Positions 1 through 64,000 of a DNA stretch of 64,000 bases are shown in pieces. This DNA comes from Combretum micranthum (Eukaryota > Streptophyta > Magnoliopsida > Myrtales > Combretaceae). The first letter of the stretch is position 1; every line of letters starts with the position of its first letter. The stretch lies in contig JAMXBD010000967.1 of the NCBI GenBank assembly GCA_024138025.1, positions 372,001 through 436,000 of the forward strand. The letters are read 5' to 3'. The notes beneath the pieces were generated by a model. It was given only the letters and a program-made list of their open reading frames with translations. It had not been told where the DNA came from and did not search any database. The position numbers and the translations under genes are program-made.

Positions 1-1545
1 ACAACAAAATACTTGAGCATACTTAAATATGAGTTATATAGTTATAAAAAGAGAATTTTTCAACTATATAGATAACTAAGTATTTATCAAACAAATTTTG
101 ATTTCTTGAACCAAAGGTGTTTTTACTTGAAAAATCCGTAGTGAATTTTGTCGCCACTGTTTCGGGGCCTATATGGCCTTATTTGATGGAAATAGTTTTA
201 GAAATGGGTAGATCTTTTCGAGTAGGTAGAAATCGGTATATTATATGCGCGATTCCGAGTTAAAATAACCAAGTTATGGCCATTTTAAGTTGGAACATTC
301 CTTTATACGAACTTTAACGTTCTTTTGATATTGTTTTGTCAAATCTCAAGAAAATCATCAAGAAATACTTATTATGGGTATTTTATTTGGTTAGGTGACC
401 CCGAGGAAGGATTCCTTTACCCCGAGGATTATTATGACTAAGTGGAGTGTGTGAACGACTCATCCACCTAGAGAAATAGTCGACATGGCATCGTGAGTTT
501 ATTTCCATTAAAAGCTATACTTGTTGTGCTTGTAAATTAGTTGCATTAGAGTTAGGAAAAGATAAACCGATGTGTATGTAAGATAATTCCTTGAAAGAAT
601 TATTAAGAATATCGAAGCCAGAATTGTTTTAAATGATTGTTTTAGTATAGTATTGATTTGTATGAAATTCCTTGATCGCCTTAAATTTAAAAATAATTAT
701 GCTATGACTTTATAAATAAATGAATTGATGCATACGACAAAGTGAGTCACATTGCATTTTGGGTTATTATCCTTGGGTGAGAAGGATAGTAAACTCATGT
801 CGAAAGCAACACTTGGCAGGAGATCCGAAAGAGATTGCTTGGCGGCTTAATGGAAAATACTTGGCGGAAGATTCGAAAGCAAGGTCAATCAAGTAGATTC
901 AGAATGCTTGGCGATGAGTGCTCGCGAGCATGAAAACTTTTTAACTAAAACTACTTGAATTGAGGTTATGTATCACCAAACCCTGAATGGAGGGCGTAAA
1001 TCCATTCAACATATAGTTCCCGGAACACTATATGCTTGTTTGCCCACGTGCTTGATTGCATTACATTTGTTTGTTTAATCAACTTGTTTGAAATCTTGTT
1101 ACAATAAGTTATTTATGGAAATAGTTCTCACTAAGCCTTTAGCTTATACCCCAATAGATATCTTTTGCAGTTTTCCTACTTATGGTTAAGGCCACGAGGA
1201 CCCTGCAAGCAGGTAATTTCTTGTTGGATACTAGAAATAGAAATAAAGTGTAGTATTAGTATTGTTGAACAAATACTCATGTAATAGATTAGTGATCAAG
1301 GGGATACGTCCCTAAGTTTGTAAGGCCATTAATATGAATGAATAATTATTATGAATCCTCTTTTCTTAAATGTGTTATTTATATCTTCTTAAACTTCATA
1401 AGTCCATGTATGGTCCTCTAAAGTTGTGAAAGTACGCCTTACACTTAATATAAAAGCTTTTGGGAATGGCTAAAGTTGTCATACTTAAGCTTTAATATTG
1501 AGTGTGGCGGACTGTCACGTTTAGGGTACTCTTTGGGGCGTGACA
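1..1545 (+). mobile_element. LTR-1, 3' part of a chromovirus LTR
   Basis: The 5' end lies left of the window. The 3' end reads GGGGCGTGACA at 1535-1545, the terminus shared by all plus-oriented copies here. Landmarks in order are the palindromic core at about 258-302, the acidic exon-like frame at 397-441, a short tandem repeat around 800-900 (CTTGGCGGAAGATTCGAAAGC-like units), and the covarying hairpin pair at 985-1034. It sits inside LTR-2; the likely TSD copy on this side is aatcg (1546-1550), but its partner is outside the window. Confidence 0.8.
985..1034 (+). other. Covarying double stem-loop (exemplar, LTR-1)
   Basis: Stem 1 is GAATGGA/TCCATTC (985-991 with 1001-1007). Stem 2 is CATATAGT/ACTATATG (1010-1017 with 1027-1034). 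Counterparts lie at 4378-4427, 5689-5738, 6820-6869, 8626-8673, 15077-15120, 36914-36961, 40155-40203, 46720 to about 46770, 47389-47438 and 54129-54177. Arms change in compensated ways: GATGGA/TCCATC, CATGGA/TCCATG and ACGGA/TCCGT in stem 1; CATATGAT/ATCATATG in stem 2. Confidence 0.75.
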
Positions 1546-2529
1546 AATCGAACGATGTGTGAAATGACCTAGATATAAATTCTATTTAAATTTCATGTGT
1601 TTATTTATTTATTTAAATTGTTGAATTGAATGAGCATGTTTGATGCTTGCTAGTACTCTAAAATATATTATTTTGCATGTATACATTGAAATTAATATCT
1701 TTGTTTTATATGTATTAATGTGTGTGTGTAATAAAATTATTAGTTATGTCTTTTATACATTAAGGTATTAGTTAAGTCAGATTTATAATATTAATCTTGG
1801 TTTACCATAAGATTAGTGATAGAATTTTATTTCTTTAGTTAAGTTAGCATTTATGCTTATTTAAGCCCCAAATGAGATTCAAATTTAATCCAAATGCACC
1901 CTAAGTTTGTGTATGCTTTAAGGGGTAAATTTGGAATGTGTTTAAAGTCAAATTAAGCTTAATTGAACTACTTTTTGGGGGGAACTCATTTTATCCGAAT
2001 TTTCTTTTCTTTCTTTTCTCTTCTTCTTCCATTTCCATCTCCATTTCCAAGTTCCAAGTTTAGACTAAGAGCAATAGTAAGCTTTGGAAATCAAGTTCTC
2101 TCCAAGGCAAAGCATTTACATGTGAGTGGATTTAATTGTGATTATTGTTTTGTTTTTCTTTCTTGAAGTAGTTGTATGGATTCTTAGATGAAATGAGTTT
2201 AATGTTATCTAAATGGTTTGTTCATGTTTGGGATGAGCTAGGAGTGTGTTATATGAGTGTGTGAGTTTGTGTATGTATGGTTAAAGAGATATGAAGTATT
2301 GGGAGGATGTGAAGAGGATTTGTGTAGGAAATTTAGATTGGATTGAAGTGGAATTTGAAGTGTTTAATTGTGTTGATTTCTTGTTTTGAATTGTTAGGAT
2401 TGAGTAGTATAGATAGGAGTGAGTATATGAAGTTGGAAGTGTGGTTGAGGAAGGTTTTGAAGTGTTGTAAGATTGAATTTTTCAAAGTGAAAAACAGGGG
2501 ATTTGTATTCTGTCGTTTAAGTCTGTTTT

Positions 2530-2900
2530 TGAAACGTACGCCGGCACCTAGGAATTCAACGCCGCCGGCTTAGAGGCAGCGTTGGATTCAAATTTCTTAA
2601 GGCTAGCTGAAAGCCGCCGGCTTTCGTTGGAAAAGTCAGCCGACGTTCTTTCGTTCATAATGTACGCTGGCAGCGAAAATCAAGGCCGCCGGCGTATGTG
2701 TCAAAAGCGGACGGCTTAGACCTCTCTGGACGTTTTTGAAATTTTTGGTTTTGGATTCTACGCTGGCTCAAGGCCGCCGGCGTAGGATAAAAAGGCTGAC
2801 GGCGTACCCTTGAATACTGCCAGCGCTGGCAGTGTTGATTTTCAAAGTATTGAGCACCGGCTCAAAGCCGCCGGCTTTGGCTGCCGGCCTATCCTCTGTA
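2530..2900. repeat. GC-rich palindromic repeat array in LTR-Q
   Basis: A 370-bp GC-rich island in otherwise AT-rich DNA, built from recurring GCCGCCGGC blocks. Each block follows a partial complement such as ACGCTGGC or CACCGGC, with short spacers of the type tcaaag or tcaagg. Adjacent blocks can pair (TACGCTGGC with GCCGGCGTA), giving serial hairpins whose outer bases change together from unit to unit. Confidence 0.7.
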
Positions 2901-3134
2901 CTTTTGAATTTTATAAACTTTTTCTAAAATTTTCTGAAGTTTGTTATTTGAGCAATTAAGTATTTATTAAGCGATTTACGATGTAATAGGACCTTTAAAT
3001 GCTTGTTTATGACTTTGTATTCAATTATTTGGATTTCTTTGATTAATTGTGATATATAGATATAATATGTGTATAATTGTGAGAATGAAGTCTATAATTG
3101 TTGATTTATTGATTATTGTGATGTTCTATTATAG

Positions 3135-3194
3135 TTAAGGATTCTTCGGTTAGTTCATCACCGAGAGATCCTAGTTATATACTAACGGGTTCAG
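3135..3194 (+). other. Exon-like segment a in LTR-Q
   Basis: The segment is preceded by ttctattatag and followed by the donor-like TCAG|GTACGC. It is open in the frame KDSSVSSSPRDPSYILTGS and ends in phase 1 (a lone G). That phase joins exactly to segment b at 3852, where GT completes a glycine codon. Splicing is inferred only from the site sequences and the phase match. Confidence 0.4.
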
Positions 3195-3851
3195 GTACGC
3201 AATAACTTGTTTGATGTTTGCTAGGACTAGGCATTCCTAATTTGACCTAAATTTATTCGGCTTAATATTTTAATGAATTGGATGTCTATTTCGCTGTTTA
3301 ATCTGGTCCGAGGAGCAGCAAACTTGTCATGATGCAATGACATGTTAGTTAGGCGCTTAACCAAGTCATGATGCAATGACTTTACCATGATGCAATAGTA
3401 CGCTATGATGCAATAGCGATTCTTTTTGGTTAAGTGGGTAGCCGATAGGGGGAAATAGTATCTGAGTAACGTTTGCTTAAACTTAGGGGGAAATACCATG
3501 ATTTAGTTCAAAGTTTATGGGAACTTGTGAACTAGGCTCATGTTATGGACTGAGTTTAAGTAGAGTCGAGCAACGGCTTTTAAACCCTAAATGAAGCTAT
3601 TATCTTCATGAAATAGATATAGGAGATATAAGTATTCGGACTGCTTATATCAACCCCCTGAGCAGCTGCTGTTACTCAGGATCCCTGAATTCCCGAAGCG
3701 TGACCGGGGTTTGAATACCCTCTTGTTGATTTGTGAAAGAAAGTATAATAAAGATAATCACCGCCTAATGATGCATTACATCGACCTGATGATTTGTTTT
3801 TGCATTGGTTATTGTGTACTGGGCCTTTGGCTCACTTTTGCTGCTTTGCAG

Positions 3852-3928
3852 GTATTGGAGACGAGTATTATGATGACTTAGGCTATGGGTCCGATTTCAA
3901 GAGATTTCTGGATGAGTGGGACGAATAG
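3852..3928 (+). other. Exon-like acidic terminal segment b in LTR-Q
   Basis: The segment is preceded by an acceptor-like ctgctttgcag. In the phase set by segment a it encodes 24 acidic/aromatic residues: GDEYYDDLGYGSDF is followed by a stretch ending FLDEWDE and a TAG stop at 3926-3928. It parallels the acidic exon-like frame in the main LTR family, which also begins with GT after AG and ends in an acidic, tyrosine-rich tail. Confidence 0.4.
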
Positions 3929-4306
3929 GATCCGATTACCCTGGGCTTTTGGAAGACTTTTTGCTAAGGAAAAGCTATGTATAGAAGGCTTGTTAGTTAA
4001 GCCAATTTCTTTTTGTAATGACCTTAAGATCCTTTAGGATTCTTATGTTTTGAGAAAACATGTAATTTTTGTAGTGTCTTGTATTGGCACTAAACGATGT
4101 TTATACAATGTAAATGTATGTATAGATTGCTTTTGTTAGCAATCTTGTTTTGTTTAAAAAGTTCTTTACAAAATATAGTGGTTTTGATCAAACAATTTTC
4201 ATAAATTGTTAGTTTTAGGACAACCTTACATATAATGTGAAAACATTATATGTAGTTGGGGATTTGGTACTCTAAGTCTCGGGATTTAGAGGAACGGGTC
4301 TTTACA

Positions 4307-4986
4307 CTGTGGGTGAGAACCTAGGGACTAGCAGTAGAAGATCGAGAATCTTCAACCTCGATTTCCTAACCTTCGATACGGAGGGGTAAATCCGTTCTAT
4401 ATATGGTTTCTGGATAACTATATATATTTGCGTAATCACGTGATTGTTGCATTGTATGCATAGCATATGTGTGAAAATCTAAATAAACTTGTTTGAAAAT
4501 ATGGTGCAAATGAAAAGAAATATCTCACTAAGCTAGTTGTAGCTTATACCCTTATAAATTTTGCTGAAACAGGTATACCCGTGGCTTAAATTGAGGATCA
4601 TAATGTTAAGGAAGTCATGGAGGGATGTTAAGCTTCTATGAAAGAAATGGAAGCATAAGATGAAGTAATTTTGTAAGGTTCTTTATATGTAATGGCTTGT
4701 ATGATTAGTGTTATGTTGATTCTAAGATGTATATTTATTTAAAAATAATAGAGGGATATGCCCCCAAGAATTGTAATTTAATATGTATATGTTTTATAAG
4801 TATTCTCTTTGCCTTGTTACTTATTTATTATCAATATAAAATGTGTTACTCTGATGCGTTCCCTTGATTGTGATGTACGCTTTGTACATGATATGGAAGC
4901 CTTTGCGTGACTGAGGTAGTCATTCTTAGGCTTTAGTATTGTGTACGGCGGACTGCCACGTTTAGGGTACCCCTTGGGGCGTGACA
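4307..4986 (+). mobile_element. LTR-2, 3' fragment
   Basis: A copy of the main LTR family that also owns 1546-1559, separated by LTR-Q. It ends GGGGCGTGACA at 4986. The hairpin pair (4378-4427) uses ACGGA/TCCGT arms, a compensated variant. It was inserted into LTR-3: sequence after 4986 resumes at the ttatatgtgaaatt position of the family. The 5' part is outside the window. Confidence 0.75.
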
Positions 4987-6297
4987 TCTTATATGTGAAA
5001 TTTCTAGTTAAAATGAGCAAGTTATTGTTATTTTAAGTTGGAATTTCCATTCATCTGATTTTTGGCGGAAATAGCAAAATAGAATTAGAAATGTTAAGTA
5101 GAACTTCCGTGAAATACTCATTTCAGGTATTTCTTTCATTTAGGTTATGAGGAGTTGGAGGATCCATATTAGGAGGACTTTCACGAGTAAAAGGATTTAT
5201 TTCCTTTTTTTTTTTTTTTTTCCAAGGATGGCAGAATGAGTTTATCTCCTACTTTTACATGTTTTTGCTTGTAGCTAGAGGCACTAGAAGTAGGAAAAAG
5301 AAGAAAATGGCATATGCATGATAATATTAGTTGAAAGTATACTAAGCATATCGAGACATGAATTGTTGTTAATTAGATTACGTTTTATTATTATGATGGA
5401 GTATCTACAAATTCTATGATCGCCTTTAAACTACCTTAATCGCATATTAAAAGTTATATTAATCGATTCATGTATATCACTATGTGAGTCACATTACATG
5501 TAACTACTATACTTCGGTGGGAAGATAGTATAGTAATGAGGTAATCACAGGAGCAGTAAGGCTGCCAAGATGGGTGAATAAGAGATGGAAATAACAATTT
5601 TGGGATTGGCGAATAGGAGTCGGAAAAAAAAAAGACTATAAAGTGGATGATAAAGATGGGTTTTAAAGAGTTGGAAATACCTAACGTCGAATGGAGGGCG
5701 TAATCCATTCAAACATATGATTTCTGGTAGATCATATGTATTGTTCGCTTACTTGTTTGATGCATTTCATATGCTTGTTTAATAGCTTGTTTGAATTTAT
5801 TAATACGAGTACGATAATCTAGGAATATTCTCACTAAGCTAGTTAAGTTTACATCCCAATATATTTTTGTTAACACAGGATCAATATCTCTTATACCCCA
5901 ATCCTTCGGTTATCCAGGTAAGCTTATGCTTTTGGAAAGCTTTTGGGGGAAATCCTTTTAAAGATCTTAGAATAGATTTCCCTTAAAATCTTTGTAGTTA
6001 TAGTTGTTGTTATATGTAAGATTCAAACTATATTTTGGATATTGGAAAATTATCGAGGGAATGCCTCTAAGTTTATGTAAAGATTTTATTATGACTAATC
6101 TAGTAAATATATGTTTATTAGTTCTTGTATGTTTTATATTACTACTTAAACCACATATCCCACCGGTGTTTTCTATTGCCATGTTAGATGCCTTACAGAT
6201 AATATCGAGATTTTCGCGTGACTAAGATAGTCATTCTTAAATCTTAATATTGCATGTGATGGATTGCTACGTTTAAGGTACTCTTTGGGGCGTGACA
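4987..6297 (+). mobile_element. LTR-3, 3' fragment
   Basis: This fragment begins in the middle of the family consensus at the palindromic core (about 5006-5048) and ends GGGGCGTGACA at 6297. The acidic exon-like frame near 5150 is decayed. The hairpin pair at 5689-5738 is intact (CATATGAT/ATCATATG arms). A T-run of about 19 lies at 5204-5222. Confidence 0.75.
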
Positions 6298-7997
6298 AGA
6301 TGAGTTGTAATTGTAAACCTGTCACGCCCCAAAGGGTACCCTAAACGTGACAGTCTGCCACACTCAATATTAAAGTTTAAGTATGACAACCTTAGTCATT
6401 CCCAAAAGGTTTTATATTAAGTGTGAGGCATACTTTCACAACTTTAGAAACCATACATGGAATTATGAAGCTTAAGAAGGTACAATAACAAATTAAGGAA
6501 AGAGGATTCATAATATTCAATTACTTATAACAACGATCTTTACAACTTAGGGTAATTTTCCTTTGATTACCAATCTATTACAAGGAGGTTTGTACATCAA
6601 TACTAATACTACAATTCATCTAAAATTTCCTTTATCCAAAAGAAATTACCTGATCGCAGGGTTCTTGTGGCCTTAACCATAAATAGGAAAGATATCTATG
6701 GAGGTATAAGCTAACAGGCTTAATGAGAATTATTTCCATAAATAACTTCTAGTAACAAAGTTTCAAACAAGTTAATTAAGCAAACAAATGGGATGCAACA
6801 TACACGTGGGCAAACAAGGCATATAGTTTTCCTGGAACTATATGTTGAATGGATTTGCGCACTCCATTCATGGTTTGGTGATACATAACCTCAAAACAAG
6901 TAGTTTTTAATAAAAAGTTTTATGCTTCCGATCAATATCACCAAGCACATGAAGTCTACTTGAATTGAGCCTTGCTTTCAGATCTTCCGCCAAGCATTTC
7001 CTTTTTCCATAACGCAGCCAAGCAATCGCTTTCGGATCTTCCGCCAAGTGTTGCTTTCGACATGAACTTACTATCCTTCTCACCCAAGGATAATAACCTA
7101 AAATGCAATGTGACTCACTTCGTGGTATGCATGAATCCATTTATTTATGACATCATAACATTCTTATTATCAAGTTTAAGGTGATCAAAGCATTTCATAC
7201 AAAGCAAGTGTTATACTAAAATAAACATTTTAAATCAATTCTGGCCTCGATATTCTTAGGATTCATTCAAAGAATTAATTAACATACATATCCATTTTCC
7301 TTTTCCTAATTCTAATGCAACTAAATTACAAGCACAACAAGTATAACATTTAAAGGAAATGAACTCACGATGCCATGTCGACTATTCTTCTATGCGGACG
7401 TTCACACACTCCACTCAATCGAAATAATCTTCGGGATATAGGTATCCTTCCTCGGAGTCACCTGGCCAAAGAAAATACCCACAATGAGTATTTCTTGATG
7501 ATTTCTTGAATTTTGACAAGACAATGTCAAAAGAACGTTAAAGTTCGTATAAATGAATGTTCCAACTTAAAATGGCCATAACTTGGTCATTTTAACTCGG
7601 AATCGCGCATATAATATACCGATTTCTACCTACTCGAAAAGATCTATCCATTTCTAAAATTATTTTTAACAAATAAGGTCATATAGGCTCCGAAAAAGTG
7701 GCGACAAAATTCACCACGGATTTTCCAATGCAAAAACAACTTTGGTTTAAGAATTCAAAATTTGTTTGATAAATACTTAGTTATCTATATAGTTGAAAAA
7801 TTCTCTTTTTATGGTTACTTAGCTCATATTCATTCATGATCAAGTGTTTGTTGTCCATTCATATTGCTCAAGTAAAAAAAATCATGTCGATTTTGGAGTT
7901 TTTAGAAAAATATAGTTTACATGAATTCTCTTTTGTAAATCTCTTGAAATGAACATTTTATTTCCTTTGTTTTCCAAAGATGTTTTATGTTGACATT

Positions 7998-8022
7998 ATA
8001 TATATATATATATATATATATT
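7998..8022. repeat. (TA)n microsatellite
   Basis: An uninterrupted run of TA dinucleotides inside LTR-A. Confidence 0.9.
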
Positions 8023-9854
8023 TCCAAGTAACTTTTTGAAAATAACTTTTCTTCTTTCTATGTTTTCTATATTAATACTATTTTTCCTATTTATTTTTCC
8101 TATACAAATTTTGTCACACCCCATAGGGGTGTCCTAAACGTAACAGTCCGCCACATACTATATAAGACTCTCGAATTTCTATCCAAGCCCTTCGGAAGTC
8201 TTGTATAGATGTAAAGCGTCCCTTTACGACAATAGAATACTTTAATCAATGGAGTTAAGAAGTTTAATGTGGCATTCATTAGCCATAGATAATAAACCAA
8301 AACACATATATAAATTACAAAGTCTAAGGGGCATTCCCCTGCAAAATAATATTAAGTTCATTACAGTCATCCAGAGTCCTTTGGTTTCTAACGGAAGTCT
8401 AAACAAAATCAAAGTAAACTTCTAAGGGAAACCTAGCTCCGGTACCTGAGCTGTAGCCTGCCTTGGCCTAAGCCAAATGAATTCATGCTGCAACAAGTAA
8501 AAACTATAGGGGCGTAAGCTAACTAGCTTAGTGAGTGAAAACTTCCATATCACAATTAAGACAAATCATTCAAGCAAGTGATTATTCAATCAAGTGAAAT
8601 GCATCACACAAGTGGATTTAACAAACATATGACCAGCCGGAAATCATATGTAGATGGACTTACGCCCTCCATCCCGGGTTAGCAAATTAACGAATCCTGC
8701 GGTACAACACCGTTTAAGCTCACGGTCAACTGAACAATATTTCGTTTTATGGATCACGATTAACCAACATATTCGTTTTGTGGATCACGAAAAACCAACA
8801 AATGCTAATGCTCTATCCCCATCGTGATATGAATGAGTTCAAAATTTCATTTAATGCCCAATAGTCAATTAATCCGATTCTTTTAGGTGACCAGACAATC
8901 TTCGCAGATAATCAATTATAGCTCCTCTCTATACAAACAATAAATTATCACCGGCTTCGATATTCTTAATTCCAACTTCACATATCAATAGCAGTCAAAT
9001 ATAATTCCCAAATACCCCATCATGCATATTTATTTTTATCTTTGCCTAAGCAACTAATGCAACTATCATTATACTCACAAGTAATAATTGAAATCGGAAG
9101 TAATACTCACTCGGCCATGGTACGCCGATCTCTTAATAGTAGTAGTCAGGTGGTAGGTGTAAACCCCCGAAGTTTTTCGATCAAATTAAATGCTTAAACC
9201 CTAATCAGAAGTCAACCGGATTTTCAAGTCAACAAAACCCTAGTTTACCATAACCGCTTAACTCCGGCATTACTGTTTTCCTAGCTCTAGAAAACGAAGT
9301 TTGAGTAATTAGTTATTATGGTTCGTAATAGCTATAGGTTACGTAAAAATATCGGTTTTGCAAAATTCGAGTGTCCTTAGAACCCGATCAGACCCAGTTC
9401 TCGAAAAACATATCCCGGAGCTTGGAATAGGAAAAATATTCCGAATATACCATTAGACTCGTAAAAATATAAGATTTCCAAAAATATTAATTTCGTAATT
9501 TTTCGGTAGCTAAAAATATAAGATATCGCATTTATACGCGTATTTTCTTACTACCAGCATTTAATTGTCATGTCTACTTTTACATTATACTATTTACTAC
9601 TATTCTACACTATTCACCTATCTCTACTTTTCCTTACAAGCTATTCTTACTACCATACACCTATTTCTTACACGTTTTCATTTTCAATACAATTTCACAT
9701 CTTTCATTTCTTACTTTTAATTATAAAAAATACAAAAAATTAAATTTTTCTTCCCCATTTCCCCATATGTAGCGCCGGCCCCCTCTCTATCTCTTCCAAT
9801 TTGTTTTATTTTTACTTTATTTAATTAACACAAATTATCTCCCACATATTTTCC

Positions 9855-9862
9855 TATAAATA
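9855..9862 (+). promoter_or_regulatory. TATA box of LTR-C
   Basis: The sequence is TATAAATA in the context CCTATAAATACCCCC, conserved at the same place in LTR-E (20463-20470), LTR-H (36185-36192) and, on the minus strand, LTR-J (42586-42593) and LTR-A (about 19045-19053). LTR-G has a variant, TATATAAA (31902-31909). It is followed by a CT-rich leader, as expected for an LTR pol II promoter. Confidence 0.7.
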
Positions 9863-10127
9863 CCCCCTCATACCTTCACTTCTTTCACACCACTTCTTTA
9901 TTAAAGTTACTATACTCAAATTTCTCTCCAAATCTCTCCAAGAAAGTTCTTCCAAGAAGCTCTCTTTAGTTTATCTCTTTTAGGTAAAAATTCTTCAATA
10001 AATTCCTATGTTCATCTACTTAGTATGAACTTAATGTGTGTTTTCCAAAACCATGAAGGTTAAGAAAGCAACAACAGGTTCATACTTTGTTTTTGTTCAT
10101 AATATCAATTCCTTTATGTTCCTTTAT

Positions 10128-13100
10128 TGTAGATATCTCATTTTGACATTTTTTGTCAAAATAAATACTTATGTTAGTATATACATAATTAGAATAATTG
10201 AATTTTGCAAATTATAAATGTTAAAGCTAGGAATAAAAAAAATAATAAATAAATAAATAATAATAATAATGAATCAATTTAATAGAAATAAATACAATAG
10301 ATGTAATATGGATAATTAATATAGTATAAAGTAATTTCGAAAATTCGTTAAAAAAAAAATTATTTTACTGTTCATCGTCTTCCAGCTTTGGCCGCCCGAT
10401 GGGCCAAGTTTGAGAGCTTTTTTGGCTCGGTTTTCGACCCGTTTTTTACAAACCAAGCACGTTTCTTAAAAGTAGGCACGGAGTAGTTTATATTGGTATA
10501 AAATTTAGTTGTTTTCATCAAGAGAAAGGGTTTCAAATTTGAATTCGAAAATTAAAAAAAAAAACTCGTTTTTAGCTTCCGGAAAAAAGGCAAAATCCGA
10601 GATTTTTGTTGTTTAACGTTCAAAATCTAACGGTAATGATAGCTATTTTTATGTTAATGACAACTAATTAATAGTTGTAATTCGTTTTTTCGGATTAGAA
10701 TAAAAAAACCCTAAATTTAGATCTATAAATAGAGAAGAAAAAAAACAAAAAAAAAAAACACGAAGAGGCAAAGAAAAGAAAAATCAAATAAGCATTTTAT
10801 ATTCAGGAAGTCGAGAGCTTTCTTTTCCCTAATTTGATTGTTGTCGAGAACCACCGAACGGCCGTCATCGGAGTAACCGCGATCCGACGACCCGCGTCAG
10901 CTATCCAAACGAACCACCGGAGTTCTTGTTCCTCTGATCCGTGGCGTACGCATAAATCCCAGAAGTTTTTTTCTCGAACCATTTACGAGATCAATCATCA
11001 TTGGAGAGTGATCTGTGGAAGCTTCAACTATTGAATCAAGACTGTGGAAGCCGCTTCTGATCGTCACTTGTAGAGCCAAATCCAGCCTTCACCTAGTGTC
11101 AAAACTAATCCAATTGGTGAACCTTCGTATCATCCATCTCTAAATCGTCCCAAACACAAGTCAGAACATTTGTTCCCAGGTAAGTTTCATTTGTTTTGTT
11201 CTTTTTTTTTAATAATAATGATAATTAACAATAATATTAAAACTATATTTTAATGTTTAAAATTTCTGATCATATGGAAAATAATAATGATAAATCTGGT
11301 TGTGTGCATATTATGAATATTCGACTCAGAATTACTATGAATTAAAAAAAATGTATTATATAAATGCTGTCGTTAAAAATTCCATTACGATGTATATGTT
11401 TCCTTAATAACATAGTAACCTAAATATATCATATTTGTGAAAAACGTGAATCTCAATTCCATTAAAGCATGTAGTCAATGTGTGGTATGAATTTTGATTT
11501 TTCAGTTCAGGTAATAATTGAACTTGTTGTGAAATTAGTTTTATAATTTTTTTTTTCTTCTTTTTCCTTAAAATTTTGATTTTGAATATATTTGGTTTCG
11601 TCAATGTCAGTGTTAAGTATGGTCTTTGTAAATCAATATGATGTATGTTTGATTTCATGATTCACCTAATGTATAGGATGATATATTATTTTCATCATAA
11701 TATGTTCTACTAGTGTCTTGTTGATTTGAATTCTCGATGGCATCTTGAAATTAGTTTTTTTTTTTATATAGTATATTCAATTGATTTTTTTTTTAATACA
11801 TGATTTTCACCATATGTAGATTATATTTGACATTTTGTTACAATATTATGATACGACATACAGAATTTTCATTGAAATGACTAAAGTTTATAATTCGTAT
11901 GGACAATGTTCTTATTTTTATGATTTAACATTATAATATTCAGGTAATGCATGAAGTTTGAATATAATGATACAAGTTCATTGACATTGATTGTTATATG
12001 TGCATCAAATTGATATGTTCGACATGTGATTTGAATTTCATATTCAAAATTTTGTCACTTGGAAAAATGATTTTTCATAAAATTATCAAAAAGCAATTCA
12101 ATAAATTTAGGATTCACTAAAAACTCATTCTTTTTAATAAAACATAAGTAATAAATGATAGTACTTTCACGAATCACAAATAATTGTTCTATAATTATAT
12201 GTTTGCATTATAAAATCTTTATCATAAATTTCTTTATGCCATAAATTTTGTGAATATGTGTTTTTACCATGATCTATGAATGTATCATTGAGATTTTGTA
12301 ATTTTCACTATGATGTATTCCATTGCTAGTTTGTTGATATAATGTCTTGATTTTTACCATGACTTGTCTTATTGACATCTTGTTAATGTAAATTTTTTAT
12401 TTTTGTCACCATAATATGTTCGATTGATAACTTGCTGAAGTAAGCGTGTTCATTTGAAAATCTTGGTTTGAGTAATAATTGTAGTCGGTAAGTGACATGT
12501 GCATGTATATATATATATATATATTCATAGTAGCATGGATTGGAATTTGTTATGCGAGTTTGTCTAGCTGGAATTAGAATAATTATAATACCTTGTATTG
12601 ATAGAAACCATAATCTTGATATATAGATTGAACTACCATGTATGATTCATTACTCAAAAATTCTTTGTCACCTAGAAAAAATTCGTTTTCATAAAATTGC
12701 TAAAACCTAACTTGATAGATTTAGGGTTCATGTTAAAAGATATGTATATATTTTTTTTATAAAATTAACAAACTTAATGAACTTAAAGCGAAAAGATTTC
12801 GAAAAATTTTAAAATTAACCAACAAACTAATTTTTTTTAAAAAGAACTTCGTGTAGTCTGATCCCGATTAGCGGGTACGTAGGCACCTAAATGGGAGACT
12901 TAAAATATGTAAAAAATTATTTTTGTGAATTTATTTGTTAGTTTAGTTTAGAATACATGAATATTGGTAAAATTTGATAAGATTTGATTAATTTGAATAT
13001 TTCGAGTTTTTTAGATTATATATAATTATTGATGGAATTTGATTAGTATTTTTGTGCTTATTAGACATATGTTTAGTTAATTAGATCCTGATAAATAGTT

Positions 13101-13434
13101 TAGATTTTGAAATTAGGGTTTAAAAGAAAGCAATTTAAATATGAAAATTTAAAGTGGTAACCGTTTAGGTTTTAATAGGTTAACCCCCGAACTCAAGTTA
13201 ATTTCTGGTTCTCGTTTTCAAAAAACGATTTTTTCGCAGATTAGTAGCAAAACTAAAATCAACCTACCCATTGGTTTTGGTTTAATTTTTTTCTCGACTT
13301 TAGTCGAGTGGCGACTCCAAAATATTTTTTAAAATTAAAAATTTCCTTTAATTCTTAGTCGATGATTCGTATTGAATGGGTTAGGGTTTAGTACGAATCG
13401 GATTAAAGGAAATCGAAAAAAACGAGGCTCGACA
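10128..13434 (+). mobile_element. LTR-D, solo LTR of a Tat/Ogre-like Ty3 element (probable)
   Basis: It runs from TGTAGATATCTC to GAGGCTCGACA with an exact TSD tttat (10123-10127 and 13435-13439). A TATA box lies at 10724-10731, followed by a purine-rich leader. The internal GCGGGTACGTAGGCACC stretch (about 12871) and the GTGGCGACTCC stretch near the 3' end (about 13308) resemble what I recall of Tat/Ogre-type LTRs; that family call is from memory. No coding domain is present. It is the youngest insertion in this nest. Confidence 0.6.
12508..12526. repeat. (TA)n microsatellite
   Basis: A short TA run in LTR-D. Confidence 0.85.
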
Positions 13435-13559
13435 TTTATGTTTATAACTATCTAAATATCTATATAGCTATATATATATATATTATTTAGAGCATATAAG
13501 CTCATTGTCTTGCAATTTATTTACCTTCCATGCAATTTATTTAATTACAAGTTGTTCTT

Positions 13560-13645
13560 AAGACTAGTCTTTCTAGTCTTAGACTTATCCTCATCAAGTC
13601 AAAACTTTTTCTTTTCTTTTCGGGACTAGTCTTTTCTTAGTCCCG
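13560..13645 (+). other. Paired GACTAGTC hairpins in LTR-C
   Basis: There are two consecutive stem-loops. The first is AAGACTAG/CTAGTCTT (13560-13580). The second is CGGGACTA/TAGTCCCG (13621-13645). The same pair lies in LTR-H (about 45125-45211), LTR-E (about 20810-20900) and, inverted, in LTR-A (about 18440-18550) and LTR-J (about 42060-42170). They lie downstream of the leader in subfamily A/C/E/H/J. Confidence 0.65.
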
Positions 13646-14576
13646 GGGTACCTTGATGAAGCTAAGGTCCCGATACTTAATTTATTACTTTATATGCTTA
13701 TTCTTTTAAGTTATTATGATCTTTTTATATTTTCATAACTTATGATTCATATTCATGCATGAACATAATGTTTTGTCTCAACAAAAATAAATGAGGAAGT
13801 GTTTTCTTAAACTAAAGATTCTTTCTAAAGAAATAAATGTAGAAAATAGATTTCTTAAAAACTCATAAACATGCTTATGGTTTTTCTTAAAACAAAAGGT
13901 TTTATAAAAACTTATTTTTCAAGTGTTAGAAATTCTTTTAGAGTCATTACAAGAAACAAAATATCATTTTATGAAATTGTTATTACTTTGGAAAGTTGTT
14001 GGAATCCAAGTTTAGAAAATAAAACCACTCTTTAGGAATTTAAAGTAATTACAAGAGATTAAATTTAGAATATTCATCTCAAATAACTTAAGATCTTTTC
14101 AAAAGTAAAATGAATATTCCAACAAATCTCAAGTTCAAAATCTTTTAAACTTTACTTTTTCATAAGTTGAGACAACTTCATTTACTTCATCCATTTGTTA
14201 TGAGTCAATACATATATATATATATATCTTCCAAAAAGTTTATAAAAATGCTTGGAACATTCATCTCTTCAAGTGAGTTTTATTTAAAAAGAGGAACTCA
14301 AGTTTTTACAAACTCGTGGAGAATCTGGTCGCTGCTTTTTCGGGACCCAAACGACTTAGTTTTATGAAAATAAGTTTAGAAATGTGTAGATATTTCTAAG
14401 TAGGTAGAAAATGATATATTATACGTGAAATTCCGAGTTAAAATGAGCAAGTTATGGCCATTTTAAGTTGGAATTTCCTCTTATACGATTTTTACCGCGA
14501 TTTTAAGAAAAGTTTAGAATCTTCAAGAATAGAAGTTTTATGAAAGACTCATTTTGGGTATTTCACCTTGTTAGGT

Positions 14577-14621
14577 GACGAAGGACCCGAGGTCGTCTAT
14601 CCGGAGGACTATTTCGATTAG
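14577..14621 (+). other. Acidic 14-codon exon-like frame (exemplar, LTR-C)
   Basis: After an acceptor-like ttgttag|GT the frame reads DEGPEVVYPEDYFD and then TAG. Equivalent open frames are: LTR-1 397-441 (DPEEGFLYPEDYYD), LTR-A 7415-7459 minus (DSEEGYLYPEDYFD), LTR-B split (DPKHDDTLPPDYYY), LTR-E 21997-22041 (EEGTDISFPKDYFD), LTR-G 35079-35123 (DFESKEFLPQDYYD), LTR-H 46213-46257 (GEGPEITFSEDYFN), LTR-I 37395-37439 minus (DPDIDNSLPPDYLY) and LTR-M 52891-52935 minus (DLDTCEDVPDNYYD). Each is exactly 14 codons plus stop. LTR-J and LTR-N have single-base deletions in it. Confidence 0.55.
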
Positions 14622-17233
14622 ATTTACCGTTATGGAGTGAGTTAATTCTTTTTCTAAGTTACATTTCATTGTTTATGCTTGTAATTAGTGGCACTAGAAA
14701 TTTAGGAAAAGATAAATGAACAATTGTTATGAAATATTTGTTGAATGAAAATTAAGTATATCGAAAGACGATATGTTAAATAAAAGTGTGATTCTTGTAT
14801 TGATATGATGAAATTATGGTTGATCACCTTTAACATGAATTCAACTTATATAGTTAAATGTATAATTGAAAATTATTCATGCATATTATACTTGTGAGTT
14901 ACATTTATTTCACTACTATTCTTCGTGTGGGGAAACAAGGAAGTAGTAGTGGTGGCTGGTAGGAGCCGATAAGTCTACATGGGCCAGTAGGAGCCAAGAA
15001 GTCTACAGGGTGAGCAGGAGCCGGTAAATTTGCAAATATTGATGGTCGTATGGGCCTGTAACCTTCCAACCCTTGCCATGGAGGGCGTTAAATCCATGCT
15101 GTACTTGATTTCCGATTAATCTTGTGTATTTGTTTACTCATGTGATTGGTGCATTACATATGCTTGAATTAAATAACTTGGTTGTTATATGAAAATGTTA
15201 TACAGTTAAGAATTATCTCACTAAGCTAGATCTACTTATACCCTTATAGTTTTCTATTATGGTATGAATATCTATGGTTGGCCCCAAGGAGCCCCGTGTG
15301 CCAAGTACGAGTTTAAGTTACTAGGAGTTTTTGGAAGAAGTTTATGTATTTTTAGTTATGAACATAAACTTCTAGGAAAAAAATCTCTATAGTAGGCTTA
15401 TGTAGTAGTTATGTTTATTTTGTTATTAGTATAGTTGAACAAAGATTTTAAGGCGGGGGAATGCCCCTAAGATGATGTATGAACTTGTTATTAAATAAAG
15501 ATCTTATGTTTATCTATTTAAGTTCATGCTTGCTTTAGCTATCTATTTAAACGTAATACCCTTATGAGTCTCCTACTATCTTGGAAGCACGCATTGCATG
15601 TTATGTCGAAGCTCCTGCGTGACTAAGGTTGTCATTCATTAGCTTTAATATTATATGTGGCGGACTGCCACGTTTAGGGTACCCTTTGGGGTGTGACAGT
15701 AGGGTATCGTCGTGCTTGGGATCACCTACCAAATAAGAATAACCTAATAAGAATTCATCACTTAACTAATTCAAACTATACATCTAGACTTTAAACAAAA
15801 TTGTGATTTTCGCTATTTACGGAAGTTTCAACTTAAAATGGCCATAACTTGGTCATTTTAACTCGGAATTTCCCAAATTTTATATCGATTTCTATCTACT
15901 TCGAAAGATCTATCTATTTCTAATATTATTTTTAAGTTTTGAAAACATTAAGGTCACGGAACAGAGGGATCAGATCTGTTCTGTAACTTTTCCATTTCCG
16001 AAAAATTGTTTTGCATTTGGTAAAATGTGTCTTGTTGATGATTCATGTATAGATGAAATATGAATGAATTCCTAGTATGAATGTCATGTAATGAGTTCAA
16101 TATATGCATGATCTTGATGATTTTTGATAATGAACTTTAAAGAACTCCTAATTATTACAAGACTCCACAATAGTCACTTCTTAAAAATATATTCTTTCAA
16201 ATTTTGCATTTCCTAGGGTTTTAGGATTTTATTCTTAGAATTTACTTGCTATCTAAATAAAAATGAGTCTTCATCATCTATACTATCCAAGACCTTCATT
16301 TATACATAGAAATTCACATTTTTCACCTTGCAAATATGTTTTTAAACAAGCTTTTCACAAAAATCCGAATTTTGGAAAATTTCATTTCTTGCATATTTCT
16401 TATGAGAAAACTTGTTTAATGCATCAAAATGTGAAGCTTTACTATATCTATTGTCTAAGGACTTCATTTAACACATAAAACTTGTAATTTGAGCTCAAAT
16501 ACTAGGTGATTACATATGCATCATCTCAAATTACGAATTTGACAATTTGATCACTAACTCAAAATTTTCCATTTTAATTCCATTACTTGTTTTACACATT
16601 ACTCATACCTAAACTCATTTTAACTTGTGAAAATCATTCCTTAGAGATACCTATTACATATACCTTTCATTTTTCATGAAAAAATATGAGTTTCAAGGGT
16701 TTTTAAAATAGGTTTCAAAAATCATCCGAATTTTCCACTAGATATTTCTAACAAAATCTTTTCTTTTTCAAGTTCCTTGTCCTATATCCATAAAGATCTA
16801 TCATCTAACACATCTATATACATGCAAGGCTAAGCTTTTATGATCATTAATGCATGAAAGCTCAAAATATTCACATGAACATAAATGTCAAGATAGATAT
16901 AAATGTCTAAACACTAGATCTACAACTTGTAGTGCATGAACATGAGTTTAATGACATGAACATAAACTTTCCATGCAAGATCTCTACTTTACATGTATGA
17001 ACAAGATAATATTTCAACAAAATTTCATTAAACACAAGATCTACTTCTCGTGATGGCTTGATATTCTTGTATTAGTGTTTTCCTATTCCTAGCATTTGCT
17101 CATTGGGATTTAAGGTGGAAAACACACAAGAATGGTCTTGCCATTACAAGATAATGTAATAACAAAGCTTGGAATCATCACCTAAATGAGGATTTGGAGA
17201 AGAAAAGAAGAGGAAATAAGCTTGTGAGTGAGT

Positions 17234-17247
17234 GTGTGTGTGTGTGT
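17234..17247. repeat. (GT)n microsatellite
   Basis: A short GT run in LTR-B. Confidence 0.8.
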
Positions 17248-19008
17248 AGGTCACGGCAAGAAGGAGGAGGAGTAGAGAGGGTTTTGCTTCTTTTACAAAA
17301 TTTGAATGAGTAAAAATAAGGAGAGAGAGAGAAAATAAGCTTATATATTAGAAGAATTAGGATTTAATTGAATAAAAGAAGTAAAAATAAAACAAATAAG
17401 AGGGAAATTGGGGAGGGGGTGCACCGGCCATATGCGTGGGAGAGAGAGTGAGATTTGAATTTTTGATAAAATTTGTAATTTAAGTAATAAAATGTAATAA
17501 ATGAAATAATTAATTAGGAAACAAATTTCTTGGAAAAGAAAATGTGATGGCTAGTTGTAAGGATGTAAGAATAAGGTATGGATAGTGTGTAGTGTAGGAT
17601 GTACTTATGAATAGTGGTAAATAGTAGACAAGACATCTACTTTACCGGTAGTAAGAAAATACGGGAAAAAGGCTATAATTATAATTTTTATAGCCCAGAA
17701 AATTATAAATTTATATTTTTGAAATCCTTATAAAATTTTAGTTCTAATCAATATTCCGAAATATTTTTCTAAGTTTCTAGTCCCAGGGCACGTTTTTCCA
17801 TAATTAAGCTCGGGAAGGTCCGGAATAGAAAATTTTCTGAATTTAAAACTTTCTAAGGTTTAAAATATACTTTAAAACAATAATTCATATTCATTTACTT
17901 TATAAAAATTCTTTTGTTATGAAACTGAAGGAAAGCCGGATTTAGGATTTCTAAGCTTCTCTCATCAAGCTTGAACTGAACTGGATTAGGGTTTTGCTTT
18001 TCGATCCCCGGAGTTTACTTGACTACTAAGAATACCGGGGTTTACAAATTTCTTTGTCCATTTGTTTACAAAAATCTTTCATTTGAAAATTCCTCATTCT
18101 TTCCTCATATTATGTTTTTCATAGAAATTATTCTTACATAAAAATTCATTTTCTTTATAAAAACAAAGCTAGAAAATAAGTGTTTTTAAGAAACTTTTTA
18201 TGGTAGTTTCTAAAATTGTAGTGGTTTCTTCTTGTAACTTGAAAAGAGATAACTTTTTTTTTTTAAACCATAGATCTTATACTTTACATAAACTTGTTTT
18301 CTAAGTATCAAAATCTTCTTTTTGTCAATTTATTTTTAGAACTTGCAACTTTAGACAACGATTTAAATGAACATGAATTATGAGAAAATAATAGCAAGCA
18401 ACATAAGTAATAAAGTCAAGTATTGGAGTCTTAGCTTTTTCAAGGCTCCCGGACTAAGAAGTAGACTAGTCCCAAAATAAAATAAAATGAAAGAAAGAAA
18501 AAATTTGTTTTGACTTGATGAGGACAAATCTAAGACTAGAGACTAGTCTTAAAATAACATGGAATGAATAAATAAATTGTAATGGAATAAATAAATAAAT
18601 TGCAAGTGAGTTTATATGCTCTAAAGAATATGTACATATACATATAGATAATAATATATAGTAACAATAATATGAACAAAAATAATAACATGAACATAAA
18701 TAGATTTTTCATGAACATGAACAATACATGAATATAATGTAGCTTCCATAACTTTTAGTCTTTGGAAACTCATACTATGGTCATGTAAAGTTACATGACA
18801 TGAAGAAGAAGAAAATAATAGAAGATGGTTATCTAAAGAATATTTTGGTAGTAGTAGGTGGTTATAGGTTTTTGTTGTAGGTAGAAGTCGTTTTGGAATT
18901 ATTTTGAGAGAGTTTTGGGATGATAGTTGGAGAGAGTTTTGAGAGGAGAATTTGAGAGAGTTTTAGTATAGAATTTGTAGATAGTGAATGTGTGAAAGAA
19001 ATGAAAGA

Positions 19009-19011
<3 letters not shown>

Positions 19012-19042
<31 letters not shown>
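19012..19042. repeat. 31-nt poly-G tract next to the LTR-A TATA box
   Basis: 31 consecutive G, read as C31 on the transcribed strand of LTR-A, directly after its TATA box. Sister LTRs have only about five C at this position (CTATAAATACCCCC), so this looks like a slippage expansion. Confidence 0.9.
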
Positions 19043-19043
<1 letters not shown>

Positions 19044-22000
19044 GGTATTTATAGAAAAATGTGGAGGGATTTTTGTGTGATTAAATAAATTAAAATTGAA
19101 ACAAAATGAAGAGAGATGGGGAGGGGGGGGTGGGGGGTAGCGCCGACCACATGCATGGAGAGGGGGGAGTGATTTTATTTTTTGACTTTTTGTTAAATAA
19201 AAGATGTAATATGTAAGGTGGATGTGAAATAAACTTATGAGAAAGGTAAAAAGTAAAAGTTATAGGTTATAGAGTGTGTAAGAGTAGGTGTAAGAAAAAG
19301 TAGAGATAAAAGAATAGTATATAATAGTAATGAATAGTGTAATGTAAAGTAGATATGACTAATAAAGTACCGGTAGTAAGAAAATACGCGTATAAATGCG
19401 ATATCTGTTATTTTTACTTACCGAAAAATTACAAAATTGATATTTTTGAAAACCTTGTATTTTTACGAGTCTAATGGTGTATTCGGAATATTTTTACTAT
19501 TCTGGGTTCCGGACACGTTTTTCAAGAATCATGTTCGATCGGGTTCGAGACGAGTTACGGTTTCACTAATATGATCTTTTTATGTTGCCTTAGATAATTC
19601 CATACTATTCTACATTCTAAACTTCTACTTATCCTCACCGAGTTTCTTATTCGGGAGTGCCGGACTTAAGCTATTACGTCTAACTAGGGTTTTGTTGACC
19701 ATTAGAGCTCCAGTTGACTTCCGATTTAGGGTTTTAGGCTTAACTGATTCCAAAAATTTGGGGGTTTACAAAACCCCTAAAGTTTTATGATCGATTAAGC
19801 CTAAACCCTAATTAAGAGGTCAACCGGAAATCCTAAAGTTAACAAAACCCTAGTCTGACGCAACCGTTCAAGTTCGGCAATCCTGTGTTCGTAACCCTAA
19901 GTGACTAAGTGAGAGATTAGTATGTAGAATAGTTTATAATAACATGAGAAAGCTTAAAAATATCAACTTAGTTAAACCGTGATTCATTTTGAGCCCGAAC
20001 AGATATAGTTTTCGAAAAGAGTGTCTTGGGGCTTGGAATGGTAAAAATATTCCGGATATACTGTTAAACTCGTAAAGATATAAGGTTTTCAAAAATGTCA
20101 GTTTTATAATTTTTTGATAACTAAAAATATTAGATATCGCAATTATACGTGTATTTTCTTACTATCGGTACTTTATTTGTCATATCTACTTTACATTACA
20201 CTATTCATTGCTATTCTACACTATTTATATATATCTACTTTTTCTTACTACCTACTCTTACAACCATATACCTATTTTCTTACATTTTTCATTTCCAATA
20301 CAACTTCACATCTCTCATATTCTACTTTTTATTAACAAAAATACAAAAAAATAAATTTCTCTCTCTCTCCCACTCACAATTTGCGTCGGCCCTTCCCCAT
20401 TCACCCTCAAATTGTTTTATTTTTCATTGTTTAATTAACACAAATTACCCTCTACTTTTTTCTATAAATACCACATCTTCCTTCCATTTCCTTCACACCT
20501 TTCATACACTATAATTACTCCATCAAATTCTCTACAAAAGTTCTCTAAAAATTCTCTCTAGTTTATCTTTCATAGGTAATGCTTCTTTAAGTTTTCATTA
20601 TGTTCATTTAGTATGAACATAGTGTGTGTTTTCTAAACCCATGGAGGTTAGAAAAGTAACAATATGTTCATACTTTGTTCTTGTTCATGAATCTATTTCC
20701 TTTATGTTGTTCTTATGTTTATCTAACTAAATATATCTATGTAGTTATATATATCTTTTAGAGCATATAAGCTCATTTGTTATTGCAATTTATTTACTTT
20801 CAAGTTGTTTTAAGACTAGTTTTTCTAGTCTTAGACTTGTTCTCATCAAGTCAAAACAATTTTCTTTTTCTTTTGGGACTAGTCTAATCTTAGTCTTGAG
20901 AAGCCTTGAAGAAGCTAAGGCTCCCAATACTTGACAATTATTATTATGCTTATTTATTTCTTATGTTCTTTATTATTATCTTATCTTGTGATATTTTTAG
21001 TTTTCATAAACTACATGATCATATTCATGTATGGCTAATAAGTTGTTGTCCAAATAAGAATGAATCTTTTTTATGAAAGAATAAAATTTAATCAAAGTTT
21101 TTACAAAGACTTAGAAAAATATTTTCAAATAAATCTCTTTTAAAAAGTTTACGTAAACTCATCATGAAATTTCAAACTATTAATAAATGAAGATTCTTTA
21201 AAGTCTAAAGATATTTCCTTTTCAAATAATAAAAGAAGTCTTGTTATATAGATAATAACTTGGTACTATTTTGACCAACTTTCTAAAATAAGAGTTAAAT
21301 AAAGAAAAATCAACTTACAAAGAAAATGAAAATAAATTTTCAAACTTATTAAGTTCTACTAAATTAAACTTTTGGAAACTCTATTTTTCAATTCCTAGAA
21401 ATAAATCTTGTAGATAAAAATACCAAACTTTATTTTCAACTCACTTTTGGTAAACTAAAGAATCAAAATATAGTATGTTAGATTTTGATAATCCAAAAAT
21501 TTATAAGTTACTTCACCCACATAAAGTAAAGTCTAACAAATCTAAATTTTCCAAAATACTAGAAAAGATTGTTTTAAGGAAGTGAATTAAATAAGATAAC
21601 ACCTATAGCTTTATGCATAAATTATAAGTCTATACATAAGGAATTCTTTTAAAAAATATACATATTTGAGTTTTATTTAAACAAGCCTTAGTAAAGGAAG
21701 GATTTGAAAATATTGTTTTTCAAGAATGAAATTTTCGTATTAGATCTATACCCCTCTTAACCGAGACTCAAATGACCTTTTATAGTAAAAGTAACGTTAG
21801 AAATGGATAAATCTTTTCGAATAGGTAGAAAACGACATATAATATGCGAAATTTCAAGTTAAAATGAGCAAGTTATGTCCATTTTAAGTTGGAACTTCCT
21901 TCAATCCAATTTTACCGCGAATTAAAGATAGACTTAAAATTTCTAAAATAGAAATTCTATGAAAGACTCATTTTGAGTATTTCATTTTGTTTAGGTGAAG

Positions 22001-22770
22001 AAGGAACCGATATCTCCTTCCCGAAAGATTATTTCGACTAGGAGCGATCATCATGGAGTGAGTTAATCCCTTACTAATTACATTTCCTTGATCGTGCTTG
22101 TAAGTAGTAGCACTAGAGAGTAAGGAAAAAGATAAATGAATAAATATTGTGTGATTTGGATTCATCATTGAATGATGTGGTAGTTGAATAAAAACTAAGT
22201 ATATCGAAAGAGGAACTGATGAATAACTTATGTTTTCTTACAATGGTATGATGAATATTTTTTTGGTCACCTTTAACTTGAACTTGACAACAATTGAATA
22301 AATCAATATTAAAAACGATTCATGCATAACATATTGTGAGTCACATTTTTTTTTTTTTTGCTACTATTCTTCGTGTGGGGAAACGAAGAGTCGTAGTGGT
22401 GGCTAGTAGGAGCCGGAAGGTCTACAGGGCAAATAGGAGCCAGTAAGAGAAATCTCTATAGTAAACTTCTGTTATATTCATGTATGTTTTGAAGATGAAT
22501 TAGTTTTGAGCAAGGCTTTTAGAATAGGGGAATGCCCCTAAGAAGTTGTAAGAAACTTTTATCTTAATGATTATTTCATGTTTACCTTTATAAGTTCTTG
22601 CATGCTTTTATTATCTGCTTAAACGTAATATCTCTTTTAGTCTCCTATTATCTTAGAAGCACGACTTGCACGTGATATTGAAGCTCTTGTGTGACTAAGG
22701 TTGTCATCCATTAGGTTTAATATTATGTGCCGCGGATTGCCACGTTTAAGGTACCTTCCGGGGCGTGACA

Positions 22771-23564
22771 GTAATCGTGGTAGGATACAGGCCCTATGCT
22801 TTCCTAGGGAATCCATTGCTTGGGGAATGTAACATTTGGTTTAGGACCTCGCCAATCGAACACTATAGGTGAGTTCCTCGGGACTAGCAGTAGAGGATCG
22901 CAGGGACCCTTAAAAACAATTCTCTAACCCTTGATATGGAGGGCATAAATCGATTTATGTATATGATCCGAGTAACTATGCATATTTGTGATTTTCACGT
23001 GATTATTGCATGAGCATAACAGATGCTTTATCTAACAAGCTTGTTTACTTATTTATGCTGGTATGAGTAGTAGGGAAATATCTCACCAAGCACAATGTAA
23101 GATTACACCTCCTTAGATCTTTGATGAAACGGGAATACATGAGATTTCATTCAAAGAACAAGATATCAAGGATATCACTAGTGGACTTTGGGACTATAAT
23201 GAAAGATTTGGGAGCTTGGGATGAAGCTTCTCTTTGAAGCCTTTTATGTTAGATAGATGATATGTTTTTACTTTGTAGGTTATTATGAATAGCCTCATCA
23301 TCCAAATCATTTATGGACATTAGAAGAGGTATGCCCTTAAGAAATGCGATCTACTTTGTTTAAGCTTATTAATATATATAGTTCTTTTAAATTGCTATTT
23401 AATTGCTACATTTATGAATTGTGTTACTCCAATGTGTTCTTTTGGTTGTGAAGCATGCCTTGTGTATAATATGAAAGTCTTTCCATGACTAAGGTAATTA
23501 TTCCTAAGCTTCAATATTGTGTACACCAGACTGCTACTTTTAGGATATCGCTCAAAACATGACA
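22771..23564 (+). mobile_element. LTR-F, oldest host LTR of the left nest (3' part)
   Basis: F also owns 6298-6311. It ends in a decayed terminus (CAAAACATGACA at 23553-23564) where the consensus has TTTGGGGCGTGACA. Stem 1 of the hairpin pair is lost near 22940. Its divergence fits its position as the outermost host of LTR-E, LTR-3 and everything inside them. Confidence 0.65.
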
Positions 23565-25094
23565 CAATTCGAGTTTAACTTGCTGATTGCAATAATAAAG
23601 ATAATTCATATTTTTCCTTATCCTAGTAAAAGCATACACAAGCATAAATTTTGATTTCAAAGGAGCTACAAAACCTATTATGCTATTTTAATGGTTGTTT
23701 TTCAATAATTATAACGAAGCAATGTTTGAGATCATATCGACCTTGAATAACATTGTTTAAGAATTAAAATGATTTGTTTTCATTTTTTTATGTTTGTAAT
23801 TTTATATTTCCTAAGAATCTTTTTCTTATTTTAGACCGGAATCTTGCTGGTCATGGAGAGCAAGAGTGAGTTTTATATTGAATTTTTTTCTTTAAAGAAA
23901 TATGTTTAGTATTATTGTGTTAAAATCGTCACTTTAAGAGGCGAATTAAATCCAACCTATTTAAATTTTTATTTTTAGGATTATTTTTTATTTGGTGGTA
24001 TTTTTAAAATTTTTTATTAAAATCGTAAGTGGTGCTTTGTAATTTTTTTTGGTAATATGGTGATAAATTGACTTAAAATATATATAAAGTTTTAAAATTT
24101 AGAATGTTGTTTATAATTTCAAAGGAAAAGTGCATTTTTAGTTTTTAAAACCTTTTACTCTTCTTCTATATTAATCATTAGCCCTTTTTTTTTTTTAATT
24201 TGGGTCCTTACTGTTTAATAAATCTTATAAACTTGAACATGTGAAAATACCACTGTATTAATATTTAACAAATGAAATTTTTTTAATTTTTTCTTTGTTT
24301 ATTTGGGTTCTTACCTTATGATAAATCTTACAAAGTTAGACATCTTAAAATGTCATTGTGTTAGTATTTAATTGGTGACAGTGTATGGTTCGATCATGTA
24401 ATTACTTTAAATGATAATATAAGCAAATGTATATAAATTAACTACAATAGTGAAAAAGGAAAGAAAAAACTGAAATAATTAAAAAAAAAAAAGAATACTA
24501 TCAAAGAAATTGCACCAATCGCCTGTGAGGACCTTCCAACAGAAAAAAATAAACAAAAGAAAAAAATGGGCCACCTGTAAGGGTTTATTGATGGTGATAT
24601 GCGCTTGTGCTAAGATCTGAAGCATATTATGGCGCATTGTATTCTCCCAAGAATAGAATAATTGTCACTCCAAAATGGCCGTTGAAGGTACTTGACGTAA
24701 TTTTTATATTAAGGATATTACCTTTTAAGGATATTTTTTATGAAGATCCTAAAAATTCAGTTTTTTTTTATAATAATAGTGACTATTATTTTATAAAAGT
24801 AAGAATATTTTATAAAACAAATGAAACACATAAAAATATAAAAAAGTATAAAAAAACCTTTTATAAAAAACGTTACGGATAAAGTGATGAGTTTCATTTA
24901 AATGAGAGTTTATTAAAGTGCCGATATAACATCTTAAAAAGTGCACTATAGATAATATCATGCTTCTTATTTATGAAAGGGTATATCGTATATACAATCA
25001 GATTATAAACTAAAAGTTAAATAAGTCTCAAGATGAAATCTTGAGATTAAGTTAATGGTCTTGTAATATCGACCAAATAAAAGGTAGCAAGTTC
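23565..25094. other. AT-rich low-copy intergenic DNA
   Basis: No gene is recognisable. An imperfect tandem duplication with a period of about 103 bp lies at roughly 24190-24370; both units contain TTTGGGT(C/T)CTTAC and a later ATAAATCTTA(T/C)AAA. Several long A or T runs are present. Confidence 0.6.
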
Positions 25095-25097
25095 TAA

Positions 25098-25528
25098 TGC
25101 TGTGTTTGGAACGCATAAAAGGATGGAAAAGGAAAAGATATGAAGAGAAATGAAGAAAAAAAGTGTGTGTTTGGATATATTTAGTAGGTGAGAAATGAAA
25201 GGATTTAAAGAAAAATCAAGAGAAAATGGAATGTGTATATTTCCCTTCAAAAATGGCATGAAACCAAGAAAAATCAAGAGAAAGTGAGCAAAATGACTTA
25301 AACATCCTTATTTATCTTTTTTAACTAATATTTTATAAAAATAATATAAGGATAATTTTGTCAATCACTAACTCTTTTTCTCTTCTTTTTCTTTCTTTTC
25401 CTTTATCATTTACCAAACATAAAATGAACATTCTACTTATTTTCATTTCCCTTGATTTTCATTTTCTTTCATTTCTTTCCTTTGATTTCCCCTTATTTTC
25501 GATTTCAAAAACCTAACCAAACACAGCA
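25098..25528. mobile_element. Tourist-like MITE (PIF/Harbinger type)
   Basis: This 431-bp element has terminal inverted repeats TGCTGTGTTTGG and CCAAACACAGCA and is flanked on both sides by TAA (25095-25097 and 25529-25531), the 3-bp TSD typical of Tourist-like MITEs. The interior is purine-rich in the left half and pyrimidine-rich in the right half, so the element can fold along its length. There is no coding capacity. Confidence 0.8.
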
Positions 25529-25584
25529 TAAATATTTCCTCTTATTGTAGTTATTAATAAAAAAATTAAAATTAGAAATAAAAG

Positions 25585-25665
25585 GAGTAGCCCAGTAGGA
25601 GGATGTACCCGTAGCCCACAAGTCTCAGAATCGAAACTTGAGTTGCCTGTTTCGTCTTTTTCTTT
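25585..25665 (+). mobile_element. Possible tRNA-derived SINE fragment
   Basis: TAGCCCAGTAGG resembles a pol III A box. About 35 bp downstream, GAATCGAAACT is a degenerate B box. T-rich sequence follows. No TSD could be identified. Confidence 0.3.
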
Positions 25666-26002
25666 TCTTATGTTTTTTCCCCTACCCATTTCCGAATATG
25701 AGTTACCTTTTTTAAAGTATGTATTATTTATGCCGCCACCCAGGTTTTGTCTTTTTCTACAATTTAGATTTAGGCCATAATAGAAAAAAATGGTTTAGGT
25801 TACAAAGTTTAATTTTAACTATTAAACATTGTAACTGACATTTTTTTCTTTTTAATTTTCAATAAATACACTCATAATTATTCCACAAATATTTTTAAAA
25901 ATTCTTATTTATGTTCTTGGTCTTGTGATGAATGATGATGCCTCCTTCTTCTTCCTTTTTTGACAAATATGTTTCAATTTTAGCCCGGGAAAAGGGAATA
26001 TA

Positions 26003-26233
26003 GGGTCTGTTTGGATTTTCTGTTTTTCATCTGTATCTGTATCTTTTTTAAAATGATATGTGTAAATATATTCGATTTGCATCTAAATTTTATCTATATT
26101 TATTCTATTTGATCTTTCGATGAGAACTGTCAACTTTTTTTTATTTATATCTATTTTTTGATAAATAATTTGTTAGCAAAAAGTTTGAAAAAATGTCTGT
26201 ATCTACCGAAAAAAAGTTAAAACAAACAGACCC
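26003..26233. mobile_element. Short MITE with GGGTCTGTTTG termini
   Basis: This 231-bp element has inverted termini GGGTCTGTTTG and CAAACAGACCC and is flanked by TA on both sides (26001-26002 and 26234-26235). A TA duplication would suit a Stowaway/Tc1-type MITE, but the flank is too short to exclude other superfamilies. Confidence 0.65.
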
Positions 26234-26235
26234 TA

Positions 26236-27260
26236 TTAGTTTAAACAATAGGACAATCTTTAAGGCTCATTGGCTCAATAAGATGAGTTGGCTTCTCTTA
26301 TAAACAGATAATATATTATTCTAAAGATTTTTACACTACATGCAAATTTTTAAATTGGCTACTCGCTATCACCATTAGTGTTTTTTTTTTTTCCTTTCTC
26401 GATGTTATCACCTTTAGTTTAATTGGAGAGTCCTTTTGAGTCGTTTCTCAAGCCTGCCCATTATGCAATGGGCCAAACTAGATAAATACATTTTGTGGAT
26501 AATTTTCAAATCTTTTATTAAGGAGGCTGTGTGAGCAAGAATATTTAACAATTTGCAAACCATCATAACAATAGTCTCCAACACCAGTACTTAAATAGTA
26601 AAATACTCACAGCCTCAACCCCCATGCCATTATCTTAGAATCTCTAAAAATGTATATATTATGAGTAAATGAAAATAAAATGGATTTTCCAATTCAGGAA
26701 AATATTATAGAAAATGTAGAAATTAATCCCGCAATTCAAATTTGGATACCAATTTTGAAACAATACATGTCAAACGTTCATGAGTAAGATTACAATTCCA
26801 CTCATAATTTTTGGGTTTATGATTTTATTAATTTTTTTCTAATTAACACAGAACGGAAATGTTTAACACAGTAAACAGTTGGCAGAATAAGTTCAGAGTT
26901 ACAAATCTACAAACTTACAGTTCTTCCAGTTCCATGCAATTTTAACAATTCTATATATTTCAGAAATTGCTTAACAGCAAACACTGGGCAGAATAAGTTT
27001 AGATATACAAATCTACAAACTTATAACAGTATCAATTTTATACTATTTTATCGATTTTATACATTAACAATAGTGTTTGACAAGAAGTAAATCAATAAGG
27101 AAAGAGAAAAGCAGCTTGCCGCTGTAATGAAAACATAGTGAACAGGTCAATTTTAGCTGAGCAAGTAGCACATTGACTTTACAAGCATTTAGTAGGGTAT
27201 GGAAAGACGACTCAGTTTATACATTCCAGGCAAGTACAAAAGCTAATCAAGCATGCCAGG
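26236..27260. other. Downstream flank of the host gene
   Basis: No gene is seen. A duplicated segment with a period of about 106 bp shares GGCAGAATAAGTT(C/T)AGA and ACAAATCTACAAACTTA (around 26880-26920 and 26986-27025). It may include the 3' UTR of the minus-strand gene. Confidence 0.55.
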
Positions 27261-29110
27261 TTATGAATTCATACTCACGTCCAATTCTTCAATAATTTTG
27301 AAGTGCATCTCAAGATCAGGACATCTATCAGAAAAGTAAAATCTTTCACATACTTGCAGTTTCCTACCCACTTTTTGAGATTCAGATTCTAGCAAATGCA
27401 ACAACCGGTTCTTTTCATCACAGATCCAACTCCGCTTCTTGTCACACCATTGCCTCGGAGTTCCATGAAGCACAAATCGGATAGGATGGTCTCCTTGTGC
27501 AAGACGCTTGGATAATCGGGTAATCACATTACGATCAGTGAGATACGCACCAGATGAGTTTAAGCCCACATCAACATAATGCATCTCTATAATGCTATTT
27601 ATAAGGCTTTCTTTGGTTGATGGTACAATGAGAGTATCTTCTCTATCATCATGTTTTTTGTAATCAAATGTTGATGTTGAGGGCATGAATCATGTCTGTT
27701 AGATCCGACCTCAGTATAGCAAAGCTCAGTCAGTAGCTGGTTAAGTACAGTACCGCCCTTGCTGAATCCTAGCATGATTGTTTTTGGTGGAGATCCCCGA
27801 AGTACGGATGAGCTAACACCGACAGGACCTTCATCTCTCATTCCAGGGATCACAGATCGAACCTGTTACATACATTTGATATTAGAGAAATATATGTGTA
27901 CAAAATTACATTTGCTCCATTATGGATTGGCCCATCGCTTCATATGGAAACAACTGTAATAATATTCCACCCCACTCATTAAGCACTTCTTTTATGCATT
28001 CATGTTCGTGGAGACATTGTTCTGGGTCTTGCTTTGCTGGGCATGCCCTATGCAGATACAGATTATAAGAAGCCATATAATAAGCACAATTTCATGCACA
28101 AAGAGTCAGCTCCCAAGACATGCAGCCACAGCAAATGCCTGAATTATGAGGGGGCGGCTCATTGTATAATCAAGGTGGCTACACACACAGGCACACTAAG
28201 TTCACGCCCAAAGATTGCTGCTGTCGATATTCAAAGCAATGCAGTATTTGTATTAATCGAAGCAAAAGCAGATAACTGTTCAGAGACAATGTTCTATGCA
28301 AAGGCTGTACCAAACACCTCAACGCACACTAGGTCTCTACGTAGATGCCTAGTCTCTCCATCCAAACAAAAATTTGCAAATTTCTTCAGAGACAAGTTGT
28401 TAAACAAATGAGATGGCACAGAAATGTCTACCATGATATGTTTACCTCTTCAAGACACCTAGATAAGATTGAAACTGTCGAAGTAGATGCAGGAAATCCA
28501 AGGGGGTCATAAATTTTGGGTTCTCCATAACGATTCACAGATGGAATGAAGTCCTTGTAAACAGCAAACGGCCCATTGAAAGTAGAAGCCTGAATCACCC
28601 AAGCATTGATGGAGCCACCAAACTTTGAAACCAGAATGTCTGCAATGCTTTGTAAATCCGATAATTTTTCAATAACAGGGTTTCCAGTCCCCTCGACCCT
28701 GTCTCCACTAAAGAAGATGGCATTTGCCGAAGGAACCTGATAAAGAGATGCATACCTAGAAAAAATTAGCCCTGAAAATAACCACATGGAAAAAAGTGGG
28801 GATTTTTATCACAGATCAGATTCAAAACCAGAAAAACCCCTATTGCCAATACATATAAATGTAAATGACATGATGTTTTCTTCAGAAGTAAAGGTAAGGC
28901 ATCAACAAAGGACCAAGGTGAGGATCATTTCACTAGTCGGACTCACGATATATTTCATCACAACAGGAACTCAATTCAAGAATTGTGGGAGGAAGAACCT
29001 ACAATCAGCGAGCTGGAGGAGGGTGAGATGCATAAAGAAACCGCAACTTTGTAAAGACCTGGGGTGTTAGGGTAAATTGGGACCTTCAGTGCATGCCTCC
29101 AACGTTCCAT
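27261..29110 (-). CDS. UPF0565/C2orf69-family protein, with a frameshift
   Basis: This is the only recognisable host gene. Three coding exons are inferred. Exon 1 is 29003-29110, from MERWRHALKVPIYPN to SSSLI. Exon 2 is 28446-28736, from VPSANAIFFSGDRVEGTGNP to RCLEE. Exon 3 is 27261-27862, from VRSVIPGMRDEG to the stop. Introns of 266 and 583 bp start GT and end AG, and both junctions are phase 0. The predicted protein is about 333 residues. GFSKG near residues 165-169 is a GxSxG nucleophile-elbow motif in KTIMLGFSKGGTVLNQLLTEL, the family hallmark. Conserved HYVDVGLNSSGAYLTD and FVLHGTPRQW lie further on. Animal C2orf69 is mitochondrial and linked to respiratory-chain function; the plant role is not established. 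Exon 3 is 602 bp: the GFSKG half and the C-terminal half lie in different frames, shifting in a variable linker near 27690, consistent with one lost base. That means a decayed allele or a sequencing error. An in-frame ATG at 29158 is an alternative start. Confidence 0.78.
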
Positions 29111-30063
29111 TATCCGAAACCAAGGCACATGCCCAACGCCTGGAAAGGCCTTTCCCAACCAGATTATCCAGATTCATCCATCCTTATGAATGATTCTTAC
29201 AATTTCTCAATGCCGTGCAACTTCCGCCGCTGCTGAACACGAATTCTTCTTCTTTTCTCAGTACAACTTGATTATTATAAAACCAACACATTTTAAGCTT
29301 GAATTTCATATTTTTAATAAATTTTTTTATCCAATTATATTTTTTTCGTCCACTTACTTTTTTTTTATCCACCATTCAGAAACTATATGCCACTTTTTAT
29401 AATTTTCATATCCATTTTTAACTTAGAGAAATTATGATTTAACTGTTATTAACTTTCATATTAATTCATCTTTTTTTTATTAATTCCTTTTAACAAATTT
29501 TTTTCTACCTAATTTAATTCTATATATTTTTTAGTATCTATGTAATAGATGTACAGTTAACTAATATAGATAGAAATTATTTCTTGTCTGGATGTCATAA
29601 AAATATTTACTTGAATAAAAATTAATTTCGGGGGAAAAAAACATATAAGGATTAATTAAAATTAATTATTAAAATATGGTAGTAAAATTGTATATGTAAA
29701 ATAAGATATACGAAAGCATAAGCGTTTATCGTTTTTGTAAAAAGTGACGTATGTAGAATTATATCAGGCTTGCAAAACAAATCAATATATATATTGCCTT
29801 TCAAACTCACAATATAGTACGGCCCCATAGCAATGGGACGAAAAACCGTACATCAAGTAAATTGTAGGTGAACCTTAAATTGTATGATAAAAGGAAATTA
29901 TGGCCAATTTAGCTAATAGTAAAAGTTACAGTAGAAAGAGATATATGAATTAAATAGCTATTTCAATGGGAAAAAAATTTATTAGTATAGATATCATGAA
30001 ATAAATAGAATAATAAAAGTAAATATATATATATATATATAATGGACATAATTGATGACATAT
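29111..30063. other. Upstream flank of the host gene
   Basis: This should hold the promoter and 5' UTR of the minus-strand gene. No clear TATA box or other control site could be assigned. The sequence is strongly AT-rich with a (TA)n run near 30020-30040. Confidence 0.5.
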
Positions 30064-30071
30064 ATTGTAAA

Positions 30072-30730
30072 TTGGAGGGAGGCAAACGGGCCTAGCAAGC
30101 CGGGTTGGCTCGCATGGCCTGCGGGTTAAATAGGCTGAGCCATTTTGGCTCATTTTTAAACAGGCCAAAATTTCTAAGCCCGAGCCCAGCTAGGTTTGGC
30201 CCACGGGCCAAATGAAAATTTTTTATTTTTTTTTATTTTTGTTATTTTTTATGTTAGTTTATGTAAAAAATTATATATATATATATATAATTTTAGGGTT
30301 ATATATATATATATTAAAGATTAATTTTGTTACTATATTGATTACTTATAAATAAAAACAAATTTTTTAAATGATTTATTAAATATCATATTATATTTAA
30401 ATAAATAAATATATATTTAAAAAAAATGTTATAATGCTTATGATGCATGTATCAATCTATTTTCTTCCATCATATTTTATAAATAATCACTAATATGTTA
30501 TTATATTATTCTTATTCTTCAGCTTTTCTTCTCTTTGTTTTTCTTTTTTAATTAATCTCTGCCCATGGGCTGGCCCGACCTATCATGGGCCAGCTCACTT
30601 TGACCGCTGGCTAAATAAGTTGAGCCAATTTGACCTGTATTTAAACGGGCTAAAAAAATTAATTGCGGCCCGCTTTTTTGAGTGGGTACATGGGTTTTCC
30701 CATGGGCTACGAATTATATACCTAGCTCTA
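30072..30730. mobile_element. hAT-like MITE
   Basis: GC-rich ends contain GGCAAACGGGCC on the left and mirrored GGGCTGGCCCG and CCATGGGCTAC on the right, around an AT-rich centre with (TA)n runs. It is flanked by attgtaaa (30064-30071) and attgtaat (30731-30738), an 8-bp near-identical duplication as expected for hAT elements. About 659 bp, with no coding capacity. Confidence 0.55.
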
Positions 30731-30738
30731 ATTGTAAT

Positions 30739-31202
30739 CACCCAAAATAGTACAATTCGAATATGGAAATCATTAAGTAAATAATGTCAAGTTTTTGGAC
30801 ATGTTTTAAGAAAATTCATAAGAATCACTTCTAATTTTTTGCGTTTTAAAAATATTAAAATACAAACAATCTAATTGTTGATTAAGAATTTTGAATTGTT
30901 ATCATTAGAATTTTAAGATACAATTTTTCTATAGTTTTTCGCGATTAATAATTGATAATAACTCAATAACATAATGGGATAACCTAATTTCAACTTCAAC
31001 AATAGAATAGTAATTTTGACATATATGTAAAGGACACAAAATGAGACATCTTGATTTCAATCTTGTCAAGATGATTGCGTTAATGAAAACTATAAAACAT
31101 AATATTTTTAATGACAAAGAATATCAGCATTGTACATTTTATATGCATGTTGTCACACACACACACACACACATACAAATAAGATGGAAATGCGAGCCTA
31201 CA
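30739..31202. other. AT-rich flank with (CA)n microsatellite
   Basis: No gene is seen. A CA microsatellite of about nine units lies near 31154-31172. The last five bases, ctaca (31198-31202), are the left TSD of LTR-G. Confidence 0.7.
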
Positions 31203-31918
31203 TGTAAGCCCTCGTTTTCTTAGGAAACCGAACTCAGTTTTAGAAATCAAAACCCTAAAAGAATACCCTAGGGCTAGTCTGGACCTAAGAACCCTAAGTC
31301 CGACAATACCAAGAACGAAACCCCGGAATAATAAAAATGAGTTAGCTTTAGAATATAGTCCTAAATAATATACTGAAACATAAAAAGATCAAATTTCAAA
31401 GAAATTCATTCGTTTCAAACCCGATCGGGATCTGTTCTCAAAAACCGGTCCCTAGGACTCGAAAATAGAAAAATATTATATAGGACTCTTTAGAACCAAA
31501 ATTTAATAAGGAATTCAAAAATATAATTATAAGAATTTTTCGATTTATGAAAATTACAGTTATAGCATTTTATCATATTTTCATTACTACCGGGAATTTA
31601 ATTGTCTAATCTACTTTTTGATTTCTTATCACTAGTCACCAAGTACAACTAACACATACCCTATTCTTACATCTTTACAAACTTCTTACAATCTTACATC
31701 ATTTTCCTTATAATTTACTTTTATAGTACATTTTTATTACTTAAATTACCTTATTAAATTTGAATTTTATTACACAAATCAAACTTACATCTCTCTGTCT
31801 TCCCCTAGCCTCCGAAACGACGCCCCTCCTCCCTTACTCTCTCTTTCTCAATCTATTTTATTTTTCTTCTTTTATTCTACACAAACTCTAATCTAATTTT
31901 CTATATAAACTCCTTATT

Positions 31919-32010
31919 ACCTTTCACTTTACACTTTTCTCTCTTTTCACCAAATCAAGCTTTTACCTTTCACTTTACACTTTTCTCTCTTTTCACCAAA
32001 TCAAGCTTTA
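31919..32010. repeat. 46-bp tandem duplication in the LTR-G leader
   Basis: Two adjacent, nearly identical copies of a pyrimidine-rich unit beginning ACCTTTCACTTTACAC and ending AAATCAAGCTTT lie just downstream of the TATA box. Confidence 0.88.
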
Positions 32011-32733
32011 AAATTTTCTCTCAACTCTCTCCTTTTTTTTCCCCTTTTGCCGTGAGCTTCCCCTCCTCACACACTCACACACAACTTTTTATTCTTCAAG
32101 TTTTTTAGTTCCAAACACTTCCTAAGTAATAGACCTTGATTCTACCATAAATAAAACATATAATGGCAAGATCATACATGTGTGGTTCCACCAAAATCCT
32201 CATAAGCTTTATGCTAGGGATGTGGAAACACTTAAGTATGATATTTTTACCATCATAATGTTTTGGATCTTATTATTTAAGTTGTTCTACTATTATTTTG
32301 CTATATTATTGTTTTATGTTGTTCTTATTGATATTTTGTACATATATTATTTCTTTAACCTCATCTACATAATGTTCATATTTCATTTGCATCCATGACA
32401 TGAATAATAATAGATCTATTTGTTTTGAGTACATAAATGCCATAGATTTTTGTATTATGTACATAAAAGACTTGTAGTAGTATGATAATAATGAGAATAT
32501 ATTAAAAAGTTCAAGATCCATTTTTGTTTCAACAAAAATAATTTTTGGGAGATTCAGATTTGAAAAAAACCTATTTTTAAAACCTATTTTCCAACCAAAA
32601 TGAAGAGTTTACATTAAATATGAAGGCTTAAGGAATTATCAAAAGGAATCATTTTGATGAGTTAAGCTTAGATTTACTAAGAGATATTTTCAAAATAAGA
32701 AAAATTACAAAAGTTAAGTTAGAATCTTTTCTC

Positions 32734-34145
32734 TGTAGGGTTTTATTATACAAAACTTTCGAAAAATTTATTTAAAACACAGCGGAAAATGAAAACCCTA
32801 TACAGTTATCCATGTTTCTTGATTAGATCACTGAAACAAAAAAGGTTTCTTGAATATACCTTATATTGATGCTTTCAAAACGAGCAGCAGATCGGACTTT
32901 GTAGGAACCGAGTCTCGCCAATCCCCTCTACGGTATCACACAGCGAACAATTGTGTGCTAGCACTCAAGAACACAAATCCAATTCGGTCAGAATTATTTT
33001 TCTTCTTTTCTCTCTTTTAGGTTTGCAGAATCTTCTCTGCCGTCTAATGTGATGTCAAAGAGTTAACCTAAAAGGTTGTCTATAGATCTAATATATAGAC
33101 ATGTAGGAACCTTAAAGGAAACTAGAAAATGAATATGATGAGATATTTATTTAATAAATAAAATACATTATTTCATTAATATTAAATTATCTGTCATAAT
33201 CATTTATTATTCTTAAATACTTAAGAATAATAATATCATTAATTCCTATAGGTTTAAATATAAAACAGAATATATTTCATTCGTTCTTTTGTGTGTGACT
33301 GTAGGTACACCTAATGTTGGCAGTAGGTCCTAAACACCTTTTAGACCTACAAGACATCATTGGTCTCTATTAAGACATTATGTCTACCCAAATTAGGTGA
33401 ATATTATAATCCAATTTTTGTCTGATCTATAATTTATGTCATTATCCTTTTTGTCACATGATATCTAGATTGAACATAAGACATGGAAAGTGTCATTCTT
33501 ATATTGTTCAATCTTATCATTTCTCGATTTCCAAGTGATCTAATAATACAAATGAAATTGATCACACTATCAATTCATTTGAGCATGACCATGCATTTCT
33601 CAGTCTCACTTATCGAGGGGTCTAGAGATATCTCTCTCATAACGAGAGGGACAAATCCCATCTTAATCACTCAACTTCCTCTACATGATATACATTATGC
33701 CCAAACTTAACTTTATAATTATCCGTTAAAGACAACGTTTGATTGAGTTGAAACATAACGTTTCTCATGTTGGAACCTATGGTGATTTAGGTCTAAGGAT
33801 ACGTTGATATAATTATTATGAAAATCACTTATGACAATATTCATGTAGTGATCTCATAGTGGGTCAGTTCAGCACACAGTCATCTAATATGTGCCTATGA
33901 GTTTCATTTGTATCATCATACAAATAGACATCACATGTTTACCAAATAAAAACTCATACTAGATTTATTCATTATTATTCCTATAATAATGAGCATTTAG
34001 GAAGATTTAGAATAATAAATTATTCATGGATTTCTATTATAAAATAAATATGCAAACAATACAAAAGAAATGCCTCTGTTTTTTATATATATTTATATAT
34101 CAAATGACAATATCCAGTGATTGGCCTATGGCACAATCACTAACA
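32734..34145 (-). mobile_element. Copia-like solo LTR
   Basis: On the minus strand it begins TGTTAGTGATTGTGCC and ends AACCCTACA. It is flanked by ttctc (32729-32733) and gtctc (34146-34150), 4 of 5 matching. The TGTTAGTGATTG start looks like a Ty1/copia LTR, but no copia coding sequence is present to prove it. It interrupts LTR-G. Confidence 0.6.
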
Positions 34146-37100
34146 GTCTCAACCCAATAAAAACTTAAAATTCATAACCAGGATGAGATGCTAAATAAAC
34201 ATCTACTTTCCAACCCCAAAACAAAGAGTTTTATTAAAGAAATGAAAACCTTAAGGAGTAGATTTGGTTGGGACTTTATTTTAGAAAGATTAAATGAGTT
34301 TTACACAAGAAATAATCTCAAACACGAACTCTTAAATTCGGATTTAGAAATGACCCCCACTTAAACACCTATTTCCAAATGCCAAAATGAAGATTTTAAT
34401 AGAAAAATAGAAACCTTAGAGAATAAATGTAGTAAGAACTTGATTTTGACAAAGATAAATGGATTTTATCGAAGTATAATCCTGAAATAAATGAAAGGTT
34501 TCAAAACATAGATCAAATAATATTTTCACCCTTAATTTTGTAAAATTTTTAATTAGGTAAAACCTCTATTCAAACATCTATTTTCTAACTTCTAAATGAA
34601 GAATTTTATTAAGATAATGAATGTATTAGGCATGCGGGTCATCAAGGCTTTGTTTTAGCAAAAATAAGGATGATTTTCAAAAAAATAAAGCTAGTTTTTC
34701 TCAACCAAGTGTTCTTGAAATTTTTGCAAAGTAAAATTTTTCTAAAAATTCTATTAACCAAATATCATCAAGAACATATATGTAGATAGCTCATATCATG
34801 TCATTCATGATAATAACTTGTAGATATTGCATGCACATATAATATACTTGGTAAAGACAATGCAAAACTTAGGAATAACATCATAAATAGATAGATCTTT
34901 TGAAGTAGATAGAAATCGACAGCTTATTTGCGAAATTTCGAGTTAAATGACCAAGTTATGGCCTTTTTAAGTTGGAACTTTCATTTACCACGAAAATTAC
35001 GAACTTAAAAGTTTTTGTTTAATAAGTTGAAACTACTATGGTTTGAAATACTCATTTGAGTATTTCTTTCGTTTAGTTGACTTTGAATCAAAGGAATTCT
35101 TGCCACAAGATTACTACGATTAGAGGATGTCTATGGCGGAGTGAGTTGTACTTCCTATTTACTATTCAGTTTGCGCTTGTAAATTATAGTTGCACTAGAA
35201 TGATAGGCAAAGATAAAAATTGGAAATGCATGATGGGTAATTATATGATTATGTATGCTATCTTGATGTGTTGAGAAAAATGTTCTAAGTATATTGAAAC
35301 CAGGTGATTAATTGATGTATTTCTATATGCCATGATTTATGAGTGTTTGCAAATTGATTGGTCACCTATTAAATTGCATTAATGACTATCCAGTTTAATA
35401 TGTAATATGGACATAATCACTTCACGATGGGGATGGTGAATTTAATCATGGTTGGTTCTCCGTGATCCATAAACGGTATGAGTGAGATGGGTTGTGTAAA
35501 CCCTGAAGTTTTGAATTCAAATTAAAAGCTTAAACCCTAATTAGAAGTCAATCGGATTTCTAAAGTCAACAAAACCCTATTTACCGTAACCACTTAAGTC
35601 CAACATTCTTGTTTAAAAAACCCTAAGAGGGTAAGAAAGAGTTTAGTGAGTAATAGTTTGTAATTATCCAAGGAAGCTTAAAAAGATCAGTTTAGTAAAA
35701 CCGCCACTCGTTTTAAACCGATCAGACACAGTTCTTGAAAAACGTGTCTCGGAGCTCGAAATAGTAAAAATATTCCGAATATACCGTTAGACTCGTAAAA
35801 ATATAAGATTTTCAAAAATATCAATTTCATAATTTTCGGTAGCTAAAAATATCAGATATCGCATTTATACGCGTATTTTCTTATTACGATACTTCAATTG
35901 TCATGTCTAATTTACATTACACTATTTACTACTATTCTACACTATTTATCTATATCTACTTTTTCTTACAACCTATTCTTACAACGCATACCTCTATTTC
36001 TTACACATTTTCTTTTCAATACAACTTACATCATTCATATCTCACTTTTAATTAACAAAAATACAAAAAAAATAAATTTTCTCTCCCTCTCTTCACTAAA
36101 GTAGCACCGGCCCCTCCCTCTTTCTTCTTAATTTGTTTTATATTTCATTTATTTAATTAACAAAAATTATCTCTCACATTTTCCTATAAATACCCCCTCT
36201 TATTCCACTTCTTTCACACCTTTCTTCTACTAAAGTTACTCTCTCAAATTTCTACAAGAATTTCCTCTCAAGAAGTTCTCTCTAGTTTAGTTCCTTTAGG
36301 TAAATTTTCTTCAAGTTTTCTTTATGTTCATCTATTTAGTATGAACTTAGTGTGTGTTTTCTAAACCATGAAGGTTAAAGAAAGCAACAATAGGTTCTAT
36401 CACGCCCCGAAGGGTACCTAAACGTGGCAGTCCGCTGTACACAATATTAAAGCCTAAGAATGACCAACTCAGTCACGCGAAGGCTTCCATACTATGTACA
36501 AGGCGTCTAACACATGGAAGAGACTCATCGGAGTAATGTATTTTATGTTGATACAACTTGGGAACAATGTAAAGGAAATTCAATTCACTATTCTTCAAAA
36601 TACAACTCATTAACTTCAATTACAATTCATCAAAAGATTCTACTATATAAACTATTACAAGGCAAATGATAAAACCTAGCTAATAACTTCAAACATTCTT
36701 ATGTCTTGCCGGAATCCTGAAGTCATTCTCGACTTCAACCATCTCAGTCCCCACTTAGCATTCTTGAGATAACCTGTTCATTTAAACAACTATTGGGGTA
36801 TAAGCTACACTAGCTTACTGAGTGAAAACTTTTAGGATTACATTTATAACACGTCATACAATCAAGTGATTAGTTAGACAAGTGATATGCATCAAACTCA
36901 TGAATTCAACAAACATATGACCTGCCGGAAATCATATGCGGATGGACTTGCGCCCTCCATCCCGGGTTAGCAGATTAACGAATCCTGCGGTACGACCAAG
37001 ACCGTTTCAGCTTACGGACAACTATAAACTATAAAATCGTTTAAGGTACAACGATAAACCAACAAATGCTAATGCTCCATCCCCATCGTGTATGAATGAG

Positions 37101-38004
37101 TTCAATTTCATCTTCAATTCCGAATAATCAATTATACCAATTCTTTTAAGTGATCAGTCAATAATCGCAAACAATCAATTCTAATTCATCTATACAAGCA
37201 ATAGTTAATCACTCGGCTTCGATATACTTACATTCCATTTCTCATATCAACAACAAGCATACATAGTTCCTATTCGTCCCCATCATGCATACCCATTTTA
37301 TCTTTACCAAATATCTAGTGCAACTATTATTACAATCACATACAATAAATGAAATCGGAAGTAATACTCACTCGGCGATTGGATCACCAGTCTTCTAGTA
37401 CAAGTAATCCGGTGGTAGGGAATTGTCGATATCGGGGTCACCTAAAAAGGAAGAAATACCCTAATAAGTATTTCATCACTTAACTAGTCCAAGCTATCTC
37501 ATACAAACTATCAAATTCGTAATTCTCGTCTTAAGCGGGAATTCCAACTTAAAACCGTCATAACTTGGTCATTTTCACTCGGAATCTCGCAAATTATATA
37601 TCGATTTATATCTACTTCGAAAGATCTATTTATTTCTAATATTATTTTTAAGTTTTAAAAACATTTAGGTCTCGGAACAGAGGAATCAGATCTGATCAGT
37701 AACGGTTTCCGATTCCGAAAAATAGTTTTGTAAATGTTTGTAATGTTTCTACTATATAAATTAGCTATACATGCAATATGAACGACTTCCTAACATGAAT
37801 GACATGAGATGAGCTCAATATATGCATGATCTTGATGATTTTTACTAAAAAAAAATTTATAACTTTTTATTTTGCAAGACCACAATAACAACTTACTTAT
37901 GAAAAACCTAGTTTTCTAACTTTTATCATTTCCATTTGTTTTGGATTTGATACTTAAGAAAATATAATTATTTCTGTCAAAATTTAGTTTTCATTATATA
38001 TATT

Positions 38005-39185
38005 ACTTATGACCTTCATTTCTTCATAAAAATTTCCATTTTACACTTTGTAAACATGTTTTCAAGTGGGGTTGATTCCAAAATCCGAATTTTACAAAAA
38101 TTAGTTTTTGAGTGATTCCTTTAAGTAAAAATCATTTGATACTTAGAAAATTAGGCGTAATCATACATAACTACTAAGGACTTCATTCTTACACAAAAAT
38201 TTTCATTTTACACTTTGCAAATATGTTTTCCAATATGATTCACTCAAAAATCCGAATTTTAGAAAATCTACTTTTGTGCATGATTACTTTGGGAAAAACT
38301 TGTTTAATGCATTAAAATTTAAGGCTTCACTATATCAATTACCTAAGGACTTCATTTAACACATAAAACTTGCAATTTGAGCTCAAATACTAAGTGATTA
38401 CATATGCATCATATCAAATTACGAATTTGATAATTTGATCACTAACTCAAATTTTTTCATTTTAATTCCATTACTTGTTTTACACATTACTATGCCTAAA
38501 CTCATTTTAACTTGTAAAAATCATTCCTTAAAGATACCTATTACCTATACCCTTCATTTTTCACATAAAACATGAGTTTTGGAGTTGATAAATGGGTTTT
38601 AAAAATTAGTCTTGGTTGGGATCCGAATTTAGAAAATTTATTTTTGGTCATATCTTTTGATTAAATCTATCTAAGCTCATGAAAATCCATTCATTACATA
38701 TCTTATCCTAAGAGCCTTTCATTTCTTAAATAAAAACTTTATTTTTGAGTTAGAAAACATGTTTTTAAAATAGGCCTTGGCCAAAATCCGAAAATAGAAT
38801 TTTTATTTTGAAAATAACTTTTGGAAATCACTTTTGATTCTTGTAAAAAGAAGTCTTGATGATATACATATATTAAGCCTTCATTTTCTCAAGTAAAAAT
38901 TACATTTTGATACTTGAAAAGTGGTTTCTAAATGGGGGTCTTGCCAAAATACGAATTTCACAATTTTGTTTGAGTTCATAACTAAGATCTATACTTAATA
39001 TGAACATAAACATAAAATAAATGCATGGTAATAAGCTATAAACATCATAGATCTAAACTTTACTTATCAAAATCTTTCATTTATGGTATCTATACCCTAA
39101 GCCCTTCATTTCAAATGAAAAATATACATTTTGAAGTTGAAAAACCACTTTTCTAAATATGGTTCCATTTTCATCCGAATTTTCA
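38005..39185. repeat. Diverged ~170-bp internal repeat array of LTR-I
   Basis: About seven units recur, each starting near CTTCATTTCTTCA, then CATTTT-rich sequence and a block like AAATCCGAATTT (on the plus strand). Units begin near 38008, 38168, 38348, 38552, 38708, 38882 and 39098. Only about three units are seen in LTR-B (16280-16760) and LTR-N (55285-55750). Confidence 0.6.
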
Positions 39186-39652
39186 AAAGTTGTTTTCGTT
39201 GAAAATAAAATAGATCTTGAGTTTCCTACAACTTCCTACCATCATCATGCTATCACAAGTCATATATGAACATAAAACAAAGTCTAATGCATTTTATGAA
39301 CTCAAAACTCTAGATCTAGTTTTATAAACTAGTTTTAAATGCATGAATCACTAAGATGCATGAGATCTATGCATAAATCATAAGAAATAACAAAGATAAC
39401 AACTTAAATAACAAGATCCATGGCATAAACGAAAATCAAAGTTACAAAAATTTAGATTACAAAACATATCAACTTTAAACAAGAAAATAATTGAAATACA
39501 AGATAATAAAAGTAGAGAAAAGGAGTGTTTCATTATCGGCATCATCATCCTAAGCTTTTAAGCTTATGGAAGGTCATTTGATGGATGAAACCTTCATTAC
39601 ACTTTACCTTTATCACCTATGGAGGCTTTGAGATGAAGATTTGCTTAAAAAT

Positions 39653-42600
39653 TGTCACGCCCCAACGGGTACCCTAAACGTGACAGTCCGCCACACTCAA
39701 TATTAAAGCTTAAGTATGACAACCTTAGTCATTTCCAAAAGCTTTTATATTAAGTGTAAGGCTTACTTTCACAATTTTAGAGGACCATATATGGAATAAT
39801 GAAGCTTAAGGAGATATAAAAACATATTAAGAAAAGAGGATTCACAATAAATATTTGTTCATAGCAAAGACTGTGCATACTTAGGAACAATTCCCTAAAT
39901 TACTAAGCTATTATATAAATATTTGCATGCTAATACTATGATGTACTTTATCCAGAGTTCTAATATTCAAAAGGGATTACCTGCCCACATGGTACGTGGC
40001 CTTAGCCATAAGTATGGAAACTGCAAAAGGTAGCTATTGGGGTATAAGCTAATAGGCTTAGTGAGAACTATTTCCATAAATAACTTCTTGTAACAAGATT
40101 GAAACAAGTTGGTTAATCACACATATGTAATGCATCAAACAGTGGGCAAACAATCATATAGTTTCCGGGAACTATATGTTGAATGGATTTACGCCCTCCA
40201 CTCGGGGTTTGGTGATACTCAAAACAAGTAGTTTTAATAATAGAAAATTTAAGCTTGCGAGCACACATCACCAAGCATTCAATAAAAACTTTTATACTTG
40301 CGAGCACTCATCGCCAAGTATTCCGAACCTACTTGATTTGACCTTGCTTTCGGATCAACCGCCAAGCATATTCCATTTAGCCGCCAAGCAATCGCTTTCG
40401 GATCTTCCGCCAAGTGTTGCTTTCGACATGAGCCTACTATCCTTCTCACCCAAGGATAATAACCCAACCATGTAATGTGACTCACTTCGTGGTATGCATG
40501 AGTTCATTAATTTATAAAGTCATAACATAATTATTTTCAACTTTATGGTGATCAAGGAATTTCACACAAATCAATATTACACTAAAACAATCACTTAGAA
40601 CAATTCGGGCTTCGATATTCTTAGAATTCTTTCAAGGAATTATTTTACATGCATATCGGTTTATCTTTTCCTAACTCTAGTGCAACTAATTTACAAGCAC
40701 AACAAGTGTAGCATTTAATGGAAATAAACTCACGATGCCGTCGTCTCTATTCCTCTAAGTGGATGAGTCGTTCACACACTCCACTTATATATAATAGTTC
40801 TCGGGGTGAAGAAATCTTCCTCGGGGTCACCTAACCAAAGAAAATACCCATAATTAGTCTTTCTTGAAGATTTTCTTGAATTTTGACAAAACAATGTCAA
40901 AAAAAAGGTCAAAGTTCGTATAGAAGAATGTTCCAACTTAAAATGGCCATAACTTGGTCATTTTAACTCGGAATTGTGCATATAATATACCGATTTCTAT
41001 CTACTCGAAAAGATCTACCCATTTCTAAAATTATTTCCCACAAACAAAGCCATATAGGTTCCGAAAAAGTGGTGACAAAATTCACCACGGATTTTCCAAG
41101 TAAAAACAACTTTGTTTCAAGAAATCAAAATTTGTTTGATAAATACTTAGTTATCTATATAGTTGAAAAATTCTCTTTTTATAACTATATGACTCATATT
41201 TAAGCATGCTCAAGTGTCTTATTGTCCAAATTATTTTTCTTAGGAAAAACAATGTCGGGTTGAAGCTTTTCGGAAATTGTTTTTGTAAATTTCTTTGAAA
41301 TGAATACCTTGTTTTCTTTTTCTAAAAACGTTTTATGTTGGTTTTATTTATCTTTTTCTTAAGTGACCTTTGAAAATAAAATTTTCTCCTTTCTAAGTTA
41401 CATTAATACTATATTTGAAGTTTTCTAGGAAATATGCTTTTCTTCATTTTTCTTGTGTAAATTCCTTTGTTTAATTGTTTTGCAAAAATCCTTACTTGAA
41501 ATTTCTCATTCTTTTCTTATAACTCATATTCTCCAAAAATAATCATTCATGCATGAAAATTTGTTTTCTTCATAAAAACAATGCAGAACATTTAAGGACT
41601 TTTTGTAGAAAAAACTAATTTCTATAATCTCATTAACTTCTTCTTGTAACTTGAAAGAAATAACTTTATTATTTTCAAACCATAAATTTTCTTTACCTAT
41701 TTGTTTGCAAAGGTCTTTAAAATTTCCTTAGTTGTCCATCTTATTTTCTTTCTTATGAAAAGAATATATTTTCCTTTGAAAACGAGGTAGAGTAACAAGG
41801 ATTTAAATAGCTTTTTAAGTAAAAATAGTTTCTAAATTCATAGTGAATTCTTTTTGTAACTTGAAAATGAATGAGTTTATTTTTGTTTTCTTATATTTTT
41901 ATGTTTTACATAAACTTATTCCTAAGTGACAAAAAGCCTTCTTTTATTTGATTATCTTTAGAAAATAAAACTTTTGGACAACAATCTAAATGAACATGAT
42001 TATGAGAATAATAATAAACAAAGCATAAATAATAAAGTCAGTATTGGAGTCTTAGCTTTTTCAAGGCTCCCGGGACTAAGAATTAAACTAGTCCCATAAT
42101 GAAATAAAATGAAAGAGAAAAGCTTGTTTTGACTTGATGAGGACAAGTCTAAGACTAGAGACTAGTCTTAAAAATAACTTGAAATAAATAAATTGCATTG
42201 AAGTAAATAAATTGCATGAAAGGTAAATAAATTGCAAGATTATGAGCTTATATGCTCTAAATAGTATATATATCTATATAGATAGAGTAGATAGTAATAA
42301 ACATAAGGGAAATATAGAGAAACATAAATGAACATAAAGGAATTGATGTTATGAACAAAAACAAAGTATGAATCTAATGTTGCTTTCTTAACCTTCATGG
42401 TTTTAGAAAACATACACTAAGCTCATACTAAGTAGATGAACATGAAAAATTCTTGAGAAATTTCTTACCTAAAGAAGCTAAACTAAGAGGACTTCTTGTA
42501 AGAACTCTTGAGAGAATTTGAGAGAGATTTTGAGAGAGTAACTTTAGTATAGAAGTGGTGTGAAAGAAGTGAAAGAGGAGGGGGGTATTTATAGGAAAAT

Positions 42601-43298
42601 GTGGAGTGATTTTTGTGTGATTAAAATAAAGAAAAATTAAAACAAATTGAGGCAGAAGAGAGGGGTAGCACCGGCTATATGGTGTAGAGGAGGAGTTGAT
42701 TTATTTTTTTGACTTTTTGGAAAGATAAAAGATGTAATTTGTAAGGTAGATGTGATATAAAGTTATGGGAAAGGTAAAAAGTTAAGATTATAGGTTATGT
42801 AGAGTGTAAGAATAGGTGTAAGAAAAAGTAGAGATAAAAGAATAGTATAGAATAGTAATGAATAGTGTAATGTAAAGTAGATATGACAATTAAAGTATCG
42901 GTAGTAAGAAAATACGCGTTTAATAGCTATATCTGTTATTTTTACTTACCGAAAAATTACGAAACTGATATTTTTGGAAAACTTATATTTTTACGAGTCT
43001 AACGGTATATTCGGAATATTTTTACTAGTCCAGGCTTCCAGACACGTTTTTCGAGAATTGTGTCCGATCGGGTTCGAAGGACACTCGAATTTCGCGAAAC
43101 TGAAACTTTTATAAAACCTATGGTTATTACGAACTATTTTAGCTAATTATCCCAACTTCGTTTTTCCGGGCCAAAGAAAACGGCAATGCCGGATTTAGAT
43201 TGATACGGTAAACTAGGGTTTTGTTGACCTTTAGGGTTTTGTTTGACTTCCGGTTAGGGTTTTGTGCTAAACCGATTCCGGAAATTTAGGGGTTTACA
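39653..43298 (-). mobile_element. LTR-J, uninterrupted solo LTR
   Basis: At 3646 bp this is the cleanest complete copy of its subfamily: TGTCACGCCCC to GGGGTTTACA with exact TSD aaaat (39648-39652 and 43299-43303). On the minus strand it has a TATA box (42586-42593), an ATG-bearing leader segment near 42400, GACTAGTC hairpins, the palindromic core (about 40930-40975), the acidic frame broken by a 1-base deletion (about 40790), and the hairpin pair (40155-40203). Confidence 0.9.
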
Positions 43299-46200
43299 AA
43301 AATCTTCAAGAAATATGGATGGAAGCTAATGGAAGATGTGGGGGAAGCTTGGTTCTTGAAGAAACAAGAACAAGAAGAAGAAGAAAAGAGAGGAAATAGA
43401 GAGAGAAAAGGTTAAAGAATGAAAGAGGGAAAGTGAATAAATGAAGAGTGAGAGAAAATGAGTGTTTTAATTATAAGAAAAGAAGAAAAAAATAAAACAA
43501 GGCAGCCAAATGTGTGTGTGTCCTGCACATGAATGTGTAGGAGGAGAGAGTGAATTTTGTTGAAATTTGACTCAAATTTGAATTGTATAATTAATGTGTA
43601 ATGTAACTTTTTGAAGAAGGATTGAAATATAATTAATTTTAGTCAAAATAGGAGTAAATTAAAGGACAATGGCAGCCATGAATGAGTCAAAAATCTGCCA
43701 TGAATTGTGGGATAATGTGTAGAAAGATTGAAGTGAAAAGGAAGTGATATGTGTAAGGTGTACTTGAAGGTATGGGTTGTAAAGGTACTTTCTTAATAAA
43801 ATAAATTAAAATAAAATAAAATTAGAAAATTCATTCCAAATATTTGTAGCATATTTTTCATAATTAAATTTAAATAATTATTTGAATTATTTTAGTATTT
43901 TAACAAATATGTTATCGGTATGATCAAAATACGCGAATATGGGCTATAAATAATATTTTTATAACCCGAAAAATTCTAAAAAATTATTTTATGAAAATAA
44001 AAATATTTTTAAATTATTAAATTAAATTATTTTATTTTTACTATCTGATCTTAAATAGAATCTGATCCCGTAAAAGCCCGAACTAACTAAATTTTAGAAA
44101 AACAAAATTTTCTATAACATATAAAATATTTATCTAAAAATATAAGGCTTTATAAGAATAATAAAATTTTGTAATGAAATAAAAATGAATAGTGCAAAAG
44201 ACTACTCAATTACCGGTAATAACGGAAATACGATAAAAAGTTATAACTGTAACTTTTATAACCGAAAAATTTCATAATTGATATATTTGAAATCTTATGA
44301 AATTACGAGTCTAACGATACTATTGGTATATTTTTGATATCTCGAGCCTCGGACACGCTTTTCGAAGTCTGTATCCAAACGGGTTCGAAATAGGTCAAAA
44401 ATTTACCAATCTGATATTTTTAAACAAACTCATATTACTATGAGCTATTCTACATATTTAAACTACATCTTGGCCTCCAGGCTAGGGGCGCTAGATTACC
44501 GAACTTAAGCTATTGTATTTCGCTTAGGGTTTCGGGTGATTTTCCGGTTTAGATATTTGCCATTTTGGAAACTGATATTTATGTTTATACAACATATTTA
44601 ATTTGAGAAATTTATTTTAAATTTTATTTTTGTGAGTATTTAATATCTCTTAATGTTTTCGGAATTCTTGAATTGAGTTATATTTTCGAAAGTCAATCGT
44701 TATTTACTTTTTAGTAATTTGTTTTTGGGCTTTATATTACCCGTTTTTATAAGTTGGAGTTTAAATATGGAATTTTTCGTACGTAGTGGTTTTGAATTTG
44801 AAGACTGTTGATTTCTTATTTTTTTTTTCAAGATTTTCATTTTCTCAAGATTAAGAAGTTTCCGAATTCATTCGTGATTTAGGACTAGTTGAGATTCGGT
44901 TTTAATTTGGAGTGATTTTTAGGGTTTGTTTTCGAAGTTCATCTTGAAATTATTTATTGAAATTTTCTGGGGCTTACAGGTTCATACTTTGTTTTTGTTC
45001 ATCATCAAATTCCTTTATGTTGCTTTTATGTTTATAACTATCTAATATATCTATATAGCTATATGTATTATTTAGAGCATATAAGCTCATTGTTTTGCAA
45101 TTTATTTACTTTCATGTTATTTTTAAGACTAGTCTTTCTAGTCTTAGACTTGTCCTCATCAAGTCAAAACATTTTCTTTTTCTTTTGGGACTAGTCTTTT
45201 CTTAGTCCCGGGATACCTTGATGAAGCTAAGGTTCCAATACTTGATTTATTTTCTTATTAGCTTATTCTTTCAAGTTATTATGTTTCTTTATGTTTCAAT
45301 AACTTTATGATTCATATTCATGCATGAACATAATGATTTTTGTCTCAAACGAAATAAATGAGGAAATATTTTTTAAAATAAAGATTTTTTCTAGAAATAA
45401 AAGTAGGAAGTAAACTTTTCTAAACTAAGAAGTCATCTTAAAAACTTAGAGGAGTTCATAAGAAATTTTATAAACATACATGACATAGAAATGACTTTTT
45501 GAAGTAAACAAAGATTTTACAACAACTTCACTTTTTCTTCAAATGATAGAAATTTTTTTCATTAAAATAAAATGATCTCAAGAAATTATTTCTCTAAATA
45601 TAGAAGAGTTTTTACTTTCAAAAGTGTTGGAAACTAAGCTTAGAAAAATAAAATCATTCCTTAGGGTTTAAAGCAATTACAAGAAATTAAATTTAGGGGA
45701 AAAGAAATACTCATTATAAATAAACTTAAGATATTTTCAAAGAAAAATGAATATTTCAAAAACTCTCAAGTTTCAAAATCTTTAAAGATTTTACTTTTTC
45801 ATAATTTGAGACAACTTCATTAATTTCATACATTTTTTATGAGTCAATAAATATATGAATATACATTCCAAAGGTTTTAGAAGCTATTATATTACATATC
45901 TCTTCAAAATGAGCTTTGGATAAAAGAAGGAAAACAAGTTTATAAAAATTCGTGGTGAATCTGTCCGCCACTTTTTCGGAACCCAAACGACTTATTTTGA
46001 TGAAAATAAGTTTAGAAATAGATAGATCTTTTCGAATAGGTAGAAAACGGTATATTATATGCGAAATTCCAAGTTAAAATGAGCAAGTTATGGCCATTTT
46101 AAGTTGAAATTTCCTCTTATACGATTTTACCACGATCTTGAGAAAAGTTTAGAATCTTCAAGAATAGAGATTTCATGAAAGACTCATTTTGGGTATTTCA

Positions 46201-49200
46201 TCTTGTTTAGGTGGAGAAGGACCCGAGATCACCTTTTCGGAAGATTACTTCAATTAGGATCTACCGACATGGAGTGAGTTAATCCTTTACTAAGCTACAT
46301 TTCCTTGTTTTGTGCTTGTAAGTAGCAACACTAGCAATTAAGAAAAAGATAAAATAAATAATTTTGTGTGACTTGGAATTATGATTGATTGAATATAAGT
46401 TAAGAATATCGAAAGAATGTTTGATAAATAAATTGTGATTCTTGTATTAATATGAAAATTGTGTTGATCGCTTTCAACTTGAACTAAACATTATTTGGCT
46501 AAATATATATTGAAATCAATTCATGCATATCATACTTATGAGTCACATTTGTTTCACTACTTTTCTTCGTGTGGGGAAACGAGGAAATGGTAGTGGTGCT
46601 GGTAGGAGCCGGAAAGTCTACATGGGCTAGTAGGAGCCAGAAAGTCTACAGGGCAAGCAGGAGCCGGTAAATCTGCAAATATTGATGGTCATATGGGCTT
46701 GTAACCTCCCAACCCTCGACATGGAGGGCGTAAAATCCATGCTATACTTGATTTCCGGTTAATCATGTGTATTTTGTTTGTTCATATGATTGGTGCATTC
46801 TCATATGCTTGATTAAATACTTGTTTGAATTATGGAAATGTCCTGTAGATGGAATTATCTCACTAAGCTAGATTTTCTTATACCCTTATAGCTTTTTGTT
46901 ACAGTACGATTACTTTTGGTTGGCCCCAAGGAGCCCCATATGCTAGGTACGAGTTTAAGCTACTAGGAGTTTTTGGGAGAAGTTTTATGTATTTAAGTTT
47001 TGAACATAGGCTTCTAGGAAAATCTCTATAGTAGGCTTGTATTATAGTAGCTATTATTTTGTTGAAAGACTTCTAAAGCGGGGAATGCCCCTAAGATGAT
47101 GTAAGGATATTATTATGAAAATCTTATGTTTATTTATATAAGTTCTTACTTGCTTTATTATCTACTTAAATGTATACCCCTGTGAGTCTCCTACTATCTT
47201 GGAAGCACGCCTTGCATGTAATATCGAAGCTCGTGCATAACTAAAGTTGTCATTCATTAGCTTTAATATTATATGCGGTTGATTGCCATGTTTAGGGTAC
47301 CCTCCGGGGCGTGACAGGTTGCTCGTGAGCCATAAAACAGAACAATAATTTAAAGTAGTACCGCATGATTCGTTAATCTGCTAACCCCGAATGGAGGGTG
47401 TAAATCCATTCAACATATGATTTTCGGTTGATCATATGTCTTATTTGCTCATGTGATTGTCATATTTCATATGGATGATTAATCAACTTGATTGTGAGTA
47501 TGTAATTATGGGATATGTATGTTCTGGAAGTATTTACTCATTAAGCTAGCGGCTTATACCCCCATAGTTTCTTTTTGATGCAGTTCCCATACCCATGGTT
47601 GTGTCTCCAGACTTAGCCATCTTAGTAAAAGCAAAGTTAGGAGTTTCCCTAGAAGTTATGTTTAACTCTTGTATAGACTTCCATAAAAAACCTTAAACGC
47701 TCGGGTTGTTGTCAAAATTTAATACTTGGACTGATTATTATTTTTACGGGGGGAATGCCCCTTAGTATTTTAAATATGATCCTGAGATATCTATGGTTTA
47801 TATTTTTATGCTTATTCTATTAAGTTAAACTATCTATCTCCAATTGCATATGTATTATATTGTCGTAAGGGAACGCCTTACATCTAATATAAGACTTTTG
47901 AATAACTATGGTAGTGATTTCTAAGTCTCGTTTAGTATGCGGCAGACTGTTACTTTAGGATACCCTTTGGGGCGTAACACTACAACCTTCAATTGTTGAG
48001 TTTGTCGTGTCATGTGAGTTAGTATTGTGTCGTTATGTATCATCTTAGGTCTAGGGATGAGTCGAGTTAAGTGTTAGTTATTTGTTGTCTTTGTTGAGTC
48101 TGAGTCTTCTCTAAAAAGAGTAAATGAAGGTTGAAATCGCTAAACCAAATCTTACTAATTTATATATGTTATATTGCATGGAATATTACTCATATAAAGT
48201 TAATGAAATATTGAAAAGTTTCAAATTATCAAATCCAGAAATGAAATGATGAATAATAAATGTTTATGAAAGAAGAGATATTAAACCTAAATAATAATAA
48301 ATCTCAATACATTTCGTGGAAATAAAAATACTGAGAAATATCAAGTAAATGTGATAAAAGAATGAAATAATGTAATCATAATACCTGTAATTGATAAACT
48401 TAATAAATATGAATTTTTGACAAAGGTTCAACATTTCTTTAGAAATAAAAAGTAATAGCTAAACCTGAATTAGAGTTCAAATAAGAATTAAACTTAGATA
48501 ATTTAATTAAGTCAGGTAAAGTAAATTATAAGATAAAATTAGTTAATTTGACATAATCAAACTAATAAATTGATTTAATCCAAATTGAGATTTTAGACAT
48601 TTCTTTCCATTTACCTATTTGCTTCAATTACCCATTTCATGAATTAAATTACTTAATTCTTTCTAACTATCAAATTTGAATTCTATTCCTTCAAATTGTC
48701 AAATTATTTTAATTATCTTCTCCAACAACTTAAATTTAATCATCATCTCTACCAATTTTTAATTATAACTCCTTTTCTTTTAATTATCAAATGAACAAAG
48801 ATTTTTAAAACTTAACTATTTAGATTTTCAAAAGACTCTACTCAACATTTTAGACTAAGTCCTTTTTGAATGAACCAAAGTATTATAATTCTTTCCAACA
48901 ATTCATTTTAACTCATTTTAAGGTGTTATAATTCTCTATACCTTTAAACATGTAATTTAAGTGTTTTATAAATTTTTAAATCTTTCAACTTTAGTTTAAC
49001 TTCCATTTCTTAAATCCTTATAATTTTGAATTCAACTACTTGTTTAAAAACATTAGTTCTTAAGCCCAAACTCTAACTAAATATCAAAATGCTACAAATT
49101 AAACTTCTAATCTTTATTTTCAATTCAAGCTATTAAATTCTATGTTATAAATTATGAAATTATTTTCTATACTCAAGAAAATCATCTGAAAGGCTCAAAC

Positions 49201-49839
49201 TTGAAACTCTTAACCAAAAATCTTTAAACCTTATCCCGTATATTTTTTTCCCTTTGACTTTAGCTACCCATTCTTCCTCTTTTTTTCTTCCTTTCTTCAA
49301 TGATTCTTTTCTTTTCTTCTTCCTCTTTTCTCTACTTTTCTTCCTTTCTCAAATTTCAACCATAAATCATAATCTTAAGGAGATCAAAGAAGAGATTAAA
49401 GTTAATAAGGAAAATAGAAGAAGAAAAACAAGCTTAGAACAACTTCAACAACTAAGAAAGAAGATTAGTGGTAAAGAAAATCAAGAAGTTTGAGTTATCT
49501 ACAAAGATAATAAGTTTTGCTATTTCTTTTACTTTAGTTGTTGTTTATGTATGTATATGATGAACTGCCGCTATATTTAAGTTGGGTTTGTGATAAAAGT
49601 TGTAAACAAGGGAGATATGAGCATAAAAGCTAAAACGTAGGTTGTTTATGCATATGTGAAGTTAGGAAATTGATGAAATGATTTTGATGATGCATGATGG
49701 TAAAAATATATATTTATAAGCGTTTAGTTATGGATTATAAGTTATATGTTGTTGTAAAGCTATTGTGTGTTGAGTTTTGAAGATAAAACAAGTGGACAAG
49801 TAAATAAAGTTAGGTAAAAGATCAAAGGAAAGTTGTTTA

Positions 49840-50110
49840 GGTGCATACACACCATCATACATATCATATGGAAGGGTGTATGGCTTTCTATGCAAATTCT
49901 TGGGTTCATACACCCTGTTGTCTAGGTTCATACACACTGTCATATAACCCATATGAAGGGTGTATGGCTTTCTATGCAAGTTCTTAGGTTCATACGCCTT
50001 ATCATACAACCCATGTGCAAGGGTGTATGGCTTTCTATGTAAGTTTTGGGTTTCATAATGCCTATCATATAACTCTTATGAAGGGGTTTATAGTTTTTTG
50101 GTTTTGTTTC
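49840..50110. repeat. ~62-bp minisatellite with self-complementary units
   Basis: Units contain AGGGTGTATGGCTTTCTATG and GGTTCATACACCCT; AGGGTGTATG pairs with CATACACCCT inside each unit. There are about three to four copies, the first with an extra 25-bp partial unit. The minus strand is open across it as a PKNLHRKPYT repeat, which I regard as incidental. Confidence 0.75.
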
Positions 50111-50315
50111 AAGATTAACACAACCCTCCATAAATGCTCGTATGAATTGATACAACCTGTCATACACCATGTATGGACATCCCATGTCTAAAAAAAAAGA
50201 AGATAAAATGAAATAGATAAATGATAAATAATATGATATACTAGTGAATTATATGGTTAAGAATGAGTTAAGAGAATTTATAGATTTAATAACTAATTAG
50301 ATTAAACATATAAGT

Positions 50316-50590
50316 TAAGTATAAAATGAACTTAGTTAATCAAACTAAGTTCGATTTGGCTTAATAAATCTAAATGAACTAAAATAAACTAGATTAATTG
50401 AGCCTAATCAACTTGGCTAAGATCAAATTAGCATAGACTTAAGTTAATATAAATCTTAGATATAAAATGAGTTAGTTAACAAATTTAAGGTCAACTTAAT
50501 TTAATGAGTTTTGATAAACTAAAATGAATTAGATATGTTAAATTTAACCAATTAGACTAAGTTAAGTTAAAATATACTTAATAACTTGCA
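50316..50590. repeat. Two diverged ~145-bp AT-rich direct repeats
   Basis: Both copies run from ATAAAATGA(A/G)(C/T)TTAGTTAA through ACTAAAAT(A/G)AA(C/T)TAGAT to a final CTAAG stretch. Confidence 0.5.
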
Positions 50591-51288
50591 AATGGCTTAG
50601 ATATAATTATAATTTGTTAACCTTTAATTAATAAAGGGAATATCTTGTTTCAAATGTATGTTTGCTAAAATGAATTTTTCATATAAGTTTATATTTCAAC
50701 CAAAAATGAAATTAGGAAATAAAAATGAATTGAATACAAAAGTTTAGTAAAGTATATATTATGAAAGGCAACGAGAGATTATTATTTCTATTTCATAAGA
50801 GGAGTACATTAATAATTGGATATTGCAAAAGATTCTCATCACTTGGCTAGGATGATAAGTGGGTAACATTAACCTTATCGTATTGTTTATGCTTGTAATT
50901 TAGTTGCATTTGCACTACTATAAACTTAACTAGCTATGTATGGGGAATGGATACTCGTGTGTTGTTTAGTGATTGTTTTGGCTAATAACACACTAATTTA
51001 AAAAAGATCATACACTGTTTGCAATTTTGAGTTGTGATTGTTGATAATTGTTTATTTAATTGTTTGGTTGCTTTAATAAATGGACTTAATACTATCCGAC
51101 TAGTTAATTAAACAATCATGCATAGCGACAGCATACCTTGCGTTAGCATCGTATTCACATGATGTAATAATATTCTAATTCTATGGTAATGCCAAAATAA
51201 TTCAGTGGATCTATTTCTCCAATAGGTTACAGTAGGGTTGTTAATTCCACAAGAACCTAGTAGGCCCAAAGGACGTTGCTTGTGTTCG

Positions 51289-51724
51289 TGTAAACTCCTG
51301 AAATTTTTGAAACTCTTAGGACATAATCCAAGAGCTAATACCGAAACCTAAACCCTACGAACAAACCCAAGTTAAAACCGAACTCTAAACAAGATCAACT
51401 ACGAAATTTCATAACCTTAAGAAAAAGAAGCACCGTAAAAAACAAGACAAAAATTCAATAATCGTCTGACTAAACATCCTTATACTAAGCAATTCATCTA
51501 TCTAATTTGTAAAGACGAGACAGTATGTCCCAATAATGATAACCAAATAATACGATATGTTTTTTTTATAATCAATTCGACTAGTTAAACAAAACTACTT
51601 CTTAATACGCAAACCAAGATAACCTCACTATATAACGATTGATGCAAAATAATAAAACCCTAGATTCTTCTATGGATCTTAGAGTCAAAATTAATACCAA
51701 AATTCAAATCGAGTCAACATATAA
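51289..51724 (+). mobile_element. LTR-L, 5' fragment
   Basis: It begins TGTAAACTCCTG after gttcg, like the 5' ends of the main family, and runs about 435 bp until LTR-M begins. The remainder was not found. Confidence 0.5.
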
Positions 51725-52960
51725 TATCACGCCCTGAGGGTACCCTAGTAGTAATAAACAAGATGCACTTGAATATTATTACTAGTTTACTTTTTGAGAA
51801 TGACATATTTTCAATAAACAGGATCTTTTAGTTGCTTTGATAAGAAGGACAAGTATATATAAGACATAAATTAGTAAACAACTATCATCCAAAGTTTGAG
51901 AGTAATAAAAATATTATAAACCATAACTTTTCTATAAAATCCTTCAAATACATAGCTAAAGTTTCTAATGTTAAATAGTTGTAACTAAAAATAGAAATAT
52001 AATCTTATCCTGCACTATTCCTTAAGCTTCAGCTTCTAAATTCTTACCGGAACCATGCTCCTGGAAGTAATGAGCCAAGGTCGCAATGTGAACCTAAAAG
52101 AACTGTTGGAGTGTGACCTAAACCATGGGCTTAGTGAATAACTAGAACTTACCACATATCAAACAAGTTTATTAACAATAATATGAAATGCAACAATCAA
52201 GCATATGTATAAATACAAGCTTGGATAACTTGGAATCCAAAGCGTGATGAAGATTTATGCCCTCTCATCGGGGTTGAAGGATCACAATCCATGGCTTACC
52301 TACCTAGGAGAGACTAAGCTTTCAAGAAAACAACAATACTCACTTTAATTGTCTCTTTGAATTTATTATGTCTTAAACACTCATTTCCTATTTAAGCTTT
52401 AGAAACTGCACCAAGTCTTAGTCATTTCCAAGCAATACCATAAGCGGCATCATTTATTTACCATTTAGTTCCTATGGGATCAACAAAACAAAGGTAATCT
52501 TATGATTAACTAATAACTTCTTTGCTTAGATAATCCAAGCATTACCACATATCCGAAACACTAACACATAGTAGGCTACCACTTACTCAAATGCTACTTT
52601 ATGCAAGACATGCAATGCATATTTAATTTCATTTATGGTACCAGTAGTTTTATTCAAGTTGAGGGTGATCAGTCAATGCACAGGCAATCAATCAAGTTAC
52701 ACAACTAATATAGTCATAAAGAATTCTGGTGTTATTATCATTAGAGTGACTTGGCAATCAATATTTCATATAACAAACAGTTCCCATAAACTCATACAGT
52801 ACACATAGGTTATTATCTTTTATTTATGGTTCGCTAAGTTACAAGCACAAGCAATATGATAAGATTGAGTTATTCATCTGCTCATGTTGATTAGTCGTAG
52901 TAGTTGTCAGGAACATCCTCACAAGTATCAAGATCGCCTATTGAGATGATTAATATATTC
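51725..52960 (-). mobile_element. LTR-M, truncated LTR (3' portion on the minus strand)
   Basis: It begins TATCACGCCCTGAGGGTACCC on the plus strand, the family terminus with a decayed second base. The intact acidic frame lies at 52891-52935 (DLDTCEDVPDNYYD-stop). The hairpin pair near 52240-52280 is decayed. Family similarity stops soon after the acidic frame; no far end or TSD partner was found. Confidence 0.6.
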
Positions 52961-53512
52961 ATTAATATCACATAAATTATATGATTAAACTCCTATGAGT
53001 GTCTAAGTGTCCTATATTGATGTTGGGTTTTCGTTCTATTACTATATTGGTCCTTTAGTAATCCTATGATAATCAAGTATTATTTCGTATTTATTTCCAT
53101 GTTGTTTGTCTTTATATATATTCCTCGGGTATTTGAAAATTTGATATTTAGTTAGCTCATTTTTATAGTTATTATTATTGTTATTTTTGTATTGCTCCTT
53201 ATTTGACTTAGTATAGTAACTCGTATTTATTTATTATTGTTTAGAATTATTAGTTTTCTTTTGATTTACTTGATATAATTTTCTTGTAATGTAAATGTAT
53301 CTCTTTATTCAAAAATTTAGATTGTTTGAATTTCCATTGTTATACGTCTGTCTATATGTATGCCTTTAAATAAATACTTGGTAATTACTATACTTCTAAC
53401 TTTTCTTGTAAAACATATTAAATTCATCTATAATGATAATAAAATTAGTAATATTAAGATTTGATAAATTTAAAAAAAATTTTCAAAAATATTAGTAGTA
53501 TTATCTTTTTGC
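52961..53512. other. AT-rich sequence without recognised features
   Basis: No gene or recognisable element is seen between LTR-M and the TAA microsatellite. Confidence 0.5.
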
Positions 53513-53515
53513 CAT

Positions 53516-53518
53516 AAT

Positions 53519-53590
<72 letters not shown>
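53516..53590. repeat. (TAA)n microsatellite
   Basis: About 24 TAA/AAT units with one interruption, adjoining the outer end of the chromovirus 3' LTR. Confidence 0.92.
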
Positions 53591-53592
<2 letters not shown>

Positions 53593-53595
53593 TAC

Positions 53596-56500
53596 TATCA
53601 TGCCCCAAAGGGTAGTCTAAAGGTAATAGTCTGCCGCAAGCTATATAAGACTTAGGAATTATCACCACAATCGTCCCATAGTCTTGTATAGATGCAAGGT
53701 GCACCTTTACGATAATAGAATATATGAACCAGTGGAGATAAATAGTTTAAATTGACATATTATAAGCATCAGGATAAAACCATGAGTCCACATAATTAAT
53801 TACAAAAATTTCTAGGGGCATTCCCTCGCGAAATAATATCGAGTTTTATAAAAGTCTTTACTGTCATCCGATAAATAATAGGGTTTCCTATGGAAGTCTA
53901 CACAAAATCGAACATAAACTTCTAATGGAAACTCCTACTTCCGGTACCTACTCGGTGTGATGCCTCGGCCTTAACCAAATATACGGGTACTACAATAAGA
54001 AAAAGCTGTGGGGGTGTAAGCTACACTAGCTTAGTGAGTGACTACTTCCATAAAAACATTATAACAATTCAATCAATCAAGTTAATTAATCAATCGTATG
54101 GAATGCATCAATCACATAAACAAACAATCATATGATCAGCTGGAAATCATATGTGAATGGATTTACGCCCTCCATTCGAGGTTAGCAGATTAACAGATAC
54201 TGTGGTACTATTGTTGAATTAAGAAGACATTTATGGATTACGGATAACCAACTTATGTTGTTTATGGATCACAATCAACCAACTCATTTACGTCGTTTAT
54301 GGATCACGATGAACCAACTTTTAGCCGTTTACGGATCACGGGTAACCAACATATGCCAATGCTCCATCCCCATCATGAAGTGAATGTGTCTATATTAATT
54401 TATCAAACCGAAGAATCATTAATACCAATTTCTTAGGTGATCAACAATTACGTAGACAATCATTCCTATAATACTCTAAACAAGTATGAGTTAGTCACCC
54501 GATTTCGATATTCTTAATACCCTTTCTCAACTCAACAATAACATACATATTTCCCCATAATTCCCATCATGCAATTCCACTTTTATCTTTTGCCTATGAT
54601 CTAGTGCAACTAATTGTTACAATTACAAGCAATAATGAAATTAGGAAGTAATACTCACTCGGCCATGGGTCATCGGTTTTTTAGTAATAGTAATCCAAGG
54701 TAATGAATCATCGGGATCCAAGTCACCTATATGAAAGAAATACCCAAATGAGTATTTCAACTCATAACTAATCCATTTTATTTCATAAAAGTTATTAAGT
54801 TTGTAATTTCTGTCATTGGTGGAAATTTCAACTTAAATTGGCCATAACTTGGTCATTTTAACTCGGAATTTTGCAAATTATATATAGATTTCTATCTACT
54901 TCGAAAGATATATCTAATTATAATATAATATCTAAGTTTTGAAAATTTTAGGTCTTGAAAGGTCCGAACAGATCTGGTCAGTAAGCGAATTTTCATTTTT
55001 CGAGATTGTTTTGTAAAGAATTATGATAATACTACTATCCAAGCCAAATATGCATGCAACAATAACAATCACTATCATGAATGGTATGTTATGAGTTTCC
55101 TATATGCATATTCATGATGAGATTCTATTAAAATATTTTGAGACTTTTATTTTACAAGATATCATGAGTTCTTAATCTAGTAAGTTCAACTTTTGTTTTT
55201 GACCAACCACACTTGTTTTAGAGATTTTCCTTATTAAAACTTACTTGTTCTTGCTAAAATTACTTCTATATCACATCTATTTCTTATGGTCTTCATTTTT
55301 CAACATAAATCCTCATTCTACACATTGTAAACAAGTGTTTATATATTAGCCATTCCTAAATCCAAATTTTTGTAAAAAGATAGTTTTTGAGTGATTTCTT
55401 TGAGAAAAACTTGTTCAATACTTTAAAATTCCAAGCTCCATTATTCCTATCCCCTAAGGGCTTCATTTCTTCAATAAAACTTCCATTTTGAATTTGAAAA
55501 GTAGGTGTTCACATATCCTCTTTTCCTAGTTACGAATTTCATGCAATTATCTTAAGATCAATTTTTTCTATCTTGTAAATATTTCTTGTTTAACAAATTC
55601 CTCTTAGTAGATCTTCCTTTCACTCACAAAAATCATTTCCTATTGTTATCTATTCCATTAGCTCTTCATTTTTCACATAAAAATCATGTTTTAGAGTTGA
55701 AAAGTAGGTTTTCAAAATGTGACTCATTTTCCATCCGAATTTACAAAAGCTTGTTTTTATAAACCAAAGTTGTTCTTGACCTTTTTGGCTCACATTCATA
55801 AATATCCTAACTTCTAGAAGTATTAAAACATTCATTTACATAAGACAAGATATTTATGACCATTTGCTCATCCTACACATAATAAATGCATGAGATCTAC
55901 AATGTCATGTAAGAGAGTAAATGTTTAAGAGCTAGATCTAAGTGTAATGATCATGTTATATGCATGAAATGAGATATACTACTTATGACAATGATGTAGT
56001 AGCAAGTTTCCTACATGAACTCATCACTACATGAGCATATATTATGATTATGAGAAAAACACAAGCTTTAACACAAGATCCACAACTTGTGATGGCTTGA
56101 TATTCATGTTCTAGTAGTTTCATATCCCTAGCATGAAGCTCATGAGGATTTTTGTGAATCTACACATGAATGATCTAGCCATTACATGTCTTGGTGGTAG
56201 TATAGTTTAGATCTATACCTATTTAGGCTTTAGAACAAGAGGAGTTGAAGAAAGAAAATTGTTGTGTGAGAGTGTGTGTGTGTGTTGGGAGACTCACGGT
56301 AAAGGAGTAAAAGAGGGAGAGAATTTGTAAAATTTTGACAAAGTGAAAATGAGGAAAGAGAGTGAAGAATAAAAGAATATTTATGGTAGGTTGAATTAGG
56401 GTTTGTGTTGATTAAAATAAAGAAAGAAAAATAAAACAATTGAGAGAAAAATAGGGAAGGGTGCGCCGGCCATTAGGAGGAAGAGAGGAGAGATTAATGA

Positions 56501-57087
56501 TTTTGTAAAATTTTCAAATTAAAATATGTAATAATATGCATTGGAAAAGTAATTGTAAGGAAAGTGATGTAATAAGGTATGGTTTAGTTGTAAGGATGTA
56601 AAAATAGGTTATGGTTTGTGAGTGTGAGTAGGGTATAGGCTTGTACTTGTAAATAGTAATGAATAGTAGATAAGACAATTAAATTACCTGTTAGTAAAGA
56701 AAATACGATATAAGGGCTATAACTATAATTTTTATAAACTGAAAAATTATAATAAATATATATTTGAATTTCTTATTAAATTCCGGTCTTAATGAGTATT
56801 CCGAAATATTTTTCCAATTCCGAGTCCCGGGAGCCGATTTTTCGAAACGGATCTCGGTTGGGTCGAAACAGATAATTTTTCGAAAACTAAAATTTTTAAG
56901 TTTCGTTATATTCTTTGGAACTATAATCTATATTAACTTACTCTCAAAAGATTTATGGTTTTATTCTTGGTGGAGCTGAACTTAGGGTTTCTAGGTTCTT
57001 GCTAACCCTAGCTATTCCGGTTTAGGGTTTCGGTTTTGATTCTGCTCACGAAGTCAAGCTTGGCTTCAGAGAAAACCGGGACTTACA
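53596..57087 (-). mobile_element. LTR-N, 3' LTR of the chromovirus
   Basis: This 3492-bp LTR runs on the minus strand from TGTAAGTCCCGG to GGGGCATGATA. It directly follows a purine tract (AAGGTGGGTAGGT, 57088-57100) and the end of the pol frame, which proves it is a 3' LTR and ties the solo LTRs of this window to a chromovirus. The hairpin pair is at 54129-54177. The minisatellite slot holds about four GTTTATGGATCACGAT-like units (54215-54345). The acidic frame near 54690-54735 has a 1-base deletion. The palindromic core is at about 54826-54870. Confidence 0.88.
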
Positions 57088-57100
57088 ACCTACCCACCTT
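57088..57100 (-). other. Polypurine tract of the chromovirus
   Basis: AAGGTGGGTAGGT on the minus strand directly abuts the TGTAAG start of the 3' LTR. This is the position and composition expected for the plus-strand primer of a Ty3/gypsy element. Confidence 0.8.
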
Positions 57101-57129
57101 AAACAGAGTTTTTTCCTCAAAAATGAAAC

Positions 57130-57320
57130 TTACATACCTTGGTTCTCAAATAATTCAGGATACTTCCTTTGAATTTCCTCCTCAACTTCCCAAGTTGCTT
57201 TTTCGAAGGCATGATTTTTCCATAACACCTTTAGATACCAGATTTCTCTTTTCTGTAACTTTTGAGTTTTCTTATCCAAAATTTTCATCGAATGTTCTTC
57301 ATAGGTGAGATTTTCTTTTA
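57130..57320 (-). pseudogene. Chromovirus pol C-terminus: chromodomain
   Basis: The frame contains KILDKKTQKLQKREI, then YLKVLWKNHAFEKATWEVEE and YPELF, the classical integrase-linked chromodomain of plant chromoviruses (Tekay/Del type). In that family the module is thought to steer integration towards particular chromatin. A stop (57130-57132) closes pol 42 bp before the LTR. The domain itself reads open, but stops and frame changes separate it from integrase, so no full polyprotein can be made. Confidence 0.82.
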
Positions 57321-57639
57321 AATGAATGGGTTCAACTCCAATACCCTTTCGGGGTCTGGTACCTATTTCCTTAGCACCGATACATGGAACACCTTATGGA
57401 CTCTGATAAATTTGGTAGCAAAGCTAGTCAGTATGCTAAATCTCCGACTCTTTCCAAGATTTCGAAGGGTCCAATATATATCTCGGGCTCAACTTTCCTT
57501 GTGTAAGCGTTCTCTTTATACTCTTGATCGGGTTTATCTTTAGATACACATGGTCGCACACTTTAAATTCAAATTCCCTTCTTTTCAAGTCTGCCAAACT
57601 CTTTTGTCCATCATGGCTTCTTTCATTTTTGTTGAATGA

Positions 57640-58470
57640 TTCTTACCTTATCGACAGCCTCTTGTACTAACTCTGATCCGATAGCAAGCTTTTCCACATC
57701 ATTCCAAAACAGAGGGGACCTACAATGCCGTCCATATGAGGCTTCGTAGGGTGGCATCTTAATGGTTGAGTGATAACTGTTATTGTTAGCAAACTCAATG
57801 AGGGGTATATGGTTTTCCTAGTTCTCTTTGAATTCCAAAACACAATCTCTTAACATGTCTTCCAAGGTTTGGATTGTCCGCTCAGACTGCCTATCCATCT
57901 GAGGGTGGTATGTGGTACTAAAGTGTAACTTTGTACCAAAACTCCTCTGTAGACTTATCTAGAACTTGGACACGAATCTCGGGTCCTTATCTGAAATGAT
58001 TCCTGCTGGTATGCTGTGTAGCCGTATAATTTCTCGAATGTAGATCTCAGCTAACTTGTCTATTGTATGCGTCATATTAATAAGTAAGAAGTGCGTTGAC
58101 TTAGTTAACCGATCCACTATTACCCATACTGCGTCACAACCCAAGGAAGTCCTTGGAAAACCACACACAAAATCCATAGATACCTGATCCCACTTCTATT
58201 CAGGGATGGGTAAAGGATTTAATAATCCTCCTGGTCTTTGGTGTTCTATTTTCACTTATTGGTAAATCAAGCACTTCATTACATAATCTGCTATATCCTT
58301 TTTCATGCCATTCCACCAATAGTGGCTTTTAAATTCTGGTACATCTTGGTACCTCCAGGATGCATAGTGTAATCGGAGTTGTGGGCTTCACTCATTATTT
58401 CTTTTCTTAAATTCCCATCTTCGGGCACACATAATCTACCCTTCATCCTGACCACATCTTCATCATCTAC
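57640..58470 (-). pseudogene. Chromovirus integrase (decayed)
   Basis: Reading down the minus strand: an HHCC-type zinc-binding remnant (EAHNSDYTMHPGGTKMYQ, then YVMKCLIY, where the last cysteine is tyrosine); the catalytic core with MDFVCGFPRT, VDRLTKSTHFL and IISDKDPRF (57959-58177), giving the first two acidic residues of DD35E; then HPQMDRQSERTIQTLEDM (about 57850-57890) with the third. The usual TDGQSER is MDRQSER here. The C-terminal part follows with MPPYEASYGRHCRSPLC (about 57710-57770). Several stops and frame changes make it non-functional. Confidence 0.85.
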
Positions 58471-58479
58471 CGCAAAGTC

Positions 58480-59070
58480 CAGGTATTTTCCTTCTTAAGT
58501 TCCTTTTTAATCCTTTGCATTATTTCATCATACCTTTGAGCTTCTTTGATCCTTTCAATCAAGGTTGGTTCTAATACTAAATTAGCTATTTCAAGCTCCA
58601 CATTTTGGTCTACGAACTCAATTCTCAGCTTTTCAAAATCTCTGATTAGATCTCCTTGACTTGTGATTAAAGCAGTGACTTCTCCATAATTTTTCCAACT
58701 TAGGGCATTTACAACCGCATTCACTTTCCCTGGACAGTAATTTATTCTGAAATCATAGTCCTTTATCAGTTCCAACCATCTTTTTTGCCTCATGTTTAAT
58801 TCCTTCTGTGTGAATAAATACTTAAGACTTTTGTGATTTGTGTATACTTCACACCTTTGTCCATGCAAAAAATGTCTCCAAAGTTTTAGGGCAAAAACGA
58901 TTGTGGCCAATTCCAGATTATGTGTAGGATAGTTCTGCTCATGAGGTCTTAATTGTAGAGAGGCATAGGTAATAACCTTTCCTTCTTGCATTAGTACACA
59001 TCCAAGGCCATTCCTTGAAGCGTCCCTATGCACCATATAACACTTTTCCGGGTCTGCAGAACTAAGATTA
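58480..59070 (-). pseudogene. Chromovirus RNase H (decayed)
   Basis: The frame at 58467-59036 begins [17 protein letters not shown] and continues [44 protein letters not shown] and [14 protein letters not shown]. Family members normally have TDHKSL and ADALS; both aspartates read as asparagine here, so the active site is damaged even where the frame is open. A stop and frame change separate it from reverse transcriptase. Confidence 0.85.
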
Positions 59071-59079
59071 GTACCGATA

Positions 59080-60019
59080 CCAACCGTTGTTTCAACTCTT
59101 GGAAACTCTATTCTCGTTTATCCATCCAAACAAACTTTTCGCTCTTTTGTGTCAACTGAGTCAGAGGCTTAGCTATCTTCGAAAAATCCTTTACAAACTT
59201 GCGATAATAGCCAGCTAATCCTAAGAAACTTCTTACTTCGGTTACTATTTGTGGCTGTTTCCAATCCACTACAACCTTAATCTTTTCTAGGTCAAATGAT
59301 ATCCCTTCTTCTGTTACAACATGCTCAAGAAAAGATATTTTATCCAACCAAAAGTCACACTTAGATAATTTGGCGTACAACTTGTTTTCCCTCAAAGTTT
59401 GTAACGCCATCCAAAGATGTTCCTCATGTTGTTCCTTATTCTTGGAGTATATCAAAATATCATCGATAAAGACTATTACACACTTATCCAGAAGTGACTT
59501 GTAGACCCTGTTCATAAGATCCATAAATGCAGCTGGTGTATTGGTCTGTCCAAATGACATCACTAGAAATTCATAATGTCTATAATGGGTACGAAAAGCG
59601 TTTTGGTACATCCTCAGGCTTTATTCTTAGTTGATGATATCCTGAGCACAAATCAATGCGTGATAACATACACATTCCTTGGAGTTGATCAAACAAATCA
59701 TCAATCCTCGGGAGGGGTATCGATTCTTGACTGTAACCTTGTTTAGCTCACAATAATCGATACATAATCTCATAGATCCGTCTTTCTTCTTTATAAATTG
59801 AACAGGTGTGTTCCATGGCGACACGCTTGGTCTTATGAATTTCTTATCTAAGAGTTCCTGTAATTGAGTCTTTAGCTCCTTTAACTTAGCCAGTGCCATC
59901 CGGTATGGTGCCTTAGATATTAGTTCAGTATTTGGAGCCAAAACAATTTCAAAATCAACTTCTCTTTTCGGGGGTAACCCAGGTAATACTTCTAGAAACA
60001 CATCCAAATACTCATTCAC
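59080..60019 (-). pseudogene. Chromovirus reverse transcriptase (decayed)
   Basis: The N-terminal part (60019 to about 59670) carries [35 protein letters not shown] and [21 protein letters not shown] frame change lies near 59640. The next open part (59611-59108) carries [20 protein letters not shown], the catalytic motif [13 protein letters not shown] (FIDD for the usual YxDD), [12 protein letters not shown] and [16 protein letters not shown]. The order and motifs are typical of Ty3/gypsy reverse transcriptase. Confidence 0.88.
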
Positions 60020-60159
60020 TACTGGTATATCCTTTTCCCCTCAAGCATCCTCCTCATCAACATACCTTCGATAGGCACTACCTCTTCATCTTCCATCATC
60101 AACTCAAAAGAATTTAATCCAAGTTTTCTTGGAACTATGGTTTCTCCAACAAACTCCAC

Positions 60160-60545
60160 TCCTTTTCCCAATTAATCATTGAAGTTTATTATCCTCTTTT
60201 GGCAATCCACTACAGCTTTAACCTTGCTTAACCAGTTCATGCCAAGTATAACTTCATACTTATTCATCTCCAACACTATCAAATCACTCATGGATTGATG
60301 CCTTAGATCTCCAATGGACAATCCCTTATCATTTCTCGAGTTGACACGACACTTCCTATGGGTGTTTTAATTCTCAGACTAGTGATAGTTGTAGCTAGAG
60401 GCAAACCAAGTCGTCTAACCAAACTAGTGGTGATGAATGAGTAGGTTGCTCCAGTGTCAAACAAAACATAAGCCTCAATTTCATTCACCCATATGTGCCC
60501 TGTGTTCAACAAATGTCTATCATTAATCGATCCTAGATTGCTCAC
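60160..60545 (-). pseudogene. Chromovirus aspartic protease (decayed)
   Basis: The frame at 60303-60545 contains AYVLFDTGATYSFITTSL, the DTGA active-site loop of retropepsins. After a stop the homology continues with NKYEVILGMNWLSKVKAVVDC (about 60190-60270), the usual GMDWL region with D changed to N. The protease normally matures gag-pol. Confidence 0.82.
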
Positions 60546-60849
60546 ACAACTTATTTATCCTAAACTTAGATTTTTAAATTTTTACAAGTTTTAAAGTTTT
60601 ACAAGAATTGGCAAATAAGGAAATTTTAACTCTTAAGAGGGTTTCGCGACTAACTTGTGACTAAGCCGACATCATCACTGCTACCGTAGTTCACAGCTAC
60701 CAGTTCTACTTCCTCATCATCATCTTCTCCAATCATCTACTGGTCCTCGAAATTGTAGAGTCTCATCCATGCATAGCTGATGCCGTACGACTTCCACTTC
60801 TACTTCCAAATCTCATAATGCTTGCATTGCCTGGTATTCCAAAAGATCA

Positions 60850-61844
60850 GGCCGCCACACTCCTCCTCTATGAGCATTTAGTGGCCAGGTGCCCTTTTTC
60901 TTTATAGCTAAAGCAGGTCACTGCCATTTTCTTTGGACATGCATAGACTATGTGACCAGATTTGCCACAATAGTAACACTTGTTCCTCAACTGCGGACTC
61001 TGTCTAGGGTAATGGGCCTCTTACACTTCCACCAAGTGATATTAGCCTTTAACTGATTCGGCCTCCCACTAGCATTGTCCTTAAATCCGTGATAGGGCTT
61101 GTATCTTTTTCTCTTAAACCCTGAACTTGAGGCATCGAACGACCTCTTTCCAAACACTCTCTTATCGGGTTCTTGGTATTTTCTCTTCTTGGCTCCTTCA
61201 ATCACCCGAGCCTTTTCTACCAACTCCAGGTAGGTTCTCATTCCAAATTCTTCTAGCTTAATCCTTAGATCTTCATCCAGACCTCCCAAAAATACCTGTT
61301 TCTTCAACTCTTTGCTATCCCTAAAAGATTCAGGTGCATACTGCAACAGATGAGTGAACTCAGTCTCATATTATTCCACGATTCTACCTTTCTACTTGAC
61401 ATGTAGGAAGTCTGCACTGTACTTTACTCTCAAACTGGAGGGAAAATAATTTTCCAAGAATTCCCGGTGAAACAACTCCCATTTGACGGGTAGGGTTAGG
61501 GTTAAGCTTCTTCTTTTAGAGTCCCACCAGACTCTTGCATTATATCTTAACATATAAGTGTCACATTCCAATTGTAAATATGGTGGAGTCTCATAAGCTG
61601 CAAAGGAGGGCTCAATTTGAGCCAGCCAGTCTTCGGCTTCATCGAGTTTACCGAAAGCTCCATCAAAATACTGATTGCTCTTTATAAAACCCGGTAGAAA
61701 GCTTCGGTAAGGTCTCCGATATGGTGGAGGTGGTGGTAAAGGTGTGTTATAAGAATGATCCTCCTGTGGAGCCAGGACCTCGGAAGTCACTTCTCGGTGA
61801 TCTGCAGCTGGTGGTGGTATCAAGGCAAAATCCCTGACATTTTG
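60850..61844 (-). pseudogene. Chromovirus gag, main part with zinc knuckle
   Basis: The open part at 61392-61843 carries PGFIKSNQYFDGAFGKLDEA, AEDWLAQIEPSFAAYE and WELFHREFLENYFP, the capsid-like core of chromovirus gag. Two in-frame stops separate it from YAPESFRDSKELKKQVFLGG and the basic RKRYKPYHG region. A CCHC zinc knuckle CYYCGKSGHIVYAC lies at 60937-60978. A second knuckle, CFSYKEKGHLATKC, has tyrosine where the second cysteine should be, and a stop follows. A SINE-like cluster cuts the coding sequence at 61845. Confidence 0.82.
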
Positions 61845-62704
61845 TGTCACGCCCCGCCCCCACAAGCGACGGCAATGTGATGCCAGGGCAGGCAAACCCA
61901 CCACTGGCCCCCTAGTGGTAATGGCTGACATCCACCCTCAGGTGAGACCCCAACCAACGCATGCCCCACAGGGTACCACGGGCACTATAAATATTGTTAC
62001 CCTTAGGCAGAGTTGAACCCAGTCTGCAGCCTTAGGATTCGAACCCCAGACCTAAGGCTTTTGCCTGCCCCAAAGGCAGCACCTTTCACCAGTTGAGTTT
62101 TATGTCACACCCCACCCCGCAAGCGACGGCGATGTGATGCCAGGGCAGGCAAACCCACCACTGGCCCCCTAGTGGTAATGATCGCCACTACCATTGATCA
62201 TGGTGACCCCAACCAACGCATGCCCCAAAGGGTACCACGGGCACTATAGGTATTGTTACCCTTAGGCAGAGTTGAACCTAGTCTGCAGACTTTAGGATTC
62301 GAACCCCAGACCTAAGGCTTTTGTCTGCCCCAAAGGAAGCACCTTTCACCAGTTGAGCTGTAGATCAATTGGTGAAAGGTGCTGCCTTTGGGGTAGGCAA
62401 AAGCCTTAGGTCTGGGGTTCGAATCCTAGAGTTTGCAGACTGGGTTCAACTCTGCCTAAGGGTAACAATACCTATAGTGCCCGTGGTACCTTGTGGGGCA
62501 TGCGTTGGTTGGGGTCACCATGATGCAATGGTGGTGTCGGCCATTACCATTAGGGGGCCAGCGGTGGTTGTCTGCCCTAGCATCACATCGTCATCGCCTG
62601 CGGGGGGGGGTGTGACAGTGTTGGCCATTACCACTAGGGGGCTAGTGGTGGGTTTGCCTGCCCTGACATCACATCACCGTCGCCTGCGGGGGCGGGGTAT
62701 GACA
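61845..62704. mobile_element. Palindromic cluster of tRNA-derived SINE-like units
   Basis: Unit S1 (61845-62102, minus), S2 (62103 to about 62358, minus), S3 (about 62359-62617, plus) and S4 (62618-62704, plus, 3' part only). Each full unit is about 258 bp, with a pol III A box (TAGATCAATTGG, 62361-62372 in S3) and B box (GGTTCGAATCC at 62416-62426; inverted at 62035-62045 and 62295-62305). Units end GGGGCGTGACA or similar. S2 and S3 form a large inverted repeat about 62358. S1 and S4 give the cluster inverted outer ends of about 85 bp. It is flanked by ttttg (61840-61844) and ctttg (62705-62709). Confidence 0.72.
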
Positions 62705-62920
62705 CTTTGTCCTCGTTGCGGGTTCTGATTTTGATTTTGATTCTGGATGAATGTGTTTGGAAGATTGGCCAGTTGCCTAATCGCATTGATCATCTCATTT
62801 TGTGGATTATGGGGTGCTACTCCCTGTTGGTTTGTTTGAGATATAACGGGTTGGTTGGCTTCGTTTGGGAGAGGTTCGTGCTCCTGATTGTGAATCCGTC
62901 AGTTTCGTCTGTTAGCACAT
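62705..62920 (-). pseudogene. Chromovirus gag, N-terminal part
   Basis: This part carries MINAIRQLANLPNTFIQNQN, a Q/N-rich linker and NPQRGQ, after which the SINE cluster intervenes; the frame resumes at QNVRDFALIPPP. Upstream are NQEHEPLPNEANQPVISQ and a likely start ATG at 62918-62920 that is one base out of frame. One stop (CGA-to-TGA type) is present. No primer-binding site or 5' LTR terminus adjoins it. Confidence 0.65.
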
Positions 62921-63514
62921 TATTCCGTAAGTTTTAAGGTTTCGCTTTAAGTTTGAGTTTTAAAGCTAAATTTTGAAACCATGGAATTATAAAATCAACT
63001 AAATATTTCTGAAGACAAGGGATTAAAATAGGAATCCCAAATCATGAAATCTCAATAATAAATTAAAATAAAACATTGAAGTATAATGCTCATAATAGAA
63101 CCATAAAGTCAAAATCAATCATGATGATGTGATGAATGGGATGATGCTCATGCGTCTAAAATCGGTTGTTATCCATTATGATTATTGCATAAACTTTAAT
63201 TATTCGAAATACTTTGTTACTCATATTAAGAAATGGTACTATTCCTTTGAGTAAAACACATAGAATTTCATTAGAAAGCGAGGTCTTACATTAGTCAATA
63301 TTTTTACTTTCAAGTACACAAAACTTACCTTATTGCTATTCTAATACTAATCCTACACTCTAATAGCCGATTAAAAGAAACAACAATAAAAGGTAAAAGT
63401 TACACCATATAAGATCTATTAAAGAACCTAAGAGCAAATTGGCATCTCGCATTGCTCATTACAAAATTCCTATTGGACTATAGGGGTTTAGCTTGTTTCC
63501 ATCTTTCTCCTTCA
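62921..63514 (-). other. Probable leader upstream of gag
   Basis: No coding sequence is seen. The minus strand has a perfect donor-like AAG|GTAAGT near 63332 and an acceptor-like TTGTCTTCAG near 63011, so a leader intron is possible. TGTAAGACCTCGC on the minus strand at 63290 resembles an LTR start but has no partner. Confidence 0.35.
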
Positions 63515-64000
63515 TCAATCAGAATCTCTAGGGGTCGGACTCGGAAGTCGAGCTCTGCTAGATGAACTCCCATCGTCCCTACAAATGAATTGGCTTAGAT
63601 AAGCCCTCACAGTCAATCTTCTCCTCTTAGGGGCTCGAGCTAATTCTTCTTGTTCATTCTCATCCTCCTCATCATCTTCTCCTGCTCTTTGTCTATCCTC
63701 ATTCACCTCTTCTATCTCAAACTCCCTTCTAGATTCCTCCTAAAATCTGTCCACATTTTCTCTATCTTCCCTCAGTATGGCCTCATTCTCATTTTCCACT
63801 TCCATAGGATCGTTGACTATCGCATTAGCCATCCTTTCATTAGTCATCCTAGGGTGTTCATTTACTTCATAAATATCCTTCAATGGTTAGGTCTAAGTCA
63901 GCTTCTACCCTACCACAATCAGGAATCTCCAAGTCTCGATCAAAATCCATAATTGGTGGGTTTGGCTCAAGATTGGGTTCTTCCTCCAACATTATGGGTG
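63515..64000 (-). pseudogene. Acidic reading frame upstream of gag (unrecognised)
   Basis: The minus strand is open from the window edge (MLEEEPNLEPNPPIMDFDRD) to a frame change near 63880. It continues through VNDPMEVENENEAILRE, one TAG, and then MNEDRQRAGEDDEEDENEQE, a basic APKRRRLTVR patch and SRARLPSPTPRDSD-stop (63515). It is strongly acidic with one nuclear-localisation-like basic stretch. I do not recognise it. It may be an accessory frame of the chromovirus or part of another element; it continues beyond the window. Confidence 0.4.

What the first reader, a model, noticed from the sequence alone, without database searches (positions are those of the whole stretch)
985..1034. Covarying double stem-loop conserved in almost every LTR copy
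Two adjacent hairpins occur at the same place in at least ten LTR copies. Arms differ between copies but stay complementary: GAATGGA/TCCATTC, GATGGA/TCCATC, CATGGA/TCCATG, ACGGA/TCCGT for stem 1; CATATAGT/ACTATATG versus CATATGAT/ATCATATG for stem 2. Paired changes argue that the fold, not the bases, was selected in the active source elements, for example as an RNA packaging, dimerisation or processing signal.
Basis: partly seen in the sequence, partly recalled or inferred. Interest (0 to 1): 0.78.

Follow-up and report, generated by a model that had tools for sequence, protein, structure and literature searches.

The report
Covarying RNA hairpins in plant LTRs
A very common plant retrotransposon carries a pair of small RNA hairpins near the end of its terminal repeats whose letters change between families while the pairing is kept, which points to a working RNA part of the element.

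Summary
The double hairpin at 985-1034 is real. The window holds 13 copies, in LTRs of a chromodomain-type Ty3/gypsy retrotransposon (about 3.5 kb, TG...CA ends, 5-bp target duplications, a decayed gag-pol with 3' LTR at 62-53.6 kb). They lie about 540-620 nt before the LTR 3' end, on the element's sense strand. Stem cells pair in 91.6% of cases over 59 genomic copies. On a tree of flanking sequence, both sides of a pair change on one branch 23 times against 8.7 +- 2.5 expected. GU steps outnumber AC steps, chiefly on internal branches, so the sense RNA seems selected while dead copies decay. Against: no single pair is significant in an R-scape-like all-pairs test. The hairpins open a ~190-nt conserved module with a sharp 5' edge and a 3'-splice-site-like end. 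HP1 may be an H-type pseudoknot (AACCC with loop GGG), unproven. Most likely a cis-acting signal of the element's RNA; packaging or dimerisation was not testable. No Rfam match; nine paper searches listed no description.

The parts
985..1007 (+). HP1: GAATGGA / TCCATTC, loop GGGCGTAAA (992-1000)
   Evidence: covarying stem, recovered by RNAalifold on a structure-blind alignment
1010..1034 (+). HP2: CATATAGT / ACTATATG, loop TCCCGGAAC (1018-1026)
   Evidence: covarying stem
979..984 (+). conserved AACCC(T) just 5' of HP1; CCC 981-983 could pair with loop GGG 992-994 (possible H-type pseudoknot)
   Evidence: 39 of 49 distinct rows can form at least 3 pairs, covariation not significant (p 0.12)
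979..1170 (+). ~190-nt conserved module of the LTR: HP1, HP2, conserved linear block, CTAAGC..GCTTA block, pyrimidine tract and YAG
   Evidence: conservation profile (0.34 before, 0.74 from the first bases)
1132..1146 (+). candidate HP3 TAAGC..GCTTA: sequence-conserved, no covariation
   Evidence: 0 double changes
1161..1170 (+). TCTTTTGCAG: 3'-splice-site-like end of the module
   Evidence: by reading only
1..1545 (+). 3' part of the LTR that holds the hairpin; LTR end GGGGCGTGACA at 1545
4368..4433 (+). copy of the double hairpin
   Evidence: 61.3 bits
5682..5747 (+). copy of the double hairpin
   Evidence: 68 bits
6811..6876 (-). copy of the double hairpin
   Evidence: 74.2 bits
8617..8681 (-). 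copy of the double hairpin
   Evidence: 76.4 bits
15068..15135 (+). copy of the double hairpin
   Evidence: 48.7 bits
22926..22991 (+). copy of the double hairpin, degraded
   Evidence: 31.4 bits
36905..36969 (-). copy of the double hairpin
   Evidence: 72.5 bits
40146..40210 (-). copy of the double hairpin
   Evidence: 78.1 bits
46711..46778 (+). copy of the double hairpin
   Evidence: 67 bits
47382..47447 (+). copy of the double hairpin
   Evidence: 82.4 bits
52209..52276 (-). copy of the double hairpin with very different arms
   Evidence: 54 bits
54120..54184 (-). copy of the double hairpin inside the 3' LTR that follows a decayed gag-pol
   Evidence: 82 bits
39653..43298 (-). complete solo LTR, 3.65 kb, TSD AAAAT
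9158..15698 (+). solo LTR, apparently interrupted by a nested insert (about 10128-13434), TSD GTAGG
53596..57087 (-). 3' LTR of a decayed chromovirus, preceded by PPT-like AAGGTGGGTAGG (57100-57089)
57133..61937 (-). decayed gag-pol: zinc knuckle, protease and integrase (read by eye), RT, RNase H, chromodomain; same strand as the hairpin of its 3' LTR
   Evidence: RVT_1, RT_RNaseH, zf-CCHC; Chromo E 4e-5, 23.9 bits against cut-off 25.1; two integrase pieces gave no Pfam match

Best explanation
A cis-acting structured RNA element of a plant Ty3/gypsy chromovirus. The sense transcript folds two adjacent hairpins (HP1, possibly closed into an H-type pseudoknot by the conserved AACCC just upstream, and HP2) at the 5' edge of a ~190-nt conserved module about 550 nt before the LTR end and primer binding site. 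Shown here by computation: the fold, its covariation in aggregate, the strand, its place in the LTR. Inferred: the module lies in the transcribed part (R or long 5' leader), where the folded RNA is read by a protein or by the reverse-transcription or RNA-processing machinery as a mark of the full-length RNA, comparable in role to the tandem R-region hairpins of retroviruses or the Ty1 5' pseudoknot. Which step it serves (RNA selection or packaging, start of or transfer in reverse transcription, or choice between spliced and full-length RNA) is not shown. I put about 0.8 on a selected sense-RNA fold, 0.45 on this whole statement and about 0.25 on packaging or dimerisation in particular.
For: Structure-blind alignments recover both hairpins (31 copies; 59 copies). 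Flank-only tree, 59 copies: 23.1 branches with both sides changed against 8.7 +- 2.5 (0 of 300 in each of 20 reconstructions), 18.4 of them keeping a standard pair; partners slid by 1-3 columns give 0-2 pair-keeping double changes (one reconstruction). Internal branches 17.6 pair-keeping against 8.2 pair-breaking single steps, GU:AC 8.8:2.0; terminal branches 26.1 against 25.5, GU:AC 19:12. Flank searches: of 33 profile hits 31 have the model's hairpins, one (L034) has them by eye and as a weak model match, one is cut off by the locus end; 20 of 20 fetched places (of 39 listed) match the model. Sharp rise of conservation at the 5' edge of HP1 (19 copies). Sense orientation by gag-pol with 3' LTR and by the primer site of a relative.
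Against: No transcript data: start site, poly(A) site and hence R are unknown, and no TATA-like box is conserved upstream (by reading). In the all-pairs G-test with a tree null no single pair is significant (best E 2.7 on 31 rows; best E 2.1 on 59 rows, 2 of 15 structure pairs at two-set E < 0.05). Single-sequence folding z-scores are modest and similar on both strands (mean -1.91 sense, -1.64 antisense, 39 copies). With the blind alignment the excess of double changes is smaller (18.4 against 9.3 +- 2.6, null maximum 19). One of the 20 fetched flank-found copies, L042, has lost the 5' arm of HP1. All copies come from one genome.
Confidence: 0.45

Rival explanations
1. RNA-processing element: the hairpins and the conserved block act on splicing or 3'-end formation of LTR transcripts, setting the balance between spliced mRNA and full-length RNA.
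For: The module ends in a pyrimidine tract and YAG in 26 of 31 rows (counted by eye); GTA-type donor-like letters follow about 40-80 nt later in many rows; a TTTTGTGCAG acceptor-like site lies downstream of the PBS in L057; AATAAA-like letters follow HP2 in some families. Some plant Ty3 elements are known to be spliced (passages of PMC3735527).
Against: No transcript evidence; the donor-like site is not in all families; HP3, nearest the YAG, shows no covariation.
Confidence: 0.25
2. DNA-level element: the inverted repeats work as cruciform or dyad protein-binding sites in the LTR promoter, as proposed for Sirevirus palindromes.
For: Dyad symmetry in LTRs is described as a feature of cis-acting transcriptional activators (passages of PMC2829016).
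Against: The letters of both arms change while complementarity is kept, unlike a fixed binding site; the GU-over-AC excess on the sense strand (28:14 events, p 0.044; 32.7:14.0) is not expected for DNA. The excess is moderate.
Confidence: 0.1
3. No selection: template switching at quasi-palindromes during reverse transcription rewrites one arm from the other and so creates paired changes.
For: Would act only in replicating lineages, as the internal-branch pattern does.
Against: Template switching makes perfect Watson-Crick arms, not the GU states seen (31 GU against 8 AC cells); it does not explain the conserved loop GGGCGTAAA or the conserved place.
Confidence: 0.1
4. Shared ancestry alone: a few old subfamily-specific changes make the arms look as if they covary.
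For: All-pairs tests with a tree null leave single pairs non-significant.
Against: Aggregate co-substitution exceeds the flank-tree null in every reconstruction; slid partners give almost no pair-keeping double changes; 5 of the 12 top-ranked of 1953 column pairs are stem pairs.
Confidence: 0.1

Closest known systems
Tandem R-region hairpins of retroviruses (HIV-1 TAR and poly(A) hairpin; recalled, no call)
   Same: two adjacent small hairpins in the LTR on the sense RNA
   Different: no homology tested or expected; here the R region is not mapped and the LTR is about 3.5 kb long
Yeast Ty1 5' pseudoknot (passages of PMC4974528)
   Same: structured sense-RNA element of an LTR retrotransposon, possibly a pseudoknot
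   Different: Ty1's is long-range, pairing the R region with letters downstream of the PBS within the first ~270 nt; the one proposed here is local, some 545 nt before the PBS, and not proven
Sirevirus LTR palindromes (passages of PMC2829016; Bousios 2016 seen only as a reference in PMC5311732; the paper itself is not held)
   Same: inverted repeats in the LTR of abundant plant retrotransposons
   Different: Copia elements with repeated motifs, most with a CGG-CCG core, upstream of the TATA box; here Ty3/gypsy, one double hairpin per LTR, arms covary
LTR profile models (passages of PMC3601003)
   Same: links residual conservation of long R regions to stem-loops

Membership tests
Ty3/gypsy chromovirus LTR | TG...CA ends and 5-bp target duplication | tested here: met
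   TSD AAAAT (39653-43298), TTTAC (L030 1107-4762), GTAGG (9158-15698)
Ty3/gypsy chromovirus LTR | tRNA primer site after the 5' LTR, unrelated flank after the 3' LTR | tested here: met
   for a relative: two places 10.28 kb apart that match the L023 flank; L057 has TGGTATCAGAGCATGG 9 nt after the LTR end, L058 an unrelated flank. The hairpin stretches of these two places were asked for but did not complete. iMet assignment recalled. None of the 11 ends has such a site
Ty3/gypsy chromovirus LTR | gag-pol order PR-RT-RH-IN next to the LTR | tested here: met
   for the copy at 62-53.6 kb; protease and integrase read by eye, two IN pieces gave no Pfam hit
Ty3/gypsy chromovirus LTR | chromodomain at the end of pol | tested here: inconclusive
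   Chromo E 4e-5, 23.9 bits, just under the 25.1 cut-off
Tekay/Del clade | place in an RT tree | not tested
   name is a lead from memory only
Any Rfam family | match to a covariance model | tested here: not met
   Searches (whole window, gathering; 900-1300, E up to 5): 0 matches
Retroviral TAR/poly(A)-type R hairpins | location in R at the 5' end of the transcript | not testable with these tools
   no RNA data
H-type pseudoknot | second stem between the upstream strand and the loop, supported by covariation | tested here: inconclusive
   39 of 49 rows can form 3 or more pairs (GU allowed, any register); permutation mean 36.4, p 0.12; L028 ACC/GGT against L012 ACT/AGT is a suggestive compensatory pair; 10 rows cannot pair
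Sirevirus palindromic repeats | CGG-CCG core in multiple copies per LTR, Copia element | tested here: not met
   one double hairpin per LTR and no CGG-CCG core in the stems; gag-pol is Ty3-type

The most novel reading that the evidence does not exclude
A previously undescribed, covariation-supported RNA domain that opens with an H-type pseudoknot followed by a second hairpin, at the 5' edge of the R region of plant chromovirus RNA, by which the element tells its full-length RNA from spliced RNA for packaging or reverse transcription; one copy per ~15 kb of the genome.
Probability: 0.15. Interest if true: 0.78.

Novelty: new member of a known kind. Interest (0 to 1): 0.6.

Why it matters
Plant Ty3/gypsy elements fill large genomes, yet as far as I know their cis-acting RNA signals are little studied, and the length variation of their LTRs kept them out of earlier profile models (passages of PMC3601003). 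A fold that can be searched for with a covariance model gives a handle on where the functional RNA of these LTRs lies and makes packaging, reverse-transcription and splicing questions testable. It could also mark old solo LTRs whose letters have drifted.

Tried and rejected
Foldback DNA transposon: units in the window often face each other, with TGTAAACCCC/GGGGCGTGACA ends, and I considered long terminal inverted repeats; 5-bp TSDs around single units and a pair of LTR places with PBS and unrelated flank rejected it. HP3 as a third covarying hairpin: RNAalifold predicts it, but no pair changes on both sides; kept only as a conserved sequence block. 5' splice donor in the HP1 loop (GTAAAT): several rows have AT, AC or CC at the GT. 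L001 (IMG/VR pattern match) is a chance match in a phage-like contig. Other plants: no relatives in viral contigs; six plant-like contigs in bacterial assemblies gave no credible hairpin (best E 0.95), but at 3-7 kb they probably do not reach the relevant LTR part, so this is not a negative result. Papers: 9 searches listed no description of this element; most subscription journals are not in that library.

Full report
OBSERVATION. The sequence at 985-1034 is as described. HP1 is GAATGGA (985-991) and TCCATTC (1001-1007) around GGGCGTAAA; HP2 is CATATAGT (1010-1017) and ACTATATG (1027-1034) around TCCCGGAAC. BLAST, a pattern search and a covariance model together find 13 copies in the window. 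On 11 of them 90.9% of stem cells are standard pairs and 9 of 15 pairs have a change on both sides; shuffles give 82.9% and 3.7, and partners slid by 1-3 columns give 21-43% paired.

WHAT IT SITS IN. The copies lie in repeat units with ends TGTAAACCCC...GGGGCGTGACA in the orientation of the hairpin. Three units carry 5-bp duplications: 39653-43298 AAAAT, 9158-15698 GTAGG (apparently with a nested insert), and L030 1107-4762 TTTAC. A pattern for the unit's 3' end found it for 10 of 13 window copies and, stricter, for 11 of 30 copies; the hairpin begins about 540-620 nt before it. None of the 11 ends is followed by a primer site within the 25 nt printed, so those are solo or 3' LTRs. A search with the flank of the L023 copy lists two pairs of places 10.28 kb apart on one strand (C308 and C1256). 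For C308 the downstream place shows the LTR end followed by unrelated DNA (L058), and the upstream place shows the same LTR end, 9 nt, and TGGTATCAGAGCATGG (L057), which I recall as the initiator-tRNA-Met primer site. The hairpin stretches of these two places themselves were requested but not delivered; two others of that subfamily, fetched in part, show HP2 and the 3' arm of HP1 (L059, L060). In the window a decayed gag-pol on the minus strand (zinc knuckle, protease, RT, RNase H, integrase region, chromodomain) is followed by a purine tract and an LTR (57087 to about 53596) that holds the hairpin copy at 54184-54120 on the same strand. The host is therefore a Ty3/gypsy element of chromovirus type, and the hairpin strand is its sense strand.

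HOW COMMON. In 20 stretches of 10 kb the model finds 17 copies at E < 1e-5. In six more stretches it finds none at E up to 0.001, though L034 has a weak copy. That is about one per 15 kb, or of the order of 10^5 copies, as a rough figure: the stretches were not drawn at random, and the first twenty came from contigs known to hold a copy.

IS THE FOLD SELECTED? To reduce circularity, copies were also sought by flank. A profile of the downstream flank (built from the copies already found, so mildly circular) gives 33 hits: 31 carry the model's hairpins, one is cut off by the locus end, and one (L034) carries both hairpins with new arms, AGAGA/TCTC(C) and GTTTGGAT/ATCCAAAT, by eye and as a weak model match. 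A DNA search with the flank of the 47385 copy (its first 5 nt lie in the HP2 arm) listed 39 other places; 20 were fetched and 20 of 20 match the model, though L042 has lost the 5' arm of HP1. Structure-blind MAFFT alignments folded with RNAalifold return HP1 and HP2 on 31 copies and on 59, with lower energy for the sense strand (-30.8 against -26.7; -27.5 against -23.1).

For the tree test, the 61 matches less two were used; dropped were a weak match, L030:7943, and L006:970, a rearranged copy with a different flank. The tree came from 155 nt of flank. Parsimony gives 23.1 branches on which both sides of a pair change, against 8.7 +- 2.5 when changes of one side are dealt out anew by branch weight (0 of 300 in each of 20 reconstructions). 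18.4 of these keep a standard pair; slid partners give 0-2 (one reconstruction). An earlier run on 39 rows, L006:970 with its foreign flank still included, gave 25.6 against 8.8 +- 2.4. With the blind alignment the excess falls to 18.4 against 9.3 +- 2.6, null maximum 19 of 2000 draws. The stem cells pair in 91.6% there; in the model-fitted alignment of 33 distinct rows, 93.5%.

The contrast between branches is what a retrotransposon under selection should show. Internal branches have 17.6 pair-keeping and 8.2 pair-breaking single changes; terminal branches, presumably mostly dead copies, have 26.1 and 25.5. Watson-Crick pairs turn to GU 27.8 times and to AC 14.0 times (rounded 28:14, p 0.044), internal 8.8:2.0, terminal 19:12; blind alignment 32.7:14.0, internal 11.7:3.0; cells 31 against 8 in 33 distinct rows. 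AC on this strand is GU on the other, so the excess points to the sense RNA. 48 of 59 copies keep at least 6 of 7 HP1 pairs and 7 of 8 HP2 pairs; part of the shortfall is the model's register in the L023 subfamily, which pairs well in another register. There are 12 fully paired arm variants of HP1 and 8 of HP2.

RESULTS AGAINST. An R-scape-like all-pairs G-test with a tree null finds no significant single pair: best E 2.7 on 31 rows and 2.1 on 59 rows. In one search the top pair and 5 of the top 12 of 1953 are stem pairs, the mean percentile of stem pairs is 94.6, and 2 of 15 pass a two-set threshold. Single-sequence folding scores are modest and hardly differ by strand. By my reading, the minimum-energy fold of 9 of 39 copies lacks HP1, in 8 of the 9 because upstream C's pair with loop G's.

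THE MODULE. Among 19 diverse copies mean pairwise identity is about 0.3 upstream (0.34 in the last 20 nt), jumps to 0.74 at the first bases (AACCC and HP1), stays at 0.55-0.75 to about +119, dips to 0.20 at 120-139, is 0.76 at 160-179 and returns to background after about +200. The downstream part is conserved as sequence, unlike the stems, which are conserved as pairing. It ends in a pyrimidine tract and YAG in 26 of 31 rows (counted by eye), with GTA donor-like letters about 40-80 nt on in many rows but not in all families; L057 has an acceptor-like TTTTGTGCAG after the primer site. These splice readings are by eye.

POSSIBLE PSEUDOKNOT. The order CCC, 1 nt, 7-nt arm, GGG, CGTAAA, 7-nt arm has the layout of an H-type pseudoknot (recalled geometry). 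39 of 49 distinct rows can form at least three such pairs, some only with GU or in another register; permuting upstream strands among rows gives 36.4, p 0.12. The sibling pair L028 (ACC/GGT) and L012 (ACT/AGT) is compensatory; ten rows cannot pair. I treat it as open.

MECHANISM. A sense-RNA fold kept in active lineages, at the edge of a conserved module some 545 nt before the primer site (hairpin from L023, LTR end and primer site from L057 of the same subfamily), is best read as a cis-acting signal of the element RNA. Ty1 has a 5' pseudoknot needed for efficient reverse transcription, for which a role in packaging could not be demonstrated (passages of PMC4974528); Ty3 RNA was probed and has candidate pseudoknots in GAG and POL (passages of PMC11381356); barley BARE separates RNA pools and splices (passages of PMC3735527). 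Splicing or 3'-end control is the main rival. The HP2 loop varies (CCGG, TCGG, CCAG, CTGG, CCGA), which makes a palindromic kissing dimer unlikely as a general rule.

NOVELTY. No Rfam family matches. Papers found describe Sirevirus palindromes (PMC2829016, passages) and state that length variation of plant Metaviridae LTRs prevented profile models (PMC3601003, passages); none of nine searches listed this element. It is a new member of a known kind, the structured cis-acting RNA of LTR retroelements.

Noticed in passing
window 1-64000: Much of the window is built of mutually similar LTR pieces, nested in each other; the three units with duplications on both sides are solo LTRs.
   Followed up: partly
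window 2530-2890: A cluster of GC-rich imperfect repeats of GCCGCCGGC-type motifs in an otherwise 32% GC window.
   Followed up: no
window 61840-62617: Three mutually similar ~255-bp pieces in both orientations beginning TGTCACRCCCC next to the decayed gag; ARAGORN calls a tRNA-Pro(GGG) at 62354-62436, overlapping them, probably spurious.
   Followed up: no
L057 1-401: TTTTATTTTGTGCAG acceptor-like site downstream of the primer binding site; with the GTAAG-like site in the LTR (L023 about 9517) it would make a leader intron that removes the PBS.
   Followed up: no
window 119-399 and relatives: A second block conserved between LTR families (74-78% identity) lies some 590-870 nt upstream of the hairpin.
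   Followed up: no
L061-L066: Plant-like Ty3 sequences in contigs filed as bacterial genomes (e.g. Mycobacterium, Streptomyces), apparently contamination.
   Followed up: no
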